Source of the DNA: Nitrospirota bacterium
Lineage (GTDB): Bacteria; Nitrospirota; Nitrospiria; Nitrospirales; UBA8639
Direction: 5' to 3'
DNA: 64,000 nucleotides
Assembly: GCA_003695915.1 (NCBI GenBank)
Contig: RFGF01000017.1
Coordinates: forward strand, 62,001-126,000
The notes beneath the pieces were generated by a model. It was given only the letters and a program-made list of their open reading frames with translations. It did not search any database and was not told the origin of the DNA. Each line of letters begins with the position of its first letter. Positions within the stretch are counted from its first letter, which is position 1. This document shows positions 1 through 64,000 of the stretch, one piece after another. The position numbers and the translations under genes were made by a program.

Positions 1-1
1 C

Positions 2-625
2 CTTCTCAAACTACCCAAACACCTTCTCCGTGGACCAGAACGGCGTTCTTCCGACGATCGCATCTTATTTCAATCTCATCCTACGCTCAGCGTAGAGTTG
101 CTCCAGGCGAGTTCGGGTATTCCCGAGGAAGTTCTTCAATTGGTCGCTGATCATCATGCCGCCAGCGCAACCCGCTTTTCCGAGGACACCGTTATGCTTG
201 GACACATGAGCCGCCTCATCCGAGTCGTCGATGAATACGATGAATTGCTTTCCGGACAAGAGCGCGAGTGCCCGCTTTCCGTCAAAGATGCGCTTCGGGA
301 ACTGTATCTTCAAAGCCAGCGCAATCAGCTAGACCAGACTATCGTCACACAGCTTATCAATCAGGTGGGGATTTATCCGATTTATAGCCTTGTAGAACTG
401 AACACTGGCGAACGCGGCATCGTGACAGCTCACAGTCCAGACAATCTGCTCACTCCGATTCTCTTGTTGATCCAGGATGCCAATCGACACCCTCTCTCGG
501 AGCCCGTCCCCTTTCGATTATCCTCTGACGGCAATTCGTCTCAACGAGAGATCGTCTCGGTTCTCGATCCTGAACGCGAGAGCATTCGTGTCGATCGCCT
601 TTTGGCCGATTGGGTCTCGCTGTAG
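2..625 (+). CDS. HD-GYP-type signalling protein, C-terminal part
   Basis: The reading frame is open from the window edge, so the gene starts upstream and only about 207 C-terminal residues are visible. A His-Pro followed by LSVELL, then SGIPEEV, a DHH pair and VVDEYDEL match the second half of an HD-GYP domain. The tail with YSLVELNTGERGIV is the segment that usually follows HD-GYP domains and reads as a small beta domain. HD-GYP proteins hydrolyse cyclic-di-GMP. Here the usual HHE...GYP signature is degraded: HHA is followed by SATRF, with no GYP. The protein may therefore be inactive or a sensor. The N-terminal part that would show metal ligands is outside the window. It ends 122 bases before the convergent RuBisCO-like gene. 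Confidence 0.7.
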   Translation, partial: LLKLPKHLLRGPERRSSDDRILFQSHPTLSVELLQASSGIPEEVLQLVADHHAASATRFSEDTVMLGHMSRLIRVVDEYDELLSGQERECPLSVKDALRELYLQSQRNQLDQTIVTQLINQVGIYPIYSLVELNTGERGIVTAHSPDNLLTPILLLIQDANRHPLSEPVPFRLSSDGNSSQREIVSVLDPERESIRVDRLLADWVSL

Positions 626-747
626 CGCGTACCGTTGAGTGACCCCGTATCCACTGCACCATCACAGGCCCTCTTGCAAGTTCCGGAACAGCACGAACAC
701 GTCTCCAGGAGTCCGAGGCAATTCCAGAGGAGAGCCGAAGATCCGAG

Positions 748-1893
748 TCAGCAGTCTCGACGGACCGAACGAAGAAGTCGCTGACACATTCCCACAATAT
801 CATCTTTTCTTCTCTGCAATTCCCCACCGACGATATACACGCAGTCATCGCCTCCGAGCTCTCGTATTTCCGATATTCGTGCTACTTGGAGTCGACCCGC
901 TACCGTGGGACATATGGGCCGAAAAGACCCCCACGACCGGGTACAGGCTTCCGTCGTTTTGATCCATTCCATCCGATCGATCCCATACGGTCCGCCAAAA
1001 AGAGGATAGACGCTAATATCGGCTCCCAGCGCACGAGGCAGTTCACCAAAGAGCACAGATGGGGCGATGCCCTGTGCCGGCGAATGGATAAAACTTCCGA
1101 GAAACGCCGGATGGCTCATCACGGGCAAAGCAATCCGGGCATCGTGCGCCATCTGTCTCAACGCATCGAAGCCCATCAGTCCAGGACACATCAACAATCC
1201 AGATGCGCCAGCGTCCTTGGCAAAGCGGCATCGCTTGGACAGCATTTCACAGGGACCCGTGACATTGACGAAGTAGAGACATCTTCTTCCCGTCTCCCGA
1301 TTGACTCGATTGACCGCTTCCGCACAACGAGCCACGCGTTCTTCGAACCGACACCATGGCTGATCAGCCAACGCTTGATCGTCCTTGATCATATCCAATC
1401 CGCCTGCGGCAAATTGAGCAGCCAATCGTGCCAATTCTTGGGACGAGAGACCCAATGGCTTGAGTACCCCGCACACGAGTGGTCGATTATAGCACTCAAC
1501 GAGGTGGCGTATTTCCCGCAAGCCAAACCGTGCTCCCGGAAGCGTCCCCGACAAAGACGAAGGAAATTCCAGGTGAACCACTCTGACCAATGGGTTCAAA
1601 CTGCACATCCCAAAGATGACATTCAATAATTGACAAATATCGTGCTTCACCAACTTTGTTGCAAAACTGATGACGGCTTCATATGCCTGGCTTTCAGGGC
1701 ATGGTGCGATATGTTCGATACGCCCAACGATCTGTTGAGCAATCAATTCCTCAGGCACGAGATCGGCTGACAGCTCCACGGTCTGATCCAGACATAAGGC
1801 CTGAGCTATACGCTCAACATCGATCCATTCTTGCGAAATCCGATAGTGAACGAAAAATCGTTCGTCTGACATATCGCGCACGCCATCACTCAT
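748..1893 (-). CDS. RuBisCO-like protein (form IV)
   Basis: This 381-residue protein has the RuBisCO large-subunit fold by motif. KPLGLS at 145-150 corresponds to the Lys175 loop, and GGLDMIKDDQ at 164-173 to the carbamylated-lysine loop. Lys170 and Asp172 match Lys201 and Asp203 of true RuBisCO, but Glu204 is replaced by Gln173. His261 matches His294, but the next residue is Pro instead of Arg295. The loop-6 GK motif is absent (YPLFGGPYG lies there). These losses rule out CO2 fixation. Relatives act as enolases or isomerases in methionine salvage or on unknown sugar phosphates, and the substrate here cannot be told. The start is set by AAAGGAG ten bases upstream. No methionine-salvage genes adjoin it. 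Confidence 0.85.
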   Translation of the reverse strand: MSDGVRDMSDERFFVHYRISQEWIDVERIAQALCLDQTVELSADLVPEELIAQQIVGRIEHIAPCPESQAYEAVISFATKLVKHDICQLLNVIFGMCSLNPLVRVVHLEFPSSLSGTLPGARFGLREIRHLVECYNRPLVCGVLKPLGLSSQELARLAAQFAAGGLDMIKDDQALADQPWCRFEERVARCAEAVNRVNRETGRRCLYFVNVTGPCEMLSKRCRFAKDAGASGLLMCPGLMGFDALRQMAHDARIALPVMSHPAFLGSFIHSPAQGIAPSVLFGELPRALGADISVYPLFGGPYGIDRMEWIKTTEACTRSWGSFRPICPTVAGRLQVARISEIRELGGDDCVYIVGGELQRRKDDIVGMCQRLLRSVRRDC

Positions 1894-2147
1894 GTCAGAC
1901 AGGCTCCTTTAGATGCCTCCCCCATCAGGTTTGATTGCCTGAGAAACAACCATCAACCGAGCACAAATATCTTCAACAGGGACTCACCCGCTTCGCCCGC
2001 TCCTTCGTCGTATCCTCACCCATTGCTCAAGCGTTTGAGATCAGCAGCCGATAAACAGAACAAGCCAAACAAGTGAGCAGACTGCAAGAACACAAGCTCA
2101 TTTGTTCCAGAGCGGATTCAGAATCGAAGAAACCGGAGGGCGTCGTC

Positions 2148-2510
2148 ATGCAAGAGAACCGTCGCACACGCTTTCAGGGCAGTAGGATTCACAAAGGGTT
2201 TCTCGGCACCATAATTGCGTTTTTCGTCATTCTTCTTCAGCTCGGTGAAGGCGGACAAGCCCGAATTCCCGAAAAAGGTGCCGCGTTTGTCACTTACAGC
2301 GGAGAATCCGCTCCAGCGACACTCACAATACCGCTTGCCATGACTCCGCTTCCGATTCAAGAATCGTTCGTCGCTTCACTTCCTCCCCCTTCTCGTCCCA
2401 TACCGCATCCTCTCAAAACCCAAGACCTTACGGATCATCGCCTCAAAGCCAAACAACGATTGGGACTCGCATTGTTTCTCTTGGGTATGCTGGCCGAGAA
2501 TAAGAAATAA
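2148..2510 (+). CDS. Hypothetical protein with one N-terminal membrane helix
   Basis: I do not recognise this 120-residue protein. After a basic start (RRTRFQGSR) there is a hydrophobic stretch, FLGTIIAFFVILLQL, that could be a signal anchor or signal peptide. A Pro-rich linker follows (PLPIQE, LPPPSRPIPHP), then a second short hydrophobic stretch, LGLALFLLGML, near the C terminus. A GGAGG ribosome site seven bases upstream favours this ATG over a longer frame beginning at 2073. It lies alone between two minus-strand genes. Confidence 0.5.
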   Translation: MQENRRTRFQGSRIHKGFLGTIIAFFVILLQLGEGGQARIPEKGAAFVTYSGESAPATLTIPLAMTPLPIQESFVASLPPPSRPIPHPLKTQDLTDHRLKAKQRLGLALFLLGMLAENKK

Positions 2511-2587
2511 TCTCACTCACCCATCTCACACATCGACTTGTCTGACTACGCATCCAACAGCGACCCTGCCAACGGACAGGTGCAAGG

Positions 2588-3760
2588 TCAAGATCTTTCC
2601 CGTTGCTGATGAGCTCCGAAGCATGGCTGCTGCTGCGTGAGGCAGTGAATGGTGCCGAGCCCCCAAACTAAATCGACGGCATGGATACCTACCACCACTC
2701 GATCAGGAAAGATGTCAGCGAGAATCCCCAAAGCGTTCCGATCGTGAGGATCGTTAAACGTCGGGACCAGCACCGTCGTGTTGCCGATATAAAAATTGGC
2801 ATAACTCGCCGGCAGCCGTTGACCATCGAAATATAACGGCGCAGGCATCGGAAGAGGTATCACTTCGATCTTCTCCCCCGCTTCATCCCTTGCATCGGCA
2901 AGACGCTCGGCATTTTCCGCCAGCGCATGATAATTCTCATCTCGAGGATTTTCCTCTCGACAGAGAACGACCTTTCGAGCCCCCACAAAACGGCAGACGT
3001 CGTCGACATGACCATGGGTGTCGTCGCCGCAAATTCCGCGGCCCAGCCAAATGACGTTCGTCGCCCCCAAGTACGATCGGAAAATGCGTTCCAGATCCCT
3101 TTTTGTCAATTCTGGATTCCGTGCCTGAACACGGGTGTCCAACAAGCATTCCTCGGTCGTGATCAACGTTCCGCGACCGTTCACATCGATGCTTCCCCCT
3201 TCCAAGACCACATGGCGTCCCTCGAACATGGCTGTAATGACCGGCAGATTCAATCGAGCGGCGACTCGTCGGGGTACGGCGTCGTCTTTTTGCCAATCGG
3301 GATATCGCGCCCATCCGTTGAACCGAAAATCCACAATAGCCACTGTTCCAGATTGCTCGACGCATTCGAGAAACATCGGACCGTAGTCACGCGTCCAGCT
3401 TCGGTTGGTCGGGATTCGAAAACATTCATAGCGCGCACGATCGACGCCCACGCGCTCCAGCACTCGCCTCGCCCGCTTTTCATGCAACGCCGAATTCACC
3501 AATATGCGCACTTGTTCACCGTCAACGAGCTTTCGAACGATTTCTCCGTACACCCAGTGAATAGCAGCCATTTTCCCGGGCCAATCTTCGGCTCGATGTG
3601 GCCACGCCAACCACGTCGCGGCATGGGGTTCCCACTCTGCCGGGAACCGCCATGATCCAATCGAACCATGTTCAGAGGGGAGGAGACGAGATTGTGAAAG
3701 GGATGGCAAACTCGAAGGTTGAGGCTTCCGAATCGATCGACGAGAGGGGACGTGACGCAT
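2588..3760 (-). CDS. aguA: Agmatine deiminase
   Basis: This enzyme hydrolyses agmatine to N-carbamoylputrescine and ammonia in the arginine-decarboxylase route to putrescine. The 390-residue protein has the guanidine-modifying fold. WTRDYGP at 122-128 and GDDTHGHVDD at 245-254 supply substrate-binding acids and the catalytic His. The nucleophile is Cys373 in GTIHCLTQQQP. The length is slightly above the family norm because of about 30 extra N-terminal residues, and the upstream ribosome site is weak, so the true start may lie further in. It sits 72 bases downstream of the N-carbamoylputrescine amidase gene on the same strand, the usual pairing for this pathway. Peptidyl-arginine deiminases share the fold, but the neighbour supports agmatine as substrate. 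Confidence 0.92.
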   Translation of the reverse strand: MRHVPSRRSIRKPQPSSLPSLSQSRLLPSEHGSIGSWRFPAEWEPHAATWLAWPHRAEDWPGKMAAIHWVYGEIVRKLVDGEQVRILVNSALHEKRARRVLERVGVDRARYECFRIPTNRSWTRDYGPMFLECVEQSGTVAIVDFRFNGWARYPDWQKDDAVPRRVAARLNLPVITAMFEGRHVVLEGGSIDVNGRGTLITTEECLLDTRVQARNPELTKRDLERIFRSYLGATNVIWLGRGICGDDTHGHVDDVCRFVGARKVVLCREENPRDENYHALAENAERLADARDEAGEKIEVIPLPMPAPLYFDGQRLPASYANFYIGNTTVLVPTFNDPHDRNALGILADIFPDRVVVGIHAVDLVWGLGTIHCLTQQQPCFGAHQQRERS

Positions 3761-3832
3761 GTGGTCAAGCCTAGTTGATCGAGTACGACGGGGAATCGAT
3801 CCTTGGACTCACCGATGGATCCGTCATCTCAT

Positions 3833-4723
3833 TCAGTGTGAGCTTCGATGATCCAACCAGCGGCGCGTGAGTCCATCGTAGGCATCGATACGGCGATCGC
3901 GCATAAACGGCCAATGCCGGCGCACGATTTCGATACGACGAAGATCGAGATCAACGAGCAATGTTTCTGTTTTTTCATCCGAACATTGGCCCAACATCTG
4001 GCCAAACGGATCGCAGACAAAAGAGCTTCCCCAAAACTCGAGACTCGAGCTTTGATCGTCGTCCAACGTTTCCACGCCCACTCGATTGACCGCCGCGACA
4101 AACACCCCGTTAGCAATCGCATGCGCGCGTTGAACCGTCATCCACGCCTCTCGCTGCCTCGCTCTTTCCTGGCTTTTCTCGGAGGGATGCCAGCCGATCG
4201 CCGTCGGGTACACAAGAATGTCGGCTCCTTGCAGGGCCGTCAAACGCGCGGCCTCGGGAAACCACTGATCCCAACAGATCAACGGTCCGACCATCGCCTG
4301 TTGTGTCTCGACAGCCTGAAAACCTAAATCGCCTGGGGTAAAATAAAACTTCTCGTAATATCCAGGATCGTCAGGAATATGCATCTTGCGGTATACGCCG
4401 GCAATTGCTCCTGATTCATTCAAGACCGCTACAGTATTGTGATACAGACCAGGTGCCCGACGTTCAAAAATCGGCACGACGATTGCGACACGATAGCGTT
4501 TCGCGATTTCTCCGAACACGTTCGTCGAGGGACCAGGAAGAGACTCCGCTAAGTCAAACCATGCAGGATTTTCAGATTGACAAAAATAGCGAGAACGGAA
4601 CAACTCCGGAAGGCAAATGAGATGCGCTCCCTGACGAGCGGCAGTCTCTACCATCGACACCGCGTGATCCATATTATGCTGTGGGTCACGCTGACACGCC
4701 ATTTGGATCAACCCGACAATCAT
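3833..4723 (-). CDS. aguB: N-carbamoylputrescine amidase
   Basis: This nitrilase-superfamily amidohydrolase converts N-carbamoylputrescine to putrescine, CO2 and ammonia. The catalytic triad is visible as Glu40 in CLPELF, Lys113 in YRKMHIPDDPGYYEKFYF and Cys150 in PLICWDQWFPE. The DDPGYYEKFYF segment is typical of this subfamily. The length of 296 residues is normal. I place the start at the ATG preceded by AAGGAG; longer frames upstream lack a ribosome site. It is the first gene of a two-gene aguB-aguA unit and is divergent from the glycosyltransferase. An arginine decarboxylase is not in the window. Confidence 0.94.
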   Translation of the reverse strand: MIVGLIQMACQRDPQHNMDHAVSMVETAARQGAHLICLPELFRSRYFCQSENPAWFDLAESLPGPSTNVFGEIAKRYRVAIVVPIFERRAPGLYHNTVAVLNESGAIAGVYRKMHIPDDPGYYEKFYFTPGDLGFQAVETQQAMVGPLICWDQWFPEAARLTALQGADILVYPTAIGWHPSEKSQERARQREAWMTVQRAHAIANGVFVAAVNRVGVETLDDDQSSSLEFWGSSFVCDPFGQMLGQCSDEKTETLLVDLDLRRIEIVRRHWPFMRDRRIDAYDGLTRRWLDHRSSH

Positions 4724-4904
4724 CGTCGCGCTCCTTATCGTTTCCCATGTTCCATGTCGCGTACCGTGGGTCCCATCGATCTCTGTCTGCAACGAACTCT
4801 GGGGCGGATATCGTTCACATGGGGGCAACCGGAAGCATCATACCATGAAACCCCAGGAGCGACCATCCATTTTCCTCGAGTTTTTGTACAGGAGCGATCG
4901 TGAA

Positions 4905-6053
4905 ATGCTCACGCTGTCCCTCGCTCTTTTCGCGCTCGTTGCCTGGATCCTCATGGCTCATTTGGTCTTCCAAGCACAGCGCCATCTCTTGTTTCTCAAG
5001 GATCTCGATCCTCTGGCTCCTTCGGCCTGCCCGCCCCTTTCGATCATCGTTCCTGCCCGCAACGAAGAACGCCATGTGGAAGAGGCAATACGATCGCTGT
5101 TGAACCAAGATTATCCGGCCATCGAGTGTATCGTCGTCGATGATCGTTCGACCGATCAAACGGGAGCGATCCTGGAGCGCCTCACCCAGCAGGACTCGCG
5201 CCTTCGGCTTCTCACCATCTCATCGTTACCACAGGGATGGTTGGGGAAAAACTATGCTCTGCATCGCGGAGCGCAAATCGCCAACGGAGCATATCTCTTG
5301 TTTACCGATGCCGATGTCGTCATGCATCCCCTCACCCTGCGGAAAGCTCTGCAGCACATGATTATGCAAGATTTAGATTATGTCACCATTGCGCCACAAA
5401 TCACGATGCGCCGAGCTGCGCTGCAAGTCGTCGCTGCGATTTTTGGATTTGTACTGTTGATCCTCTTCCAGCCATGGAAAATGCGGAACCCCAAGAGTCC
5501 TTGCCACATCGGCATCGGAGCCTTTACCCTCGTACGAACGGAAGCCTATCGCGTTCTCGGCGGTCACAAACCGATCGCCATGCGCCCAGACGATGATTTG
5601 AAGCTTAGCAAGCTCTTCAAACGTCGCGGATACCGGCAAGACCTGTTGCTGGGACAGGGCATGATCTTCGTGGAATGGTATGCATCTTTGCGAGAATTGA
5701 TCGAAGGTTTACTGAAAAACACATTCGCCGGCGTGGACTATCGCATCTCGCTCGTCGTGCTCGGTACGCTGGCATCCTTTGCTGTCCATCTCTGGCCTTG
5801 GGTCGGACTCGCCGTGACCACAGGCCTGGCCCAATTCCTCTACGGTCTTGTCCTGTTGCTCATGCTGACGGTGGTTTCCGGTATCCTGGCGTCACAAGGG
5901 ATCAACCCCCTCTGGGCTATAGGCTTTCCCGCTGCCATTCTGCTTTTACTGTATATCCAATGGAAAGCGATGCTGATTGCGCTGTGGTCGGGCGGGATCA
6001 CCTGGCGCGGCACACATTATCCCTTGAAGGCGCTCAAAGCCAACAAAGTCTAA
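4905..6053 (+). CDS. Membrane glycosyltransferase family 2
   Basis: A 382-residue processive-type glycosyltransferase. A hydrophobic N-terminal anchor (LTLSLALFALVAWILM) is followed by a GT-A domain with SIIVPARNEE, VVDDRSTDQT and the DxD metal site FTDADVV. PDDDLKLSKLFKRRGY acts as the acceptor region. Three or four hydrophobic helices close the C terminus. This layout resembles hopanoid-associated HpnB and carotenoid glucosyltransferases, but no hopanoid or carotenoid gene lies nearby, so the acceptor is unknown. An ATG at 4845 in the same frame is also possible (GGAAG upstream); I prefer 4905 because AGGAG precedes it and the first helix begins there. Confidence 0.85.
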   Translation: MLTLSLALFALVAWILMAHLVFQAQRHLLFLKDLDPLAPSACPPLSIIVPARNEERHVEEAIRSLLNQDYPAIECIVVDDRSTDQTGAILERLTQQDSRLRLLTISSLPQGWLGKNYALHRGAQIANGAYLLFTDADVVMHPLTLRKALQHMIMQDLDYVTIAPQITMRRAALQVVAAIFGFVLLILFQPWKMRNPKSPCHIGIGAFTLVRTEAYRVLGGHKPIAMRPDDDLKLSKLFKRRGYRQDLLLGQGMIFVEWYASLRELIEGLLKNTFAGVDYRISLVVLGTLASFAVHLWPWVGLAVTTGLAQFLYGLVLLLMLTVVSGILASQGINPLWAIGFPAAILLLLYIQWKAMLIALWSGGITWRGTHYPLKALKANKV

Positions 6054-6114
6054 TGGTCCGCATTTTCCGGTCGAGGAAGCCTTGTGCGTTTTCCACCCTC
6101 CAGCACGAGCCTGG

Positions 6115-6447
6115 TCAACAGCCGGTCCGTACGGCCTGAAGGACGATGCCACTCGCTCCGGTTTCGACCACCAGCCGACATACCATCGTCGTTCCCGCCA
6201 CCTGGGTGCCAGAAGGCCGGCGTGTGATTCGTTGGAGAAACACGAGTCGACGTCCACCATCCGGGAGCGGCTGTTCTTCGACCGGCGCTCCGAACTGCTG
6301 AACTAATTGATCACGATCGAGGCCGATCAGTTCAGGAACCGCATGATTGGACCACCAAGCACATCCACCGAGCACGGCTAGCCACACCAATAATAGGCTT
6401 CCACCCCGCCACACAGCCGATGCCAACCCATGCAGATTGCGATGCAT
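6115..6447 (-). CDS. Small lipoprotein downstream of apbE
   Basis: A 110-residue protein with a lipoprotein signal: a hydrophobic run ends at the lipobox LGGC with Cys29. The mature part holds LIGLDRDQLVQQFGAP, a pattern seen in SmpA/BamE-like repeats, then a beta-rich tail. GGAG lies ten bases upstream of the ATG. It starts 17 bases after the apbE stop and is probably co-transcribed with it. No specific function can be assigned. Its position suggests an envelope role linked to the flavin module. Confidence 0.7.
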   Translation of the reverse strand: MHRNLHGLASAVWRGGSLLLVWLAVLGGCAWWSNHAVPELIGLDRDQLVQQFGAPVEEQPLPDGGRRLVFLQRITRRPSGTQVAGTTMVCRLVVETGASGIVLQAVRTGC

Positions 6448-6464
6448 AATGGCCGTCTCCGCTT

Positions 6465-7508
6465 TTACTTCGTGGCCTCCACCACCGGTACCTGCGGGTC
6501 GAGTTGCAGGCGAGTTCGCAGTCCCGAGGAAACCCAGACACGGCCTTGGGTATCGACAATCACACCTTCTACTTCAGGTAAAGCTTCGATCAAGGCCATG
6601 CCCTTTTCCGGACCGAGCACGAAAATCCCCGTATCCAGCCCATCGGCCATGATTCCTTCCCGCGCCACAATGGTCACGCTTCGGGCCAGTCGGGCCGGTT
6701 CAAGCGTTCGAGGATCGAGAATGTGATGGTACCGAATGCCGTTCTGCATGAAATACCGCTGGTAATCCCCTGCCGTCGAGACCGCTTCGTTTTCGAGTTC
6801 CAGACGCCCCAGAATGACCCCGTGTTCGCGGCGAGGATGTTGGATCCCGAACACGAACCGGTGGCCGTCGGGCATCCGTCCGAATGTTTTGATATCCCCC
6901 GACAAAGCCACCACCCCGGCCAGTGCCCCGTGTCGCTGCATGACATCGGCGGCTAAATCGGCCGCATAGCCTTTCCCGATGCCGCCGATATCGAGTGCCA
7001 TGCCGGCTCGCGTCAAAAAGACACGGCGCGCTTGTCGGTCGATTCGTAACGCCGCCAAATCGACCAACGGGCGGATCTTGGCCAGTTCCTCGCGTGACGG
7101 AAGGCGTCCTTGGTCACTGATATTCCAGGCCCGTACGGCAGGGCCGACCGCGATGTTGAAGGCTCCCTCCGTCAATGCGGCAATGTGGATCGACCGATCG
7201 ATCAGATCCAACGTTTCCGGACTGACGGGTATAGCTTGGCGTCCAGCCGCTGCATTGACCTGTGACACTTCGCTCGTGGGAATCCAGGTGCTCCATAACT
7301 TCTCCAGCCGCCGTATTTCCTCGAGACCGGCTGCTGCGGCACGATGCGCCCGTTCTCGATCAGGAGCGACGGAGGTCACCGAGACGACCGTGCCCATCAG
7401 CAACTGGCTTCGCTTGACGATGACAGGCTGCGGATGACATGCAGCCAGCATCGTGGCCATCGTCATCACCATGATGACTATCATGTGATCAATCGACTGG
7501 CGCGGCAT
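6465..7508 (-). CDS. apbE: FAD:protein FMN transferase
   Basis: ApbE covalently attaches FMN from FAD to a Thr or Ser in periplasmic or membrane redox proteins. The 347-residue sequence carries a lipoprotein signal with Cys24 in MLAAC. It then shows the family motifs LMGTVVSVT, DIGGIGKGYAAD, VSTAGDYQRYF, HHILDPRTLEPA and ADGLDTGIFVLG, which form the FAD and magnesium site. The start is the ATG preceded by GGAGAAGAG; a longer frame upstream lacks support. A likely substrate is encoded 4 kb away: the FMN-binding protein at 11272-11952 has an SGAT acceptor motif. A lipoprotein gene lies upstream (142 bases) and another downstream (17 bases). Confidence 0.94.
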   Translation of the reverse strand: MPRQSIDHMIVIMVMTMATMLAACHPQPVIVKRSQLLMGTVVSVTSVAPDRERAHRAAAAGLEEIRRLEKLWSTWIPTSEVSQVNAAAGRQAIPVSPETLDLIDRSIHIAALTEGAFNIAVGPAVRAWNISDQGRLPSREELAKIRPLVDLAALRIDRQARRVFLTRAGMALDIGGIGKGYAADLAADVMQRHGALAGVVALSGDIKTFGRMPDGHRFVFGIQHPRREHGVILGRLELENEAVSTAGDYQRYFMQNGIRYHHILDPRTLEPARLARSVTIVAREGIMADGLDTGIFVLGPEKGMALIEALPEVEGVIVDTQGRVWVSSGLRTRLQLDPQVPVVEATK

Positions 7509-7650
7509 CGCTCTTCTCCGAGACTGATCAGGCAAGCGAGACGCTCGTGCGGGACACTGTCCATGGCTTGAGACACCGACCGGGCGCATCGCAATCCAGC
7601 CCGCCATTCACGATGCGGCGAACTGCGGAGGCTCGTACTCGGAGACCGTT

Positions 7651-8280
7651 TCACGTCGGGTGATGACGGAGAAAATACTTATACCGGGGATACGGGTAAA
7701 TCTCCCACAGTCTGGTTGTCGGCGCGATCACGGCTTCGGATTCGGGAAAAGCCGTGTGGACGGGACCGTCGAACGCAGGGTAACGAGCCATGAATTCGGC
7801 CGTGGCCGCGATCGGTTCGGAGACAATCGACAACTCCATCGTCCGATCATAGCGGGGTGGGGCCAATGTCAGAGTCCAGGCCCCCACATACGTGATGCCT
7901 GTCGGCTCGACCTCGAACGGCTGATGCACTTGCGCCATGCCCCGGAACGCGCCTTCGGTGATCTGCACACGCGTCAACACGTACTCGCCGGGAGGAATTG
8001 CCAACGCGAAGAAGGCCTGCGCCGCATCGACCTCCACATGAAATCGCCGATCGAGCGTCGGGCTGTAGAGTTCAAAAAATCTGACCACCGGTGGATAGAT
8101 CCTCGCAATGGATCCCCGTTGCACCACATGAATTCGACCGAACATGGTCGGCACGTCTTCCGATGGGGCATGAACGGAACGGACCTCGGCGAACGGTTGC
8201 GGAGAAGCACAGGCGGCAAGCAGCAACCAGCCGACGAGTGCAGCGCACCACGGATAACTTGGAATCGTGGATGTCATCAT
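7651..8280 (-). CDS. Predicted lipoprotein of unknown function
   Basis: A 209-residue lipoprotein with Cys24 in the lipobox LAAC. The mature part is beta-rich and contains IPPGEYVLTRVQI, a phrase typical of small carbohydrate-binding-like or DUF2846-like domains that display on the envelope. There is no good ribosome site, but a perfect TATAAT lies six bases before the ATG at 8287-8292 (complement strand), so the message may be nearly leaderless. No clear -35 accompanies it. The gene diverges from the Com-like gene across a 181-base spacer holding a Fur-like site. Function unknown. Confidence 0.65.
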   Translation of the reverse strand: MMTSTIPSYPWCAALVGWLLLAACASPQPFAEVRSVHAPSEDVPTMFGRIHVVQRGSIARIYPPVVRFFELYSPTLDRRFHVEVDAAQAFFALAIPPGEYVLTRVQITEGAFRGMAQVHQPFEVEPTGITYVGAWTLTLAPPRYDRTMELSIVSEPIAATAEFMARYPAFDGPVHTAFPESEAVIAPTTRLWEIYPYPRYKYFLRHHPT

Positions 8281-8380
8281 GACACCATTATACCGGACCC
8301 GGCCACCGTTGCCCATCGATTTTTGAGCAGACGCGCATTGCCTGGATGGCAAGGATAGCCTACGTGTTCGCATTGGTCGA

Positions 8381-8409
8381 TTGACAGTCGCCCTAGAATT
8401 TGTTATTAA
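8381..8409 (+). promoter_or_regulatory. Sigma-70-type promoter of the Com-like gene
   Basis: TTGACA at 8381-8386 is a perfect -35, followed by exactly 17 bases and TATTAA at 8404-8409 as a 4/6 -10. The Fur-like site at 8407-8421 overlaps the -10 and the expected transcription start. The distance to the ATG is about 50 bases. Confidence 0.55.
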
Positions 8410-8421
8410 GAATCGTTTTCA
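8407..8421. promoter_or_regulatory. Fur-like operator
   Basis: TAAGAATCGTTTTCA matches the 7-1-7 Fur motif TGATAATNATTATCA at 10 of 14 positions. It lies on the -10 region of the promoter at 8381-8409, the position expected of a repressor site. A better match is found at 10738 in the same gene block. Confidence 0.5.
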
Positions 8422-8461
8422 TTTTCATACAAAACAGAAATTAAATTCAATATCATTCTTT

Positions 8462-8689
8462 ATGATCCGGACCCCAAAAGGAAGACGCACGCAGACCAGC
8501 AACATCACCAAGCGAGAATTTGTAGCCAACGAAGCTCGATGCCATTGCGGGCAGCTCATGGCAAAACTCACCGAGGCCGGGGTGGAATTGAAATGCAAAC
8601 GCTGCAAGCGGCTTGTCCTCTTGCCGTTCGCATCCCTGCAATCGGGTATGGCCTCCATTCTGACCGGGCCCTGTCCCTCCGGCTCATAA
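8462..8689 (+). CDS. Com-like zinc-finger protein
   Basis: A 75-residue basic protein with a treble-clef or zinc-ribbon core, CHCG followed after 16 residues by CKRCKR. This resembles the Com translational regulator of phage Mu and the small Com-family proteins found in many bacterial genomes. The family binds zinc, and a role in nucleic-acid binding is plausible but unproven. The ATG has no evident ribosome site; the longer frame to 8381 would start inside the promoter, so I reject it. It lies 142 bases before the porin gene and behind a Fur-like operator. It could be an iron-responsive regulator of the downstream envelope genes, which is inference only. Confidence 0.6.
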   Translation: MIRTPKGRRTQTSNITKREFVANEARCHCGQLMAKLTEAGVELKCKRCKRLVLLPFASLQSGMASILTGPCPSGS

Positions 8690-8831
8690 ACACGGTGGCC
8701 AGACTTCTTCTGACCGAAAAAGAGCTGTTTCCGCAGAGGACCTCGGAGTCCCCAACCATTCGAGGATAGTACGTCAATAGATCGATTCCTGAGGACCGTT
8801 GCGTCCCTACCTTGGAAGGAGGAAACCTTTC

Positions 8832-10283
8832 ATGAAGCATCGGTTCACACGAAGAGCTCTGATGTGTGTGCTCGCACTGACCTTGGCCGCACCGTTCTTC
8901 CCCGGTTCACACAGTTGGGCCAACGACGATCTCACCCCTGCTCAGAAAGAAGCGGTCAGAAAAGCGGTCGAAGAGTATCTCAGGCAACAGCAGGGGCAAG
9001 CACCGCCCGCCGTGGGCGCGCCGCCCACCGCGGCACCGGTCACCGGAGGCAAGCGATTGGAAGAACTCGCCACGCCCCGGGCTGCCGGACAAAAATACGG
9101 CTCCACCATGCAAGGATCCGGCGGTCTAATCTTTGCCCGTCCGTTCGTCGCTGCTCCCAAGGCCATCGTCGGTGGTTACACGGACATCGAGTATTTCAAT
9201 CGGGCCAACGATGGCAAGTCGAGCTTTTTCGACCAACATCGACTCGTCCCTTTCATTTACGGCGACGTGAGCGATCATGTGAAGTTCGCTGCAGAAATCG
9301 AATTCGAGCATTTCTCACGCGGGAAGCTCGAAGGCGGCAGCAGTGGAGCTGAACTCGGGGTCGAATTCATGGCCATCGACTATCTGGTTGCGGACCCATT
9401 CAACTTGCGAGCCGGCATCATTCTGCTCCCCTTGGGCAAATTCAATCTGTTGCACGACGCCCCGCTTCGGGATTTGACGGATCGGCCCATCGTGGTTCAA
9501 CGGATCATCCCCACCACGCTCAGTCAGGCCGGCATCGGCTTCTATGGAACGTTCTATCCCACCCGACTCTCCAAACTCGACTATGAATTCTATATCACGA
9601 ACGGATTCACGGGATTCAAAAGCGGCGATTCGGAGTCACCCATTTCCGGAAAAGATGGACTCAAAGACGCTCGCAAAGGCGGCGTCAACGACAACAATGA
9701 CGGCAAATCCTTTGTCGGCCGCGTCGCGTTCAGCCCCCTCCTGGGCATCGAGCTGGGTGCCTCAGCCTTTTATGGTTCATACGATCCGCAAAGCCGACGG
9801 GCACTCGCCATTTGGGCGCTCGACGGCACATTCCAACGCGGTCCCTTCGAACTCATCGGCGAAGGCGCGTGGGCCTATGCCAAAGACAACCATCTGAGCC
9901 TGATGGGCACACCGGTCTTCGACGGTGACGGTGCGTTCGCCAAGGCCCGTCGCATGAACGGATATTACATTCAGCTCAACTATCATTTCTTGCCGGCATT
10001 TCTGACTCGCCTGGCGCCCAGTCACTTCCGGCCGGAGATCTCCACCTTCACAGCCGTCGTTCGCTGGGAAGAAACCGACTTGAACAACGAAGTGGATGGC
10101 AATTTCACCAGTGCTCGTGAGTTTCAGCGCGTGACGTTTGGCCTCAATTATCGGCCGACCGAAGATACCGTCTTCAAGTTCGATTTCCAATACAGCCCGC
10201 AGGATATCGGCAATGAGAGAGGTAATGATAACGTTCCCGTTCAGAACACAGCCTTTATCGCCTCTTGGGCCACCTACTTTTAA
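8832..10283 (+). CDS. Outer-membrane beta-barrel porin
   Basis: A 483-residue protein with a signal peptide (cleavage likely after SWA), then a short helical segment, LTPAQKEAVRKAVEEYLRQQQ, which suggests the N-terminal coiled coil seen in OprO/OprP-like and other trimeric porins. The rest is alternating amphipathic strands, with many aromatic residues. The last residues, SWATYF, end in Phe, the outer-membrane assembly signal. GGAGG ten bases upstream fixes the start. The gene follows the Com-like gene and is closed by a strong hairpin at 10304. Its substrate is unknown. Its place in an iron-regulated block suggests passage of iron complexes or small anions. Confidence 0.8.
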   Translation: MKHRFTRRALMCVLALTLAAPFFPGSHSWANDDLTPAQKEAVRKAVEEYLRQQQGQAPPAVGAPPTAAPVTGGKRLEELATPRAAGQKYGSTMQGSGGLIFARPFVAAPKAIVGGYTDIEYFNRANDGKSSFFDQHRLVPFIYGDVSDHVKFAAEIEFEHFSRGKLEGGSSGAELGVEFMAIDYLVADPFNLRAGIILLPLGKFNLLHDAPLRDLTDRPIVVQRIIPTTLSQAGIGFYGTFYPTRLSKLDYEFYITNGFTGFKSGDSESPISGKDGLKDARKGGVNDNNDGKSFVGRVAFSPLLGIELGASAFYGSYDPQSRRALAIWALDGTFQRGPFELIGEGAWAYAKDNHLSLMGTPVFDGDGAFAKARRMNGYYIQLNYHFLPAFLTRLAPSHFRPEISTFTAVVRWEETDLNNEVDGNFTSAREFQRVTFGLNYRPTEDTVFKFDFQYSPQDIGNERGNDNVPVQNTAFIASWATYF

Positions 10284-10303
10284 GTTCAATGCGCTTGTTG
10301 GCA

Positions 10304-10330
10304 GACGGGAGGGCCAATGGCCCTCCCGTC
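10304..10330 (+). terminator. Hairpin terminator after the porin gene
   Basis: GACGGGAGGGCC and GGCCCTCCCGTC form a perfect 12-bp stem around a 3-base loop, 20 bases past the porin stop. No T-run follows, so it may act with Rho or as an mRNA-stabilising hairpin. Confidence 0.7.
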
Positions 10331-10691
10331 CATGCTCGCCTCCAGCTATTTTCATAAACGAGTCACGCTCTGCCTCGGCCGTTCCATGAGATGCCGATCG
10401 CTGTTATCGAGGCATTGATCTTAGGAGACCAAAAGCCTCTTAATTCATTTCATGATGATTCGAACCTGTCCTCCAAGATTTCCGTCATCACAAAGCTGGC
10501 CGATCCCACAGCATGCCCCGCAACGCATAGGGGAACATAAAATAACGAATAACCATAAAGAGGCAGGCCATTGCACCCCGCGCCTTCATAACTTGACTTG
10601 AGGTCGCCTTCCTGTGCTCTTAAATCCTACTGACGCACAGACTTGCACAACCCATTCTAGGATCTGCCGAAAATGAACGAAGCCAGCTTCA
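10331..10691. other. Non-coding stretch before the iron-regulated lipoprotein operon
   Basis: I see no supported gene here. Only short frames without ribosome sites are present. The sequence leads into the promoter at 10692 and the Fur-like site at 10738. Confidence 0.5.
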
Positions 10692-10720
10692 TTGACGCCC
10701 CTCAGAGCGCATGCTAGAAT
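10692..10720 (+). promoter_or_regulatory. Sigma-70-type promoter of the lipoprotein/FMN-binding operon
   Basis: TTGACG at 10692-10697, exactly 17 bases, then TAGAAT at 10715-10720. Each hexamer matches consensus at five positions. The expected start point near 10727 leaves the Fur-like site 10738-10752 just downstream, where binding would block transcription. The same TTGACG-17-TAGAAT layout occurs before ileS at 44082. Confidence 0.65.
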
Positions 10721-10737
10721 GCGATTCCTCTTATTAC

Positions 10738-10752
10738 TGAAAATCATTATCA
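10738..10752. promoter_or_regulatory. Fur box
   Basis: TGAAAATCATTATCA matches the 7-1-7 Fur motif TGATAATNATTATCA at 13 of 14 defined positions. It lies between the promoter at 10692-10720 and the ATG at 10769, a repressing position. This is the best iron-operator match I see in the window. Confidence 0.75.
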
Positions 10753-10768
10753 GAATCTTTGAACTTGA

Positions 10769-11299
10769 ATGCAGTTTTCATTCGTTGATCCATTTGTCCT
10801 CCATAGCAGGCCCTACACGATCGGCGTCAGAGCGGCATGGGGGCTCGTGCTGTGTCTATCGATGGTCGGCTGTGCGGCTTGGCTCGATTTCGACCCCTCT
10901 CGAACCTTGCTGGTAGCATGCCCACCGGACACCATTTGGGAACAAGCGCTGACCGTTTTCGACGGCTATCCTTTGGCTTCCGTTGACCGAGATGCAGGTG
11001 TGATTGAAACCGATTGGCGCGAAGAGCCAGCCCAAGGCCAGCCCTACGGTTTGTTCGGGCGGGAAGGCTTGGGCGACAAGGAACGCTCGCGGCTCACGTT
11101 TCGACTGGAACCGTCATCCCCGCACGCCTTTCGGATCGAGCTGGCCGAGCAACGCCAGCATTGGGGATTTCGCGGCGGGGCTCGGATCTATGACTGGTAT
11201 CCCGTACCGCCTTCTCCCGATGTCACGGAGAGACTTGTGTCAACCCTCAAACGCAAATTGAAGGAGAAGGGATGCGTCTTCGACGTAGCCTCTTCATAA
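10769..11299 (+). CDS. Lipoprotein, BamC-like, first gene of the FMN-binding operon
   Basis: A 176-residue lipoprotein with lipobox MVGC (Cys35). The mature region begins CPPDTIWEQALTVFDGYPLASVDRDAG and continues into ETDWREE, a layout like the first BamC/NlpB-type helix-grip domain in which a conserved 'v...d...G.i.T.W' strand follows a helix. The match is by eye and weak. It is transcribed from the promoter at 10692 under the Fur box at 10738 and overlaps the FMN-binding gene by 28 bases, so the two are co-translated or coupled. An envelope scaffold or maturation role for its partner is possible. Confidence 0.6.
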   Translation: MQFSFVDPFVLHSRPYTIGVRAAWGLVLCLSMVGCAAWLDFDPSRTLLVACPPDTIWEQALTVFDGYPLASVDRDAGVIETDWREEPAQGQPYGLFGREGLGDKERSRLTFRLEPSSPHAFRIELAEQRQHWGFRGGARIYDWYPVPPSPDVTERLVSTLKRKLKEKGCVFDVASS

Positions 11300-11952
11300 C
11301 GCTCGTGCTCCTGCTCGCGGTGGTTGTTTGCCACGCCCATGCGGAACGAATTTGGGATGACGAGCTCAATCGTTATCTCACGCCCGAAGAGATGGGCCAG
11401 GAAGATGTGTATCTAACTCCCGAGCAAGCGGCGAAACTCATGTTTCCCGACTCCGAAACGATCCGGCGGGACATCATTCAGCTCACTCCTGCGCAGAAGG
11501 CTACGATCGAACAGCGCATCGGCTGGCGGTTTCCCGAAACGACCTTTGACGTCTATATCGGAGAGACCAAAGGCCGCATCGACGGATGGGCCGTCATTCA
11601 AAATACCATCGGCAAGCACAAGCCCATGACCTATATGGTCGGGATCGACCCGGACGGCGAGGTCATCGGCGTGGAGGTGCTGGTTTACCGGGAATCGCGG
11701 GGCAGCGAGGTCCGAACCAAACGGTTCAACTATCAATACGAGGGGAAGACGGTCTATGACCCGATTCGGATCAACCGCGATATCATCAATATTTCCGGCG
11801 CCACCATGTCGGTCCGCTCGATGAGTGCCGGCGTCAAACGGGCGCTGGTCATCGTTGACGAGATCTATTTGAAACCCATGGGGCGGGGAAGTACGCTCAA
11901 CGCCGCCAAGCGAGAGGAAAAAGGGCTGCTCGAAACCCTGTTGGGCTTCTAA
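11272..11952 (+). CDS. FMN-binding periplasmic protein (ApbE substrate)
   Basis: A 226-residue exported protein with a signal peptide ending near AHA at 22-24. The C-terminal half is an FMN-binding domain of the NqrC/RnfG type. The stretch around residues 120-145 matches the beta core, and DIINISGATMSVRS contains the SGAT flavinylation motif with Thr178 as probable acceptor. ApbE, encoded at 6465-7508, would attach FMN there. It begins with AAGGAGAAGGG before the ATG, inside the end of the preceding lipoprotein gene, and is followed after 17 bases by a four-helix membrane protein. NqrC and RnfG themselves sit in large sodium or proton pump operons, which are absent here. This protein therefore belongs to a separate flavin electron-transfer system. 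Confidence 0.85.
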   Translation: MRLRRSLFITLVLLLAVVVCHAHAERIWDDELNRYLTPEEMGQEDVYLTPEQAAKLMFPDSETIRRDIIQLTPAQKATIEQRIGWRFPETTFDVYIGETKGRIDGWAVIQNTIGKHKPMTYMVGIDPDGEVIGVEVLVYRESRGSEVRTKRFNYQYEGKTVYDPIRINRDIINISGATMSVRSMSAGVKRALVIVDEIYLKPMGRGSTLNAAKREEKGLLETLLGF

Positions 11953-11969
11953 GCGCCCATCCATATGGC

Positions 11970-12482
11970 ATGCGGAATTTCAATACCAGGTTTCGGCTGC
12001 GCGATACGGATCGCCAGATCAGACTTGTCTATACATGGTTCCTTCTTCTCATGCTCGTGGGGTTCATGTTTACTTTTTTCTGGGCACATAGCATGACGGA
12101 ATTGACACCTCGTGGGATTGCCGAACACTACCGCGGTTCGGATGCCACGTTCGGTGAACCCATGTCCTTTGGCCAACTCGCGGAAACCACGCATTTCCAT
12201 CTCTTCACGATGCCGGTAGTCTTTCTCATTATGGTCCATGTCTTGTATCTCACGATGGCATCACCACTCATCAAGAGCATGACCACGTGGGCTGCCTTCC
12301 TCGGTGTGTGCTTGGACTTGGCCTCTCCGTGGTTGATCACCTACGTCTCGCCGGTGTTTGTGTTGACCATGCTGACCGGAGACGTGTTGATGATACTGAG
12401 CTTTGTCATCATGTTCATCATTCCCATGTATGAAATGTGGATTGTGAAACAGCCCTTTATCATGCGTGGTGAAGCCAAGTAA
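11970..12482 (+). CDS. Four-helix membrane protein, probable redox partner
   Basis: A 170-residue integral membrane protein that I cannot name. Helices are visible at about 20-42, 74-96, 106-128 and 130-153. Histidines cluster at 40, 53, 75, 77 and 90. His77 and His90 fall in the same helix 13 residues apart, the spacing used to hold b-type haems, though this is not proof. It follows the FMN-binding gene by 17 bases and ends before a strong terminator. The natural reading is a membrane anchor that passes electrons between the quinone pool and the flavinylated periplasmic domain. This is inference from order and histidine placement. Confidence 0.65.
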   Translation: MRNFNTRFRLRDTDRQIRLVYTWFLLLMLVGFMFTFFWAHSMTELTPRGIAEHYRGSDATFGEPMSFGQLAETTHFHLFTMPVVFLIMVHVLYLTMASPLIKSMTTWAAFLGVCLDLASPWLITYVSPVFVLTMLTGDVLMILSFVIMFIIPMYEMWIVKQPFIMRGEAK

Positions 12483-12532
12483 TCTGCGTTCGTTGTCCCA
12501 CGCGGGACACCCAGGCCCGCGACTTCACGTCC

Positions 12533-12568
12533 AGAGCCCAGGATGCCGAGACCGGCACTCTGGGCTCT
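12533..12568 (+). terminator. Rho-independent-like terminator of the flavin operon
   Basis: AGAGCCCAG and CTGGGCTCT form a 9-bp outer stem. TGCCG and CGGCA form an inner stem around AGAC, giving one long hairpin broken by two small bulges, and TTGTGTTTG follows. It lies 50 bases after the last gene of the operon. Confidence 0.75.
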
Positions 12569-12909
12569 TGTGTTTGAAAGATCTGTTCCCCCTCTTGCGC
12601 CTCACAGACCCGGTCACATAATCGCAGGACCGGTCTTCGACGATCGTGGCGGCCCACCTCCCGCCCGACCCGGGGAGCCTCGTTCCTCCTGGAGGCTCCC
12701 CTCCCCATCGCAACGATGCTAGAGGCGTCACAACGGACGATCGGAGATTGCTCGGAATACGCGGAGGCGCGTCCAGCGCAGTCTCCCAACGAAGCCATGC
12801 AGGACACATCGCGCAAGAATGGCCTCGCTGCTACAGACTGTGGCAACGAGCACTTCTCCTCTCTCCGAAGGGCTTCCGCTGACCCAAAAGTCCGGCTTCT
12901 TCCCGAGGC
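12569..12909. other. Spacer between convergent genes
   Basis: I see nothing coding here. Several frames are open on both strands but lack ribosome sites and recognisable protein patterns. It separates the flavin operon from the convergent minus-strand acyl-CoA operon. Confidence 0.5.
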
Positions 12910-13845
12910 TTACGCGATTGATGATCGTGGGATAAGCTGATCGGTGCGAGCCTGCTGCTCGGCGTGATAGGAACTCCGAACGAGCGGACCCGATTCCACA
13001 TGCCTGAAACCGAGGGCCAGTCCCTCATCCTTCAACTGCTGGAATTCGTTTGGATGATAGAATCGTGCCACGGGCGCATGATCTCGCGTGGGAGCAAGGT
13101 ATTGTCCGATGGTGAGGATGTCGCACCCCACGTCGCGGAGATCGATCATGACTTGACGAAGCTCATCCGGAGATTCCCCCAACCCGACAATCACGCCGGA
13201 TTTGGTCAATGCTCCGAGCGCTTTAGCCCGTGTAAGCACGGTCAACGATCGAAGATACTTGCCCTGCGGTCGCATCAAGGGAAACAACCGCGGGACGGTT
13301 TCGATATTATGATTGAGAATATCCGGCCGCTCCTGCATGACCGTCGCAAGTGCCGATTCGTTCCCTTGAAAGTCAGGAATAAGGACTTCAATCGTACAAG
13401 TCGGCGTAACGGAGCGAATAGCACGAATGGTTGCGGCAAAGATCGAAGCGCCACCGTCCGGCAGTTCGTCTCGATTCACAGACGTGATCACGGCATGACG
13501 GAGCCCCAGGGCTTGCACCGCTTTCGCCACACGAAGCGGCTCATCCCGATCAAGTCCCTGTGGACGCCCCGTGGTCACGGCACAATAATGACAGCGACGC
13601 GTACAGATATCGCCCAGGATCATGAACGTGGCCGTCCGCTGATTCCAGCATTCCCATACATTGGGGCATCTGGCTTCCTCGCACACCGTATGCAACCCCA
13701 GGTCATCCATGATCTGCCGGATCTCCCGGTAGTCCGGTCCTTGCCGAACCCGTACTTTGAACCATGGAGGAAGACGCCTGCGGGCCTCTGCATGAGTTTG
13801 TGCTTCAGCAGTTTGTCTCAATTCCTCGATGGGGATAAAGGTCAT
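12910..13845 (-). CDS. lipA: Lipoyl synthase
   Basis: A radical-SAM enzyme that inserts two sulphurs into octanoyl groups to make lipoyl cofactors. The auxiliary cluster cysteines are Cys55, Cys60 and Cys66 in CEEARCPNVWEC. The SAM cluster is CTRRCHYC (Cys81, 85, 88). The C-terminal RSSYHA Ser ligand is present. The length of 311 residues is normal. It is the last gene of the acyl-CoA operon and overlaps the GTPase gene by four bases. That placement fits, because the E2 subunit encoded upstream in the operon needs a lipoyl group. No lipB or lplA is in the window. Confidence 0.95.
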   Translation of the reverse strand: MTFIPIEELRQTAEAQTHAEARRRLPPWFKVRVRQGPDYREIRQIMDDLGLHTVCEEARCPNVWECWNQRTATFMILGDICTRRCHYCAVTTGRPQGLDRDEPLRVAKAVQALGLRHAVITSVNRDELPDGGASIFAATIRAIRSVTPTCTIEVLIPDFQGNESALATVMQERPDILNHNIETVPRLFPLMRPQGKYLRSLTVLTRAKALGALTKSGVIVGLGESPDELRQVMIDLRDVGCDILTIGQYLAPTRDHAPVARFYHPNEFQQLKDEGLALGFRHVESGPLVRSSYHAEQQARTDQLIPRSSIA

Positions 13846-14648
13846 GTCGTCGCTCCGTCGCCTCCCGCTGAAACATCGCTTGGAACCGGTGACGCCGAAG
13901 ACTGGGAGGCCAGCGAGAGGATGGCTTCTTTGAGCTCTGGGATCCCCTCACCCTTCACCGCCACCGTCGCCAAGACAGGCTGTATCCAGCGCCGCAAGGT
14001 GGCGATCGTCGCCTGGGCCTCAGGATGATCGGCTTTATTGACCACCACGAGATGAGCCACTTCGAATAACCCGGCTTTCATGGCTTGAATTTCATCACCC
14101 AATCCTGGTGCCACGATGACGACCACGACATCTGCCAGTGTAGTAATTTCACCGACTTCTTGTCCGACTCCGACCGTTTCGACCAATATGAGATCATAGC
14201 CGGCTGCGCTCAACACGGTGATCGCATGACACGTCGATCGAGCGAGCCCCCCAGCGTGGCCGCGAGTCGCCATGCTCCGTATATAAACTCCTTCATCCAA
14301 GGCATGACGTTGCATGCGAACCCGATCGCCAAGCAAAGCCCCGCCGGTCAGGGGGCTGCTAATATCGACCGCCAGCACCCCGACTCGCTTTCCATCCACA
14401 CGGAAGGCATCGATCAGTCGATCGACGACGGTGCTTTTTCCGACACCGGGATATCCGGTAATCCCCACGACGACCCCGTGATTCGTTTCGCCTTTGAAAT
14501 GCTGAGCGAGTGTTGATACCGCCTCGGGGTCGGATTCCATGAAAGAAATGGCTCGCGAAATCGCCCGGAGTTCACCGGCTCGAATGCGAGCGACGAGCGC
14601 CGCCATGCGTTCCGAGCTAGCCTTGCTCGATGGGCTCGAACCAAACAT
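13842..14648 (-). CDS. MeaB/ArgK-type GTPase, B12-mutase chaperone
   Basis: A 268-residue G3E-family GTPase. The P-loop GYPGVGKST is at residues 65-73, with a metal-binding Asp in DISSP, the switch region ETVGVGQ and the base-recognition motif NKAD. MeaB-type proteins load adenosylcobalamin onto acyl-CoA mutases and protect them from inactivation. The operon encodes both mutase subunits, so the partner is almost surely the mutase at 17723/16409. It overlaps the upstream DUF35 gene by 32 bases and lipA by four. In IcmF enzymes this GTPase is fused to the mutase, while here it is separate. Confidence 0.9.
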   Translation of the reverse strand: MFGSSPSSKASSERMAALVARIRAGELRAISRAISFMESDPEAVSTLAQHFKGETNHGVVVGITGYPGVGKSTVVDRLIDAFRVDGKRVGVLAVDISSPLTGGALLGDRVRMQRHALDEGVYIRSMATRGHAGGLARSTCHAITVLSAAGYDLILVETVGVGQEVGEITTLADVVVVIVAPGLGDEIQAMKAGLFEVAHLVVVNKADHPEAQATIATLRRWIQPVLATVAVKGEGIPELKEAILSLASQSSASPVPSDVSAGGDGATT

Positions 14649-15111
14649 CGGTCACCGTGTAGGTTGGCTCTTTGGCGAATCGGGGACGAACAGGCATCCC
14701 GATGCGAACCTGTTCGGGATCGACCCCTTTCAATCGAGAGAGAAACAATGTATTCACTCCCTCGAATTCGACCAAGATCAAGACATAGGGTGTTTCTTTC
14801 AGAAAGCGTTCGCTTCCGTAATAGCAGACGGTAAACGTATGAATCCGGGCTGTGGTCGGGAGTCGCTCCCAGGTCGTGGCATGGCCGCACTCCATACAAT
14901 GCCTTCGCGGCGTGGCATAGAAGTATCGGCATTGCGTGCATCGCGAGCCGAGCAACTCCCCCTTGCTCAATCCTAGAAAAAACGGGGTGTCTTGGGCATA
15001 ACTGTGCCGATACTCGATTTCATAGCGATCACGAAGAATCAAGGGATCCATACTCAAAATCTCGACCCGATGCTGTGCGAGAGGATCAGAGCCTTCTGGT
15101 GATTCATTCAT
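14617..15111 (-). CDS. DUF35 zinc-ribbon/OB-fold protein
   Basis: A 164-residue two-part protein. A rubredoxin-like zinc ribbon, CTQCRYF...CMECG, is followed by an OB fold with the stretch HTFTVCYYGSERFLKETPYV. DUF35 proteins pair with thiolase-like enzymes and shape acyl-CoA binding, as in archaeal thiolase/HMG-CoA synthase complexes and steroid side-chain aldolases. Its gene starts 14 bases after the stop of the thiolase-like gene, in keeping with a complex. About 30 extra N-terminal residues precede the usual family start, and an internal ATG at 15051 is an alternative. The ribosome site is weak in both cases. Confidence 0.85.
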   Translation of the reverse strand: MNESPEGSDPLAQHRVEILSMDPLILRDRYEIEYRHSYAQDTPFFLGLSKGELLGSRCTQCRYFYATPRRHCMECGHATTWERLPTTARIHTFTVCYYGSERFLKETPYVLILVEFEGVNTLFLSRLKGVDPEQVRIGMPVRPRFAKEPTYTVTDVWFEPIEQG

Positions 15112-15125
15112 CGTTAAGCCATGAG

Positions 15126-16412
15126 TTACGTCACGGCTTCAAGAATCGTCACGGTAATATACGTTCCAGTCCCGGCATGACTGTGAATCAGCCCTCGTCG
15201 AGGCCGCGAAACCTGCAACATTCCGTTCCCCAAATGTTTTTCGATTGCCCCCTGCAACTGCCACAACGCGAAGACTGCCTGCATGAGCCCGGTCGCGCCG
15301 ACGGGATGGCCACAGGCCAACAGTCCACCCGACGGATTGACCGGCAATCGACCTTGCTGTGGGAGCGACAACCCGTAATCGATCCCCGGCATGAAGGGAA
15401 TGCCGGATTCCACGAACGATCCCCCTTCGCCGTATTTGCACAGGCCGAGGTCCTCGTAAGTCTGTATTTCCGATGACGTATACGCATCGTGCAACTCGAT
15501 AAAACTTAATTCTTCCCGAGGATCCTGAATTCCCGCCATGTGATACGCCAGTTTGGCGGCCATACGCCCGCCACGGAACGAATGCACACCCGGATAGCGC
15601 AGCGTAGCGTAATCGCTCTCTTGCTCATGCGGCAAGAGGAGCACTTTTCCATGTGGGCGATCCGCCATGCGCATCGTATCCGACCCCGACCCCACGCCCG
15701 TGATGTGTACAGGCCGATCACAAACGCGCGAGGCGATGCGCTCTGAGGCGAGAATACAGACGGCCGCGCCATCCGACATCGTGCAGATATCTTCCATGGT
15801 CAGCGGCGTGGCCACCATGGGAGCCTGACGGACCTGCTCGATGGTCAGTCGTTTCGCCTTTTGCGCATAGGGATTGTAAAGCGCATTGATGTGGTTCTTG
15901 ACCGAGACCATCGCCATCTGCTCGACCGTGGTCCCGAATTCATACATATGGCGCTGGACCATCATGGCATAATAGCCGGTGTAAAAGCCCCCGATGGGAA
16001 AATCGAAGTTGGTATCGGAAGCCAGCGCGATGAATTCGTTTCCCTTCCACGTGCTCACTCGCGACATGGTTTCGAACCCAAAGGCCACACAACACTCCAT
16101 ACGGCCGGAGGCGATGGCTTCCCAGGCCGATTGCAAACACAGACCGCCTGTCGCTCCGCCGCCCTCGATCCGTTTCGACGGTTTGGGACAGAGGCCCAGA
16201 TAATCCTGCACCATGCTGGCGGCTTTCAATTGGCGTGTAAAGTGATCAGAAAAATACGAGCCGACCGCGCCGTCGATCATGTCAGGGGTCAAGGCCGGGA
16301 TATCGCGCAGGGCATAGTCATAGGCCTCTTTGACCATCAAGCGAAAATCTTTCTCCGGATGCGCTTTGGCAAACTTGGTCACCCCTCCGCTGATCAGATA
16401 GACAGGTCTCAT
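15126..16412 (-). CDS. Thiolase-like protein (SCP2 type), partner of DUF35
   Basis: A 428-residue thiolase-superfamily protein. The C-terminal GGLLACGHPVGATG motif carries the catalytic His, and ELHDAYTSSEIQ matches the NEAF-type loop. At the nucleophile region, EGGGATGG lines up with the usual NaCaSG, putting Gly86 where the catalytic Cys should be. Cys92 lies six residues later and might not substitute. The last Cys-containing loop is replaced by HSHAGTGT. It may therefore be an acyl-CoA aldolase of the Ltp2 kind rather than a true thiolase; alignment by eye limits this. It overlaps the B12-subunit gene by four bases. Confidence 0.8.
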   Translation of the reverse strand: MRPVYLISGGVTKFAKAHPEKDFRLMVKEAYDYALRDIPALTPDMIDGAVGSYFSDHFTRQLKAASMVQDYLGLCPKPSKRIEGGGATGGLCLQSAWEAIASGRMECCVAFGFETMSRVSTWKGNEFIALASDTNFDFPIGGFYTGYYAMMVQRHMYEFGTTVEQMAMVSVKNHINALYNPYAQKAKRLTIEQVRQAPMVATPLTMEDICTMSDGAAVCILASERIASRVCDRPVHITGVGSGSDTMRMADRPHGKVLLLPHEQESDYATLRYPGVHSFRGGRMAAKLAYHMAGIQDPREELSFIELHDAYTSSEIQTYEDLGLCKYGEGGSFVESGIPFMPGIDYGLSLPQQGRLPVNPSGGLLACGHPVGATGLMQAVFALWQLQGAIEKHLGNGMLQVSRPRRGLIHSHAGTGTYITVTILEAVT

Positions 16413-16819
16413 TCTCGACGCAGTCCTTTGACGAACTCGACGATGGTTTGCAGCGGCGTGCCGGGCGGAAAGACGGCACGAACGCCGGCAGACAGAAGCT
16501 TGGGCACATCCTCGTCAGGAATGATGCCGCCAGCGAACACGACAATATCCTCGGCTCCGCGTTCTCTCAATAAATCCACAATACGCGGCAACAAATAATT
16601 GTGAGCGCCGGAATGAATCCCCAGCCCGATGGCCTGCACATCTTCCTGGATCGCTGTATTGACGACTTGCTCGGGTGTTTGATGGAGTCCAGTGTAAATG
16701 ACCTCCACTCCAGCATCGCGGATGGCATGGGCCACAAGTTTCACACCCCGATCATGCCCATCCAACCCCACTTTTCCGATCAACACGCGGAGCGGAGTCT
16801 GTCTCGTCGTGGCAGTCAT
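16409..16819 (-). CDS. icmB: Acyl-CoA mutase small subunit, B12-binding
   Basis: A 136-residue cobalamin-binding domain protein. The DxHxxG motif (Asp20, His22, Gly25) provides the lower cobalt ligand, and GIHSGAH and FAGGIIPDED match the nucleotide-loop binding strands. The small separate subunit is the architecture of isobutyryl-CoA mutase and 2-hydroxyisobutyryl-CoA mutase, and also of archaeal-type methylmalonyl-CoA mutase. The large subunit is encoded at 17723-19387 with one gene between. The gene symbol is by analogy with IcmA/IcmB and depends on the substrate argument given for the large subunit. Confidence 0.85.
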   Translation of the reverse strand: MTATTRQTPLRVLIGKVGLDGHDRGVKLVAHAIRDAGVEVIYTGLHQTPEQVVNTAIQEDVQAIGLGIHSGAHNYLLPRIVDLLRERGAEDIVVFAGGIIPDEDVPKLLSAGVRAVFPPGTPLQTIVEFVKGLRRE

Positions 16820-17658
16820 ACTTCCACCGAAGCCAATCTATACTTCCCGGCTTCATCCTTCCGCACATACCCCATCTGCACCTGAGGATCGTGTTCGAAT
16901 ATCAAGAGCCATCGCTCGTCGACCGCTTGCTCCAAGAGCGCCCGTTTGGTTTCCAACGTCTGTAATGGCAAGACGTCATAGCCCATGATGTACGGGAGCG
17001 GAAGATGGGCCACGGTAGGAATGAGGTCGCCGAGGAACAACGCAACCTGTCCTTCGGATTCTACTTTCACGCTTTGATGATGAGGCGTATGCCCTGGAGT
17101 TACCACCACGGAGATGCCAGGAAGCAATTCGGTCGTCCCATCCACCAATTCCCATTTCCGATGCTCGTTCAACGGGAGAATATTGTCCGGTCGGTAACTC
17201 GCTCGGGTCCGCTCGTTGGGATGCGTGGCGTCTTCGAATTCCCCACGCTGAACATAATAGATCGCTCGGGGAAACGTCGGCACGAGATGCCCATCGGCAT
17301 CCCGAGACGTAGCCCCGCCGGCATGATCAAAATGCAGATGGGTGAGGATCACCAGATCGATATCCGTGGCGTGCATACCAATGTGCGCTAACGAATCCAG
17401 AAGCGTGACGGAGTGGTCGATGGCGTAGATGCGCTGGAATTTGGCATCCCCTTTCATCCCGATGCCGGTATCGATCAGGATCCACTTATCATGGGCGTGC
17501 ACGAGCAAACACGTCAGGCTCAGCAGAATACGGTGACACTCATCGGCAGGGCAGCATTGCTCCCAAATCACACGGGGCACGATGCCGAACATGGCCCCGC
17601 CATCCAGCCGAAACCGGCCGTCGGAAACAGGGAAAATCTCAAAGGTCCCGAGCTTCAT
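16816..17658 (-). CDS. Metallo-beta-lactamase-fold hydrolase
   Basis: A 280-residue MBL-fold protein with the two-metal motif HLHFDHAGG near residues 112-120, a later His in TPGHTPHH, Asp in FLGDLI and a final His near the C terminus. The general layout is like AHL lactonases and other quorum-quenching or thioesterase-like relatives. The gene lies between the two mutase subunit genes, overlapping the small-subunit gene by four bases, so it is likely to act on a CoA-linked or lactone intermediate of the same pathway. The substrate is unknown. Confidence 0.8.
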   Translation of the reverse strand: MKLGTFEIFPVSDGRFRLDGGAMFGIVPRVIWEQCCPADECHRILLSLTCLLVHAHDKWILIDTGIGMKGDAKFQRIYAIDHSVTLLDSLAHIGMHATDIDLVILTHLHFDHAGGATSRDADGHLVPTFPRAIYYVQRGEFEDATHPNERTRASYRPDNILPLNEHRKWELVDGTTELLPGISVVVTPGHTPHHQSVKVESEGQVALFLGDLIPTVAHLPLPYIMGYDVLPLQTLETKRALLEQAVDERWLLIFEHDPQVQMGYVRKDEAGKYRLASVEV

Positions 17659-17722
17659 TACTGCGTATCCATGAGATCTTTCCGATCGCTCACCTGTTCT
17701 TCAACGCATTTCTTGTCGGTAA

Positions 17723-19387
17723 TTACAGGACGACCGGTTCCTGATAGGTCCCAAAGACTTCCTTCAAGGCGGTACAGATTTCCCCCAACGTCGCATGAGC
17801 CTTCACCGCTTGGATGATCCCGGGCATCATGTTCTCGTTGGATGCGGCACACTGCTGCAATGCATGGAGCGTCTGTGCCACCCGGGCTGGATGACGGCGA
17901 GCCCGAAACACGGCGAGGCGTTGTACTTGATTCCGCTCCACCTCTTCGCCGATGCGCAAAATGGGAATGGGCTGAGGCGCAGGGTCCCTATACGCATTGA
18001 CGCCCACCAGAATTCGTTCCTGTCGCTCGATTTCTTGTTGATAGCGTTCTGCGGCATCCAAGATTTCCCGTTGCGGGTATCCCCGTTCGATGGCCTTCAA
18101 CATCCCTCCCATGGCATCGAGCTTTCGGAAATACTCCTGAGCCGCCTCTTCCATCTGATCGGTCAACCGTTCGAGGAAATACGCCCCGCCCAAAGGGTCG
18201 ACCGTATTGGCGACTTCGCTTTCGTGAGCAATGATTTGCTGTGTCCGCAATGCCAGCGTCACGGCTTCCTGCGTCGGTAAGGCCAACGTTTCGTCCATCG
18301 AATTGGTGTGCAAGGATTGCGTCCCACCCAACACCGCCGCCAAGGCCTGAATGGTGGTCCGCACCACGTTGTTCATCGGTTGCTGCGCGGTCAGTGAACA
18401 CCCCGCAGTCTGGGCATGGAACCGAAGCTGAAGTGATCGCGGATTCTTCGGTCGATATCGCGCGGCCATCTCTCGGGCCCAAAGCCGGCGGGCCGCTCGG
18501 AATTTGGCGATCTCTTCAAAGAAATCGTTGTGGGCATTGAAGAAAAACGAAAGCTGGGGAGCAAAGGCATCCACATCCAGACCCGCCTTCACGGCTTCGT
18601 CCACATAGGTGAGGCCGTCATACAAGGTAAACGCCAATTCCTGGACCGCCGTAGAACCCGCTTCCCGAATGTGATAGCCGCTGATGCTGATCGGATGCCA
18701 TTTCGGCACGTACTGCACGCAATAGGCGATCACATCGGTGATCAGCCGCAGATGCGGCTCGGGCGGAAACAACCATTCCTTTTGCGCGATGTATTCCTTC
18801 AAAATATCGTTTTGGATCGTCCCTCCGAGCTCCGAGAACGGGATCCCACGCCGTTCAGCCACAGCGAGATACATGGCAAAAAGCACGGCAGCCGGACCAT
18901 TGATGGTCATAGACGTCGTGACCCGATCCAAAGGGATGCCGTCGAACAATCGTTCCATGTCTTCCAGGGTAGAGATAGCCACCCCACAATAGCCGACTTC
19001 ACCGCGAGCTCGCGGATCGTCCGAATCGAGCCCCATCAACGTCGGCATATCGAAGGCCACGCTGAGGCCCGTCTGACCCTGTTCCAAGAGATAGCGAAAG
19101 CGCGCGTTCGTATCTTCGGCCGTTCCGAACCCTGCAAATTGGCGCATAGTCCAAAGACGCCCGCGATACATCGTCGGATAAATACCCCGTGTATAAGGGA
19201 AAGAACCAGGTTCGCCGAGATCGCGCACGAAATCCCAGCGCTCCAGATGCGCCGGGGTATAGACCCGATCGATGGGTAATCCCGAGAGCGAGCGAAAAGA
19301 CGGTTTCCGCTCCCGCATCGCTGTATGCTCCGAGCGACGCATCGCTAGTTGAACAGCGTCATCGGATGAGCGCATGTCGTGTGTCAT
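17723..19387 (-). CDS. icmA: B12-dependent acyl-CoA mutase, large subunit (isobutyryl-CoA type)
   Basis: A 554-residue TIM-barrel mutase domain. TMRQFAGF places Phe at residue 84, SVAFDMPT places Ala at 111, and EYIAQKEW places Gln at 202. Spacing against the known enzymes is exact: Tyr89 to Arg207 in methylmalonyl-CoA mutase, and Ile90, Asp117, Gln208 in 2-hydroxyisobutyryl-CoA mutase. Phe plus Gln is the isobutyryl-CoA mutase pair. Methylmalonyl-CoA would need Arg at 202 and hydroxyisobutyryl-CoA would need Asp at 111. So isobutyryl-CoA to butyryl-CoA is most likely, with pivalyl-CoA another option. It overlaps the dehydrogenase gene by four bases and shares an operon with the B12 subunit and chaperone. 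Confidence 0.85.
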
Positions 19388-20271
19388 GACGTTTCATAAG
19401 AATAAAAGCCGCGACCGCTTTTCCGACCCAGCCATCCGGCTTCGACATATTTGCGGAGCAATGGACATGGTCGAAATTTTGGATCACCCAAATCGTGATG
19501 GAGTACGTCCAAAATCGCGAGAACCGTGTCCAGACCGATCCGATCCGCCAAGGCCAGCGGTCCCATTGGTTGATTCGTCCCATCCCGCATCGCCGTATCG
19601 ATCGCCTCGATCGATGCAAGATTCTCGTACACCGCAAAGATCGCTTCATTGATCATGGGCATGAGCATGCGATTCACCAGAAATCCCGGCGAATCCTTGC
19701 ATTCGACCGGGATTTTTTCTAATCGTTCGGCCAGCGCACGGAGCAGTGCGACGGTTTCCGAGCCGGTTCGCAGGCCGCGAACGAGTTCCACCAGACGCAT
19801 GACCGGCACGGGATTCATGAAGTGCATCCCGGCAACCAGTGCATCTCGCCCCGAAGCACTTCCCAGCTTCGTAATTGAAATAGACGAGGTATTGCTAGCC
19901 AAAATCACATTGGGCTTGCAGAGCCGCCCCAATTCACGAAAGATGCCCATTTTGATATCGACGTGTTCAGGAGCGGCTTCGATCACGAGTTGCGCATCGG
20001 TCATCGCCCCGAATGAGTGGGTCGTTTGAATTCGCCCAAAGGCCTCCTCCATTTGTTGACGGCTCAGCAGACCGTCTTGCACTTGTCGATCGAAGCCTTT
20101 CCGAATACGCGCGCGGGCTGTCTCCAATGCCCTGGGGTCGGTGTCGTACAACGCCACCTCGAACCCGGCTTTCGCGGCGACCAGAGCTATTCCCGAGCCC
20201 ATTTGGCCTCCGCCGACGATACCGATCCGTTCGAGTTCGTGGATCTGCAGAGGTGCTGACTGACTGGTCAC
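19384..20271 (-). CDS. hbd: 3-hydroxybutyryl-CoA dehydrogenase
   Basis: A 295-residue NAD-dependent dehydrogenase with the Rossmann motif [13 protein letters not shown] near residue 17 and the catalytic HFMNPVPVM His-Glu region. The C-terminal [17 protein letters not shown] helical domain is complete. It oxidises (S)-3-hydroxybutyryl-CoA to acetoacetyl-CoA, or runs in reverse. It overlaps the mutase gene by four bases and follows the thiolase gene by 86. In the proposed isobutyryl pathway it acts between enoyl-CoA hydratase and thiolase. Confidence 0.93.
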
Positions 20272-20357
20272 TGCCTCGTCCCTCCCCTACCTGAGTTCCA
20301 GCCCTGAACGATTTGCCTCGTCACAACGGAGATGCCGGACACCGATCCCGCATGCTG

Positions 20358-21548
20358 TTAGGTCAGCCGTTCAATGACCACGGCCAACGCTTCCCCGCCA
20401 CCGATACACAAGCTGGCCAGCCCCACACGCCCGCCACGCGCATCGAGAGCGTACAACAACGTCGTCAAGAGTCGAGCTCCCGTCGCCCCGATCGGATGAC
20501 CTAGCGCCACCGCCCCTCCATTCACATTGACTTTTTGCGGATCCAATCCCAGTTCTCGTTGAATGGCCAAAGCCACGGAACTGAAGGCTTCGTTGATTTC
20601 GAACAGATCGATATCGTGAAGGGACAGACCCGTCCGCTTCAAGACTGCGCGAATCGCGTCGATCGGCGCGGTCGTAAACCATTCAGGAGCCAAAGCCGCA
20701 CCGGCATAGCCGACGATCCTCGCCAGAGGGACGATCCCGCGTCGACGGGCTTCTGCTTCATCCATCAGGATCAATGCCGCAGCACCGTCATTGCATGAAG
20801 GGGAATTGCCTACCGTTAAGACGCCGTTGCTCTGGAACACCGGCGGCAAATGCGGCAACTTTTCCAAATTGACTCGATTGGGCTCTTCGTCCTCCGTGAC
20901 GATCAAGGGATCGCCTTTTTTTTGAGGAACGTCGACGGGGACGATTTCTCGCTTAAACGCACCGGACGCGATGGCCGCCCGCGCTCGACGATAACTTTCC
21001 AACGCATATGCGTCCAGTTCCTCCCGAGTGAGCTGGAACTTGGCCGCACACAGTTCGCCTCCGGTACCCATATGAAAATCGTTGTACACATCCCATAGCC
21101 CATCCTTTATCAGACTATCGACCAACTCGCCATGGCCAAGGCGGTAGCCCTGTCGGGCTTTCAGCAACAAGTACGGCGCGCCCGTCATGCTTTCCATTCC
21201 TCCAGCCACCAGAATCCGAGCTTCCCCCAGCCTGATGGCCTGCGTGGCCATGATTACGGTCATGAGGCTCGATCCACAGACTTTATTGACCGTCACGGCC
21301 CCCACTTGATGTGGGAGGCCCGCGCCGATCGCCGCTTGACGCGCAGGCGCTTGTCCTAAGCCCGCCGTCAGCACACAGCCCATATACACGTGATCCACCG
21401 CCTCACCGGGAAGTTGGATCCGACGCAGCGCTTCCGCAATGGCGAAGCTTCCCAAGCGAGTCGCGGGAAGGGGACTGAAAACCCCGTTGAAACTCCCCAT
21501 CGGCGTCCGCACGGCACTTACGATAACGGCTTGGTGTTCAGCGCTCAT
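20358..21548 (-). CDS. atoB: Acetyl-CoA acetyltransferase
   Basis: A 396-residue biosynthetic-type thiolase with all catalytic residues: Cys91 in NKVCGSS, NEAFSSVAL, His351 in GHPIGATG and Cys381 in LCIGGGEA. It interconverts acetoacetyl-CoA with two acetyl-CoA. The ATG overlaps the stop of the E2 gene (ATGA), and a much longer frame upstream is just the E2 region read in another phase. It is one of two thiolase-superfamily genes in the operon and the only one with a full active site. Confidence 0.93.
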   Translation of the reverse strand: MSAEHQAVIVSAVRTPMGSFNGVFSPLPATRLGSFAIAEALRRIQLPGEAVDHVYMGCVLTAGLGQAPARQAAIGAGLPHQVGAVTVNKVCGSSLMTVIMATQAIRLGEARILVAGGMESMTGAPYLLLKARQGYRLGHGELVDSLIKDGLWDVYNDFHMGTGGELCAAKFQLTREELDAYALESYRRARAAIASGAFKREIVPVDVPQKKGDPLIVTEDEEPNRVNLEKLPHLPPVFQSNGVLTVGNSPSCNDGAAALILMDEAEARRRGIVPLARIVGYAGAALAPEWFTTAPIDAIRAVLKRTGLSLHDIDLFEINEAFSSVALAIQRELGLDPQKVNVNGGAVALGHPIGATGARLLTTLLYALDARGGRVGLASLCIGGGEALAVVIERLT

Positions 21549-22714
21549 AGATGATGCTCCCATCGCTCGTGTTCGAGACAATCCTTGACCTTGTGCATGA
21601 AGCGATCGGCTGTCGCGCCGTCGATGACCCGATGATCGAACGACAGACTGAGGATGCCTATGGGACGAATCGCGATGGCATCGTCGAGCACCACCGCTCG
21701 CTTGCACACCGCACCCACGCCCAAAATGGCAATCTGAGGTTGGTGAATAATCGGTGTGCTGAACACGCTTCCCATCCCGCCATGATTGGTAATCGAAAAC
21801 GTGCCTCCCTGCACTTCATCCGGCTTCAATTGCTTGGTTCTGGCGCGATGGGCCAGATCCGCGATCATTTTGGCCAACGTCAGCAGCCCGTACCGATCGG
21901 CACGAGCAATCACCGGCACCAGCAATCCATCCTCGACGGCCACAGCGATCCCGATGTTGATCGCCCCTTTACAAAGAATGCCTTCATCGGTCCAGGATGA
22001 ATTGAGGATCGGATAGGCACGCAATCCTTGGACCACCGCATGCACCACGAACGGCAGGTATGTCAGATTGTGTTGGGTTCGACACGTATCCACAGCTCGA
22101 AAATCGACCTCGAAAAACGTCGTGGCATGCGCGGCTGTGCGACGGCTTTCGACCATGCGCTGGGCGATGGTCCGACGCATGGAGGTGAGCGGAATCAGTC
22201 TGTCGGCTGGTGTCTCCTGGGCCGCACGATCTCCAATCTCTCCGGATGGGGAACCAGATGCGATGCCCCGTTGCCGTTCGAGATAAGCCAAGACATCTGT
22301 TTTCGTGATTCGTCCACCGGCTCCCGTTCCTCGGATTTGGTACAGATCGACGCCATACTCTTTCGCCAATCGACGCACGGCGGGAGAGAAATGTTCTCCT
22401 TCCTTGACGGATGTTCCGGCCAGACCTTCTTGCCGGCGCTCGGTGTCTGATTGCGATCGAGTCTCGACAGGCTGCCCTCCGATTTCCAATCGCCCGAGCA
22501 CGGTGCCGACAGCAACGGTTTCGCCTTCCCGAACCAAGATCTCGCTCAACGCTCCCGACGCCGGAGCAGGGATCTCCAAGGCCACTTTGTCGGTTTCGAC
22601 TTCCAAGATCGGTTGGTCTTTTTCGACGTGCCCGTTTTGTGGGACCAGCCATTTGATGACGGTGCCTTCGGCCACGGTCTCTCCAAGCTGGGGCATGATA
22701 ATGTCGATGGCCAC
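21545..22714 (-). CDS. 2-oxoacid dehydrogenase E2, dihydrolipoamide acyltransferase
   Basis: A 389-residue E2. A single lipoyl domain carries Lys43 in ETDKVALE. A linker and a peripheral subunit-binding domain follow (FSPAVRRLAKEYGVDL...GAGGRITK), then the catalytic core ending in LSFDHRVIDGA, where His and Asp catalyse acyl transfer. GTG at 22714 has GAGGAG six bases upstream and gives the normal lipoyl start AIDIIMPQLGE. An earlier GTG at 22732 is less likely. It lies 33 bases after the E1-beta gene. Context suggests a branched-chain complex feeding isobutyryl-CoA to the mutase; pyruvate or acetoin dehydrogenase is possible. No E3 is in the window. Confidence 0.9.
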   Translation of the reverse strand: MAIDIIMPQLGETVAEGTVIKWLVPQNGHVEKDQPILEVETDKVALEIPAPASGALSEILVREGETVAVGTVLGRLEIGGQPVETRSQSDTERRQEGLAGTSVKEGEHFSPAVRRLAKEYGVDLYQIRGTGAGGRITKTDVLAYLERQRGIASGSPSGEIGDRAAQETPADRLIPLTSMRRTIAQRMVESRRTAAHATTFFEVDFRAVDTCRTQHNLTYLPFVVHAVVQGLRAYPILNSSWTDEGILCKGAINIGIAVAVEDGLLVPVIARADRYGLLTLAKMIADLAHRARTKQLKPDEVQGGTFSITNHGGMGSVFSTPIIHQPQIAILGVGAVCKRAVVLDDAIAIRPIGILSLSFDHRVIDGATADRFMHKVKDCLEHERWEHHL

Positions 22715-22765
22715 AATCCTCTCCTCGATCACGATGCCAGCCCGCAGGCTCTCTCTGTGTGCTCG

Positions 22766-23758
22766 TCAATACGCAGCCAATCCTCGGGCTGCCTCGAGCA
22801 CATCGTCGACCTTTGGAATAAAAAACGCTTCCAAAGGCGGACTGTACGGCACCGGCGTATCGGGCGCCGCCACACGGATGATCGGTCCATCCAATGCGTC
22901 AAAAGCCTGTTCGGCGATTCGAGCAGCAATTTCGGCGCCTACCCCGCCCGTTTTGGTATCCTCGTGCAATACCATCACCTTACTGGTTTTTCGTACGGAT
23001 TCCAGGATGGTATCGGTATCCATGGGCACCAGTGTCCGAAGGTCGACGACCTCCATCGCTATTCCTTCGCGTTCCAAGATTTCCGCGGCTTCCAGCGCGA
23101 CATGAACCATTGCGCCGTAGGTGATGAGCGAGAGATCCTGCCCCTCGCGCACCACTTTTGCCTGACCGATTGGGACGACGAACTCCTCCTCCGGAAGCAC
23201 TTCTTTGATTCGGCGATAGAGAAACTTGTGTTCCAAATAAATCACCGGATTGTTGTCCCGAATGGCAGCCTTGAGCAACCCTTTGGCATCGTAAGCCGTC
23301 GCTGGTGCCACGATCTTCAATCCCGGAGTATGAAAGAACCAGGCCTCGGGGCATGCCGAATGGAAGGGACCGCCATGAATCCCTCCGCCATACGGAGCAC
23401 GAATGACGATCGGCACCGCTGCGCCCCATCGATAGTGATTCTTCGCCGCCACTTCGGTAAGTTGATCGAAGGCACAGGAAATAAAGTCGGCGAATTGCAT
23501 TTCAGCTACGGGCCGCATGCCCATCATTCCCGCACCGATGGCTGCGCCAACGATAGCCGATTCCGACAACGGCGTATCCAAGACCCGCCATTCGCCATAT
23601 TTGTCCTGAAACCCTTCGGTGATTCGAAAGGCCCCGCCATACACCCCGATATCTTCACCGAGAAGGAACACCCGTGGGTCTTGACGCATCTCTTCATCCA
23701 ACGCTTGGGAAATGGCTTCGAGATACGTGATCTCCTGAGCTCCTGTCGCCGTGGTCAT
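22766..23758 (-). CDS. 2-oxoacid dehydrogenase E1, beta subunit
   Basis: A 330-residue transketolase-like subunit with LGEDIGVYGGAF near residue 33, DTPLSESAIVG, APYGGGIHGGP and VLHEDTKTGG, all typical of E1-beta of pyruvate or branched-chain 2-oxoacid complexes. It binds thiamine diphosphate together with the alpha subunit. The start is preceded by GGGAGGGG, and the ATG overlaps the stop of E1-alpha by four bases, indicating coupled translation in equal amounts. Substrate type is not fixed by motifs that I can see. Confidence 0.92.
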   Translation of the reverse strand: MTTATGAQEITYLEAISQALDEEMRQDPRVFLLGEDIGVYGGAFRITEGFQDKYGEWRVLDTPLSESAIVGAAIGAGMMGMRPVAEMQFADFISCAFDQLTEVAAKNHYRWGAAVPIVIRAPYGGGIHGGPFHSACPEAWFFHTPGLKIVAPATAYDAKGLLKAAIRDNNPVIYLEHKFLYRRIKEVLPEEEFVVPIGQAKVVREGQDLSLITYGAMVHVALEAAEILEREGIAMEVVDLRTLVPMDTDTILESVRKTSKVMVLHEDTKTGGVGAEIAARIAEQAFDALDGPIIRVAAPDTPVPYSPPLEAFFIPKVDDVLEAARGLAAY

Positions 23759-24738
23759 GCGAGCCCCTCCCTCTCTGAATCGGCATAGACGCCATCAAGT
23801 GCTTCCGGGCCTTCCGGCAACGGACTGCGTTCAGCGAATTCCAGAGCCGTGTCGATTTCCTTGATCACCCGTTGTTGAACGGCCTGAAAATCCGAGTCCG
23901 TTGCATAGCCCCATTCGCGCAAGATACGCTCGGCCTTGAGGATGGGATCTTTCTTTTTCCATTCCTCGAGCAACGCTCGAGGGACATATTTGGCAGAATC
24001 GTGCTCCGAATGACCATGCATCCGCATGGTCTTGCATTCGATAAATGTGGGTCCTTCACCGCGTCTGGCCCGCTCGATGGCCCGCTGTGCAGCCAGATAG
24101 ACAGCGCCGACATCGTTGCCGTCCACAATCTCGCTCGGCATGGCATAGGCCTTTGCCCGCTCGGCGACATCACGGATAGCCATTTGCAAATGCAGTGGGG
24201 TCGAGTACGCGTATTGATTGTTGTTGCAGAAAAAGACGACCGGAAGTTTGCGAACGGACGCGAAATTCAAGGCTTCATGGAAATCGCCCCGACTGGTTCC
24301 TCCATCGCCCGTATTCGTCACCACCACCCGGGTTTCCCCTCGTAGTTTGAACGCTAACGCCGCACCGGCCGCAACGGGAAGATTGTCGGCAAGATGACTC
24401 ACGAAGGCGATGATGCCGCGGCGGAGATCACCGAGATGCACATTGCCATCTTTGCCTTTGGTCGGCCCGGTTCTCTTGCCCAAATATTGAGCCAACACTT
24501 CGCCCGGCGTGATGCCCCGAACCAAATAGGCCCCCATGTCCCGATGATACGGTGCGATCACGTCATCGGCGTGCAATGCATACGCATACCCGACCGAGAT
24601 CGCCTCCATTCCATGGCTGGTGTAAGCGCCACCGGCAATGCGGCCTTGGCGGTAGAGCACCGTCACACGGTCTTCCAGGGCACGGGTCAGCCGGAGATAG
24701 TAATACATTTGCAGGTAGTCCGCTTTGGCGATCTTCAT
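23755..24738 (-). CDS. 2-oxoacid dehydrogenase E1, alpha subunit
   Basis: A 327-residue thiamine-diphosphate subunit. The GDGGTSRGDFHEALN...NNNQYAYS segment is the GDG-to-NN cofactor motif, and HGHSEHDSAKY is the phosphorylation-loop region. A perfect AAGGAGG stands six bases before the ATG at 24738. An upstream ATG at 24837 would overlap the ligase gene and has a poorer site. It is followed at once by E1-beta and then E2. Substrate could be pyruvate, branched-chain 2-oxoacids or acetoin; the mutase operon favours 2-oxoisovalerate. Confidence 0.92.
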   Translation of the reverse strand: MKIAKADYLQMYYYLRLTRALEDRVTVLYRQGRIAGGAYTSHGMEAISVGYAYALHADDVIAPYHRDMGAYLVRGITPGEVLAQYLGKRTGPTKGKDGNVHLGDLRRGIIAFVSHLADNLPVAAGAALAFKLRGETRVVVTNTGDGGTSRGDFHEALNFASVRKLPVVFFCNNNQYAYSTPLHLQMAIRDVAERAKAYAMPSEIVDGNDVGAVYLAAQRAIERARRGEGPTFIECKTMRMHGHSEHDSAKYVPRALLEEWKKKDPILKAERILREWGYATDSDFQAVQQRVIKEIDTALEFAERSPLPEGPEALDGVYADSEREGLA

Positions 24739-24817
24739 ACGGTCCTCCTTCGTCCCATGCAGAGAAGCCTTAGCTCCTGAGCCATTTTCAACCGCTCCTA
24801 CACCCTGCTGATCGCGT

Positions 24818-26551
24818 TCAATGATAGGTGTGTTCATGAGTTCCCTCTCGATAGTCGTCAACAAATCGACGGTTGCGATAGGCCGCCAACCGATCCGCCA
24901 GGCGTGTTTTGAGCGCCAGCCGTTTCGGTTTGCCTGTCGTGGTGTAAGGGACATCACCGCCGAATACGATTACCTTCGGACATTTGGCAAAGGGAAGAGA
25001 GCGTCGATAGAATCGGAGCAACTCCTCTTGTGACGGCGGAGTCCTGTGCTCATGCAGCACGATATAGGCGGCGATTTCTTCTCCGTAAAAGCGGTGATCG
25101 AAGGGTATGGCCATCGCGAAGCGAACTGCAGGATGCTGCCGCAGCACTTCGTCGATCTCCAGCGGGGAAATGTTGACACCACCACGAATGATCAACTCTT
25201 TCAGCCGACCGGTGATGAAAAAATACGGTCGGCCTCGCTCATCGTTGATGAACCAGCCGGCATCGCCGGACCGAAACCACCCGCCTCGAAATGCGGCCGC
25301 GTTCGCATCCGGTCGCTTGAGATACCCGGAACACACCGTTTGCCCTCGAATGCCGATCTCCCCCGGCGTGCATGGGGGCGCAGGCTGCCCCTGCTCATCT
25401 AAAATCGCCATGTCGTTACAGGGCAGCGGGGTGCCGATGGAAGGGAATTCGTAGTCCGTCAACCAACGGCGATGTTCCTCGTCGGATAACTCCACTGGGA
25501 GAAAGCAGGAATAACACGTCGTTTCGGAGAGGCCGTATCCATGCCGAATTCGGCAACGAAATCGGTCTTCGAACGTTCTGGCCGTCTCTTTCAAGAGTGG
25601 TCCTGCTCCACAAATCAGCCCGGCAAACCGCTCGGGCAACGCAGGTCGGCTCGCGGGGCTGCGCTCTAGGAGAAATTCGAGGATCGTCGGCACAACACTC
25701 ACGCAGTGCACCGCCTCTGCTTGGATGCGAGGCCAAAACGTCGTGACATGAAACTTCCGGTTCAAGACAATGCGTCCCCCGTAATACAAAGGCGTCACCA
25801 ATGTCACCACGATCCCGTTGACATGATGGAGAGGCAATACACACATCAAGCCATCGGTTGGTTGGAATCCATGCCATTCCGCAATGGCCCGCGCATCTGT
25901 CAGCAAGTTGTTGATCGTGAGGAGAACACCCTTAGGCGCGCCAGTCGTCCCAGAGGTGTAGACGATCAAGGCCTCATCCGAATCCTGACCGTCCTCGACT
26001 GCCAGCGTCACGGATCTCCTCGCTGGCCCTACCAGATCGAGCAGGCGATGCGGATCTCTCGGCAGCCCAACGACCCGAGGCCGGCGAGGAAGATCCCCGC
26101 ACAAGGCTCGCACAGCCTCGACATCCTCTTGCCAACAGACGACATAATCGGCTTCCGAATGCTCGAGAATGTATCGCTTCTGCGCATCAGACTCTTCGAT
26201 ATTGAGGGGAACGACAACTGCCCCGAGGATCCATGCGGCACAATACACCATCACCGTGTGATCATGGTTGAAGAGCAGTGTCGCGATTCGGTTACTGCGT
26301 CGAACGCCGATCTGGTCACGAAGCACGGTCAGCAGACGATCGGTGTGCAAGGCGAACTGCTCATACGTATAGGTGCGATGAATGCCCGCGGCTTCATCGT
26401 AGAAGGAGAGAAAAGGCCGACCGGCCCAGTGCGGATTGTGCATCCGCGCATCGTAGAGTTGTCCGAATGTCGAATAGGGCAGCGGATAGGGCGCACGGCT
26501 CCATTTCCGGGCTTGAAAGATAGCGTTCTCAGAACCAATGGCCGTCCTCAT
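24818..26551 (-). CDS. Acyl-CoA synthetase, AMP-forming
   Basis: A 577-residue ANL-superfamily ligase. The phosphate loop is IVYTSGTTGAPKG, HGYGLSETTCYS is the adenine-binding motif, and GDAGWF plus GRLKELIIRGG mark the hinge. A catalytic Lys lies in TGKPKRLALK near the C terminus. It activates a carboxylic acid to its CoA thioester. The acid is unknown; in this operon isobutyrate, another short branched acid or pivalate would let a free acid enter the mutase pathway. ATG at 26551 is preceded by GAGGGA. It is the second gene of the operon if the cupredoxin, 29 bases upstream, is co-transcribed. Confidence 0.88.
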   Translation of the reverse strand: MRTAIGSENAIFQARKWSRAPYPLPYSTFGQLYDARMHNPHWAGRPFLSFYDEAAGIHRTYTYEQFALHTDRLLTVLRDQIGVRRSNRIATLLFNHDHTVMVYCAAWILGAVVVPLNIEESDAQKRYILEHSEADYVVCWQEDVEAVRALCGDLPRRPRVVGLPRDPHRLLDLVGPARRSVTLAVEDGQDSDEALIVYTSGTTGAPKGVLLTINNLLTDARAIAEWHGFQPTDGLMCVLPLHHVNGIVVTLVTPLYYGGRIVLNRKFHVTTFWPRIQAEAVHCVSVVPTILEFLLERSPASRPALPERFAGLICGAGPLLKETARTFEDRFRCRIRHGYGLSETTCYSCFLPVELSDEEHRRWLTDYEFPSIGTPLPCNDMAILDEQGQPAPPCTPGEIGIRGQTVCSGYLKRPDANAAAFRGGWFRSGDAGWFINDERGRPYFFITGRLKELIIRGGVNISPLEIDEVLRQHPAVRFAMAIPFDHRFYGEEIAAYIVLHEHRTPPSQEELLRFYRRSLPFAKCPKVIVFGGDVPYTTTGKPKRLALKTRLADRLAAYRNRRFVDDYREGTHEHTYH

Positions 26552-26580
26552 CGATTCCCTCAAAGGGTTTCACAGCCAGC

Positions 26581-26979
26581 TCAGGGCCGCTGTGCCTGGA
26601 TCGTGGTCATGTGCACAGGCTCTTGCACGGTCAGCATCCCTTCCATGATCGGATGCAGTCGACATCGATAGGGATAGCGGCCGGGTGGCAAAAAATACAC
26701 GGAAAATCGCCCACCCGGCGCCAATGTTCCCGAATCAAAGGCGCATTGGCCACTTCCATCCATGCACCCGAGATGGGTGACCGTGTGAGGAGAGGCTGTT
26801 TGATTGATCCATTCGATCGGTTGACCGGTCACGACTGTGGCCTGGACGGGATAATAATACGGGGCTCCGCTGATCAACCGAATCGCATGGACAGACAGCG
26901 ACGAACCCGCGGCATTCTGAATCAGGAGTATGAATGCAGTCCCGATAAACCATGCCCATCGAAGCCTTCGTATCCTCAT
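26581..26979 (-). CDS. Exported cupredoxin (blue copper protein)
   Basis: A 132-residue protein with a signal peptide (cleavage near AAG, residues 23-25) and a plastocyanin-like fold. The type 1 copper ligands are visible: His65 in SPHTV, Cys106 in YRCRLHPIMEG, His109 and Met112. Two further cysteines at 72 and 79 (GCMDGSGQC) could form a disulfide. It probably shuttles electrons in the periplasm. GGAGGAAGAG precedes the ATG. It lies only 29 bases before the acyl-CoA synthetase gene, an unexpected neighbour for a B12-mutase operon. Confidence 0.85.
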   Translation of the reverse strand: MRIRRLRWAWFIGTAFILLIQNAAGSSLSVHAIRLISGAPYYYPVQATVVTGQPIEWINQTASPHTVTHLGCMDGSGQCAFDSGTLAPGGRFSVYFLPPGRYPYRCRLHPIMEGMLTVQEPVHMTTIQAQRP

Positions 26980-27253
26980 CGCTCTTCCTCCGTCTCTCAT
27001 CACCGAATTCGCACGAGTTCTGCTTCGCAGCCTTCACGTTGCCATCATCGGTGCTTGAGGCCCAACCCCCTTCGAGATCTCCGCGCCCCGCCGACACGCA
27101 CAGCGGTCATGCGCATCCTGCTCGAGCGATTGGCAGAAGGACGTTCACCAGCGATTCTCGATCTACAATGAACACTCGATCGTTGCGATCGAGGCTCATC
27201 ATGGCGTGACCGCTTGTTTTTGGCAACGTCCTGCTCACGATCCCTACTCCGAG

Positions 27254-27272
27254 TGATAATGTTTTGTTATCA
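27254..27272. promoter_or_regulatory. Palindromic operator-like site
   Basis: TGATAATGTTTTGTTATCA is an inverted repeat with TGATAA arms around a 7-base centre. It is the kind of site bound by dimeric regulators such as Fur-family proteins. It stands about 275 bases before the cupredoxin start and about 125 bases before the short frame at 27398, so its target is uncertain. Confidence 0.45.
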
Positions 27273-27397
27273 TCTTAAACCTTTCATCATCACGCTGCAA
27301 TGGAAACTTTTCTTCGACGGGTCCTCCTCTCGCCTAATTCGCAGAAATATTTAAAAACTATTTGTATTTATCATTCCCTCTTGCTCGGAGACCCTCC

Positions 27398-27541
27398 ATG
27401 AGCATTATGTCGTCGAGAAACCGGCATCTCTTCTATCGCGATATTCAGAAACACTCTTGCCATGGAGAGGCCTATCGGGGCGAAAGGGCATGTCATGGAT
27501 TTTGTGATGACGGACAAGACGACAAGGGCTCCATACCGTGA
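27398..27541 (+). CDS. Possible small Cys/His-rich protein
   Basis: A 47-codon frame preceded by GGAG with seven-base spacing. The middle has Cys21-His22, Cys32-His33 and Cys36 (SCHGEA, ACHGFCDDGQ). It is short and could be chance, but the AT-rich upstream sequence and the palindrome at 27254 suggest a promoter region. No homologue recognised. Confidence 0.22.
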   Translation: MSIMSSRNRHLFYRDIQKHSCHGEAYRGERACHGFCDDGQDDKGSIP

Positions 27542-27701
27542 AGCTCATACCATCGCGTTCTTCCTTCTGCACGATGGTCCTCAAGCCGCGTGGCGATGCC
27601 CCGGTCATATCTCGAAGCCGCTGATTCGGCTCGTTCCCCGGGACGCACGTCACGGCACTGATCGTGCTCGGCTGAACTCGGCCGGTCCTATAGGCTCTCG
27701 A

Positions 27702-28481
27702 TCAGCGATCCGTGAAGCGCGGAGGGCGCTTTTCGATGAACGCCAGGAGCCCCTCTTTTGCATCGCGCGTTTGCAAGAGCGTGGCAAAGAGGGAGGCCTC
27801 TTGCTCCAAGTCTTCCTCGGCGGGAGGACTGCACGGGATGCGAAGCGCCTGCATGGCGCCTCGAAGGGCGGAGCGACTTTTTCGTACGATCGACTCAGCG
27901 AGAACATGGGCGCGGGGCAGTAGTTCCGATCGGAGTTGAACGTCGCTCACCAATCCAGCAGCCATGGCTTCATCGGCCGAAAGCCGTGATCCTGTCAGAA
28001 TCATCTCCATGGCTCTCGCCGACCCCACAAGCCTGGGAAGCCGTTGGGTGCCGCCGAACCCGGGGATTATCCCCAAGTCGAGTTCCGGCAACCCGAAAAA
28101 CGCATCATGCCCTGCGATCCGAATATGACAAGCCATGGCCAATTCCAGCCCGCCTCCGACACAGGCTCCAGAAATCGCGGCGACGACGGGCTTATCGAGC
28201 GCCTCGATCCGATTGAACAATCCCTGTCCTCGCCTGGCAAAGGTGCGGCCTTGTTCGATCGTCGAAATTTGCGCGAGTTCGCGGATATCCGCCCCAGCGC
28301 AAAAATGACGACCCTGAGCCGTCAGGATGACGGCTTTGCTGGAATCATCGGTTTCGAGAAATCGGACTAGACGATCGAGTTCTTCCAGCACCGCGACGCT
28401 CAACGTATTGGCGGGTGGAGCGTTCAGCTTGATCGTCACGATCTGATCCTTGCATTCAACGAGCCACCATTGCAGTTTCAT
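27702..28481 (-). CDS. Enoyl-CoA hydratase
   Basis: A 259-residue crotonase-family enzyme. GRHFCAGADIREL forms the first oxyanion loop and ACVGGGLELAMACH the second. The catalytic Glu region PELDLGIIPGFGGTQRLPR is intact with both Glu positions. It hydrates crotonyl-CoA and similar enoyl-CoAs to 3-hydroxyacyl-CoA. AGGAG with seven-base spacing fixes the ATG. It lies 700 bases upstream of the mutase operon on the same strand and could supply the missing step before 3-hydroxybutyryl-CoA dehydrogenase. A separate promoter is likely. Confidence 0.9.
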   Translation of the reverse strand: MKLQWWLVECKDQIVTIKLNAPPANTLSVAVLEELDRLVRFLETDDSSKAVILTAQGRHFCAGADIRELAQISTIEQGRTFARRGQGLFNRIEALDKPVVAAISGACVGGGLELAMACHIRIAGHDAFFGLPELDLGIIPGFGGTQRLPRLVGSARAMEMILTGSRLSADEAMAAGLVSDVQLRSELLPRAHVLAESIVRKSRSALRGAMQALRIPCSPPAEEDLEQEASLFATLLQTRDAKEGLLAFIEKRPPRFTDR

Positions 28482-28728
28482 GTACGGCTCCTGTCCTGTT
28501 CTCAACGATCTTCTTCGTCCATGCTCGCTCGTATTGTACGTCGCATGCGAGTATAATTTGAACAAGGGCGATGGGGACACTTTGACACGCAAACGACAAC
28601 CGTCCCGCGCGACCCGATGGCCACGAGAAGGACATCGGAAAGCGGATCGTCACATGCCCCGCCCTTTTGGGCCACAGATTGCAGGGTGCTCAAGGTAGAA
28701 AAGAGAAAAACTCTTCGATCGGGAGTGT

Positions 28729-30045
28729 ATGATCGTGAATACGTCCGGTTCACACATGTCAGCGGATCGCCCCGCAAATTCCCCACCGATTCCTGAATTG
28801 GCTCATCCCACCTATCAATTGGCCGTCGCCCAATTCGACCGAGCTGCCGACGCTCTTAACCTGGACCGGAATCTTCGCCAGCGATTCAGAGTGCCGCAAC
28901 GAGCCCTCACCGTCGGAATTCCCATTCGCATGGACGATGGTTCGGTGAAAGTCTTCATGGGCTACCGTGTGCAGCACGACCTGGCTCGTGGGCCCACCAA
29001 AGGCGGCATTCGCTATCATCCCGATGTCAATCTCGGAAACGTCACCGCACTGGCGATGTGGATGACGTGGAAATGCGCGTTGACCGGCTTGCCCTTCGGC
29101 GGGGCCAAAGGCGGAGTCCGGGTCGATCCCTCGCAATTGTCTCACTCGGAACTGGAACGATTGACTCGCCGATACGTCGCGGAAATCTTCCCATTGTTGG
29201 GTCCCGACAAGGACATCCCGGCACCGGACATCGGAACCAATGCCCAGATCATGGCCTGGGTGATGGACACATACAGCCAGCAAATGGGTTATGCAGTTCC
29301 GGGCGTCGTCACGGGCAAACCGCTTGCGATCGGCGGGAGCCTCGGACGGGCCGACGCGACGGGACGAGGCATTGCCGATTTAACCCTCGAAGCGCTGCAC
29401 ATGTGGGAGATCCGAAACGATCACGCGACTGTCGCCATTCAGGGATTCGGCAATGTCGGCTCCGCCGCCGCCAAATTCTTGTACGATGCGGGATTGCGTA
29501 TCGTCGCCATCAGCGATCTCACCGGCGGACTTTACAATCCCAAAGGCCTTCCAATTCCCGAGATCATCCATCGGTATTATGACCAGCATGAACCGCTTCA
29601 AGCATTGAAAGTCGGAGAGTGGATCACGAACGACGAACTGTTGGTAACGGATGCCACCGTCCTGATTCCCGCCGCGGTTTCCGAACAGATCACCGAAAAA
29701 AATGCCGGCCAACTCAAATGCCGGCTGGTGATCGAGGCCGCAAATGGACCGACAACGCTGGAAGCGGACGCCATCCTCGAAGAAAAAGGCGTCCTCGTCA
29801 TTCCCGACATTTTGGCCAATTCCGGCGGCGTGATCGTTTCCTACTTCGAATGGGTGCAAGATGTGCAACGATTCTTTTGGAACGAAACCGACGTCCAACA
29901 CCGCCTACGGGAAATCATTACTCGGGCGTTTCAACGGACCTTGGCCTTCGCTCGGCAGCGGAACACCTCCATGCGTATGGCTGCGCTGATGATGGGGATC
30001 GAACAAGTCGCCGAGGCTCACAGATTGCGAGGATTGTATCCATAA
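28729..30045 (+). CDS. gdhA: Glutamate/leucine-type dehydrogenase
   Basis: A 438-residue Glu/Leu/Phe/Val dehydrogenase. GPTKGGIRYHP and FGGAKGGV carry the substrate and catalytic lysines, and DIGTN follows. A Rossmann motif, GFGNVGSAAA, lies in the second half with a following Asp typical of NAD-dependent forms. It interconverts glutamate with 2-oxoglutarate and ammonia. The GGGAG site is close to the first ATG, and an ATG nine codons later is possible. It precedes the methylcitrate genes on the same strand by 44 bases, which suits a catabolic amino-acid cluster. Confidence 0.92.
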   Translation: MIVNTSGSHMSADRPANSPPIPELAHPTYQLAVAQFDRAADALNLDRNLRQRFRVPQRALTVGIPIRMDDGSVKVFMGYRVQHDLARGPTKGGIRYHPDVNLGNVTALAMWMTWKCALTGLPFGGAKGGVRVDPSQLSHSELERLTRRYVAEIFPLLGPDKDIPAPDIGTNAQIMAWVMDTYSQQMGYAVPGVVTGKPLAIGGSLGRADATGRGIADLTLEALHMWEIRNDHATVAIQGFGNVGSAAAKFLYDAGLRIVAISDLTGGLYNPKGLPIPEIIHRYYDQHEPLQALKVGEWITNDELLVTDATVLIPAAVSEQITEKNAGQLKCRLVIEAANGPTTLEADAILEEKGVLVIPDILANSGGVIVSYFEWVQDVQRFFWNETDVQHRLREIITRAFQRTLAFARQRNTSMRMAALMMGIEQVAEAHRLRGLYP

Positions 30046-30089
30046 ACCGGGTCATTCAAACCGGGCCATTCGACAGAAAGGAAACGACG

Positions 30090-31484
30090 ATGTTGGCGGA
30101 ACGTTTGGCCGATTATGCCGCACGGCTCACCTTCCGAAGGCTGCCCGAGGCGGTGATCCACGAGGTCAAACGAAGGCTCCTAGATAGTGTGGCGTGCGCG
30201 TTCGGTGCCTGGTCCGCTCAACCATCTCGGATCGCCCGAGCGTTGGCTTCGTCGGTCCCACTTCGTCACGGCGCCACGATTTGGGGCACACGCACTCGAA
30301 CGACACCGGATCTGGCCGCCTTCGCCAACGGCACTCTCGTCCGGTATCTGGACTATAACGATACCTATCTTTCCAAAGAGCCGGCGCATCCATCCGACAA
30401 TATTCCGGCATGTCTCGCAGTTGCAGAATTCCTCCGGGCCTCCGGACCACGGTTCATCGAAGCGGTAGTGTTGGCTTACGAAATCCAATGCCGGTTATGC
30501 GATGCTGCCGCTTTGCGACCGCGAGGCTGGGATCATGTCACCTATGGCGCATTTTCGACGGTCCTGAGCACGGCCAAGCTGTTACGGCTTTCCCGAGCCA
30601 AGACGATCCATGCCGTCAATTTGGCAGGCATCACGGCTGCCGCGCTTCGACAGACTCGCGTTGGCGAAGTTTCGTTGTGGAAAGCCTGTGCCTTTGCCAA
30701 TGCAGCCAGAAACGGAATTTTCGCCGCGCTGATTGCTCGGCAAGGCATGAGCGGTCCTGCGGCCATGTTCGAAGGCGAAAAAGGCTTCATGCAGATCGTT
30801 TCGGGTCCGTTTGATCTCCCAGCATTCGGAGGCGAGCCCGGCATTCCCTTTCGGATTTTGGATACATTTATTAAAGCCTATCCCGTGGAATATCATGCAC
30901 AATCGGCAGTCGAAGCCGCTCTCGACATTCGCCGGCAGGTCCTCGCTGCCAGAGGGCGATTCGATTCGACCGCTGTTCAGTCCATCGTGGTCGGGAGTTT
31001 CGATGTGGCCATCGAGATCATCGGACGCGATCCCGAAAAATGGCACCCGCAGACCCGTGAAACGGCGGATCACAGCCTCCCGTTTTGTGTCGCCACGGCG
31101 CTCGCATACGGAACCGTGACTCCTCGTTCGTTTTCGCCCACTCGGCTCAAAGACCGGTCGCTCCGTGACTTGATCCAAAAAGTGCGCGTCGTCGAAGTGC
31201 CAGATTTCTCCGATCGCTACCCGCGAAGCATGCCCACGCGCTTGCAAGTCACATTGGCGGACGGCGGCGTTTTCGAGACCCAAGTCGATGTGGCTCTCGG
31301 ACATTCGATGCGCCCGATGTCGGACCAGGACGTGGAAGCGAAATTATATGCGCTCACCGAAGGCCGGCTCAAAGATTCGGAAGTGGCGCGGATACTGCGA
31401 ACCGTCTGGAAGGTGGACCAGTTGGATGACGTGTCGAAGCTCGTGGCGGCCATGCCGGTTGTCAACGAGAGGAGCGCGCAATGA
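30090..31484 (+). CDS. prpD: 2-methylcitrate dehydratase, MmgE/PrpD family
   Basis: A 464-residue protein with the PrpD start LADYAARLTFRRLPEAVIHEVKR-like region (residues 5-27), the SVACAFGAW segment and DYNDTYLSKEPAHPSDN (His and Asp of the active-site lid). AYPVEYHAQSAVEAAL and GHSMRPM mark later domain motifs. It dehydrates 2-methylcitrate to 2-methylaconitate in propionate breakdown. The ATG has AAAGGA upstream; a much longer frame covers gdhA in another phase and is not real. It overlaps prpB by four bases. Confidence 0.9.
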   Translation: MLAERLADYAARLTFRRLPEAVIHEVKRRLLDSVACAFGAWSAQPSRIARALASSVPLRHGATIWGTRTRTTPDLAAFANGTLVRYLDYNDTYLSKEPAHPSDNIPACLAVAEFLRASGPRFIEAVVLAYEIQCRLCDAAALRPRGWDHVTYGAFSTVLSTAKLLRLSRAKTIHAVNLAGITAAALRQTRVGEVSLWKACAFANAARNGIFAALIARQGMSGPAAMFEGEKGFMQIVSGPFDLPAFGGEPGIPFRILDTFIKAYPVEYHAQSAVEAALDIRRQVLAARGRFDSTAVQSIVVGSFDVAIEIIGRDPEKWHPQTRETADHSLPFCVATALAYGTVTPRSFSPTRLKDRSLRDLIQKVRVVEVPDFSDRYPRSMPTRLQVTLADGGVFETQVDVALGHSMRPMSDQDVEAKLYALTEGRLKDSEVARILRTVWKVDQLDDVSKLVAAMPVVNERSAQ

Positions 31485-32395
31485 CCGCTTCAGGCTTGTC
31501 GTCTCTTACAGCATTTCGTAACCGTGTGCGAACCACAACCCTGGCCGTTCCTGGCGTGTTCAATGCTTTCTCTGCTCGGTTGGTGGAACGGGCAGGGTTT
31601 GAAGCGGCGTATATCTCGGGCGCAGGGATTTCCGCAGCCCGTGCCCTTCCCGATATCGGTCTGCTCACCATGACGGAAATGGCAATGGAAACGAAGCAAA
31701 TCGCTCAAGCCGTCGACATTCCTGTGTTCGTCGATGCGGACACCGGATATGGCGAGATCCATCAGGTGTATCGAGCCGTTCGGGAATTTGCCTTGGTCGG
31801 AGCAGCCGGCATTCAATTGGAAGATCAAGCGACGACCAAACGGTGCGGCCATTTGCCGGGCAAGGTCCTCATCGAGAAAGCGGCGATGTGCCGGAAAATT
31901 GCCGCTGCCGTCGAAGCGAAGCGAGACCGCGATTTCTTGGTGATTGCCAGAACCGACGCACGAGCGAACGAAGGCCTGGCCGGGGCCATCGACCGTGCCA
32001 AAGCCTATCGAGCAGCTGGGGCCGACGCCGTTTTTCCCGAAGCGTTGGAGTCAGCAGAAGAATTCGCTCAGTTCGCTGCAGCGCTTCGCGATCCGACCCT
32101 CATCCTCATCGCGAACATGACGGAATGGGGCAAGACACCGTATCTCAGCGTCAAAGACTTTGCCCAACTCGGCTATCACCTGGTCCTGTTTCCCATGACC
32201 CTCTTTCGCATGGCGGCTCGGGTCATGGAAGAGGCCCTCCAAGAGCTCGTCAGCCAAGGGACTCAGCGCAATCTTCTGGAGCGGATGCAGGCTCGGCAGA
32301 CACTCTATGAAATCTTACGATATCAGGCGTATGATGAATTCGAGAAACGGTTGCACGAAAGGCAGGTGTCCCATGAACATGAGCGTCGCGAGTAA
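31481..32395 (+). CDS. prpB: 2-methylisocitrate lyase
   Basis: A 304-residue member of the isocitrate-lyase/PEP-mutase family. The magnesium loop VDADTGYG is at residues 84-91 and the catalytic KRCGH at 120-124 with Cys122. IARTDAR and ANMTEWGKTP are also typical. It cleaves 2-methylisocitrate to pyruvate and succinate. It starts within the stop of prpD (ATGA) and overlaps prpC by 23 bases, giving a tightly coupled prpDBC unit. Confidence 0.93.
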   Translation: MTASGLSSLTAFRNRVRTTTLAVPGVFNAFSARLVERAGFEAAYISGAGISAARALPDIGLLTMTEMAMETKQIAQAVDIPVFVDADTGYGEIHQVYRAVREFALVGAAGIQLEDQATTKRCGHLPGKVLIEKAAMCRKIAAAVEAKRDRDFLVIARTDARANEGLAGAIDRAKAYRAAGADAVFPEALESAEEFAQFAAALRDPTLILIANMTEWGKTPYLSVKDFAQLGYHLVLFPMTLFRMAARVMEEALQELVSQGTQRNLLERMQARQTLYEILRYQAYDEFEKRLHERQVSHEHERRE

Positions 32396-33500
32396 ACCCG
32401 GATTGGAAGGTATCATGGCCGGAGAGACGGCCATCTGTGACATCGACGAGATCCATGGCCGGTTACGGTATCGTGGCTATGCCATCGAAGACCTCGTCGT
32501 TCACGCATCGTTTGAAGAAGTGGCCTATCTCCTGTTGCACGGGGAATTGCCGTCGGCCATGGCACTGCAAAGCTGGAAGGGGGAACTCGAACACGCCGCG
32601 GGATTGCCGGTTCCGGTACGCCGGTATCTGGAAACCGTTCCGTCGTCGGCTCACCTCATGGATATTTTGCGCACGAGTGTCTCGTTTTTAGGGATGACCG
32701 ATCCGGAGGCGAACGATTCTTCGCACGCCGCCAATGTCAGAAAAGCCGTCAAACTTCTGGCAAGAATTCCGGCCATTTTGGGTCGGACCTTGCACCCGCA
32801 TGATCCGGCCTTTGCCGTCGGATTTCGCGGATCGCTCGCTGCCGATCTCTTGCATATTCTGACAGGAAGTCATGATCTGGAAGATGCCAGAGAACTCGAC
32901 ATCTCATTGATGCTGTACGCCGAACATGAATTCAACGCATCGACATTTGCAGCGCGGGTAACGGCCTCCACTTTAGCCGATCTCTATGGCGCTGTCACGG
33001 CCGCCATTGCGGCCTTGAAAGGCCCCTTGCATGGCGGAGCCAACGAAGCCGTGGCGAACATGTTCCAAGCCATCGGTCGACCTGAGAACGCCCCAGAATG
33101 GGTATTGTCACGCTTGGCCCACAAACAACGGATCATGGGGTTCGGCCATCGCGTCCTGAAGCACGAAGACCCCCGTACGCTCATCGCCAAAAACCGGGCT
33201 CAAGCTTTGAGCGCCCAGAAGCAGAATTTCCGATGGTACGAGATGGCCGAATCGATCGAGCAGATTATGCGCAAAGAAACAGGGATGTTTCCCAATCTGG
33301 ATTTCTATACCGCCGTCGTCTATCTCTTGCTCCGCATCCCCGTGGAAACGTTTACGCCGATTTTCGTCGCCAGTCGGGTCGCCGGGTGGTGCGCCCATAT
33401 CATCGAACAGCAGGATCGCAACCGACTCATTCGCCCCCGAGCCGCGTATGTCGGCCCACCACCTCGACCCTATGTCCCGCTGGAATTTCGAACGCCGTAA
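32373..33500 (+). CDS. prpC: 2-methylcitrate synthase (citrate synthase family)
   Basis: A 375-residue small-type citrate synthase. Catalytic residues are His220 in LHGGANEAV, His259 in GFGHRVLKHEDPR and Asp310 in DFYTAVVY. It condenses propionyl-CoA with oxaloacetate; the family also includes true citrate synthases, and the prpDB neighbours decide the call. The start ATG at 32373 overlaps prpB and gives the normal N terminus. A longer frame from 32307 lies inside prpB. No regulator gene of the PrpR type is nearby. Confidence 0.9.
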   Translation: MNMSVASKPGLEGIMAGETAICDIDEIHGRLRYRGYAIEDLVVHASFEEVAYLLLHGELPSAMALQSWKGELEHAAGLPVPVRRYLETVPSSAHLMDILRTSVSFLGMTDPEANDSSHAANVRKAVKLLARIPAILGRTLHPHDPAFAVGFRGSLAADLLHILTGSHDLEDARELDISLMLYAEHEFNASTFAARVTASTLADLYGAVTAAIAALKGPLHGGANEAVANMFQAIGRPENAPEWVLSRLAHKQRIMGFGHRVLKHEDPRTLIAKNRAQALSAQKQNFRWYEMAESIEQIMRKETGMFPNLDFYTAVVYLLLRIPVETFTPIFVASRVAGWCAHIIEQQDRNRLIRPRAAYVGPPPRPYVPLEFRTP

Positions 33501-33579
33501 GCCGTGAGGCTATATCTGCGATCTGACATATCATGGCAGCCGAGGTTGCCCAACCCAGTCCAAAAGCTGTTCCGCGCTC

Positions 33580-34806
33580 ATGCCCGTGACCATCCAGGAC
33601 ATTCTTGCAGCCCAGCATATCCTTGCCGGAAAAGTCGATCAGACTCCGTGCGCCCTATCGCGTCGGTTATCGGAATTGACTGGTGCCCATGTCACCTTGA
33701 AGTTCGAGAATCTCCAATACACGGGTTCGTTTAAAGAACGCGGGGCGCTGGTCAAACTCTTGTCGCTGACACCTGAGGAACGTGCACGAGGGGTGATTGC
33801 CGTTTCGGCAGGCAACCACGCGCAAGCCGTGGCGTATCACGCCAGAGCACTGGGAATTCCGGCAACCATCGTCATGCCCCGGTTCACTCCCAATATCAAA
33901 GTCGAACAGACGCGCGAATACGGAGCCGAGGTCCATGTCGAGGGTCGCGATTTGGATGAAGCCAGCGCCTTTGCCCAGAAATTTGTCGCAGAGCGTGGAT
34001 GGCATCTGATTCATCCTTACGACGACGAACGGATCATCGCCGGACAAGGAACCGTCACGCTGGAAATGCTCGATGCCTGCCCGGACTTAGATGCGTTGAT
34101 CGTTCCCGTCGGCGGAGGCGGACTCATTGCAGGGTGCGCTATCGCCGCTAAGGCTCGGCGCCCACCGCTCAAGATTATCGGGGTACAGACCGCTCGCTTC
34201 CCGTTCATGCTGCAAGCGCTGCGCGGCATGCCGCCAACTGGAGAAGGAGAACTGACCATTGCCGAAGGCATTGCGGTCAAAACACCAGGGCGGCTCACGG
34301 TTCCCATTGTCCGAGAGTTGGTCGACGACATCCTGCTGGTGGAGGAATCCGATCTCGAAATCGCCGTCTTGACGCTCCTGCGCGAGGAAAAAACCGTGGT
34401 GGAGGGAGCGGGCGCGTCAGGGCTCGCCGCGATGATGAAATATCGAGCACGATTCTTGAACCAACATGTGGGGCTGATTTTGACTGGAGGGAATATCGAC
34501 TTCTTGATCTTATCTTCCATCATTCAGCGCGGGCTTGTTCGAGAAGGTCGGCTGGTTCGTCTTCAAGTTGCCTTGCGCGACGTGCCAGGCTCGCTGGCGG
34601 CTGTCGCGCATTGTATCAGCCAAACGGATGCCAACATTATCGAAGTCCATCATCAACGTGCGTTTTCGCATCTACCCGTGCAATCCGCAGAAGTCGAGTT
34701 CGTGCTTCTTACCCGAGGCACCACGCATATTACCCAACTCCTAGATACGCTCTCGGCCGAAGGTTACAAACCTCGTCGAATTCAAGAAGAGCCACCGCCA
34801 CTATGA
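33580..34806 (+). CDS. ilvA: Threonine ammonia-lyase
   Basis: A 408-residue PLP enzyme. Lys52 in GSFKERGA binds PLP, SAGNHAQAVA is the threonine-binding loop and VPVGGGGLIAG binds the cofactor phosphate. An ACT domain follows from about residue 330 (QVALRDVPGSLAAVAHCI). The length with one ACT domain fits the catabolic/short class, which lacks the two-domain regulatory tail of biosynthetic IlvA. It makes 2-oxobutyrate, which a 2-oxoacid complex can turn into propionyl-CoA for the methylcitrate cycle encoded 79 bases upstream. It may also feed isoleucine synthesis. Confidence 0.9.
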   Translation: MPVTIQDILAAQHILAGKVDQTPCALSRRLSELTGAHVTLKFENLQYTGSFKERGALVKLLSLTPEERARGVIAVSAGNHAQAVAYHARALGIPATIVMPRFTPNIKVEQTREYGAEVHVEGRDLDEASAFAQKFVAERGWHLIHPYDDERIIAGQGTVTLEMLDACPDLDALIVPVGGGGLIAGCAIAAKARRPPLKIIGVQTARFPFMLQALRGMPPTGEGELTIAEGIAVKTPGRLTVPIVRELVDDILLVEESDLEIAVLTLLREEKTVVEGAGASGLAAMMKYRARFLNQHVGLILTGGNIDFLILSSIIQRGLVREGRLVRLQVALRDVPGSLAAVAHCISQTDANIIEVHHQRAFSHLPVQSAEVEFVLLTRGTTHITQLLDTLSAEGYKPRRIQEEPPPL

Positions 34807-34929
34807 GCGGAAGCTCTACGGATGACAAGGCCCTTCATGCACCCATCGCTTGGGAGGTCGCCTCTCGGACGTCTTCATTGGCATAACGCCCAGTCCTCGA
34901 GCTTTTCCCTCTCTGGTACCGTTTGAACG

Positions 34930-36238
34930 ATGGATGATTCTTATTTGATCTTCTTCTTTGGGACTTCCGTACCACCGGAAAAAATTTACGAAGCTTGTGA
35001 TCGGCGGTATCGCGTTCGACCTGATCGGACACCTGACATTGGTCCTTCCATACCTGGAATATAACCAAGAAGAGGCACGGGTCGATCGGATGTACAGAAA
35101 CAGGGGTCGAGCACCAGATCGCCAAGGATCACGTCGCGGCCATCGAACAGAGTCTCAGGACGCTTGAACAACTGTTAACAAAAGTCGATCAAGAGGCGTG
35201 CTACTATCCCGATCATCTCCGAACCGTGCTTCAAGAACTCCGTGCGACACTCGCAGCCCGTCGGAATCGAAGCGCCTCGGCCTGCTCGTACGACAGAGAA
35301 GAGACCGTGCGCACTCCGTTGAATGCCATCGCTCAGTCTCAACGAGCACCGCCCGAAACCCTTCCTGCCGCACGCGCCATGAAATTATCATTCTTGTCAA
35401 CGAGCTCCACCTTTGAAGAAGCCATTCATTGGTATATCGAACCACGGTTTACCGACCTCGTACATCAAATCGGCCAAGGCCACGAACCGTTATTGGCAGC
35501 ATGGACCACCAATCCCGGAAGCCGCACCCGCTGGACATCGATTCGTTTGCCGAATAAGCCATCAAAACCATTCACGCTCATCTTCAAAAGGTCGATCCTG
35601 CATTTTGGCGAAATTACGACTAGGGAAAAATTTCCTGTCGCTCGGGATTTGCTCGTGGTGATTCACGATGCCTTGGATCCGCTTCACCTGAAACTTTCCC
35701 AATTACAGAAGCACCACGCCGCTCGCCTCGTGCAACAATGCCAAGATATGGAAAGCTGCTCATCCTGTTGAATGAGCTCCAACAGCGTGAACACCAACTC
35801 GCCGAAAAAACTTCGGGCCGCTGAATCACCGTTCGCTCTTATCCCTTTAGGTGTTCACACGTTCGTGTTCCCCTCATCCTGAACGGCATCGCGATCGGGA
35901 GTACCTGGCTGTTTCTTCACGGTCTCCAGCTTTGGGACGCACTACGAAAAGAATTCCAGCGTGGCTACTAGGATCGCAGCGACGAACATTTTCGCCGGAT
36001 CACCCATTCATGGAATTTGCCGCCTTATTCGACATCGCTGATTCTGTTCGCCCTCCTGACTGCGATGGCATCGATCATAGGAATGGCGCTATGGGCAGGG
36101 ATGCTGACCGTGATTACTCCCGACTGCGTCCTCGGAAATGGCTTCAGCCTGTGGTCGTGCAAACGGTTGGCGGTGGGATACGGTGCAGGAATTTTAGCAA
36201 CAAGTGGGCTGCTGGGTAGCGCGCTCAGAGCCGCGTGA
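34930..36238 (+). pseudogene. Decayed membrane-protein gene
   Basis: No intact gene covers this region, but protein-like text survives in shifting phases. Near 34958-35090 there is a hydrophobic segment, LVIGGIAFDLIGHLTLVLPY. From 35106 another phase reads a helical stretch with IEQSLRTLEQLLTKVDQE. From 35741 to 36238 the phase of the first segment returns and reads LLILLNELQQREHQLAEK, VPLILNGIAIGSTWLFLHG and LILFALLTAMASIIGMALW. The last section is broken by TGA at 35822 and TAG at 35969. Two hydrophobic segments and a coiled middle suggest a former membrane protein. It could also be two small decayed genes. No family recognised. Confidence 0.4.
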
Positions 36239-36472
36239 GTCGCATTCCTGTCGCAAAGAATCAACCCATCGGATTTGTGACGATCCTCATCGCCCTCTCA
36301 ACAGCCACGCACATGCCCAATCTATCACATGGCAGACTGTCGACGGGTCGATGAACAATGAGTGTCGAGAACGTCCGATAAAGAGCGCGACGCTCATAAC
36401 GGGTGACGATCGTCCTTCCGTCGCTCAGAGGCAGCAGACCGACAGAGCAGAACCCTTGCCAGCGAATCCGTT

Positions 36473-36793
36473 TCATCCTTGGCGGAGTCCCGGATGCTCT
36501 TGAACCTCTGCACGTATTTTTTCACCGATGGGCATGCCCTTCGCGCGAAGAACGAGGAAACGATCGGGAACCTGATATTCCGCCACCCATTCTCCATCGC
36601 GGGCATACTCCGGAAGCGGCACAATGACGCGATGCCTCGGGAACCGGAGTACAAGCGCGTGATCTTGCGTGGCATAAAACACTTGAGCCGGACACGCGGC
36701 ACTATACCGCGTCTCGGTATGCGACAGGGTGCCCCCGGCAGACGTGAACGCCACAGCCAACCAGCAGGAAAGGAGCATCTGGGCAAGCATCAT
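36473..36793 (-). CDS. Small exported protein of unknown function
   Basis: A 106-residue protein with an N-terminal signal peptide (MMLAQMLLSCWLAVAFTSAGG). The mature part has a lone Cys and a beta-like pattern, FPRHRVIVPLPEYARDGEWVAEYQV. GAGGAG lies six bases before the ATG. An overlapping frame in another phase (36394-36786) has no signal peptide and looks like a shadow. I do not recognise the family. It lies alone beside the decayed gene. Confidence 0.55.
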   Translation of the reverse strand: MMLAQMLLSCWLAVAFTSAGGTLSHTETRYSAACPAQVFYATQDHALVLRFPRHRVIVPLPEYARDGEWVAEYQVPDRFLVLRAKGMPIGEKIRAEVQEHPGLRQG

Positions 36794-37356
36794 AACCACT
36801 CCTCAATGCGATCATGGTAAGGTTGCTCTTTCGAGGGATAATCGGCTATTCGACTAGTGAATGCTTTCGCATCAACGAAACGACAACAGATCTAGGTTGT
36901 CTTTGCGATGCACCATTTCACCATCCCTCTTGGTTGTTTGTTCTTGATATCGGTCGAAATGCTTTTTTTCTACAGGATCACTGCCCATCACGTCCAGAGG
37001 AATCCTGACATCGAGAAGAGAACCGAGACTGGGTCGCTTGCGGTTCGCGATATCATCGATCCCCATCCTGTCGAATGCGAAAAACATGCAGGCACGGATG
37101 CCCGTTGTCTTGCACACAACACGTTGAGTACGTATAGTGCTCTTTCGCAATGCCGTTCTGCGTCGCGGAACAGGTGCCGCAGATCGTTCTCATCCTCGGT
37201 CCTTTGCTTTCCTGAATGCGCACGGAACTTACCCAATCTGTGAGCAGAAACGGATAGCAGAAGGCGGAGAATCGTTTCTGAATCGATCACGATGCCAGCT
37301 TCACCCGACCGTTCCAATGCGTCCCTACAGGAATCTCGCAGCTGGAGAGGCGCTGC
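36794..37356. other. Non-coding stretch upstream of egtD
   Basis: I support no gene here. The two open frames (36908 plus, 36988 minus) lack ribosome sites and protein-like patterns, and the minus one runs into egtD. The stretch contains the promoter-like pair at 37110-37138. Confidence 0.5.
37110..37138 (+). promoter_or_regulatory. Promoter-like pair upstream of egtD
   Basis: TTGCAC at 37110-37115, 17 bases, then TATAGT at 37133-37138. The -10 matches five of six bases, the -35 only TTG. It lies about 220 bases before egtD. Confidence 0.35.
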
Positions 37357-38358
37357 ATGACCACATCCTCGCTCACCCAATACTTCATGCCCCGCATTCA
37401 GATTGATGTCCATACCGACGCGGCGGACCTCGACGCTATGCGATCGGAACTTCGGGCGGGATTGCTTTCTACCCCTCGAACGATTCCTACGAAATACTTA
37501 TACGATGACGAAGGCTCGGCTTTATTCGAGCGCATCAGCGAACTGCCTGAATATTACCAAACCCGAACCGAGCGTGAGCTGTTGGCAAAATACGCCGAGC
37601 ACATCATCGCGTGCACTGACGCTCAAGAATTGGTGGAATTGGGATCGGGTGCTGCGACGAAAACCCGCATCTTGTTGAATGTCATGCATCGTGCGGATCG
37701 CCTTCGGATGTATGTGCCTTTCGACGTGAGCGAAGGGATCGTGCGCCGCGTGGCTCAAGAACTCGTCTTGGAATATCCGACCCTGCAGATTCACGGCATC
37801 GTCGGCGACTTTCTGGCCCATCTCGAGCACATTCCAAACGGAGGGCGTCGGTTGGTAGTCTTCTTGGGAGGGACCATCGGAAATTTCTCCCCAACCAATG
37901 CTGTCAAATTTTTGTCGTCGATCTACCGAGCAATGGAGCCGGGCGATTACTTTCTGCTGGGTGTGCAATTAGAGGCCGATGTCGCTCGGCTAGAAGCCGC
38001 TTACAACGACACAGCCGGAGTGACAGCGCGATTCAACAAAAATATTTTGTCGGTCTTGCGAGCACGGATAGGCGCCGATTTCGATCCCGATACCTTCGAC
38101 CACAGTGCAGTTTACAACCGGAATGCCCATCGCATCGAGATGCGCCTCCGCGCCCGTTATCCCCTTACGGTCTACATAAGGGATTTGGATTTGACCCTGA
38201 ACCTGCAAGCGGGAGAGGAACTGCTCACGGAAATCAGCACCAAATATGATCGACCGCGAGCCGAAACCCTGCTTGCGGCGGCTGGTTTTCTCACACAGCA
38301 TTGGTATACAGATCCACACGCGCTTATCGGACTCGCTTTGGCTCAAAAACCGATATGA
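37357..38358 (+). CDS. egtD: L-histidine N-alpha-methyltransferase
   Basis: A 333-residue SAM methyltransferase of the EgtD family. TKYLYDDEGSALFERISELPEYYQTRTE at the N terminus (residues 44-71) is a strong family signature. VELGSGAATKTRILL binds SAM, and FLGGTIGNFSP follows. EgtD converts histidine to hercynine, the first step of ergothioneine synthesis. GGAG lies upstream of this ATG. It is followed after 86 bases by an EgtE-like PLP gene. The EgtB sulfoxide synthase, which should act between them, is not in the window. Confidence 0.93.
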   Translation: MTTSSLTQYFMPRIQIDVHTDAADLDAMRSELRAGLLSTPRTIPTKYLYDDEGSALFERISELPEYYQTRTERELLAKYAEHIIACTDAQELVELGSGAATKTRILLNVMHRADRLRMYVPFDVSEGIVRRVAQELVLEYPTLQIHGIVGDFLAHLEHIPNGGRRLVVFLGGTIGNFSPTNAVKFLSSIYRAMEPGDYFLLGVQLEADVARLEAAYNDTAGVTARFNKNILSVLRARIGADFDPDTFDHSAVYNRNAHRIEMRLRARYPLTVYIRDLDLTLNLQAGEELLTEISTKYDRPRAETLLAAAGFLTQHWYTDPHALIGLALAQKPI

Positions 38359-38444
38359 ACCTCGTGGTGCCTTCCACCCGTTTGTTCCACCCGCTCGGTG
38401 ATATCATCGCACCGCGTCGCGCAGCCAGTTGACACGGTTCTTTC

Positions 38445-39563
38445 ATGATCTACCTCAACTATGCCGCGCTCTGTCCAACCAGGCCGGAGGCGATCGAAGC
38501 CGTCGATGCCGCGATGCAGGAATTCAACCGCTTGCTCTATTCACCGCCGGGACTTCAATGGTACGCGCACACCATTGCCGCCAGCCGACAAGCGATCGCC
38601 CATTTTCTCCGTTTCTCTGAACCATCGGGCATTGCGTTTGTTCCGAACGCCTCGTTGGCCGCTCACCTCCTTCTGTCGCTCACCGCGTGGGAACCGGGCG
38701 ATGTTGTCCTTTCCACCACCCACGAAAATCCTTCCATTGTGCGCGAATTGAATGCGGTGGTTCGTGACGGCGTGCAGATCGTCCTTCTGGATCCTGTTTC
38801 ACCCGATGACATGATCGAACAATTCGACCGAGTCCTGGCGACTCGACCAGTCAAGGCTGTCCTGCTCAGCCACGTCTCTCACGTCGATGGCCGAATCTTC
38901 CCCATCGCCGAAATCGGAGCAATAGCCGCTCATCGACAAGCCTTCTTGTTCATCGACGGGGCTCAAGCGGCCGGCCAGATCCCCGTCGATCTGGAAGACC
39001 AGATCTTCGACGCGTATTTTTTCCCTGGTCACAAATGGTGCCGAGGGCCGTTAGGAACCGGGGCATTGGCGATCCATCCCCGGATGTGGGCACGTCATCC
39101 TGCCTTGCTGGCCCATGTCCGACGAACTTTCCCTGCTGCTCGGTTCGAGATCGGCACGCATCATATCGGATTGATCGCTGGACTGGCGGCAGCCTGCAAG
39201 GTTTCTCGACCGCACGAACAGGACAATGCCGAATCGTTCGCGCGTCGCCAGGCCATTGCAACCACGCTGGCTGCCACTCCGGCCTTTCAACCATCCTCTT
39301 GGAGTGGCCCTCATGTCCCTGGAATCGTGACGTGCCGATATCAAAAATCGGCCGACCAAGAGCCGTTATCCCGATTCCTCTATTCACGGCAGGCAATCGT
39401 CGTCAAAGAATTTGAGGAATATCCGCTGCCGCTTTGCCCAGCCATTCGGGTCTCATGGCTGCCCGAGACTTCACCGGGCGATTGCCATCGTCTGATCGAA
39501 GGGGTGAGGGACTACCTCGCTCATTCTCCTTCAAGAGGGGAAAACCACGAGGAAAAAAGATGA
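38445..39563 (+). CDS. egtE: PLP-dependent class V lyase, EgtE-like
   Basis: A 372-residue aminotransferase class V/cysteine-desulfurase-fold protein. FIDGAQAAGQIPVDL has the PLP Asp171 and Gln, and GHKWCRGPLGTG carries the Schiff-base Lys197. In the ergothioneine pathway EgtE cleaves hercynylcysteine sulfoxide to ergothioneine; the egtD neighbour supports this, though class V lyases also serve in other sulphur chemistry. No good ribosome site precedes the ATG, so translation may rely on read-through from egtD. Confidence 0.72.
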   Translation: MIYLNYAALCPTRPEAIEAVDAAMQEFNRLLYSPPGLQWYAHTIAASRQAIAHFLRFSEPSGIAFVPNASLAAHLLLSLTAWEPGDVVLSTTHENPSIVRELNAVVRDGVQIVLLDPVSPDDMIEQFDRVLATRPVKAVLLSHVSHVDGRIFPIAEIGAIAAHRQAFLFIDGAQAAGQIPVDLEDQIFDAYFFPGHKWCRGPLGTGALAIHPRMWARHPALLAHVRRTFPAARFEIGTHHIGLIAGLAAACKVSRPHEQDNAESFARRQAIATTLAATPAFQPSSWSGPHVPGIVTCRYQKSADQEPLSRFLYSRQAIVVKEFEEYPLPLCPAIRVSWLPETSPGDCHRLIEGVRDYLAHSPSRGENHEEKR

Positions 39564-39671
39564 CGTAGAGGAAAGGTATCCGACCGTCGCGACGAGGTTC
39601 GTTCGCCGCACGCCCTTCACCTCTCAAAGGCCAGACGCAGGGTCAACACGGCGATAATCTACAGATTAGGA

Positions 39672-40106
39672 TTAGGAGGAAATGGTTTGCAGGTATCCGC
39701 GAAGAATATCGGAGCGCGCAATGATCCCAACCAGCTTGCCGGAAGCATCCACGACGGGGGCGCGAATGAGATGATTGTTTTGCAACACATCGATTGCCGT
39801 CAAAATATTCGTATCCTGGGTTAGAGAAATCGGGTGCGACGTCATCACATCACCGGCAGGGACCTCGTTCAAATGTTGGCCCTTTCGAACCGCTTTGAGG
39901 AGATCGAACTCCGAAACGATGCCGATGAGGCGATTCATCCGATCGACGATGGGCACTGACCCAAACCCTTCCATCATGAGATTTGCCAAGACCCCGGCTT
40001 TTTGATCTTTGAATCCGAACTGAACATCCTTTTCCATGAGTTGCCCGACCGTGAGTCGCCCGAATTTGCTTTCCCGAAGAGCAGCGAGCGCTTGCTGATC
40101 GACCAT
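39672..40106 (-). CDS. CBS-domain pair protein
   Basis: A 144-residue protein made of two CBS domains. The first includes VGQLMEKDVQFG and SVPIVDRMNRLIGIVSEFDLL, the second VMTSHPISL and RAPVVDASGKLVGIIARSDIL. Such pairs bind AMP, ATP or related ligands and modulate partner proteins. No enzyme domain is attached. AAGGAGG precedes the ATG. A Fur-like site lies about 90 bases upstream. Partner unknown. Confidence 0.9.
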   Translation of the reverse strand: MVDQQALAALRESKFGRLTVGQLMEKDVQFGFKDQKAGVLANLMMEGFGSVPIVDRMNRLIGIVSEFDLLKAVRKGQHLNEVPAGDVMTSHPISLTQDTNILTAIDVLQNNHLIRAPVVDASGKLVGIIARSDILRGYLQTISS

Positions 40107-40196
40107 GAGTGCGCCTCCTTGGCAATATTATGAATGGGATCGAAACGGACACCGATGACCCGCTTTCCTCCGTTCACAGTCTTGCGCGTTCAAAAC

Positions 40197-40211
40197 ATAT
40201 CATGATTCTCA
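40197..40211. promoter_or_regulatory. Fur-like site upstream of the CBS gene
   Basis: On the minus strand TGAGAATCATGATAT matches the Fur 7-1-7 motif at 10 of 14 positions. It stands about 90 bases before the CBS-gene start. It is weaker than the site at 10738. Confidence 0.35.
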
Positions 40212-40219
40212 TAATGACG

Positions 40220-41194
40220 CTAGCCAAAGGTCTCTTTGTCCTTAGACACATCCAGCGTCAGCTCACCACCTTTCGGCAGGAGCCCCGCTTGTTCCAATCG
40301 GATTTCCAAGATGCGGTCGGCACTCCAATGTCGCAAGTTTAATGTCGTCGCTGGATCCGGCGGCAATGCCGCCCGGGGCACCAGTCCCACGATCTCGCTT
40401 TCCAAAATCGCCACTCCATGCCGCCTCGCCTCCTGCCGCACGGCCCCATAGGCATCGAGAAGGGAGGTTACCCGGAAATTCGTGAGATTCATCGAGACTT
40501 GCACCACACCTCGAGTCCCCAATGCTACGCCGATAGCTTTCAATGCCGGCAGCCCCCCACCGGATTCCCGTATGGTTTTGGCGATCGTCTGAGCTACGCG
40601 CAGATCGTTCGTGTTCAAGACAACGTTATACGCGATCAAAATCGGACGGGCCCCGATCACCATCACGCCGGCCGAAGGGTGAGGGATAGCCGGTCCATAA
40701 TCAGGTTGCCAATGGAGATCATGTCGCATCCGATGAGCCAACCCTTCGAGCCCTCCGCGACGAATATTTTCTAACCGTCGGCGCTCGGGCACGCGACAGG
40801 CGGCTTCGTACAAAAAAACAGGAACCGCGAGTTGATGTCCTACCCACGCTGCCAGGTTTGTCGCTAGACGAACACAATCCATCAGGGTCAGACCAGACAG
40901 CGGAACGAACGGGACTACATCCACCACGCCGACGCGAGGGTGTGCGCCGCGATGCGTCCTAATATCGAGTACTGCGACGGCCACGCGCACGAACTCGGCG
41001 ATCGCTCGTGATACGCCATTCGGCTCTCCAGCCAATGTGAACACCGATCGGTGATGATCGACATCCGCATGTCGATCGAGCAGCGCGACGCCTTTCACCG
41101 CCTCGACCGCGGAGGCGAGTCGCTCGATTATCGATTGGTTGCGTCCCTCGCTCACATTAGGAACGCATTCGACGATTACAGGACCAGTCGTCAT
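40220..41194 (-). CDS. ftcD: Glutamate formimidoyltransferase
   Basis: A 324-residue protein with both halves of the formiminotransferase domain. CVPNVSEGRN begins the fold, and THRGAHPRVGVVDVVPFVP contains the likely catalytic His81. YNVVLNTNDLRVAQTIAKTIRE starts the C-terminal half. There is no cyclodeaminase part, so it is the monofunctional form. The usual role is transfer of a formimino group from formiminoglutamate to tetrahydrofolate in histidine breakdown. No hut genes are present, so it may serve another one-carbon use. The ATG overlaps no neighbour; the CBS gene lies downstream on the same strand. Confidence 0.9.
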   Translation of the reverse strand: MTTGPVIVECVPNVSEGRNQSIIERLASAVEAVKGVALLDRHADVDHHRSVFTLAGEPNGVSRAIAEFVRVAVAVLDIRTHRGAHPRVGVVDVVPFVPLSGLTLMDCVRLATNLAAWVGHQLAVPVFLYEAACRVPERRRLENIRRGGLEGLAHRMRHDLHWQPDYGPAIPHPSAGVMVIGARPILIAYNVVLNTNDLRVAQTIAKTIRESGGGLPALKAIGVALGTRGVVQVSMNLTNFRVTSLLDAYGAVRQEARRHGVAILESEIVGLVPRAALPPDPATTLNLRHWSADRILEIRLEQAGLLPKGGELTLDVSKDKETFG

Positions 41195-41328
41195 AGCAAG
41201 ATGTAGCGAAGCAAGCCCTTGAACGCGCTGGTTCTCGAGAACGGCTGAACAGCAGGTTTCTTTCTTGACACCTGAAAAAACGCCTCATTATAGTCAACGC
41301 CTCGTAGATGTTTCAGGAAAGGATTGTC

Positions 41329-41359
41329 TTGTCGGGCTCTTCCCCTGATACGGTATAAT
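41329..41359 (+). promoter_or_regulatory. Promoter upstream of dsrE2-tusA
   Basis: A perfect TATAAT -10 at 41354-41359 is preceded by TTGTCG at 41329-41334 with a 19-base gap, slightly long. It lies 55 bases before the dsrE2 start. Confidence 0.5.
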
Positions 41360-41413
41360 GTGGTGTATTCGATTATTTGAATCACTTCTCACCAGAGACC
41401 AGGCAGGTGGCAT

Positions 41414-41944
41414 ATGAACAGCACGACCGTCGAACCGTCCGCGGCGCTAGCAGAATTGCGAGAGACCAAAACCGATAAAGTGACCATTGTCGTCTTGAGC
41501 GGCGATATGGATCGCGTTATGGCCGCATTCATTATTGCAACCGGTGCAGCGGCCATGGGCATGGAAGTGACCATGTTTTTTACCTTTTGGGGACTCAATG
41601 CAATTCGCAAACGCGGCGTCTCCAGCAAAGCGAAAGATTGGATCTTGCGTCTGTTCGGGATCTTGAACCAAGGCGGCGCCGATGCACTCCCGCTTTCGCG
41701 CTTTCATTTTGGGGGGCTCGGAACCAGCATGATGAAACGCGTCATGAAACGTCATCATATGCCGGATGTTCCCGAACTCATCCAAACCGCTCAAGATCTC
41801 GGCGTCAAGATGATCGCATGCACCACAACCATGGGATTGATGGGCATCACGAAAGATACGCTGATCGATGGTGTGGATCAATTAGCGGGAGTTTCTACGT
41901 ATCTCGCTGAGGCTCGTCGAGGTGCAGTCAATTTGTTTATCTAG
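41414..41944 (+). CDS. dsrE2: DsrE2-like sulfurtransferase family protein
   Basis: A 176-residue DsrE/DsrF-family protein with a hydrophobic segment near 35-58 (MAAFIIATGAAAMGMEVTMFFTFWG) that marks the membrane-linked DsrE2 subgroup. The conserved Cys is in MIACTTTMGLMG near residue 136. DsrE2 proteins carry persulfide sulphur and typically pair with TusA, whose gene follows here after 106 bases. AGGTGG precedes the ATG. The partner enzymes that oxidise or use the sulphur, such as sHdr or Dsr, are not in the window. Confidence 0.88.
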   Translation: MNSTTVEPSAALAELRETKTDKVTIVVLSGDMDRVMAAFIIATGAAAMGMEVTMFFTFWGLNAIRKRGVSSKAKDWILRLFGILNQGGADALPLSRFHFGGLGTSMMKRVMKRHHMPDVPELIQTAQDLGVKMIACTTTMGLMGITKDTLIDGVDQLAGVSTYLAEARRGAVNLFI

Positions 41945-42050
41945 TTGAGGGCTCACGCTCTGGCGTCGGAAGGTGCACGAGCCAGCCGTTTTTCCGCAAG
42001 CTACGCTCGCTTGTGGCCTCAACATCATGAGAGAAGAGAGGAACTGACGT

Positions 42051-42296
42051 ATGGGACACGCAGATGTGACGCTCGATACATTGGGATATTTGTGCCCGAT
42101 GCCGATCATCCTCACATCAAAAAAGATCAAGGAATTGGCACCCGGGCAGGTTCTCGAAGTGCTCTCTGATGACGAGGGCATCAAAAAGGATATGCCGGCC
42201 TGGTGTCAGACCACGGGGCACGAAATGGTGGGACTGGAAGAGGAAGCTGTGGATTCCAAAAAAGTGTACAAAGCCTACGTCAAGAAAACGGGATAA
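42051..42296 (+). CDS. tusA: TusA-family sulfur carrier
   Basis: An 81-residue sulphur-carrier protein. The signature CPMP starts at Cys15 in DTLGYLCPMPI, and the rest is a two-layer alpha/beta sandwich. A second Cys lies in AWCQTTGHE. TusA takes persulfide sulphur to tRNA thiolation, molybdenum cofactor synthesis or dissimilatory sulphur enzymes. The pairing with DsrE2 supports a sulphur-trafficking role. A weak hairpin at 42334-42360 may end the unit. Confidence 0.9.
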   Translation: MGHADVTLDTLGYLCPMPIILTSKKIKELAPGQVLEVLSDDEGIKKDMPAWCQTTGHEMVGLEEEAVDSKKVYKAYVKKTG

Positions 42297-42835
42297 TTCC
42301 CGTAATTCCGCATTGAGCTGCCCGGCTTCGGCACGGAGAACATCGATCCGTTCTTCTCCGATTCTTCGTCCCGCGACCGCAAGCGGATTTGTCTGCTGAA
42401 GCCGAGCTTTTCCTTCTTCCCAATTCGATCATGTCCCTCGGCCACAAACTGCATCTTCTTGGCCGATCGCTTTTTGTCGACAGACAAGCACCATTATTCT
42501 CCCGCTCAAGTAAGCGGAACCAGCCTTGCGAGGCATGCGAGCCCTAAGAACACCGGTCGTCAATATGCTCCTATTCGACCCGGACGCGCTCTTGCGTCGA
42601 CATCGTTATTATTTCTGGCAAGCAGCCACGATGCCGATGCAATTGGCCGATCCTTATTTCTCTCTCAACCAAAGGCGTTTTCCTTTTGCCTCCGACGTCG
42701 ATCGAAAAGCTTGCAGGGATTGGAAATTTCCGTCAATTCCGGCTTTTTCAGTAGGGAATCCATCTGTTATAGTGATATGCTTTGACCATCACCGGGAGAC
42801 GGTGAGAGAACGATTCTTTTTCTCAGGTGAGAGAC
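42297..42835. other. Non-coding stretch between tusA and nadA
   Basis: I see no gene that I can support. A possible 7-bp terminator hairpin (CGGAGAA/TTCTCCG) is at 42334-42360. A promoter-like pair TTTTCA-17-TATAGT is at 42745-42773, suitable for nadA. Confidence 0.4.
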
Positions 42836-43978
42836 ATGATTCCATTTTCTTCCTTGACTATCGATGACCAGACGATAAACGCGGTCGAAACGGCACCGTT
42901 GCCCATTACCGACTTTCAAGCCCTGTCCGAGCAAGAATTGTATGATCGGACAGCGGCAGCCAAAACTCGACTCAGCAACCAAGTGCTGATCCTCGGCCAT
43001 AATTATCAACGCGACGAAGTCATCGCACATGCCGATTTGCGGGGCGATTCCTTGCTCCTTGCCAAACAGGCGGCTGCGCGATCCGAATATCCCTATGTCG
43101 TGTTTTGCGGAGTTCACTTTATGGCAGAGACGGCCGACATCCTGAGCCGTTCGAACCAGACCGTCATACTCCCAGATCTGGCCGCTGGCTGTTCCATGGC
43201 GGATATGGCCGCAATCGAACAAGTCGACGATTGTTGGGAAACATTGGCGAAGATCCTGCCTGTTGAAGACGTCGTGACCCCTGTCGTTTATGTCAACTCC
43301 GCAGCCGTCCTTAAAGCATTCTGCGGAGAACACGGAGGCATTACCTGCACTTCCTCGAATGCCCGGGCTATCATGGAATGGGCCTGGTCCCGACGCGAAA
43401 AAATTCTCTTTTTCCCCGACGAACATCTGGGGCGGAATACAGCCAACGCCATGGGGCTCCCTCGTGACGCCATGATCGTCTGGGATCCTTTTCTGCCCAA
43501 CGGTGGAAACAGCGAAAAAGCCATTCGACGAGCCCGCTTGATCCTGTGGAAAGGGCATTGCAGCGTGCATCAAATGTTCCAGCCCGAACATGTCGCGTAC
43601 TTCCGGAAACGGTATCCTGAGATACAAATCATCGTGCATCCGGAATGTCACGAAGACGTCGTCAAATTGGCGGATCTCGTCGGCTCCACCGAATTTATTA
43701 TTCGGACGGTCAGCCAAGCACCGCCAGGTACCATTTGGGGAGTCGGCACCGAACTCAATCTCGTCAATCGACTGAAACGCGAGCAGCACGACAAACAGGT
43801 GTTTTTCCTGTCTCCAATGGTCTGTCGGTGTGCGACCATGTACCGGATCGATGCTGCGCACTTGTGCTGGACGATGGAAAACCTCGTCCACGGACATATC
43901 GTGAATCAGATCCGTGTCCCCGACGACGAGAAGACAATGGCCAAGCTCGCGCTCGAGCGAATGATGGCTCTCAGCTGA
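42836..43978 (+). CDS. nadA: Quinolinate synthase
   Basis: A 380-residue NadA. It condenses iminoaspartate with dihydroxyacetone phosphate to quinolinate for NAD synthesis. GHNYQRDEV and AGCSMADM (Cys119) are present, then HPECHEDVV and VCRCATMYR supply the remaining 4Fe-4S ligands. AGGTGA lies five bases before the ATG; a GTG at 42827 is less likely. nadB and nadC are not adjacent. A promoter-like pair is at 42745-42773. Confidence 0.93.
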   Translation: MIPFSSLTIDDQTINAVETAPLPITDFQALSEQELYDRTAAAKTRLSNQVLILGHNYQRDEVIAHADLRGDSLLLAKQAAARSEYPYVVFCGVHFMAETADILSRSNQTVILPDLAAGCSMADMAAIEQVDDCWETLAKILPVEDVVTPVVYVNSAAVLKAFCGEHGGITCTSSNARAIMEWAWSRREKILFFPDEHLGRNTANAMGLPRDAMIVWDPFLPNGGNSEKAIRRARLILWKGHCSVHQMFQPEHVAYFRKRYPEIQIIVHPECHEDVVKLADLVGSTEFIIRTVSQAPPGTIWGVGTELNLVNRLKREQHDKQVFFLSPMVCRCATMYRIDAAHLCWTMENLVHGHIVNQIRVPDDEKTMAKLALERMMALS

Positions 43979-44081
43979 CGACGTGGGCTGCCATGACTCT
44001 TCTCCTGCGTGATCGGACAGGGTTGGCCGGCTGCTCTCTCCACGCGATCGTCTATTCGGAATACACCCGTGACAAAGTCGT

Positions 44082-44110
44082 TTGACGCCCCGTAGACCCA
44101 TCGCTAGAAT
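44082..44110 (+). promoter_or_regulatory. Sigma-70-type promoter of ileS-lspA
   Basis: TTGACG at 44082-44087, 17 bases, then TAGAAT at 44105-44110, identical hexamers and spacing to the promoter at 10692. It lies 43 bases before the ileS ATG. Confidence 0.65.
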
Positions 44111-44152
44111 GCCGGTCAATCCGTATTGACCTCAGGCACGTTGAGCCCCGTC

Positions 44153-47008
44153 ATGGATTACAAATCGACCCTCAACTTACCGACGACCTCGTTTCCGATG
44201 AAAGCCAATCTGCCCCAGCGAGAGCCGGAATGGCTCGCGACGTGGGCACGAGAACGACTGTACGACCGCATTCAGGAACTCGGCGCCGGTCGTCCCCTGT
44301 TTATCTTGCACGACGGCCCTCCGTACGCAAATGGCCGTATTCATATCGGTCATGCCCTCAACAAAATCTTGAAAGATTTCATTGTGAAGTCCAAAACAAT
44401 GTCTGGCTATCGGGTCCCTTTCATTCCAGGATGGGATTGTCACGGTCTCCCCATCGAACACCAGGTGACGAAAGAATTGGGACCCAAGAAGTCACAGCTT
44501 TCCATCATCGAACTCCGCCGCCTGTGTCGAGCCTACGCCGACCGGTTCTACCGCATCCAGCGAGAAGAATTTCAACGTTTGGGCGTATTGGGGGACTGGG
44601 AGCATCCCTATCTCACAATGAACCCCGACTACGAAAGCACGATCCTTCGGGAATTTGCCACATTTGTCGAAAAAGGCATGGTCTACAAAGGTCTCAAGCC
44701 TGTCCTATGGTGCACCGTGGACCAAACGGCCTTGGCCGAAGCCGAAGTAGAATACGAAACCCATAGATCGACCTCTATTTACGTCAAATTTCCTTTTGAA
44801 TTGTCACCATCCCAACTTGCTAGTCCAAATGGATTGGATATTCCAGAATTGGCCACGGCTTCTCAGGTATCGATGGTCATTTGGACCACCACGCCTTGGA
44901 CCCTCCCGGCGAACCAGGCCCTGGCCATTCATCCTGACATCACCTATGCCTTTGTTCGGGTGGGCGACGAAATCCTGGTCATCGCCGAAAAGCAGGTCGA
45001 ATCCGTCGTCCAACAATGCCGTTTACCCTCGCCGCGCATCCTCGCCACGAGACAAGGCCGAGACAGCTTCGAAGGGTTGCGTTGCCGACGTCCCCTGTCC
45101 GACGGACTGTCTCCGATTCTCTTGGCGGACTTTGTCACACTCGATCAAGGAACCGGATGCGTCCATATCGCACCCGGCCACGGCATGGAAGACTATCTCC
45201 TGGTGCTCCGATACAACGCACAGGTTCCGCAGGTCCTTTCCGAACCGCTTTCCATTCTCGTGCCTGTCGATGACACGGGACGCTTCACTCACGATGTCCA
45301 AGAGTTCGCTGGGCAGCACGTGCTGCAGGCGAATCCCCAGATCGTGGCCAAATTGCAGGATCTCGGTTTGTTGGTCGGCACACAGGAAATCGAGCATGCG
45401 TATCCGCATTGTTGGCGGTGCAAACAGCCCGTCATCTTTCGCGCAACCCAACAATGGTTCGTCTCCATGGAGAAAGGCAACCTGCGCGAACGGGCGTTGA
45501 AAGAGATCGATCAGGTTCGATGGTATCCGCCGCGCGGGCGCGACCGGATTTACGGCATGATTCTCAACCGACCGGACTGGTGCCTGTCTCGCCAGCGAAC
45601 ATGGGGCACTCCGATTCCCGGCTTCACCTGTACCCGATGTCAGGCCACACTCATGGATCCTGCCCTCATCCGACAATTGGCCGACCTCGTCGGCCAACAG
45701 GGAAGCGATGTGTGGTTTGAACGCTCCCCCGAAGAGTTACTGCCTGCTTACGTGACCTGCCCATCGTGCGGCAACCGAACGTTTCACAAGGAACGCGATA
45801 TCGTCGATGTCTGGTTCGAGTCGGGCGTGAGCCACGCCGCCGTTCTCAAACCACGAGGACCGGGATGGTGGCCAGCCGATTTGTACCTCGAAGGATCGGA
45901 TCAACATCGGGGGTGGTTCCACAGCGCCCTGTTGACCGCCGTGACGACGGATGATCGCGCGCCGTACAAAGCCGTCTTGACGCATGGGTTTGTGGTAGAC
46001 GGCGAAGGCAAGAAAATGTCGAAATCAGCAGGCAACGTCGTGACCCCACAAGAAGTGATTCAACAATCGGGCGCAGAAATTCTCCGATTGTGGGTGGCGT
46101 CCCAGGACTATCATGAAGACTTGCGTATTTCTTCTACAATCATCAAACAGCTCAGCGAAGCGTATCGGAAAATTCGAAATACCTGCCGATTCCTTCTCAG
46201 CAACTTGTACGATTTTGAATTTGAGACCCATGCCGTCCCCTATGATCACCTGTCGGAATTGGATCGCTGGGCCCTGACACGCCTCGCCCATCTTATTGCC
46301 AAAGTCCGTCAGGGCTACGACGCGTATGAGTTTCGCCAGGCGTTCCACGAGCTGGAGTATTTTTGTACAGTGGATATGAGTGCCACGTATTTGGATATGC
46401 TGAAAGATCGACTGTACACCTTTCCCAAACATGCTCCCCTTCGTCGCGGCTCGCAAACCGTACTGTTTGAAATCATCGTGGTCTTGGCCAAATTGATGGC
46501 GCCGATCCTCGCCTTCACCGCCGATGAAATTTGGCGAACGCTGCCCGATCGTGTCCGTGAAAGCGAAGGCGCGTTCAGCATCCACCTCGTCCGCTTTCCT
46601 ACGGTGAATCCCCGCTGGATCAATCCTCCGCTCGAACAAAATTGGAAACGCCTGCTGGCGGTTCGCACGCAGGTACAGAGTGCGCTGGAGCAACAGCGGC
46701 GCAACAAACTCATCGGCTCGTCTCTCGAAGCTAAGGTTATTCTCCATGCCTCGGATGAGATGGTCAGGTTTCTGCAAAAATATCATTCCGAACTTCCAAC
46801 TGTCTTCATTGTTTCCCAAGTCGAGCTCCGCTCCGGAATAGACACTCATGCCGAGAACCTGGTCACCGATGCAACGCTCGGCATTCAGGTAGAAGTCCGA
46901 AAAGCGGATGGACAGAAGTGCGAACGGTGCTGGAATTATCGCCTCACCGTCGGTTCGAACCCCGACCATCCCACGCTGTGCGATCGCTGCCTCGAGGCTA
47001 TCGGATGA
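44153..47008 (+). CDS. ileS: Isoleucyl-tRNA synthetase
   Basis: A 951-residue class I synthetase. HIGH is at residues 64-67, the CP1 editing domain lies around 190-400 with TTTPWTLPAN, KKMSKSAGN is near residue 620, and a C-terminal zinc site is formed by CERCWNYR and CDRCLE. Length is normal for the bacterial form. ATG at 44153 gives the usual N terminus; the upstream TTG frame is not needed. The stop overlaps lspA (ATGA), a conserved pairing in many bacteria. Confidence 0.96.
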   Translation: MDYKSTLNLPTTSFPMKANLPQREPEWLATWARERLYDRIQELGAGRPLFILHDGPPYANGRIHIGHALNKILKDFIVKSKTMSGYRVPFIPGWDCHGLPIEHQVTKELGPKKSQLSIIELRRLCRAYADRFYRIQREEFQRLGVLGDWEHPYLTMNPDYESTILREFATFVEKGMVYKGLKPVLWCTVDQTALAEAEVEYETHRSTSIYVKFPFELSPSQLASPNGLDIPELATASQVSMVIWTTTPWTLPANQALAIHPDITYAFVRVGDEILVIAEKQVESVVQQCRLPSPRILATRQGRDSFEGLRCRRPLSDGLSPILLADFVTLDQGTGCVHIAPGHGMEDYLLVLRYNAQVPQVLSEPLSILVPVDDTGRFTHDVQEFAGQHVLQANPQIVAKLQDLGLLVGTQEIEHAYPHCWRCKQPVIFRATQQWFVSMEKGNLRERALKEIDQVRWYPPRGRDRIYGMILNRPDWCLSRQRTWGTPIPGFTCTRCQATLMDPALIRQLADLVGQQGSDVWFERSPEELLPAYVTCPSCGNRTFHKERDIVDVWFESGVSHAAVLKPRGPGWWPADLYLEGSDQHRGWFHSALLTAVTTDDRAPYKAVLTHGFVVDGEGKKMSKSAGNVVTPQEVIQQSGAEILRLWVASQDYHEDLRISSTIIKQLSEAYRKIRNTCRFLLSNLYDFEFETHAVPYDHLSELDRWALTRLAHLIAKVRQGYDAYEFRQAFHELEYFCTVDMSATYLDMLKDRLYTFPKHAPLRRGSQTVLFEIIVVLAKLMAPILAFTADEIWRTLPDRVRESEGAFSIHLVRFPTVNPRWINPPLEQNWKRLLAVRTQVQSALEQQRRNKLIGSSLEAKVILHASDEMVRFLQKYHSELPTVFIVSQVELRSGIDTHAENLVTDATLGIQVEVRKADGQKCERCWNYRLTVGSNPDHPTLCDRCLEAIG

Positions 47009-47529
47009 CCTTCATCCCTCGACGTTACGCGATGCTGGCGGCGTACACGGTATTTCTCGTTATGGTGGATCAGCTCACCAAAGCCTCCATCGCCCGGACC
47101 ATGCGCTTGCACGAATCGATTCCCGTCATCCCTGGCTTCTTCAATCTCACCTATATTCGAAATCCGGGAGCGGCATTTGGTCTTCTCGCCTCCAGCAGTA
47201 GCGGTTTTCGGATGGTGTTTTTTTTGTTGACGTCCCTGTTCGCCATCGGGCTACTCATGACGATCTTTTTCCGACTGAGGCCAACCGATTGGTGGGGACA
47301 GATCACCGTCGCCACCATCCTGGGCGGCGCCATCGGGAACCTCATCGATCGAATCCGGTACGGCGAAGTCATCGACTTTTTGGATTTCTACATCGACGGC
47401 TATCATTGGCCGGCCTTCAACATCGCCGACACAGCCATTAGCTTAGGCGTGTGTTCGCTTTTCATCCTGTTTGCTTGTGATAAACGAAAATCTCATTGCG
47501 CGATCCCAGAACATCGATCGGAACTCTAA
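47005..47529 (+). CDS. lspA: Lipoprotein signal peptidase
   Basis: A 174-residue polytopic membrane protease that removes signal peptides from prolipoproteins. VDQLTKA near the start, NPGAAFGLL, GNLIDRIRYGEVIDFLD and FNIADTAI contain the family boxes and the two catalytic Asp residues. The ATG overlaps the ileS stop by four bases. The window encodes several lipoproteins that it would process. Confidence 0.95.
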   Translation: MTFIPRRYAMLAAYTVFLVMVDQLTKASIARTMRLHESIPVIPGFFNLTYIRNPGAAFGLLASSSSGFRMVFFLLTSLFAIGLLMTIFFRLRPTDWWGQITVATILGGAIGNLIDRIRYGEVIDFLDFYIDGYHWPAFNIADTAISLGVCSLFILFACDKRKSHCAIPEHRSEL

Positions 47530-47629
47530 CGCCGTTATTTGTTCTCGCCTGAATTGGTGAATCGATGGTCAGACCTGTCTGGAACGCCTTGCACAGATCT
47601 CCGACTCGGCGTTGGTTGCCACATCCCGC

Positions 47630-48304
47630 ATGATCGCCCTCAGCATCGTGCAACTCAGCAAAACCTACGGCCATTACCGTGTGTTAGACCAACTGTCACT
47701 TGACATTCCTTCTCGGCATTGTTTTGCCCTGTTCGGCCCCAACGGTGCAGGAAAAACCACGTTAATGCGAATTCTCGCCACCTTGACCCGCCCATCAAGC
47801 GGTCAATTTCGTATTTGGGGGTATGACGGCGTCACCGAAAAGGCTCGCGTTCGTCAACTCGTCATGTATCTGGCTCATGGAACACATTTGTACGATGACT
47901 TGAATGCCATCGAAAACCTACGGTTTTGCCTTGCGCTCCGCGGCATCATCCCTTCCGATTCCCAGATCAAACGCGCATTGGACAGGGTGCAGATCGGGCC
48001 GTTTGGACACATGCAGACTCGATACTTTTCGGCCGGGATGAAAAAACGGTTGGGGTTGGCCAAGGCCATCCTCGCACGTCCCAAGGTCTTGTTGTTAGAT
48101 GAACCCTACACGTCATTGGATGAACGCGGCATCGCCATTATGAATGCGTTTATTCAGGAAACGATCCAACGAGAGGGAGCCGTACTGATGACGACACACG
48201 ACCGAGAACATACGCGGCAAGTGGCCAATCACATGGGAATCTTGCATTCCGGCGTGCTTCGCACTTTCCCCCCACACGAGCTTTCAACCTATGTCGTTTA
48301 TTAA
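47630..48304 (+). CDS. ccmA: Haem exporter ATP-binding protein
   Basis: A 224-residue ABC ATPase with Walker A GPNGAGKTT, a signature of the form SAGMKKRLGLAKA and Walker B VLLLDEPY. Neighbours define it as CcmA of System I cytochrome c maturation, which powers release of haem from CcmE. ATG at 47630 lacks a clear ribosome site. The overlap of 14 bases with ccmB suggests coupled translation. Confidence 0.85.
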   Translation: MIALSIVQLSKTYGHYRVLDQLSLDIPSRHCFALFGPNGAGKTTLMRILATLTRPSSGQFRIWGYDGVTEKARVRQLVMYLAHGTHLYDDLNAIENLRFCLALRGIIPSDSQIKRALDRVQIGPFGHMQTRYFSAGMKKRLGLAKAILARPKVLLLDEPYTSLDERGIAIMNAFIQETIQREGAVLMTTHDREHTRQVANHMGILHSGVLRTFPPHELSTYVVY

Positions 48305-48968
48305 GGCAATTCGCTGGATGGTCTGGAAAGACCTGATCACGGAAATGCGCAGTCGGGAAACGCTTGTGTCCATGCTGTTTTTTGCCTTGATCGTGATCCT
48401 CGTCTTCAGTTTCAGTTTTTCCATGGATCACCAGGCTGCACGCGAATTACTCGCTGGCATTATTTGGGTGGCTTTCGCGTTCACGGGCATCATCGGACTG
48501 GGGAAATCGTTTTTGGCGGAATTGCACAACGACTGCCTTGAATATCTGCAAATGAGTCCTGCTCCCAAGGGGGCGATTTACCTCGGAAAAATGACCGCCA
48601 ATTTCCTGTTCATGTTGTTGGCCGAAGTCGTGCTGTTCCCGTTGTTCATCATCTTCTTCAATCTCGATGTCGTTGAAGAAATTTGGATTCTTCTGGTAGT
48701 ATTTTTGCTAGCAACAGAAGGTCTCGCGGCCGTCGGGACTTTGTTCTCCGCGTTGACGGTGCAAATTCGGGCTCGAGAAGTGATGCTCCCGGTCTTGCTC
48801 CTCCCGATGGTGATTCCTGTGATGATCGCCGCCGTGGAATCGACCAGAGGCGCATTGAATGGCGAGCCGTTCGCGCTGTACAGTCAATGGTTTCATCTTC
48901 TCGGCGTATTCGACCTCATTTTTACCGTCGTTTCGTATTGGTTATTCGAACTCATTCTGGACACCTGA
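48291..48968 (+). CDS. ccmB: Haem exporter membrane protein
   Basis: A 225-residue membrane protein with six hydrophobic segments. It begins WMVWKDLITEMRSRETL, the usual CcmB N-terminal loop, and has LLPMVIPVMIAAVEST near the C terminus. It forms the CcmAB transporter-like complex. It overlaps ccmA by 14 bases and precedes ccmC by 82. Confidence 0.88.
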   Translation: MSFIKAIRWMVWKDLITEMRSRETLVSMLFFALIVILVFSFSFSMDHQAARELLAGIIWVAFAFTGIIGLGKSFLAELHNDCLEYLQMSPAPKGAIYLGKMTANFLFMLLAEVVLFPLFIIFFNLDVVEEIWILLVVFLLATEGLAAVGTLFSALTVQIRAREVMLPVLLLPMVIPVMIAAVESTRGALNGEPFALYSQWFHLLGVFDLIFTVVSYWLFELILDT

Positions 48969-49050
48969 TCTCGTTGCCCACATCTTCCTAATTTATCCAC
49001 TCATTTCAGCGGGGGTCGCACCCTCGATATCGGGAAACGAATGAGGGGCT

Positions 49051-49785
49051 ATGATTCACCGCATTATCAAACAGATCCAACGCTATAAAGGATGGGTTGG
49101 TGCGGGGGCCGCGGTGTGCTTGCTGACCGGCACCTACCTTGGTCTTATCGCTTCTCCTCCTGACTACTATCAAGGCGAGGTCGTCCGGATCATGTATGTG
49201 CATGTTCCGTTAGCGCACACCGCCCTACTGGCCTATACCGTGGTCTTTGCTGGAAGCATCTGGTATCTCTGGAAGCGGGATCGGCTGATCGATAACATGT
49301 GTCATGCGGCAGCCGGGCTCGGATTTCTGTTTACAGGGTTGGCGTTGATCACCGGATCGATCTGGGCCAAACCGACATGGAATACGTGGTGGACATGGGA
49401 TCCTCGACTCGTATCTTTTGCGATCCTGTTCTTGATTCTGGCAGGATATCTCATGTTGCGCACATTCTTGACTGAAGATCCTGATCGTGAAAGCCGCTAC
49501 GCAGCGGTGCTGGCCATCGTCGGCTTTATCGACCTGCCCATTATTCATTTTTCCGTGGAATGGTGGAGGACCTTGCATCAACCCTTATCCATCTCTACTC
49601 GTGGAGTGAGTATCTCTGGGGAATTGCTCTTGCCTCTCACGATCATGAGTATCGGGTTTCACTTGCTCTTTGCGTATATGCTCATGGTCCGAACACAACT
49701 GTTGTATCTCGACGAGCTACTGCAAGCCAAAAAGGGGCGTCTGCTCACACAGATGCATCTTTCTCGCTCTCAAACAAGTCCATGA
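49051..49785 (+). CDS. ccmC: Cytochrome c maturation protein, haem handling
   Basis: A 244-residue membrane protein with six helices and the WWD-type motif WNTWWTWDPRLVS in the periplasmic loop, flanked by conserved His residues in YVHVPLAH and LPIIHFSVEWWR. CcmC passes haem to CcmE. The stop overlaps the next gene (ATGA). Confidence 0.92.
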   Translation: MIHRIIKQIQRYKGWVGAGAAVCLLTGTYLGLIASPPDYYQGEVVRIMYVHVPLAHTALLAYTVVFAGSIWYLWKRDRLIDNMCHAAAGLGFLFTGLALITGSIWAKPTWNTWWTWDPRLVSFAILFLILAGYLMLRTFLTEDPDRESRYAAVLAIVGFIDLPIIHFSVEWWRTLHQPLSISTRGVSISGELLLPLTIMSIGFHLLFAYMLMVRTQLLYLDELLQAKKGRLLTQMHLSRSQTSP

Positions 49786-50270
49786 CTGGGTTGTATATCC
49801 GTTGGGGCATATTCGTCTTACTGGCGATCATCCTCAGTATGCTCGTCGTTCGCCATTACGAAGCGCAGCTCGCGACCGTGAGTCCCTCGGACCTTATTCT
49901 GTCACCCTCTACTGGCTCATTCCGCGTCCAAGGTATGGTGAAAAGCGGCACACTGAAAGGGGACGTCGAGCAAGGAGCCGTGCAGTTCGAGTTAGTCGAT
50001 GATGCAGCGGCTATCCGCGTGCAGTACCATGGTCCTCCACCGGAAAATCTCCGAGAACTCAAAACCGTGGTCATGATCGGCACCTGGGATGCTACAGCGC
50101 GTGTTTTTCGCGCCCACGAGATTGCGCTAGTATCAAATTACGGTTTCGTGGCGAGCGCCTATTTGTTGACGTTCATTCCCATTGGCGTTTTCCTCTTCTC
50201 CATGAGTAGGAAAGTGGTGGTTTTGATGCAGGCAATCAAAGACTCCAAACTGTATGAACCAGAGGGCTGA
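49782..50270 (+). CDS. CcmE-like OB-fold protein with CcmD-like tail
   Basis: A 162-residue protein between ccmC and ccmE, where the tiny ccmD normally sits. An N-terminal membrane helix leads into a CcmE-like OB fold (SFRVQGMVKSGTLKGD...VQFELVDDAA...VMIGTWD). It lacks the haem-binding His: the spot aligned with AKHSEDY of CcmE reads ALVSNY. A second helix, FVASAYLLTFIPIGVFLF, followed by a basic-coil end resembles CcmD. It may thus join a haem-less CcmE domain to CcmD function. The start overlaps the ccmC stop, and ccmE follows directly. Confidence 0.7.
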   Translation: MTGLYIRWGIFVLLAIILSMLVVRHYEAQLATVSPSDLILSPSTGSFRVQGMVKSGTLKGDVEQGAVQFELVDDAAAIRVQYHGPPPENLRELKTVVMIGTWDATARVFRAHEIALVSNYGFVASAYLLTFIPIGVFLFSMSRKVVVLMQAIKDSKLYEPEG

Positions 50271-50274
50271 TCTC

Positions 50275-50730
50275 ATGGGAACGACATATAAAAAAACCGG
50301 CATCGTCGTCAGTATCCTTCTTGTAGCCGGGGCGCTTGGATATTTGGCGTTGGGGAACTTTGGCGATAATCTCGTCTATTTCGTCACGCCTTCCGAAGTT
50401 CGGGCTTTCACCCCGGATCATTCGCGAAAAAAAGTGCGGGTCGGCGGTATGGTCGTCAAGGGAAGCGTGCATACGCACTCGGAACCCGTGGGGTTGACCT
50501 TTGAGCTGACCGATGGCGCCGCGACGATTCCTGTCGTGTTTCGTGGGATCCCTCCGGATCTCTTTAAAGAAGGGCAGGGCGCCGTTGTGGAAGGCTATTG
50601 GAAAGATGGCAAAACCTTTTATGCCACGATGATTATGGCCAAACATTCCGAGGATTACATGCCCATTGAGTTGAAGCGAGCCGGTGTCCAGCTCCCCAAA
50701 AAAGATTTTATGAGAACGTTGTCACCTTGA
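50275..50730 (+). CDS. ccmE: Haem chaperone CcmE
   Basis: A 151-residue protein with one N-terminal helix and an OB fold. VYFVTPSE, VRVGGMVVKGS and FRGIPPDLFKEGQGAVVEG are family motifs. His124 and Tyr128 in AKHSEDYMP are the covalent haem attachment site. It holds haem in the periplasm and gives it to CcmF. AGAGGG precedes the ATG at 50275; an ATG at 50254 overlaps the previous gene. Confidence 0.93.
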   Translation: MGTTYKKTGIVVSILLVAGALGYLALGNFGDNLVYFVTPSEVRAFTPDHSRKKVRVGGMVVKGSVHTHSEPVGLTFELTDGAATIPVVFRGIPPDLFKEGQGAVVEGYWKDGKTFYATMIMAKHSEDYMPIELKRAGVQLPKKDFMRTLSP

Positions 50731-50755
50731 CGATCCAGGAATAGGGTCCCGTTTG

Positions 50756-52705
50756 ATGATTGTGGAACTCGGCCATTTCGCCGTCGTCATCGCGTTGGTG
50801 CTTTCCCTCGTGGGAATCGCATCAGCAGTGATAACGCTTCGCACCAGAAATGTCGATTGGGCTCGGGTCGGACGATCGGCTATCACACTGATCTTTGTCC
50901 TCCTCGCCATCGGCATGGGAGCATTGGTCACAGCCTTCATCACGCGGGACTTTTCGGTCGCGTATGTGGCGAACCATTCCAATTCCAAGTTGCCATTTTT
51001 CTACACGGTCGCCGCGGTTTGGGGCGGACACGAAGGCTCGTTGTTATTGTGGGTGTTTATTTTATCCGCATTCAGCACCTTGGCCGTCTGGCTTCATTGG
51101 CGAACCCAGCCGATGATCATGCCGTATTTGATCGGGGTTGAATCGGGGGTCATGTTCGGGTTCCTCGCGCTGATTATTTTTCTTTCCAACCCGTTTACTC
51201 GAATCTTTCCCGTCCCGCCGGACGGCAAAGACCTCAATCCCCTCTTACAAGATCCTGCCATGGTCCTGCATCCTCCCATGCTGTACATGGGCTATGTCGG
51301 CTTCTCAATCCCTTTTTCGTTTGCCATGGCCGCTCTCTTTTCTGGACGATTGGGCGAGGAATGGATCAAGGTCACCCAACGGTGGACCATTTTTGCCTGG
51401 CTGTGCCTGACCACCGGCATTCTTCTCGGTGGCTATTGGGCCTACTATGAACTCGGTTGGGGCGGCTACTGGGGATGGGATCCGGTGGAAAATGCGTCGT
51501 TCATGCCGTGGTTGGTGGGCACGGCCTATCTCCACTCGGTCCTGGTGCAGGAAAAGCGCAAGATGTTCAAAGTCTGGAACTTGTTCCTCATCATCGTCAC
51601 GTTTTCTCTTTCATTGATCGGTACCTTCTTGGTTCGCAGCGGGGTGTTGACGTCCGTGCACACCTTCGCTACGGACCCCGAACGCGGATTGTATATCTTG
51701 ATGTTCGTGGCGACGGTCATCGGCATTGCCTTCGGCACGTTGATGATGCGTTCCAATACCCTCAAAAGCCAAATCGTCATGGATTCACTGGTCTCCCGGG
51801 AATCCGTCTTTCTGTTCAATAATTTATTTTTTTTGGTCGCGACCGCCACGGTGTTTCTCGGGACGCTCTATCCATTGATCATCGAAACGCTCCAGGGCGC
51901 CAAAGTGACCGTCGGCCCTCCCTATTACAACACCGTCTTCATGCCCATCGCCATCGGCCTGTTGTTCTTGATGGGCATCGGTCCGTATATTCCATGGCGA
52001 AAAGCGTCGACGGCCGCCCTCAAAAAGCACTTTCAGGTTCCCACTATCGCGGCCATGGTGGGAACTCTGCTTCTACTCGTCACGGGCATTCGCAGTGCCT
52101 ATGCCCTAGCCGGCGCTTTCGTCGTCATCTTCGCAGCGACCGCGATAGTCCTGGACTTCGGTTCGATTGCGCGTCTCTATGCTCACCGCTATCACGTGAA
52201 TGTCGTCAAGGGGTTTGTGTCAGCGTTTGCCCACAATCAGCGGCGTTACTCTAGCCTGGTCACCCATTTGGGTGTCTTGGTGCTGGTCGTGGGGATCATC
52301 GCTTCTACCATTTATCAATCCGAGAAAGTCGTTTCGCTTCGAGTCGGAGACGAATTCATGATTGCCGGCTACCACCTCAAGCTCGTGAAGATCCACGAGG
52401 TAGAAGGACGAAACTGGATAGCCAAAGAAGGCGTCTTCGAGCTTTATCGCGATGGCGAGTTCCTTACCACGCTCCGGCCTCAAAAGCGCATCTACACGGA
52501 ATCGCAGACCCCGACGACCGAATCGGCCATTTACGCCATCAACCTGGGACACGTGTTTTTGACCATGCCCGACGTGTCTCCTGATGGCGAGGCCGTGGCA
52601 CGAGCGGTGATCAATCCGCTCATTTTATTGGTGTGGAGCGGCGGCGGCATGATGGGACTCGGCGTCCTGCTGAACCTCTTTCGCCCAAGGAAAAAAGACG
52701 CATGA
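50756..52705 (+). CDS. ccmF: Cytochrome c haem lyase subunit
   Basis: A 649-residue membrane protein with many helices and the WWD motif WGGYWGWDPVENASFMPWL near residue 230. HPPMLYMGY and LVRSGVLTSVHTFATDP carry the haem-binding histidines. CcmF ligates haem to apocytochrome with CcmH. A GG-rich site is upstream; the stop overlaps ccmG (ATGA). Confidence 0.95.
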   Translation: MIVELGHFAVVIALVLSLVGIASAVITLRTRNVDWARVGRSAITLIFVLLAIGMGALVTAFITRDFSVAYVANHSNSKLPFFYTVAAVWGGHEGSLLLWVFILSAFSTLAVWLHWRTQPMIMPYLIGVESGVMFGFLALIIFLSNPFTRIFPVPPDGKDLNPLLQDPAMVLHPPMLYMGYVGFSIPFSFAMAALFSGRLGEEWIKVTQRWTIFAWLCLTTGILLGGYWAYYELGWGGYWGWDPVENASFMPWLVGTAYLHSVLVQEKRKMFKVWNLFLIIVTFSLSLIGTFLVRSGVLTSVHTFATDPERGLYILMFVATVIGIAFGTLMMRSNTLKSQIVMDSLVSRESVFLFNNLFFLVATATVFLGTLYPLIIETLQGAKVTVGPPYYNTVFMPIAIGLLFLMGIGPYIPWRKASTAALKKHFQVPTIAAMVGTLLLLVTGIRSAYALAGAFVVIFAATAIVLDFGSIARLYAHRYHVNVVKGFVSAFAHNQRRYSSLVTHLGVLVLVVGIIASTIYQSEKVVSLRVGDEFMIAGYHLKLVKIHEVEGRNWIAKEGVFELYRDGEFLTTLRPQKRIYTESQTPTTESAIYAINLGHVFLTMPDVSPDGEAVARAVINPLILLVWSGGGMMGLGVLLNLFRPRKKDA

Positions 52706-53259
52706 GCCGTGGAACGCAGATAACGTTGATCGTCATACTCGTGGGATTGTTTGCCCTCTTTTATCAAGGCCTCTGGGGCGATCCTCGACACATCCCCACC
52801 GTGCTGATTGGAACTAAAGCTCCGACCTTTATCGGTCCCGATGTCGAAACCGGTCGCCCGATTTCCTTGGATCAGTTTCGTGGTAAAGTCGTGGTATTAA
52901 ATTTTTGGGCATCGTGGTGTTATGAATGCCGAGTCGAGCATGAACATATCTTGCGATTACACCGAGAATTTCAGCATGACCCCAATTTCGTCATGTTAGG
53001 CGTGAACTATCAAGACGAACTGTCCGATGCGCAACGATATTTACAACGCTTCGGTTCATCATTTCCACACGTTCGCGATGTGAAGGGCACGATTGCGATC
53101 GATTACGGCGTCTACGGGGTTCCGGAAACCTTCGTCATCGACCAGCACGGGATCATTCGTTACAAGCACGTGGGACCCATTGTCGGCCCAACGTATGACG
53201 ACCTGAAGCAGCACATGCTTATGCCTCTTTTAACGGGAACCGAACCATCAACGTTATGA
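52702..53259 (+). CDS. ccmG: Thioredoxin-like CcmG/DsbE
   Basis: A 185-residue membrane-anchored thioredoxin-fold protein. One N-terminal helix is followed by NFWASWCYECRVEHEH with the redox pair WCYEC, and GVPETFVID has the cis-Pro loop. It reduces apocytochrome c and CcmH disulfides. It overlaps ccmF and ccmH by four bases each. Confidence 0.93.
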   Translation: MSRGTQITLIVILVGLFALFYQGLWGDPRHIPTVLIGTKAPTFIGPDVETGRPISLDQFRGKVVVLNFWASWCYECRVEHEHILRLHREFQHDPNFVMLGVNYQDELSDAQRYLQRFGSSFPHVRDVKGTIAIDYGVYGVPETFVIDQHGIIRYKHVGPIVGPTYDDLKQHMLMPLLTGTEPSTL

Positions 53260-53723
53260 AATGGATATCCATCTTCTGCTGCCTGTCGCTGCTGATGGGG
53301 CCTTGTCCATCCTCTTGGGCTGGCGTGGTCGATGAAAGCGAGCTCGATATTCAAACCAGAGAAATCGCCAAGACCCTTCGGTGCACCGTCTGCCAAACGG
53401 AAAACATTTGGGAATCAGGGGCGCCTTTGGCCCAACAAATGCGCAACGTGATCCGAGAGCGGTTAGCCCAAGGCCAAACGCCGGAAGAGATCCGGGCCTA
53501 TTTTCTCAGTCGGTACGGCGACTACATTCTCATGCAGCCGCCCAAACGAGGAATCAATTGGCTGATTTGGCTGGGCCCGTTCTTGCTCCTCTTCTTCGGA
53601 AGCCTCCTCCTATTGCGAGAAGTCATTCGTTGGACACGCGCGACCCCACCAGCCCCGCCTCCCCCTACCCTCGATGAACGTGCCCGGCAGCGTCTTGACC
53701 GGGAATTGCATTCCGAGTCCTGA
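53256..53723 (+). CDS. ccmH: Cytochrome c maturation protein CcmH
   Basis: A 155-residue protein with a signal peptide, the redox motif LRCTVCQTENIWES (Cys43 and Cys46) and a helix at the C terminus (NWLIWLGPFLLLFFGSLLLL). It holds apocytochrome c in reduced form for CcmF. Its stop precedes ccmI by nine bases. Confidence 0.93.
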   Translation: MKWISIFCCLSLLMGPCPSSWAGVVDESELDIQTREIAKTLRCTVCQTENIWESGAPLAQQMRNVIRERLAQGQTPEEIRAYFLSRYGDYILMQPPKRGINWLIWLGPFLLLFFGSLLLLREVIRWTRATPPAPPPPTLDERARQRLDRELHSES

Positions 53724-53732
53724 GATCATACG

Positions 53733-54647
53733 ATGCTGCTGTTGATTGCGCTCGCGGTTCTGTTAGGAACGGTCATCGTTATCCTCACCTCGCCGTTTTG
53801 GCGCAAAGATCCGGATCCGATTCCCCTCGACGAGCACGATGCTGTGAGCCAAGAAATCGCTGATCTCTCCGTCGAACGTGAGGTATTGGTGCAATCACTT
53901 CAGGAATTGGATGTCGAATTGGCTCAAGGCCGCTTGGAACGCGATGATTATGAACGGCTCAAAGCTACAGATGAACACCGTTTGTTACAAGTCCTCGATC
54001 GCTTGGATGCCCTCGCGGCTCAACAAGAGGACAAGCCGCCCGTGTCCCAAACAACTCCTGCATCCCCCCGTCGCGTATGGATTCCTCTTTTAGCTTGCAC
54101 GGTGCTCGTCATGGCGGCATCGCTCGGCATTTACACCTTTGTCCATTGGCAGGCACTTCAGCGAATGGCTGCGAACTCGTCACCGGTTTCCGGTGCTCCC
54201 AATCCGCTGGAGATGGTCGCGAGACTAGAAGAGCGACTTCGAAACAATCCCGACGATCTCGAAGGTCAAATCATGGCAGGACGTTCCTATATGGCTTTGG
54301 AGCGTTATGAAGACGCACGACGTGCCTGGGAAAAAGTGCTGGAACTCGACCCAACCAATCACGAAGCACACTATCACCTGGGCGTCATTCTGATGGAAAC
54401 CCGCAAGATCGATGACCCAGCCATTTTTCAACAAGCGCTACAGCATTTTGACACCATTATCGTCGACTTGCCGAATCAGCCCGGAATCAATTGGTATCGG
54501 GGGGTCGCCCTCTGGTATCTCAAACGGTACCGAGAAGCCGATGAGGCTTGGACGACAGCTTTCAAGAATTTGGAACCGGGAAGCCGAGACGCTCAATTCG
54601 TCAAAGACGCACTCACCAAGCTCCGAGCTGGGCAACAGCCATTTTAA
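53733..54647 (+). CDS. ccmI: CcmI-type TPR protein
   Basis: A 304-residue protein with two membrane helices (start and 112-136), a cytoplasmic coiled loop (LVQSLQELDVELAQGRLERDDYERL region) and a periplasmic part with about three TPR repeats (GRSYMALERYEDARRAWEKVLELDP). CcmI binds the C terminus of apocytochrome c and presents it for haem attachment. It closes the System I operon. Confidence 0.88.
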   Translation: MLLLIALAVLLGTVIVILTSPFWRKDPDPIPLDEHDAVSQEIADLSVEREVLVQSLQELDVELAQGRLERDDYERLKATDEHRLLQVLDRLDALAAQQEDKPPVSQTTPASPRRVWIPLLACTVLVMAASLGIYTFVHWQALQRMAANSSPVSGAPNPLEMVARLEERLRNNPDDLEGQIMAGRSYMALERYEDARRAWEKVLELDPTNHEAHYHLGVILMETRKIDDPAIFQQALQHFDTIIVDLPNQPGINWYRGVALWYLKRYREADEAWTTAFKNLEPGSRDAQFVKDALTKLRAGQQPF

Positions 54648-54784
54648 CTCGGGATTGTCCTCCTCGCTCGAACCATTTCATCTTGACTACCGTTCCCTTT
54701 TCTGAACTCTAAGCTCGCAGAAAGCACAAACGGGACAATCGGTCGTCATGGCTGAGTCAACGAACTCCTCGGATAGACCAGGAG

Positions 54785-55258
54785 TCAAAGCGCAGCAAGA
54801 TAGGCGGCGAGAAACAACACTATGAGGCCTGTCGCAATGATGGCGCCTTGCAGCACGTCGAGCATCGGCCGATTGAATGATCGAGGTGGCTTTTTGAGAG
54901 AACCGACGGGAGACGTTTCACGGTAAGGATCGAGCACAAAATCGTGAATGAGCAGAAGACCAACCAAGATGGCGAAGGCAAAGAGCTTGATCATCAGGAT
55001 CACACCCCAGTCGGTTTCAATGCGCTCGGATGCTCCGGCATTTAAGAGATTAAAGGATCCGGTCAGAACCAGCGTAACCACGCAGACCCACGAAAGCGTG
55101 CGAAACCGGCGTCCCATCTGCTGCATCAGTGCATGACTACGGGACTCTGGGCCGGCGGCCTTCAAGACAGGCCGTACGACGACCCGCATAGCGATCAGCC
55201 CGCCGATAAGAATCATCGCCGCCGAGAGATGGAGCCACAAAACCAGCGTTGGAGACAT
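54785..55258 (-). CDS. CopD-like membrane protein
   Basis: A 157-residue membrane protein with four helices and conserved His in the first helix (LVLWLHLSAAMILIGG). The pattern resembles the CopD/DUF2269 group of copper-related or unknown integral membrane proteins. It ends convergently with ccmI, with 137 bases between. Function not assigned. Confidence 0.65.
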   Translation of the reverse strand: MSPTLVLWLHLSAAMILIGGLIAMRVVVRPVLKAAGPESRSHALMQQMGRRFRTLSWVCVVTLVLTGSFNLLNAGASERIETDWGVILMIKLFAFAILVGLLLIHDFVLDPYRETSPVGSLKKPPRSFNRPMLDVLQGAIIATGLIVLFLAAYLAAL

Positions 55259-55614
55259 CAAGGCCGAGCACCGCGTGTTTTCTCGGGCACGGACTATAAA
55301 AGACTTTCAGGGAATCAGTCAAAAAGCTTCAGCGGGCCAATGAGCTCGAAAACACACCGTGATCGCTGCATGCTCATGTTCGTTCGCGCTTGCAAGAAAG
55401 AAGGGGCATAAGACTGGAGGGCTCGAAGAGCGCGGATCTCTGATCTGAAAGGTAGAGCTATGGGCGGTCGACATCGGACACCTAATGGACAGAAGCGCTT
55501 AGCGTGTCCATCGCCTCGAATCTCCTCGTCGTTGCAAAAGATCGTACCACGGAGCCGTCCATCCTCGGCGACGTGAACCCGTAATCGGACATGGTCCCGA
55601 ACCGACTTTCATGT
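55259..55614. other. Spacer upstream of the CopD-like gene
   Basis: I see no supported gene or structured element here. One open frame overlaps the end of the bactofilin gene and looks like a shadow. Confidence 0.5.
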
Positions 55615-56049
55615 TTATGACAGCAGACGACCGCTCTCCGGCTTCATCTCTACCGTTCCATTCAATAAGACCCCGGTTTCCATCGACAATTGCGGCGTCT
55701 TGAGCGAGCCATCCATGACCGCCGAGGCCAAAAGCTGAACGCATTCCTTGGCGACGATATCGCCCGTGATTGTCCCCTTGCTAATCACAGACCCGGCGCT
55801 GACTTTGGCGGTCACCACGGCTTGTTGTCCTACGAGCAATACCCCATCGGTGTGAATCTCCCCCTCCAAGCGTCCGTCAATCTGAACGCTGCCTTTGTAA
55901 CTTATGGTTCCTTTGAACACCACACCCGGACCAATAAAGGCCACAACATCGCCTCGATGACCGTTCGAGGAGCCATTCGCTTGAGGCGGGGCGGTCATTC
56001 CCGTCGTCGTCCCGTGCATCGATTCGCGGTTTTCAAGATCCGTAGTCAT
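55615..56049 (-). CDS. Bactofilin
   Basis: A 144-residue bactofilin. After a disordered start, the beta-helix core runs from about residue 36 (VVAFIGPGVVFKGTISYKG) with repeat phrases GRLEGEIHTDG and SVISKGTITGDIVAKE. Bactofilins polymerise into cytoskeletal scaffolds that organise the cell wall or other complexes. A second bactofilin gene lies 229 bases upstream on the same strand. Confidence 0.9.
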   Translation of the reverse strand: MTTDLENRESMHGTTTGMTAPPQANGSSNGHRGDVVAFIGPGVVFKGTISYKGSVQIDGRLEGEIHTDGVLLVGQQAVVTAKVSAGSVISKGTITGDIVAKECVQLLASAVMDGSLKTPQLSMETGVLLNGTVEMKPESGRLLS

Positions 56050-56278
56050 TGTTCACTCCTTGGTAATTGATGGACCATGCGTTCCGTCTCGCTTTTCCTG
56101 ATTGTGATCCAGGCAGTCTCTGAAAAATACCGCCTGTTTTATGTCTGTCATCGGCTCTTGGTGCATCTTACTTAAGTCTCGTACACGACAATGACGATCG
56201 CCGCGACACAGCACCGAGAGTCCAGGCTTGCACATCCCATACTCGGCATCCGGATCGACAAGCGACATTCCCAGAATG

Positions 56279-56809
56279 TCATGGCCACCAACTTGGGTGC
56301 GCAATCGGCCCACGTTGATAGCGTGCTGTCCATCGCGTTCCCGAAATCTTGGTGCCGTTGATCCACAATGACCAATTGGTATCCAGTCGAGCTCCCTCAT
56401 CCATGGTGAGCGTCGGCGTGGATACTGTCCCCTTTAATACGGCCGATCCCAAGAGATGGACGGATTTTCGGGCATGCACAGTGCCGACGATCTGTCCATG
56501 GCTGATCACCGAAGCTGCGTCGATTTGGGCCTCGACCAACGCCTTCGGCCCGACGATCAGCATTCCCGTCGTTCGCACTTCTCCCTCCACGTGCCCATCG
56601 ATTTTCATGACGCCTGTTCCGACAATCCTCGCTTTACAGGTCACCCCGGTCCCGATGATCATCTCGGGTCTCACGCTCACGATTTCATCCGGCAGGGGTC
56701 GACGATGTTCCTGAGGCCGCACGATGATTTTGGCGATTTTTTGTGGTGCAAACTCCTTTTGCCCAAATTTGTTTCTCGCTTGCATTGAGCCTGTCACAGA
56801 TTTGTTCAT
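56279..56809 (-). CDS. Bactofilin with atypical tail
   Basis: A 176-residue protein. Residues from about 48 to 145 follow the bactofilin beta-helix (GHVEGEVRTTGMLIVGP, SVISHGQIVGTVHARKS, LTMDEGARLD). The last 30 residues (TNWSLWINGTKISG and on) do not fit the repeat. A frameshift near the end would explain this, or the tail may be real. It pairs in tandem with the bactofilin at 55615. Confidence 0.8.
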   Translation of the reverse strand: MNKSVTGSMQARNKFGQKEFAPQKIAKIIVRPQEHRRPLPDEIVSVRPEMIIGTGVTCKARIVGTGVMKIDGHVEGEVRTTGMLIVGPKALVEAQIDAASVISHGQIVGTVHARKSVHLLGSAVLKGTVSTPTLTMDEGARLDTNWSLWINGTKISGTRWTARYQRGPIAHPSWWP

Positions 56810-56994
56810 TGCTCCTCCAGTTGCCGCTCATCATGGCACATCACGCTTGTCGGCTCGATGCAAGAAAATCCTAACGACCGCGTTGAACGGCGCTCTTGTC
56901 CCGGAAACACGTGGTCCGAACGAGGGGCGGCAATACCGACGAGCGAAGCCTCCTGATGTTTCTTCTCGAGAATTTTGATACAGTGAGGACGGCC

Positions 56995-59900
56995 ATGACC
57001 GACATTTCGCATATCCCCGATTCTGACCCGCCTGGGAAACCATACAGCGCTCGACTTGTTCGATGGCTCGCCTCGTTAGGCCTAGCCAGTCTCCTGGTTA
57101 TCGGCATGCTCGCCCTTGCTCTGACCTACTGGTTCCCCTCGGAGCTGGTGCGTACCGCGCTCGAAGAGCAACTGTCTGCCGGGCTCGACGGCCACGTCAC
57201 CATCGCTGCGTTGTCCTTCAATGCGCTCACTGGTCTCGAGCTGAACCACATCACGTTTCGCCGACGTGATCGGCAGCTCCTGTCGCTTCAACGCCTGAAC
57301 TTAGACTACAGTGTGCTAGGGCTCCTTCGCGGCACCTTATTGATTAACGAGGTATTGATTGACCAGGCAACCGTCAATCTGAATCTCTTGGAATTCGCTC
57401 CACCGGCTCCTGCTCCGCCTCGTTCGACCACACCGACCTCGGAATCGCCTGCCTTGCCGGTATTGCCCATGGCCGTCGATCTTCAAGCTTTTGTCATCAA
57501 CGACACCGACATTCGTCTCAGAGTCTCGCCGACCTTGGCCCTTGTCTTGACGGATGTCGATCTTGATCTTTCAGGTGCAATCGGGATCGAACGCGCCCAA
57601 CTGACGGGTCTGCTGAATATCGCCCATGCCGAGATCGACATCGATCGTCGCCACCTCGAACTTCCTGTGCAGTTGGCGTTTTCGCTCGTAGCTGATCTTC
57701 CTGGCCAAGTCGTGGAGATTGAACGACTCACGATCGAATCGCTGCCAGCGCTTCGCGCTTCCCTTTCCGGCCGCATTGAGGACATGCTAACCACCCCCCA
57801 TATCGATCTTTCGTTGAATGAGATGGAGATCGATGTTCAACCGCTGCTGACCATGGCCGAGAGTTTTCTGCCTGCTGAGATGGACACCGCGCTTGGCGGT
57901 CATCTCCTGCTCGTCATGGATATCGACGGTGTTCAGACTGATTCGGGTTTCCAAGGCGTCGTCGATCTGGAAGTCAGAACCACCGACTTTCGCGCAACCC
58001 TCCCGGCTGTTCAAGCCGAGATTCAGACGACGGACTTGGCCGTTCGGTTGGACAAGATCAATATTCGCAATAACGTCCTGCAATTCGGTAACGTCGCGGT
58101 CACGACATCGGATACGAACCTCCGGTACCAGGACATTATTGTCGCCGATGCCCGGGTATCGGCGACCAGTGAATATTTCACCGCAGGCCCTTTCTCTGGC
58201 GCAGTGAAGACGTCCGGCGTGATGACCACCCCGGCTCGTCATCCATTGCCTTCGCTGACCTTGCCGTTCAGCATCCACTTGAATGCAAGCGGTAACCACA
58301 AGACGCAAGAATTCTCCATCAAAACGCTCGCCGTCGAGCTAGGAAATCTCCTCTCCCTCGAAAGCCAAGGAGCAATCCATCCAGCACCGTCCGCACAGGA
58401 TGGCCTTCAGATTTCCCTTACGACCCGTATGGAGCCGCAATTGGCGGCCATCTTCGCTCAACTTCCTTCTTTCATCCCGGACGGAGTGATGATCCAAAAA
58501 ACCGAGGACGCGCCCGATATCATCGCTATCGATCTCTCGGGAATCGTCGATCCGACCTATCGGCCAAAAGTGGCGACGATCACGGTGGGAGTCAAACTCG
58601 CCAATATCACGGGAGCAATGGATGACCTACCGGCCGGTGGAACCCTCGACCGCTTGAACGTTCTCGTTGCAGCCGACTATCGCGGACAAGATGGTCATTT
58701 CACCGGCACAGTCGGCAGTCGGTTAACCGTCTCTAATGTGTATGAGGGCTATCGCCTCACCGTCGGGCAAACTGCGCTTGCGCTCAAATCGCAATTCGAC
58801 GGCGCCGTGAATGAGGCGTTCACGCCGACGGCGCTACGAACGCATGATCACCTGACCATCGAGTTCCGCGATCTCGTCTATGACGAACCATCACTCAAAG
58901 CCCAACTTGCCCGTATGACTGTGCGATCCGAAACGGTTCAAGATCTGTTCGACCGCGAGTATCGAATCAAAACGCTTCACATTCGCAGTGATCCGCTGAT
59001 CGATCTCGCAGCCCAAGGCTTTTATCGCATGACCGACCAACGCTTCGATGTGGGGATAACGGTGTCCAAATTGGACCTCCGAGAGGTGTTCCGCCATATG
59101 TCGGGTGGTGCGGTCGAACCAATCCTCGTCTCGAAGCCTCAAGGAACGATCTACGCGACACTGTCCGCCTCGGGCCATGTGCCGGAATCCTGGGATGTTG
59201 TCCAAGGTGTGCTTCCCCTTCGCCTCGAATCCCTTTTGACCCTTCGACACATATCCGGCGCTATCGCCGACCATTCCGTGAATGATCTGCATGGCTCCGT
59301 TGCCCTTACGTTTCAGCCAGGCACACATCCAACTGCAACAGTAGCGACCGATCTTCAAGCAGCCACCATCCGGCTCGCCAACATCGCGCCGGCGGACATG
59401 TCCAAGGTTTTCGCCAAAATCAAAATGCTGGTTCACGACTTCGACGAACTCCACATCGACACGGCCCAACTCGGCATCACAGGGGCCAGCGTTGCCGCTC
59501 AAGGCACGGTGAGCGGGATAAAGGCCTTTCTCGCTGGCGCGACGTCGATGGCGACGTCTCTCGAACAGCTCTTCGCTCGCCTATCCACCAGGGTCTCATT
59601 CGATCTTGCCTCCGCACAGACTCTCCTCGCCGGGTTGGGGATGGAAGGCACAGGCACGGCGCAGATCGATCTTGCTGTTCTCAAAAAGGGACGTGGCCCC
59701 CTGGACGTCAAACTCGATGTCGGAGCCCAAGACCTGGATATTCGTTACCACGATATCGCTATTGCCGACCTCGATGGCACGCTTTCCCTCCATAAGCACT
59801 TCACCTGGAAAGGCCAATCTGCACGGACGCCGAATCGCCGGGTGATCCCGTCAGATCTGTTGTCGCAACTTCATGCACTAGGGGGACAGGGCAAACGTTT

Positions 59901-60561
59901 GACGATCCGCCACATCGACCTCGGTCGGCTGACGCTTTCGAATCTGTCCACCACCATTCTCTTTGACCAGACGGATTTCAAAATTCAGAACCTAACCATG
60001 AATCTGCTCGGCGGAGGCTTCGGTGGAACGATTTTGATGACGATGGGCCCATCACCGGCGGTTTCCGCCCATTTAGAAGCGGTACACCTCGATCTCAACG
60101 AACTCCTGATCGATCGCCAGCAAATTCCTGGCGATAGCCGGATCGACGCAACCGTGCGCCTTGCCCTGACGTTCGACGAAGAGACAGGGACCATCGACCT
60201 TCACCGCTCGATCGTGGACGTGTATCTTACCCATATCGGCCGTGAGGCACTGGATCGGTTCTTGGTCGTTCTTGACCCAAAAGGCAGCAATCCCGCCCTG
60301 GTGGCTGCGCGAGCCCAAGTTCGGCTCGCCAATCCATCCCAGGTTACGCTTCGATTGTCCCGGGGGTTGCTCGATCTCAAGATCGTCTTCGGCGAAGGGC
60401 TGTTATCTTCCTTCACCATGAACCGGATTCCGGCAGGGAGCCTCGCTGAGATGCTGAATATTGCTCACGTTCCGCAATGGGATCGCATCGTGGCTATCGC
60501 GACACTGATCGGGGCATCGACGTATGACGTGGATGCTCAAGGACATCTCCGTTTCGAATAG
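56995..60561 (+). CDS. ydbH: YdbH-like AsmA-family envelope protein
   Basis: A 1188-residue protein with an N-terminal membrane helix at about 22-46 and then a long, beta-strand-rich periplasmic region of AsmA/TamB type. Repeats of the form LDLN, FRDLVYDEP and GTIYATLSASG fit a groove-forming lipid-transfer protein. A C-terminal stretch (RIPAGSLAEMLNIAHVPQWDR) resembles the YdbH end domain. The YdbL-like gene downstream supports this call. In E. coli YdbH works with YnbE and YdbL in outer-membrane lipid supply. ATG at 56995 has a GAGG site; longer upstream frames lack support. Confidence 0.78.
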   Translation: MTDISHIPDSDPPGKPYSARLVRWLASLGLASLLVIGMLALALTYWFPSELVRTALEEQLSAGLDGHVTIAALSFNALTGLELNHITFRRRDRQLLSLQRLNLDYSVLGLLRGTLLINEVLIDQATVNLNLLEFAPPAPAPPRSTTPTSESPALPVLPMAVDLQAFVINDTDIRLRVSPTLALVLTDVDLDLSGAIGIERAQLTGLLNIAHAEIDIDRRHLELPVQLAFSLVADLPGQVVEIERLTIESLPALRASLSGRIEDMLTTPHIDLSLNEMEIDVQPLLTMAESFLPAEMDTALGGHLLLVMDIDGVQTDSGFQGVVDLEVRTTDFRATLPAVQAEIQTTDLAVRLDKINIRNNVLQFGNVAVTTSDTNLRYQDIIVADARVSATSEYFTAGPFSGAVKTSGVMTTPARHPLPSLTLPFSIHLNASGNHKTQEFSIKTLAVELGNLLSLESQGAIHPAPSAQDGLQISLTTRMEPQLAAIFAQLPSFIPDGVMIQKTEDAPDIIAIDLSGIVDPTYRPKVATITVGVKLANITGAMDDLPAGGTLDRLNVLVAADYRGQDGHFTGTVGSRLTVSNVYEGYRLTVGQTALALKSQFDGAVNEAFTPTALRTHDHLTIEFRDLVYDEPSLKAQLARMTVRSETVQDLFDREYRIKTLHIRSDPLIDLAAQGFYRMTDQRFDVGITVSKLDLREVFRHMSGGAVEPILVSKPQGTIYATLSASGHVPESWDVVQGVLPLRLESLLTLRHISGAIADHSVNDLHGSVALTFQPGTHPTATVATDLQAATIRLANIAPADMSKVFAKIKMLVHDFDELHIDTAQLGITGASVAAQGTVSGIKAFLAGATSMATSLEQLFARLSTRVSFDLASAQTLLAGLGMEGTGTAQIDLAVLKKGRGPLDVKLDVGAQDLDIRYHDIAIADLDGTLSLHKHFTWKGQSARTPNRRVIPSDLLSQLHALGGQGKRLTIRHIDLGRLTLSNLSTTILFDQTDFKIQNLTMNLLGGGFGGTILMTMGPSPAVSAHLEAVHLDLNELLIDRQQIPGDSRIDATVRLALTFDEETGTIDLHRSIVDVYLTHIGREALDRFLVVLDPKGSNPALVAARAQVRLANPSQVTLRLSRGLLDLKIVFGEGLLSSFTMNRIPAGSLAEMLNIAHVPQWDRIVAIATLIGASTYDVDAQGHLRFE

Positions 60562-60696
60562 CTTCGTCGGAGCATGTTCCTGACTGCCTAAAAATTTTTC
60601 ACCAAAACCGGTACAATGCAAAAATCGAGTTGTGAAAAGAGCTCGTGAAAACGCACGCTGTATGCACTATCTCCTTCGACACAGGGCAGGCGCATC

Positions 60697-61275
60697 ATGA
60701 ACAATCTCCTCCGCTCGGCGATTCCGATCGTCGTCTCCATAGCATGTCTCTTTGCTCTTTGGGGGTGTAGCGGTCCACTGGTGGGCATCACTGTTGTGGA
60801 CGAGCGAACAGCGCTCGAAAACCAAGTGTTAGGTACCTACCAAGAACTGCAACAGGAAGTGCTCTTGGTCGCATCGGTCCGTTACATCGATCCTAAAGGC
60901 AAACTCAAACCCACGCCGCCCCTGCCGCCTGGGAAGAAGCATGTCATCCGCGCACTCCAACGGTCCGCGTTCAACAAAGACGACGTCGATCGGTTCAAAG
61001 CGTTGGGAGTCATCGGAGAAAACAATATCGGCGGCATCACCCTTCTCGCTCCTGAACGAATCGATGCGGCGCAACGAGCGTTCGTCGAAAACTTGGTCAA
61101 AGAAGAAAACGAAGATCGCATCGTGATCATGCGTCGCGTCATCGAAACCAACGAAGATCTCTCGGAGCAGGATTGGCCACGAGTACAGAAAATGTTTGCA
61201 GCCCTGAATCGGGATAAAGCGCGACCGGGCGAGATGATTCAATTGGCAGATGGCAGCTGGGTGAAAAAAGAATGA
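60697..61275 (+). CDS. ydbL: YdbL-like lipoprotein (DUF1318)
   Basis: A 192-residue lipoprotein with Cys24 in LWGC. The C-terminal half from about 120 fits DUF1318: AFVENLVKEENEDRIVIM, then ARPGEMIQLADGSWVKK. In E. coli YdbL is a soluble periplasmic protein that keeps YnbE from over-assembling; here it is lipid-anchored and no separate YnbE is seen. It follows ydbH by 135 bases and precedes a TolB-like gene by 49. Confidence 0.75.
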   Translation: MNNLLRSAIPIVVSIACLFALWGCSGPLVGITVVDERTALENQVLGTYQELQQEVLLVASVRYIDPKGKLKPTPPLPPGKKHVIRALQRSAFNKDDVDRFKALGVIGENNIGGITLLAPERIDAAQRAFVENLVKEENEDRIVIMRRVIETNEDLSEQDWPRVQKMFAALNRDKARPGEMIQLADGSWVKKE

Positions 61276-61324
61276 ACCGGATGACGCTTTTTCCCCGAAC
61301 AGGCGCTTCCGATTTGCAGCCACG

Positions 61325-64000
61325 ATGAACCGCTTTCAACGCATCACGCTGTCTCTCTTGTGGAGCATCTGGGCGCTAGCCGTATGGAGCCACGCCGCCC
61401 CTTTGGATGCGGAACATGTCACCTCCCATCCGGCATTAGAGTATTTTCCGGCTCCGTCCGGAGACGGACGATTCTTGGCCTTCGTGTCCGAGCGAACCGG
61501 CAACGCTGATATCTGGCTCAAATCCTTGGCTAGGGGAGCGATCGCCTTGCCTCGGCGACTCACTGATCATCCGGCCATCGACCGAGATCCCGCTCTGAGT
61601 GATGATGGACGCCGGCTTTTGTACGTCTCTCACAAAACCGACCCGCGCGGCGATGTCTATATGCTGGATGTGATCACCGGTTCCGAAACCCGACTCACGG
61701 ATCGGACCAGCGGAGAGGCTTTTCCTCAATGGGACCCCGACGGCAATGCCTTTTTCTATCTCAAACAGCCTAATCTGAGCGATGAATCTCGATTGTATCA
61801 CCGCTCGTTGGGCCGCGAGGGCGCTCAACGCGAACGAGAAATCCTCACGGGCGTGACCAGCTTTTCGGTTTCTTCGGATGGTTGGATCGTCTATTCCAAT
61901 GGCCGCGGCCTGCGAGCCGTTCACCGTCAGCACCCAGACACCATCGTCACACTGACCGACGGCCCCTTTCTCGATCTCTGGCCTCGACTGGCACACGTTT
62001 CCTCGCCCCCGAATGGGCGCCGAATCATCGCGTTCGCCCGTTATGAGCGTGACACCAACCGAGACGGCACGATCGATACCGATGACGAATCCTCGATCTG
62101 GCTCGGGCAGTGGACTCCACCGACCTCGGCTCTGGATTCGCTGTATCGATTGACCCCGACGCACAATTTCCACCTCTATCCAGCCCAATCCGGCGGATTT
62201 GTATATTTCACCGATCTGAAGCAGGCGGACATCCTTCGCCTTCACCTCGATCAATTCTTACAAGACTATACGTCGTTTGAAACGGCATATGAACGTGCCC
62301 TGTTGCATATGGATCAGCAACGTCCCGAGCTCGGCATGCTGATGCTGACCAATATTTCCCGCAATCTGACAGCACAACTCGGGCCCGATCGCCGAGCGGC
62401 ATTCGACTTCGAGTACATCGAGCACATGATCCAGGCGAAAGATTACCCGGCTGCTGAAGCGGCGTTGACCCCCTATCTGAACCAACCGGGACCACTTGGC
62501 GCACGGGCCCGCATCTACCAAATCGTATTGGATCTCCGCCAACGCGCAGACACGCTGAGCGCGCGGGAGCTCGCACGCACCGTTGCCCGTGGAGTGGCCG
62601 AACTGCTCGCTATCGGAGAACAATATCGAACGAACGACGTGATCTACGGCCAGGCTCTGATCGAAGCAGGACGTCTGCATTTTTTGACCAACGATTTCTT
62701 GTCCGCGTTGGACTATTTGGTCAAGGTCAATGCGCTCTCCCATCGAGACATCCGTGCACGCGCGCTATTCATCCGGGCGCTCGCCTATCAACAGCTCGGA
62801 GACGAAACCAATCTCCTGCAGGTTTTCATCGATGTCATCCGGATGTTCGGCGAAGACAGTTCGTGGGGCAAACGAGCCATCGCACAGGCCATCGCTGTTT
62901 CCGAACGCGGCACCGACATCCATGAACATCTTGCTCGCCTGTGGGCACTCGTCGAACGCTATCCGGATCTCCCGTACCTCTCTACGGCGACCCAACTCCG
63001 GATCGCCGCGCTCTACAACCAACAAGGCGAACAAGCCAAGGCGTTGCGCGTGCTGGATCAGCTTCTTGCCAAGCGGCCCCCATTTCTTCCCTTGCTCGAG
63101 CGTGCCTATCGCCGAAAGGCCCAGATCCTTTCGGCCGCCGAGCGGTATCGCGAGGCCGCCGAGGCCTATGCCGCGCTCGCGAAACTCACCGGCCAAGAGC
63201 CAAGCGAGTATCAGGACGTCCAACGTCTGATGATTCTGCAACTGGTCAAAAAGGCTTTGAAGGATCGCCGAATCGGCGAGGTCCGCATAGCGGCCAAAGG
63301 CCTGAGGCGCATTATCGACGAGTATCCGCACTCGGTCGAAGGACATCGCGGATACATCGAAACGAAAGTCATGCTCGACGAACTCGACGAGGTTCTTGCT
63401 CTGTACGACCGCTTACTGACCCGAGACCCTGACAATGCCGTGTATCTCTACGGCAAGGCGTTGGCCCTTTCGTATGTCCAACCGCCCAATCTCCCAACCG
63501 TGATCGATCTCATCGAGCAAGCCATCGAACGTAATCCGGAGATTCCGTATTTTCACCAAACTTTAGGATGGGCCTATGAACAACAAGAACGGCTCCATGG
63601 AGCCATCGGCTTTTTGGAGAAAGCGGAAGCCGAATACCAAATTGCCCTACGACTCAACGACGGATTTCTCTTTCCCGATGTCGAATCCCATCTCCTGTTG
63701 AATTTAGGCAACGTGTATCTGGGGCTCAAGAATTATCATGAAGCGTATCGACATTATCGACAGCGAGAAACCGTGCACCAGCCGACCGGCCGATCGCCGA
63801 CCGAACTTCTGTACCGCAAGCATTACGGGGAGGCCTGCTTCAAAACCGGACGGAGCGAGGAGGCCATCGCGCAATTTCGGTTGGCCCTCCGTCAAGTCCC
63901 TGACGACCAACCCGCGCTGAAAGCCGAACTTTGGGAACGGATCGGCCTCGCGCAACAAGATCTCGGGGCTTTCGCAGATGCCGTTCAATCATTTTCGCAC
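61325..64000 (+). CDS. TolB-propeller and TPR protein, truncated by window edge
   Basis: The frame runs from ATG at 61325 to the window edge, 892 residues visible. A signal peptide ends near AHAA. A TolB-like beta-propeller follows (AFVSERTGNADIWL, LLYVSHKTDPRGDVYML, AFPQWDPDGNAF). A calcium-loop-like DTNRDGTIDTDD at residues 243-254 interrupts it. From about 330 the sequence is helical TPR repeats (AEAALTPYLNQ, ALRVLDQLLAKRPP, AIGFLEKAEAEYQIALRLN). It is likely a large periplasmic scaffold and may work with the YdbH/YdbL pair upstream. The C terminus is outside the window. Confidence 0.8.
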   Translation, partial: MNRFQRITLSLLWSIWALAVWSHAAPLDAEHVTSHPALEYFPAPSGDGRFLAFVSERTGNADIWLKSLARGAIALPRRLTDHPAIDRDPALSDDGRRLLYVSHKTDPRGDVYMLDVITGSETRLTDRTSGEAFPQWDPDGNAFFYLKQPNLSDESRLYHRSLGREGAQREREILTGVTSFSVSSDGWIVYSNGRGLRAVHRQHPDTIVTLTDGPFLDLWPRLAHVSSPPNGRRIIAFARYERDTNRDGTIDTDDESSIWLGQWTPPTSALDSLYRLTPTHNFHLYPAQSGGFVYFTDLKQADILRLHLDQFLQDYTSFETAYERALLHMDQQRPELGMLMLTNISRNLTAQLGPDRRAAFDFEYIEHMIQAKDYPAAEAALTPYLNQPGPLGARARIYQIVLDLRQRADTLSARELARTVARGVAELLAIGEQYRTNDVIYGQALIEAGRLHFLTNDFLSALDYLVKVNALSHRDIRARALFIRALAYQQLGDETNLLQVFIDVIRMFGEDSSWGKRAIAQAIAVSERGTDIHEHLARLWALVERYPDLPYLSTATQLRIAALYNQQGEQAKALRVLDQLLAKRPPFLPLLERAYRRKAQILSAAERYREAAEAYAALAKLTGQEPSEYQDVQRLMILQLVKKALKDRRIGEVRIAAKGLRRIIDEYPHSVEGHRGYIETKVMLDELDEVLALYDRLLTRDPDNAVYLYGKALALSYVQPPNLPTVIDLIEQAIERNPEIPYFHQTLGWAYEQQERLHGAIGFLEKAEAEYQIALRLNDGFLFPDVESHLLLNLGNVYLGLKNYHEAYRHYRQRETVHQPTGRSPTELLYRKHYGEACFKTGRSEEAIAQFRLALRQVPDDQPALKAELWERIGLAQQDLGAFADAVQSFSH

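Follow-up and report, generated by a model that had tools for sequence, protein, structure and literature searches.

Isobutyryl-CoA mutases (ICM) carry phenylalanine and glutamine at the positions that set substrate. The IcmA/IcmB enzyme of Streptomyces and IcmF resemble the mutase of the locus described here (mutA/mutB) in these two sites and in having a MeaB-type GTPase, and the separate B12-binding subunit is as in IcmA/IcmB. Unlike IcmF, a chain of 1113 residues in which Q202 of mutA falls near residue 762 by the coordinates of a phmmer match, the mutase is unfused, and unlike either Icm system, with IcmA compared through its known residues only, it lies within an operon for a 2-oxoacid dehydrogenase and β-oxidation. 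According to the accessible part of its description, an ICM cluster of Syntrophothermus lipocalidus (Slip_0757-0760) also has a large and a small mutase subunit and a MeaB-like protein, and is proposed to convert isobutyryl-CoA to butyryl-CoA for β-oxidation (PMC5017805). S. lipocalidus is a syntrophic fermenter, however, and that part mentions for its cluster neither E1/E2, HMG-CoA lyase nor a slot for an SCP2-thiolase-like/DUF35 pair (PMC5017805). The 2-hydroxyisobutyryl-CoA mutase (HCM) HcmA/HcmB shares with mutA/mutB the glutamine at 202, the DMPTLMG motif and two subunits, and a 3-hydroxybutyryl-CoA dehydrogenase is encoded close to the Methylibium genes as in the present operon, but HcmA has isoleucine and aspartate at the other two sites and forms its own clade. 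The steroid side-chain aldolases Ltp2-ChsH2(DUF35) and Sal-Shy likewise consist of a thiolase-fold protein with a DUF35 partner. Sal, which is homologous to Ltp2, catalyzes a retro-aldol cleavage (PMC11321319).

The window, a stretch of 64,000 nucleotides from a bacterium of the order Nitrospirales, contains 13 genes in the order ACS-E1a-E1b-E2-thiolase-HBD-mutA-MBL-mutB-SCP2-DUF35-MeaB-LipA (Table 1). Because ATGA start/stop overlaps occur at six operon junctions, the gene order is conserved in other Nitrospirales and the Phe-Ala-Gln (F-A-Q) residues of mutA recur in 78 of its 80 nearest homologues, the operon is more than a chance arrangement. The ligase, E1α, E1β, E2, HBD, thiolase, MeaB and lipoyl synthase listed in the original prediction were all found in it, as was the enoyl-CoA hydratase placed upstream. 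HBD is of the 3-hydroxybutyryl-CoA type, and the MBL protein keeps the same position in those Nitrospirales operons inspected. The true start of E1α may be internal (24837 or 24738); that of the PrpD-like frame is internal, since its profile match begins near 30090. The genes prpD-prpB-prpC directly follow the operon in several relatives and adjoin it in the window too, where threonine ammonia-lyase is a possible source of 2-oxobutyrate and hence of propionyl-CoA.

Table 1. Genes of the operon and its neighbours (positions in the window)
Feature	Position	Strand	Remarks
AMP-forming acyl-CoA ligase (ACS)	24818..26563	-	operon gene 1; Pfam AMP-binding, 245 bits
E1 alpha of 2-oxoacid dehydrogenase	23755..24957	-	nearest relative with a solved structure: T. 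thermophilus 2-oxo acid dehydrogenase (1um9)
E1 beta of 2-oxoacid dehydrogenase	22766..23758	-	best solved relative 1um9_B
E2, lipoyl-bearing acyltransferase	21545..22732	-	
Thiolase (acetyl-CoA C-acetyltransferase)	20358..21548	-	396 aa counted from ATG at 21548
3-hydroxybutyryl-CoA dehydrogenase (HBD)	19384..20271	-	
mutA, B12-dependent acyl-CoA mutase large subunit	17723..19387	-	554 aa; F84/A111/Q202, isobutyryl-CoA-mutase type by these residues
Metallo-beta-lactamase-fold (MBL) protein	16816..17658	-	in mutA/mutB interval
mutB, B12-binding small subunit	16409..16819	-	TIGR00640 above cut-off
SCP2-thiolase-like protein	15126..16412	-	Gly86 for nucleophilic Cys; His308 and His369 retained
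DUF35 protein	14617..15111	-	zinc ribbon and ChsH2-C-type OB fold; presumed SCP2-like partner
MeaB-type GTPase chaperone	13842..14648	-	TIGR00750 above cut-off
LipA, lipoyl synthase	12910..13845	-	final operon gene; TIGR00510 above cut-off
Enoyl-CoA hydratase	27702..28592	-	upstream of operon
Glutamate dehydrogenase	28729..30045	+	divergent neighbour
PrpD-like 2-methylcitrate dehydratase	29619..31484	+	
PrpB methylisocitrate lyase	31481..32395	+	TIGR02317 above cut-off
PrpC 2-methylcitrate/citrate synthase	32307..33500	+	TIGR01800 above cut-off
Threonine ammonia-lyase	33580..34806	+	TIGR01127 above cut-off

The placement of Phe84, Ala111 and Gln202 at the substrate-setting spots of mutA, the sole such mutase of this genome, is borne out by phmmer alignments to methylmalonyl-CoA mutase (MCM) and HcmA. 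F84 aligns with a tyrosine in both the human and the P. shermanii MCM, and with the isoleucine of HcmA (4r3u), the closest solved structure; A111 aligns with the aspartate of HcmA, and Q202, in the context KEYIA-Q-KEW, with the arginine of MCM. Within one alignment the triples are F-A-Q for mutA, Y-A-R (Tyr/Ala/Arg) for MCM and I-D-Q (Ile/Asp/Gln) for HCM, which, as far as sequence can tell, sets mutA apart from both. Since phenylalanine also occupies the F84-equivalent site of one MCM structure (PDB 5req), it is a weak marker alone. mutA has the ICM residues at both positions, together with the separate B12-binding subunit and G-protein chaperone expected of an ICM. The arginine or tyrosine that would argue against this assignment is absent: where MCM has Tyr and Arg for the free carboxylate mutA has Phe and Gln, and where HCM has Ile/Val and Asp it has Phe and Ala. 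Ninety of the 97 Nitrospirales mutase rows are F-A-Q, two are truncated, and five are Y-A-R paralogues (in G178, G181, G060, G013 and G161) that these residues sort from the operon type. The alignments and tree behind the ICM-type assignment contain neither Streptomyces IcmA nor any two-subunit F-A-Q enzyme for which assay results have been published; the Streptomyces plasmid matches in the tree are Y-A-R.

An acyl-CoA dehydrogenase had been named as the only missing enzyme, and its absence holds beyond the window: searches with PF02771 and PF00441 found none in the assembly, which is 99.2% complete. The suggested check for a butyryl-CoA dehydrogenase elsewhere in the genome thus came back negative, and the route from valine to acetyl-CoA is unclosed in this genome. 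No electron transfer flavoprotein (ETF) was found in the same assembly either. ETF absence as proof of a genuine loss of acyl-CoA dehydrogenase was rejected, because among 236 genomes surveyed at the level of the order Nitrospirales, with the genus represented by this genome alone, ETF was found in 16 and acyl-CoA dehydrogenase in 109. In three relatives (G017, G020 and G185) a short-chain acyl-CoA dehydrogenase gene lies exactly between HBD and mutA, which supports the predicted route through butyryl-CoA. Across the order, an acyl-CoA dehydrogenase occurs in 91 of 97 mutase-bearing and 18 of 139 mutase-free genomes (p = 7e-39, uncorrected for kinship). Methylmalonate-semialdehyde dehydrogenase, with which valine breakdown usually ends, is above cut-off in none of the 236. 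The predicted passage of valine or isobutyrate carbon through butyryl-CoA to acetyl-CoA is thus favoured by the mutase residues and by the relatives' acyl-CoA dehydrogenase, but not completed in the genome at hand.

The idea of a valine/isobutyrate module fits the mutase type, but its restriction to valine does not fit the relatives, whose clusters include leucine genes (carboxyltransferase, hydratase and HMG-CoA lyase) as well as methylcitrate-cycle and homogentisate-type genes. Judged by gene content, the operon in these relatives is part of a branched-chain amino-acid island, and the leucine trio within it argues for branched-chain 2-oxoacids as the feed of E1/E2. Among solved structures, the E1 subunits are nearest to the T. 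thermophilus 2-oxo acid dehydrogenase, with pyruvate enzymes close behind and no sharp separation; the genome has at least two more E1α genes, so the operon's E1 need not serve pyruvate. Within such a branched-chain 2-oxoacid catabolic operon and propionyl-CoA island, mutA/mutB is probably an isobutyryl-CoA mutase that passes valine carbon to butyryl-CoA β-oxidation. Together with LipA and a dihydrolipoamide dehydrogenase supplied from outside the operon, E1/E2 would form branched acyl-CoAs by decarboxylating the 2-oxoacids that derive from valine, leucine and isoleucine, and the ligase would admit free acids. Acyl-CoA dehydrogenase, hydratase, HBD and thiolase would in turn yield acetyl-CoA, plus propionyl-CoA from C5 units, which prpC-prpD-prpB would take to pyruvate and succinate. 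A valine route does not account for the MBL protein or for the SCP2/DUF35 pair. Nitrospira and its kin are known as nitrite oxidisers and autotrophs; if the conserved operon truly degrades branched-chain amino acids, they would be able to use protein-derived carbon. No report of Nitrospira with isobutyryl-CoA mutase, with valine and isobutyryl-CoA, or with branched-chain amino acids and the methylcitrate cycle was found in the open-access literature, most subscription papers lying outside this scope.

As predicted, automatic annotation calls mutA and its relatives methylmalonyl-CoA mutase (TIGR00641 above cut-off for mutA), a public label that conceals the probable role of the operon. That the enzyme really converts propionyl-CoA to succinyl-CoA, as this name, MeaB and the propionyl-CoA genes close by might suggest, is very improbable given Gln for the carboxylate-binding Arg, Phe for Tyr, the Y-A-R paralogues owned by related genomes and a methylcitrate cycle that removes propionyl-CoA in the cluster. 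Interconversion of 2-hydroxyisobutyryl-CoA and 3-hydroxybutyryl-CoA, after which HBD and thiolase could finish with no acyl-CoA dehydrogenase, would suit the ligase-mutase-HBD-thiolase gene set, the lack of acyl-CoA dehydrogenase and ETF in this genome and HcmA as nearest solved structure. It is nevertheless quite unlikely, since mutA has Phe and Ala in place of the Ile and Asp that distinguish HcmA and its plasmid-borne relatives, HCM forms a separate clade and three relatives keep an acyl-CoA dehydrogenase in the operon. MCM and HCM identities were both rejected from the residues and the tree. The mutase might also run in reverse, from butyryl-CoA to isobutyryl-CoA that would prime iso-fatty acid synthesis; the missing oxidative acyl-CoA dehydrogenase and a known role in supplying Streptomyces polyketide building blocks (PMC2847961) fit such a direction. 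It is unlikely all the same, as E1/E2 could already supply isobutyryl-CoA, the HMG-CoA lyase, methylcitrate and homogentisate-type neighbours indicate breakdown, and 91 of the 97 mutase-bearing genomes have the dehydrogenase.

The SCP2-like, DUF35 and MBL genes of this interval were absent from the original prediction. The SCP2-like protein lacks the nucleophilic cysteine of SCP2-type thiolases, and the motif EGGGATGG is found in it and in 12 of 12 aligned orthologues. Its gene stands beside the DUF35 gene, as in DUF35-partnered aldolases; the best PDB matches of the DUF35 protein, 9myr_B and 6ok1_B (ChsH2 DUF35), were each solved with a lipid-transfer protein. In contrast to Ltp2 and Sal, the SCP2-like protein has two histidines and glycine for cysteine, and its match to the Ltp2 structure 6ok1_A (9e-14) is remote and gives no residue-level view; an AlphaFold model from 9 sequences (mean pLDDT 54.7) was too poor for use. 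Between mutB and MeaB, mutase-bearing Nitrospirales have HMG-CoA lyase in 63 genomes, the SCP2/DUF35 pair in 26 and both in none. One tentative reading is that in these 26, the present genome included, the pair replaced carboxyltransferase, hydratase and HMG-CoA lyase: 3-methylcrotonyl-CoA would be hydrated to 3-hydroxy-3-methylbutyryl-CoA, and retro-aldol cleavage of this product by the pair would release acetone and acetyl-CoA, giving a biotin-free leucine branch. The pair may instead, and this is likewise doubtful, perform an extra step on the mutase product, the alternation with HMG-CoA lyase then reflecting gene loss and lineage history; this competes with the leucine-branch replacement, not with an isobutyryl-CoA mutase. 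It is consistent with Scalindua, one Myxococcota bin and one Acidobacteriota bin, in which the pair comes right after mutA-mutB or one gene on and no E1/E2 match lies beside them in the sequence stretch examined. Against an extra step stands the either/or pattern, which holds without exception in all 89 Nitrospirales that could be assessed. On the mutA tree the label switches about 7-8 times, although well-supported branches require only 2-3 of these changes. This slot offers a direct handle on the function of the cysteine-less thiolase/DUF35 pair.

The large subunit of the window's B12-dependent acyl-CoA mutase (mutA) was predicted to carry Phe84, Ala111 and Gln202 at the positions that set the substrate, and all three residues are borne out on the protein sequence. 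In a single alignment with methylmalonyl-CoA mutase (MCM) and 2-hydroxyisobutyryl-CoA mutase (HCM), the Nitrospirales operon-type mutases have F-A-Q at these sites, HcmA (4r3u), Xanthobacter Xaut_5021 and the Methylibium protein have I-D-Q, the Sinorhizobium protein has V-D-Q, and human MCM, P. shermanii MCM, the Ilyobacter protein and the Streptomyces plasmid proteins have Y-A-R. The 97 Nitrospirales rows comprise 90 with F-A-Q, 5 Y-A-R paralogues and 2 incomplete rows in which the first two sites are missing. F-A-Q as against Y-A-R speaks against an MCM identity for the window mutase, and F-A-Q as against I-D-Q or V-D-Q against HCM. This is the only mutase in the genome, and the triples sustain the description of an enzyme that is neither MCM nor HCM and has the letters of isobutyryl-CoA mutase (ICM). 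Phe plus Gln as the ICM pair is reportedly established knowledge, ascribed to Jost et al. 2015, and isobutyryl-CoA is the substrate inferred for the mutase. Both its sequence and its gene context lend good support to the reading as an ICM. The closest named relatives of mutA (76-78%) are those of Nitrospira defluvii NOB1, Nitrospira UBC2 and Nitrospirales bacterium NPIRA03. Mutases of the Y-A-R (MCM) type were observed in five surveyed Nitrospirales genomes (G178, G181, G060, G013 and G161), in the last two alongside an F-A-Q mutase.

Features of the window, with positions in nucleotides
Positions	Strand	Feature	Remarks
26563 -> 12910	minus	Mutase operon	Ligase, E1a, E1b, E2, thiolase, 3-hydroxybutyryl-CoA dehydrogenase (HBD), mutA, metallo-beta-lactamase-fold protein, mutB, SCP2-like, DUF35, MeaB, LipA; ATGA at six junctions
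17723-19387	minus	mutA	
16816-17658	minus	Metallo-beta-lactamase-fold protein	YtnP-like (below cut-off)
748-1893	minus	RuBisCO large-chain catalytic domain match	PF00016, 96.5 bits, 381 aa; possibly RuBisCO-like protein
2588-3760	minus	Porphyromonas-type peptidyl-arginine deiminase family	PF04371, 386 bits; perhaps agmatine deiminase
6465-7607	minus	ApbE-type flavin transferase	
8799-10283		Porin-like gene	
11272-11952	plus	FMN-binding-domain protein	

The place between mutB (the B12-binding small subunit) and MeaB is filled in one of two ways. An SCP2-thiolase-like gene, paired with DUF35 in the window, occurs in 26 Nitrospirales genomes; 64 genomes encode an HMG-CoA lyase, 63 of them together with the mutase; no genome has both, vs 16.9 expected by chance (p ~6e-17, uncorrected for kinship). 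Where mutA and the slot gene lie on one contig, the SCP2-like gene starts 1.2-2.5 kb past mutA (22 genomes) and the HMG-CoA lyase gene 3.7-4.2 kb past it (58 genomes), always on the same strand. Four F-A-Q genomes have neither, and there mutA lies at most 1.3 kb from the contig end on the side of this slot. On the mutA tree, the slot labels need 7-8 changes; the starred (well-supported) branches alone force 2-3. ICM clusters that isomerise isobutyrate are already known (PMC5017805); no earlier report of the Nitrospirales island or of its slot exchange was found in the open-access papers searched. The metallo-beta-lactamase-fold gene separates mutA from mutB in those Nitrospirales operons that were examined.

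The SCP2-like protein has Gly86 at the position of the nucleophilic Cys of thiolases, and its EGGGATGG motif is invariant across 12 orthologues, among them those of Scalindua and of Myxococcota and Acidobacteriota bins (72-76% identity). The best matches of the DUF35 neighbour are 9myr_B and the ChsH2 DUF35 of 6ok1, each of which was solved together with a lipid-transfer (thiolase-fold) protein, and Sal, an Ltp2 homologue with a DUF35 partner, carries out retro-aldol cleavage (PMC11321319). From these matches and this chemistry comes the tentative proposal that the pair might perform a retro-aldol reaction on 3-hydroxy-3-methylbutyryl-CoA, which we hold to be possible but rather doubtful. A role for the pair within the mutase pathway instead has much the same probability on current evidence. 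In Candidatus Scalindua rubra (locus L007), a mutA-mutB-SCP2-DUF35-HBD cluster adjoins lysine-fermentation genes (KCE, KDD, lysine 2,3- and 5,6-aminomutase) and prpB/prpD.

A route taking valine or isobutyrate carbon to acetyl-CoA through butyryl-CoA had also been proposed for the operon. Its ICM step is well supported, but the pathway is broader than was drawn and is incomplete in the window's genome as assembled. In this Nitrospirales assembly (3.7 Mb, 135 contigs, 99.2% complete), neither Acyl-CoA_dh_N nor Acyl-CoA_dh_1 has a match, the control genomes being positive in 10/14 and 9/14 cases, respectively. Among 236 Nitrospirales genomes, acyl-CoA dehydrogenase is present in 91 of the 97 with the mutase vs 18 of the 139 others, an association (p = 7e-39) uncorrected for shared ancestry. 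Three relatives (G017, G020 and G185) encode a short-chain acyl-CoA dehydrogenase of 383-384 aa between HBD and mutA, and many other Nitrospirales have one of ~650 aa in the wider cluster, placed after prpC and a ligase in G025. Dehydrogenases of ~650 aa are widespread across the order (e.g. L133:3771-5693). ETF was seen in just 16 of the 236 genomes, mostly alongside the ~385-aa type.

The breadth of the pathway is seen in N. defluvii and UBC2, where the mutase operon extends into genes for a carboxyltransferase, a hydratase closest to gamma-carboxygeranoyl-CoA-type hydratases, HMG-CoA lyase, MeaB, prpD, prpB, prpC and a ligase, and is preceded upstream by homogentisate-dioxygenase-like and fumarylacetoacetase-like genes. 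These island genes point to amino-acid breakdown, with the HMG-CoA lyase serving leucine. Methylmalonate-semialdehyde dehydrogenase was found above its curated cut-off in 0 Nitrospirales genomes; related aldehyde dehydrogenases scoring under that cut-off do occur. In the window, prpD, prpB, prpC and threonine ammonia-lyase adjoin the operon on the opposite strand. Elsewhere in the window, the genes for the ApbE-type flavin transferase and the FMN-binding-domain protein lie close together, with the porin-like gene between them.

Follow-up and report, generated by a model that had tools for sequence, protein, structure and literature searches.

The ccm operon of the window

The window, the whole stretch of 64,000 nucleotides analysed here, carries on its plus strand a tightly packed System I operon in the order ccmABC-X-EFGHI, in which the gene that we name ccmX lies between ccmC and ccmE. 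The genes of the operon, and the segments of ccmX on which the argument turns, are as follows.

47612..48304, plus strand: ccmA (TIGR01189 above cut-off)
48291..48968, plus strand: ccmB (Pfam CcmB, E=2.2e-39)
49051..49785, plus strand: ccmC, the haem-handling subunit, with a start-stop overlap with ccmX (TIGR01191, 188.7 bits; ATGA overlap)
49782..50270 (stop included), plus strand: ccmX, 162 aa, a CcmE-like OB domain followed by a probable CcmD helix (Pfam CcmE, E=1.9e-14; full-length relatives; AlphaFold2 mean pLDDT 87)
49785..49871, plus strand: predicted N-terminal membrane helix of CcmX, residues 2-30 (AlphaFold2 helix 2-30; Foldseek alignment to the CcmE of 8ce8 spans 127 columns)
49911..50126, plus strand: CcmE-type OB domain without haem tail, residues 44-115 (Pfam CcmE; strands 46-115; PDB profile matches 8ce8, 1sr3, 1j6q, 2kct)
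50136..50252, plus strand: probable CcmD helix of CcmX, residues 119-157, from NYGFVASAY to the basic tail (AlphaFold2 helix 120-157; CcmD profile evidence from relatives)
50275..50730, plus strand: the true ccmE, encoding the haem chaperone, with HSEDY motif (Pfam CcmE, E=4.2e-32; NF009727 above cut-off)
50753..52705, plus strand: ccmF (reading frames and syntenic order in relatives)
Downstream of ccmF, to 54647, plus strand: ccmG, ccmH and ccmI (reading frames and syntenic order in relatives)

The ATG of ccmX overlaps the stop codon of ccmC in the sequence ATGA, a spacing shared by 31 of the 49 loci compared, and the ccmE reading frame starts (50275) four bases past the ccmX stop. These features bear out the 162-residue protein that the first-pass annotation had placed between ccmC and the true ccmE, and because the gene is conserved across 66 genomes, we can rule out a chance open reading frame or a pseudogene.

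A CcmE-type domain without the haem-binding tail

The first half of CcmX is related to CcmE. The Pfam CcmE model (PF03100) matches residues 44-115 with 54.2 bits against a cut-off of 24.6 (E=1.9e-14) and matches all 36 aligned members of the X family, although CcmX misses the cut-off of the NCBIfam CcmE equivalog (40.8 bits versus 126). Searched against the PDB, a profile of the X family finds CcmE entries, namely 8ce8 (5.7e-10), 1sr3, 1j6q, and 2kct. The AlphaFold2 model (mean pLDDT 87) predicts a helix at residues 2-30, OB strands at 46-115, and a second helix at 120-157, and its top Foldseek match is the CcmE of the CcmABCDE complex 8ce8 (E=4.7e-6). Over residues 1-115, CcmX would share with CcmE an N-terminal membrane anchor and an OB fold, and it shares the core residues R48, G51, F69, V80, G84, and G100; it differs in lacking the H/CxxxY haem tail, in having a second membrane helix added, and in being encoded in an operon that also encodes a true CcmE.

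The absence of the haem histidine, claimed in the first-pass annotation together with the CcmE-like OB fold, holds across the family. CcmX passes from the last OB strand straight into SNYGFVASAY, where the window's true CcmE has AKHSEDYMP, and the haem motif HxxxY (H/CxxxY; H130...Y134 in E. coli CcmE) was found after the OB domain in none of the 48 aligned X proteins. No conserved histidine or cysteine was found in the periplasmic part of the family either, and 9 of 49 proteins have no histidine there at all. MAFFT places H124 of CcmE opposite Y127 of X, with a gap, and a gap-free reading places it opposite S118; neither column holds a conserved histidine. One member of the family, a protein of 196 aa (L049:3143-3730, genome G363), carries two low-complexity insertions inside the OB domain.

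A CcmD-like C-terminal helix

Known CcmD proteins (PF04995, TIGR03141; PF20077/TIGR04391 CcmD_alt), the haem exporter protein D of System I, are free proteins of roughly 37 to 100 aa (PMC12077264), whereas in CcmX the corresponding segment ends a 162-aa protein that also has an extra membrane helix and an OB domain. The two are alike in their place between ccmC and ccmE, in having one predicted membrane helix and a basic tail, and in a tyrosine at what would be the periplasmic start of the helix: Y17 of E. coli CcmD lines up by eye with Y120 of X. In the AlphaFold2 model, the predicted helix at 120-157 comes after a periplasmic-type OB domain and leads into the basic tail.

Taken alone, the window's protein gives a sub-threshold signal. 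Its last 45 residues, compared with 18950 NCBIfam models, match just two, TIGR04391 CcmD_alt (E=0.092) and TIGR03141 CcmD (E=0.27), with scores of 11-13 bits that fall below the curated CcmD cut-offs; the best relative's tail tested also falls short of the cut-off (23.2 bits versus 25.95). The signal is carried by the relatives: TIGR03141 matches 7 of 36 X family members (best E=5.2e-4), PF04995 matches 9 of 36, and, when whole genomes were searched in all six frames, the hits of the CcmD models fell within X in five genomes (G185, G271, G119, G371, and G137). A second line of evidence comes from the Nitrospirota family f19, which has, at the place of the X tail in the operon, a free 53-residue reading frame (MKSNYEFIAAAYGATAVILGLYWWRMRARLSRLDGELK...) that reads NYEFIAAAY exactly where X has NYGFVASAY. 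Two copies of this frame were compared with TIGR04391, and one reaches the cut-off (24.2 versus 24 bits) while the other scores 23.2. An HMM of the X tail ranks the two short f19 CcmDs first and second (E=2.9e-5 and 1.2e-4) among 2234 six-frame segments from 20 loci, the helices of CcmB, CcmC, and CcmF included; a CcmD from family f2 and that of E. coli are among the next three, with non-significant E-values. Profile-profile alignment with hhalign gives the X tail E=2e-8 against the f19 CcmD and 8e-6 against pooled CcmDs, versus 0.14-0.39 for control helices or proteins; against standard CcmDs alone, with f19 left out, the match is weak (E=0.004, probability 8.5%).

Profile comparison thus links both halves of the protein, one to CcmE and the other to CcmD. 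For the CcmD-like helix seen in the first-pass annotation, the likeness stands through the relatives (family profiles, tail HMM, and the alignment to f19), while in the window protein alone it stays below threshold. From these comparisons, the tail is almost certainly a CcmD that became fused, that is, a CcmD by descent. Within the X family, mean identity is 55% for the CcmD helix and 40% for the OB domain, compared with 70% for CcmE and 68% for CcmC; the better conservation of the tail is what one would expect if CcmD function were what chiefly constrains the protein.

Distribution and descent

Among 396 genomes of the phylum, full-length X occurs in the family to which the window belongs, in several more families of its class, and in one family outside that class. 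Within the class, a search with a full-length profile finds it in 66 of 218 genomes, including 37 of the 39 in the window's family; genomes with X include Candidatus Manganitrophus and Nitrospira-related lineages. All the X loci inspected lie between ccmC and ccmE, the arrangement of the window recurring in related families, and in some genomes insertions part X from ccmE. In genome G081, ccmX and ccmE are separated by a transposase-like reading frame on the minus strand and a small endonuclease-like one, both assigned by eye (L053:3283-5112), and shorter gaps between the two genes are seen in several genomes of the same genus. Other Nitrospirota have a Cys-type CcmE (KCPSKY; L046:1436-1660 and L047:3857-4243), encoded close to ccmF, ccmG, and ccmH but in another gene order.

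In a phylogenetic tree, the X proteins cluster in a single clade separate from every CcmE sampled (SH-aLRT 100, from few columns and on a long branch), and the X tree broadly tracks the CcmE tree. Horizontal mobility of X was considered and rejected on this agreement and on the absence of a plasmid match. A contig scan with the single CcmX protein of the window as query gave no matches, and a collection-wide scan with one peptide pattern returned Nitrospirota and two records titled Nitrospinota; X may therefore occur more widely than in this phylum. Judged from sequence and gene order, CcmX is a class-wide variant of System I with a single origin, and not a new system.

Separate ccmD genes in genomes with and without ccmX

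A small ccmD elsewhere in the genome, which would have told against a fusion acting as CcmD, was looked for and not found. In the window's genome, the best match to PF04995 outside ccmX scores 18.1 bits (cut-off 25.6); it is a 151-aa reading frame beside gatA, which we rejected as a hidden free ccmD, the frame being unrelated. Searches of the same genome with TIGR03141 and TIGR04391 gave no match, and a separate CcmD above cut-off was present in none of the X genomes tested. Within the window's order, sampled genomes of families f2 and f14 that lack X and have a true CcmE carry an ordinary ccmD above cut-off. In the neighbouring family f2, most genomes lack X; those sampled that have System I have a divergent operon, with CcmC about 38% identical and an ordinary ccmD, and CcmD is likewise missing from the sampled f2 genomes that lack a true CcmE. 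One f2 genome (G403, locus L113) has an X-type operon, in which CcmC is 76% identical, and lacks a CcmD above cut-off.

The divergent f2 operon with ordinary ccmD (L038-L044 and L055) looks like an operon replacement. The f2 genomes without a true CcmE contain sub-threshold CcmE-like proteins (G195:C35:6036-6257, G309:C1:1735133-1735354, G143:C18:53608-53829, and G127:C12:65031-65252), which may relate to the nitrogen-cycling family NCBIfam NF052405, a weak match also of the window's CcmE.

What CcmX may do

We conclude, with a probability of roughly 0.8, that CcmX is the System I CcmD of these bacteria, its periplasmic N-terminus fused to a degenerate CcmE. In archaea, holo-CcmE is made without any CcmD (PMC9084895), so the absence of a free ccmD does not by itself prove that CcmX replaces CcmD. 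Together with the CcmD-like tail and the place between ccmC and ccmE, that absence supports the earlier suggestion that the fusion takes over CcmD function; that CcmX performs the job itself is a step that we infer, and on the sequence comparisons it very probably acts as the cell's CcmD. Titles and abstracts of the open-licence literature yielded no description of a CcmE-CcmD fusion.

The N-terminus of E. coli CcmD lies in the periplasm and its helix extends to the cytoplasm, and the protein is reportedly required for CcmE to dissociate after haem transfer; the OB domain of CcmE is put over the WWD loop of CcmC by AlphaFold and is seen above CcmB by cryo-EM (PMC10457321). The presumed host of CcmX is a complex like that of E. 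coli (CcmABCD/E; PDB 8ce8, 7f04), all other subunits of which are encoded in the window's operon and which CcmX would enlarge, for each CcmD, by an OB domain and a further membrane helix. CcmX would take the position of CcmD beside CcmC, with its helix N-out and C-in, and would do CcmD's job in loading and releasing CcmE. Because the OB domain is fused to the periplasmic end of CcmD, the geometry of the complex would keep a haem-dead CcmE domain near the WWD loop of CcmC, permanently tethered over the periplasmic face of CcmC and CcmB. There it could dock near the CcmE site as a pseudo-chaperone, shield or shape the WWD haem site when CcmE is absent, and help to displace haem-loaded CcmE. A role of the domain in the docking or displacement of CcmE is a tentative proposal, and just as tentative is the fuller picture of a haem-dead CcmE domain resident in the translocase, which may occupy or gate the haem site of CcmC between visits of CcmE and may drive release of the holo form.

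The most serious alternative is a sub-case of this reading and disputes only the mechanism given to the OB domain. CcmX would replace CcmD, the CcmD helix would do all the work, and the OB domain would be a mere spacer or stabiliser left by an accidental fusion. Its faster evolution than the helix, and much faster evolution than CcmE, would fit such a history, but all 66 class genomes with X have the domain (the search profile was itself full-length), and invariant X-specific positions are kept in it, for example K94 in LRELK, where CcmE has FKEGQ; we think a mere spacer less likely than not. Much less probable is a reading in which the second membrane helix is unrelated to CcmD and X, a paralogue of CcmE, regulates CcmE or serves as its decoy in bacteria that lack CcmD as archaea do. 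That the window's protein on its own gives a weak CcmD signal, and that archaeal System I works without CcmD (PMC9084895), could be read this way, but the X tail specifically matches real CcmDs and not other membrane helices, it sits exactly where f19 has its free ccmD, and X and CcmD are mutually exclusive across the genomes tested. Equally improbable is a second haem carrier that binds haem through other ligands, such as Y120, Y127, or M141, and hands it on between CcmC and CcmE, since, for all that Y127 and M141 are invariant, Y120 is nearly so, and the Y17C variant of E. coli CcmD crosslinks haem (PMC12077264), the periplasmic part has no conserved histidine or cysteine, the haem tail is missing, M141 sits in the part of the helix nearer the cytoplasm, and the candidate ligands H38, M41, and H43 of E. 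coli CcmD are dispensable (PMC13141917).

If CcmX is the CcmD of these bacteria, it bears on the mechanism by which CcmD frees haem-loaded CcmE from CcmABC. That CcmD occurs in nature joined to a copy of CcmE without the haem-binding tail suggests that CcmD acts beside the site where CcmE docks, and CcmX would be a ready-made tool for probing the release of holo-CcmE. The fusion would also explain an apparent gap in annotation, since profiles would report no ccmD and two genes with a CcmE domain in these genomes.
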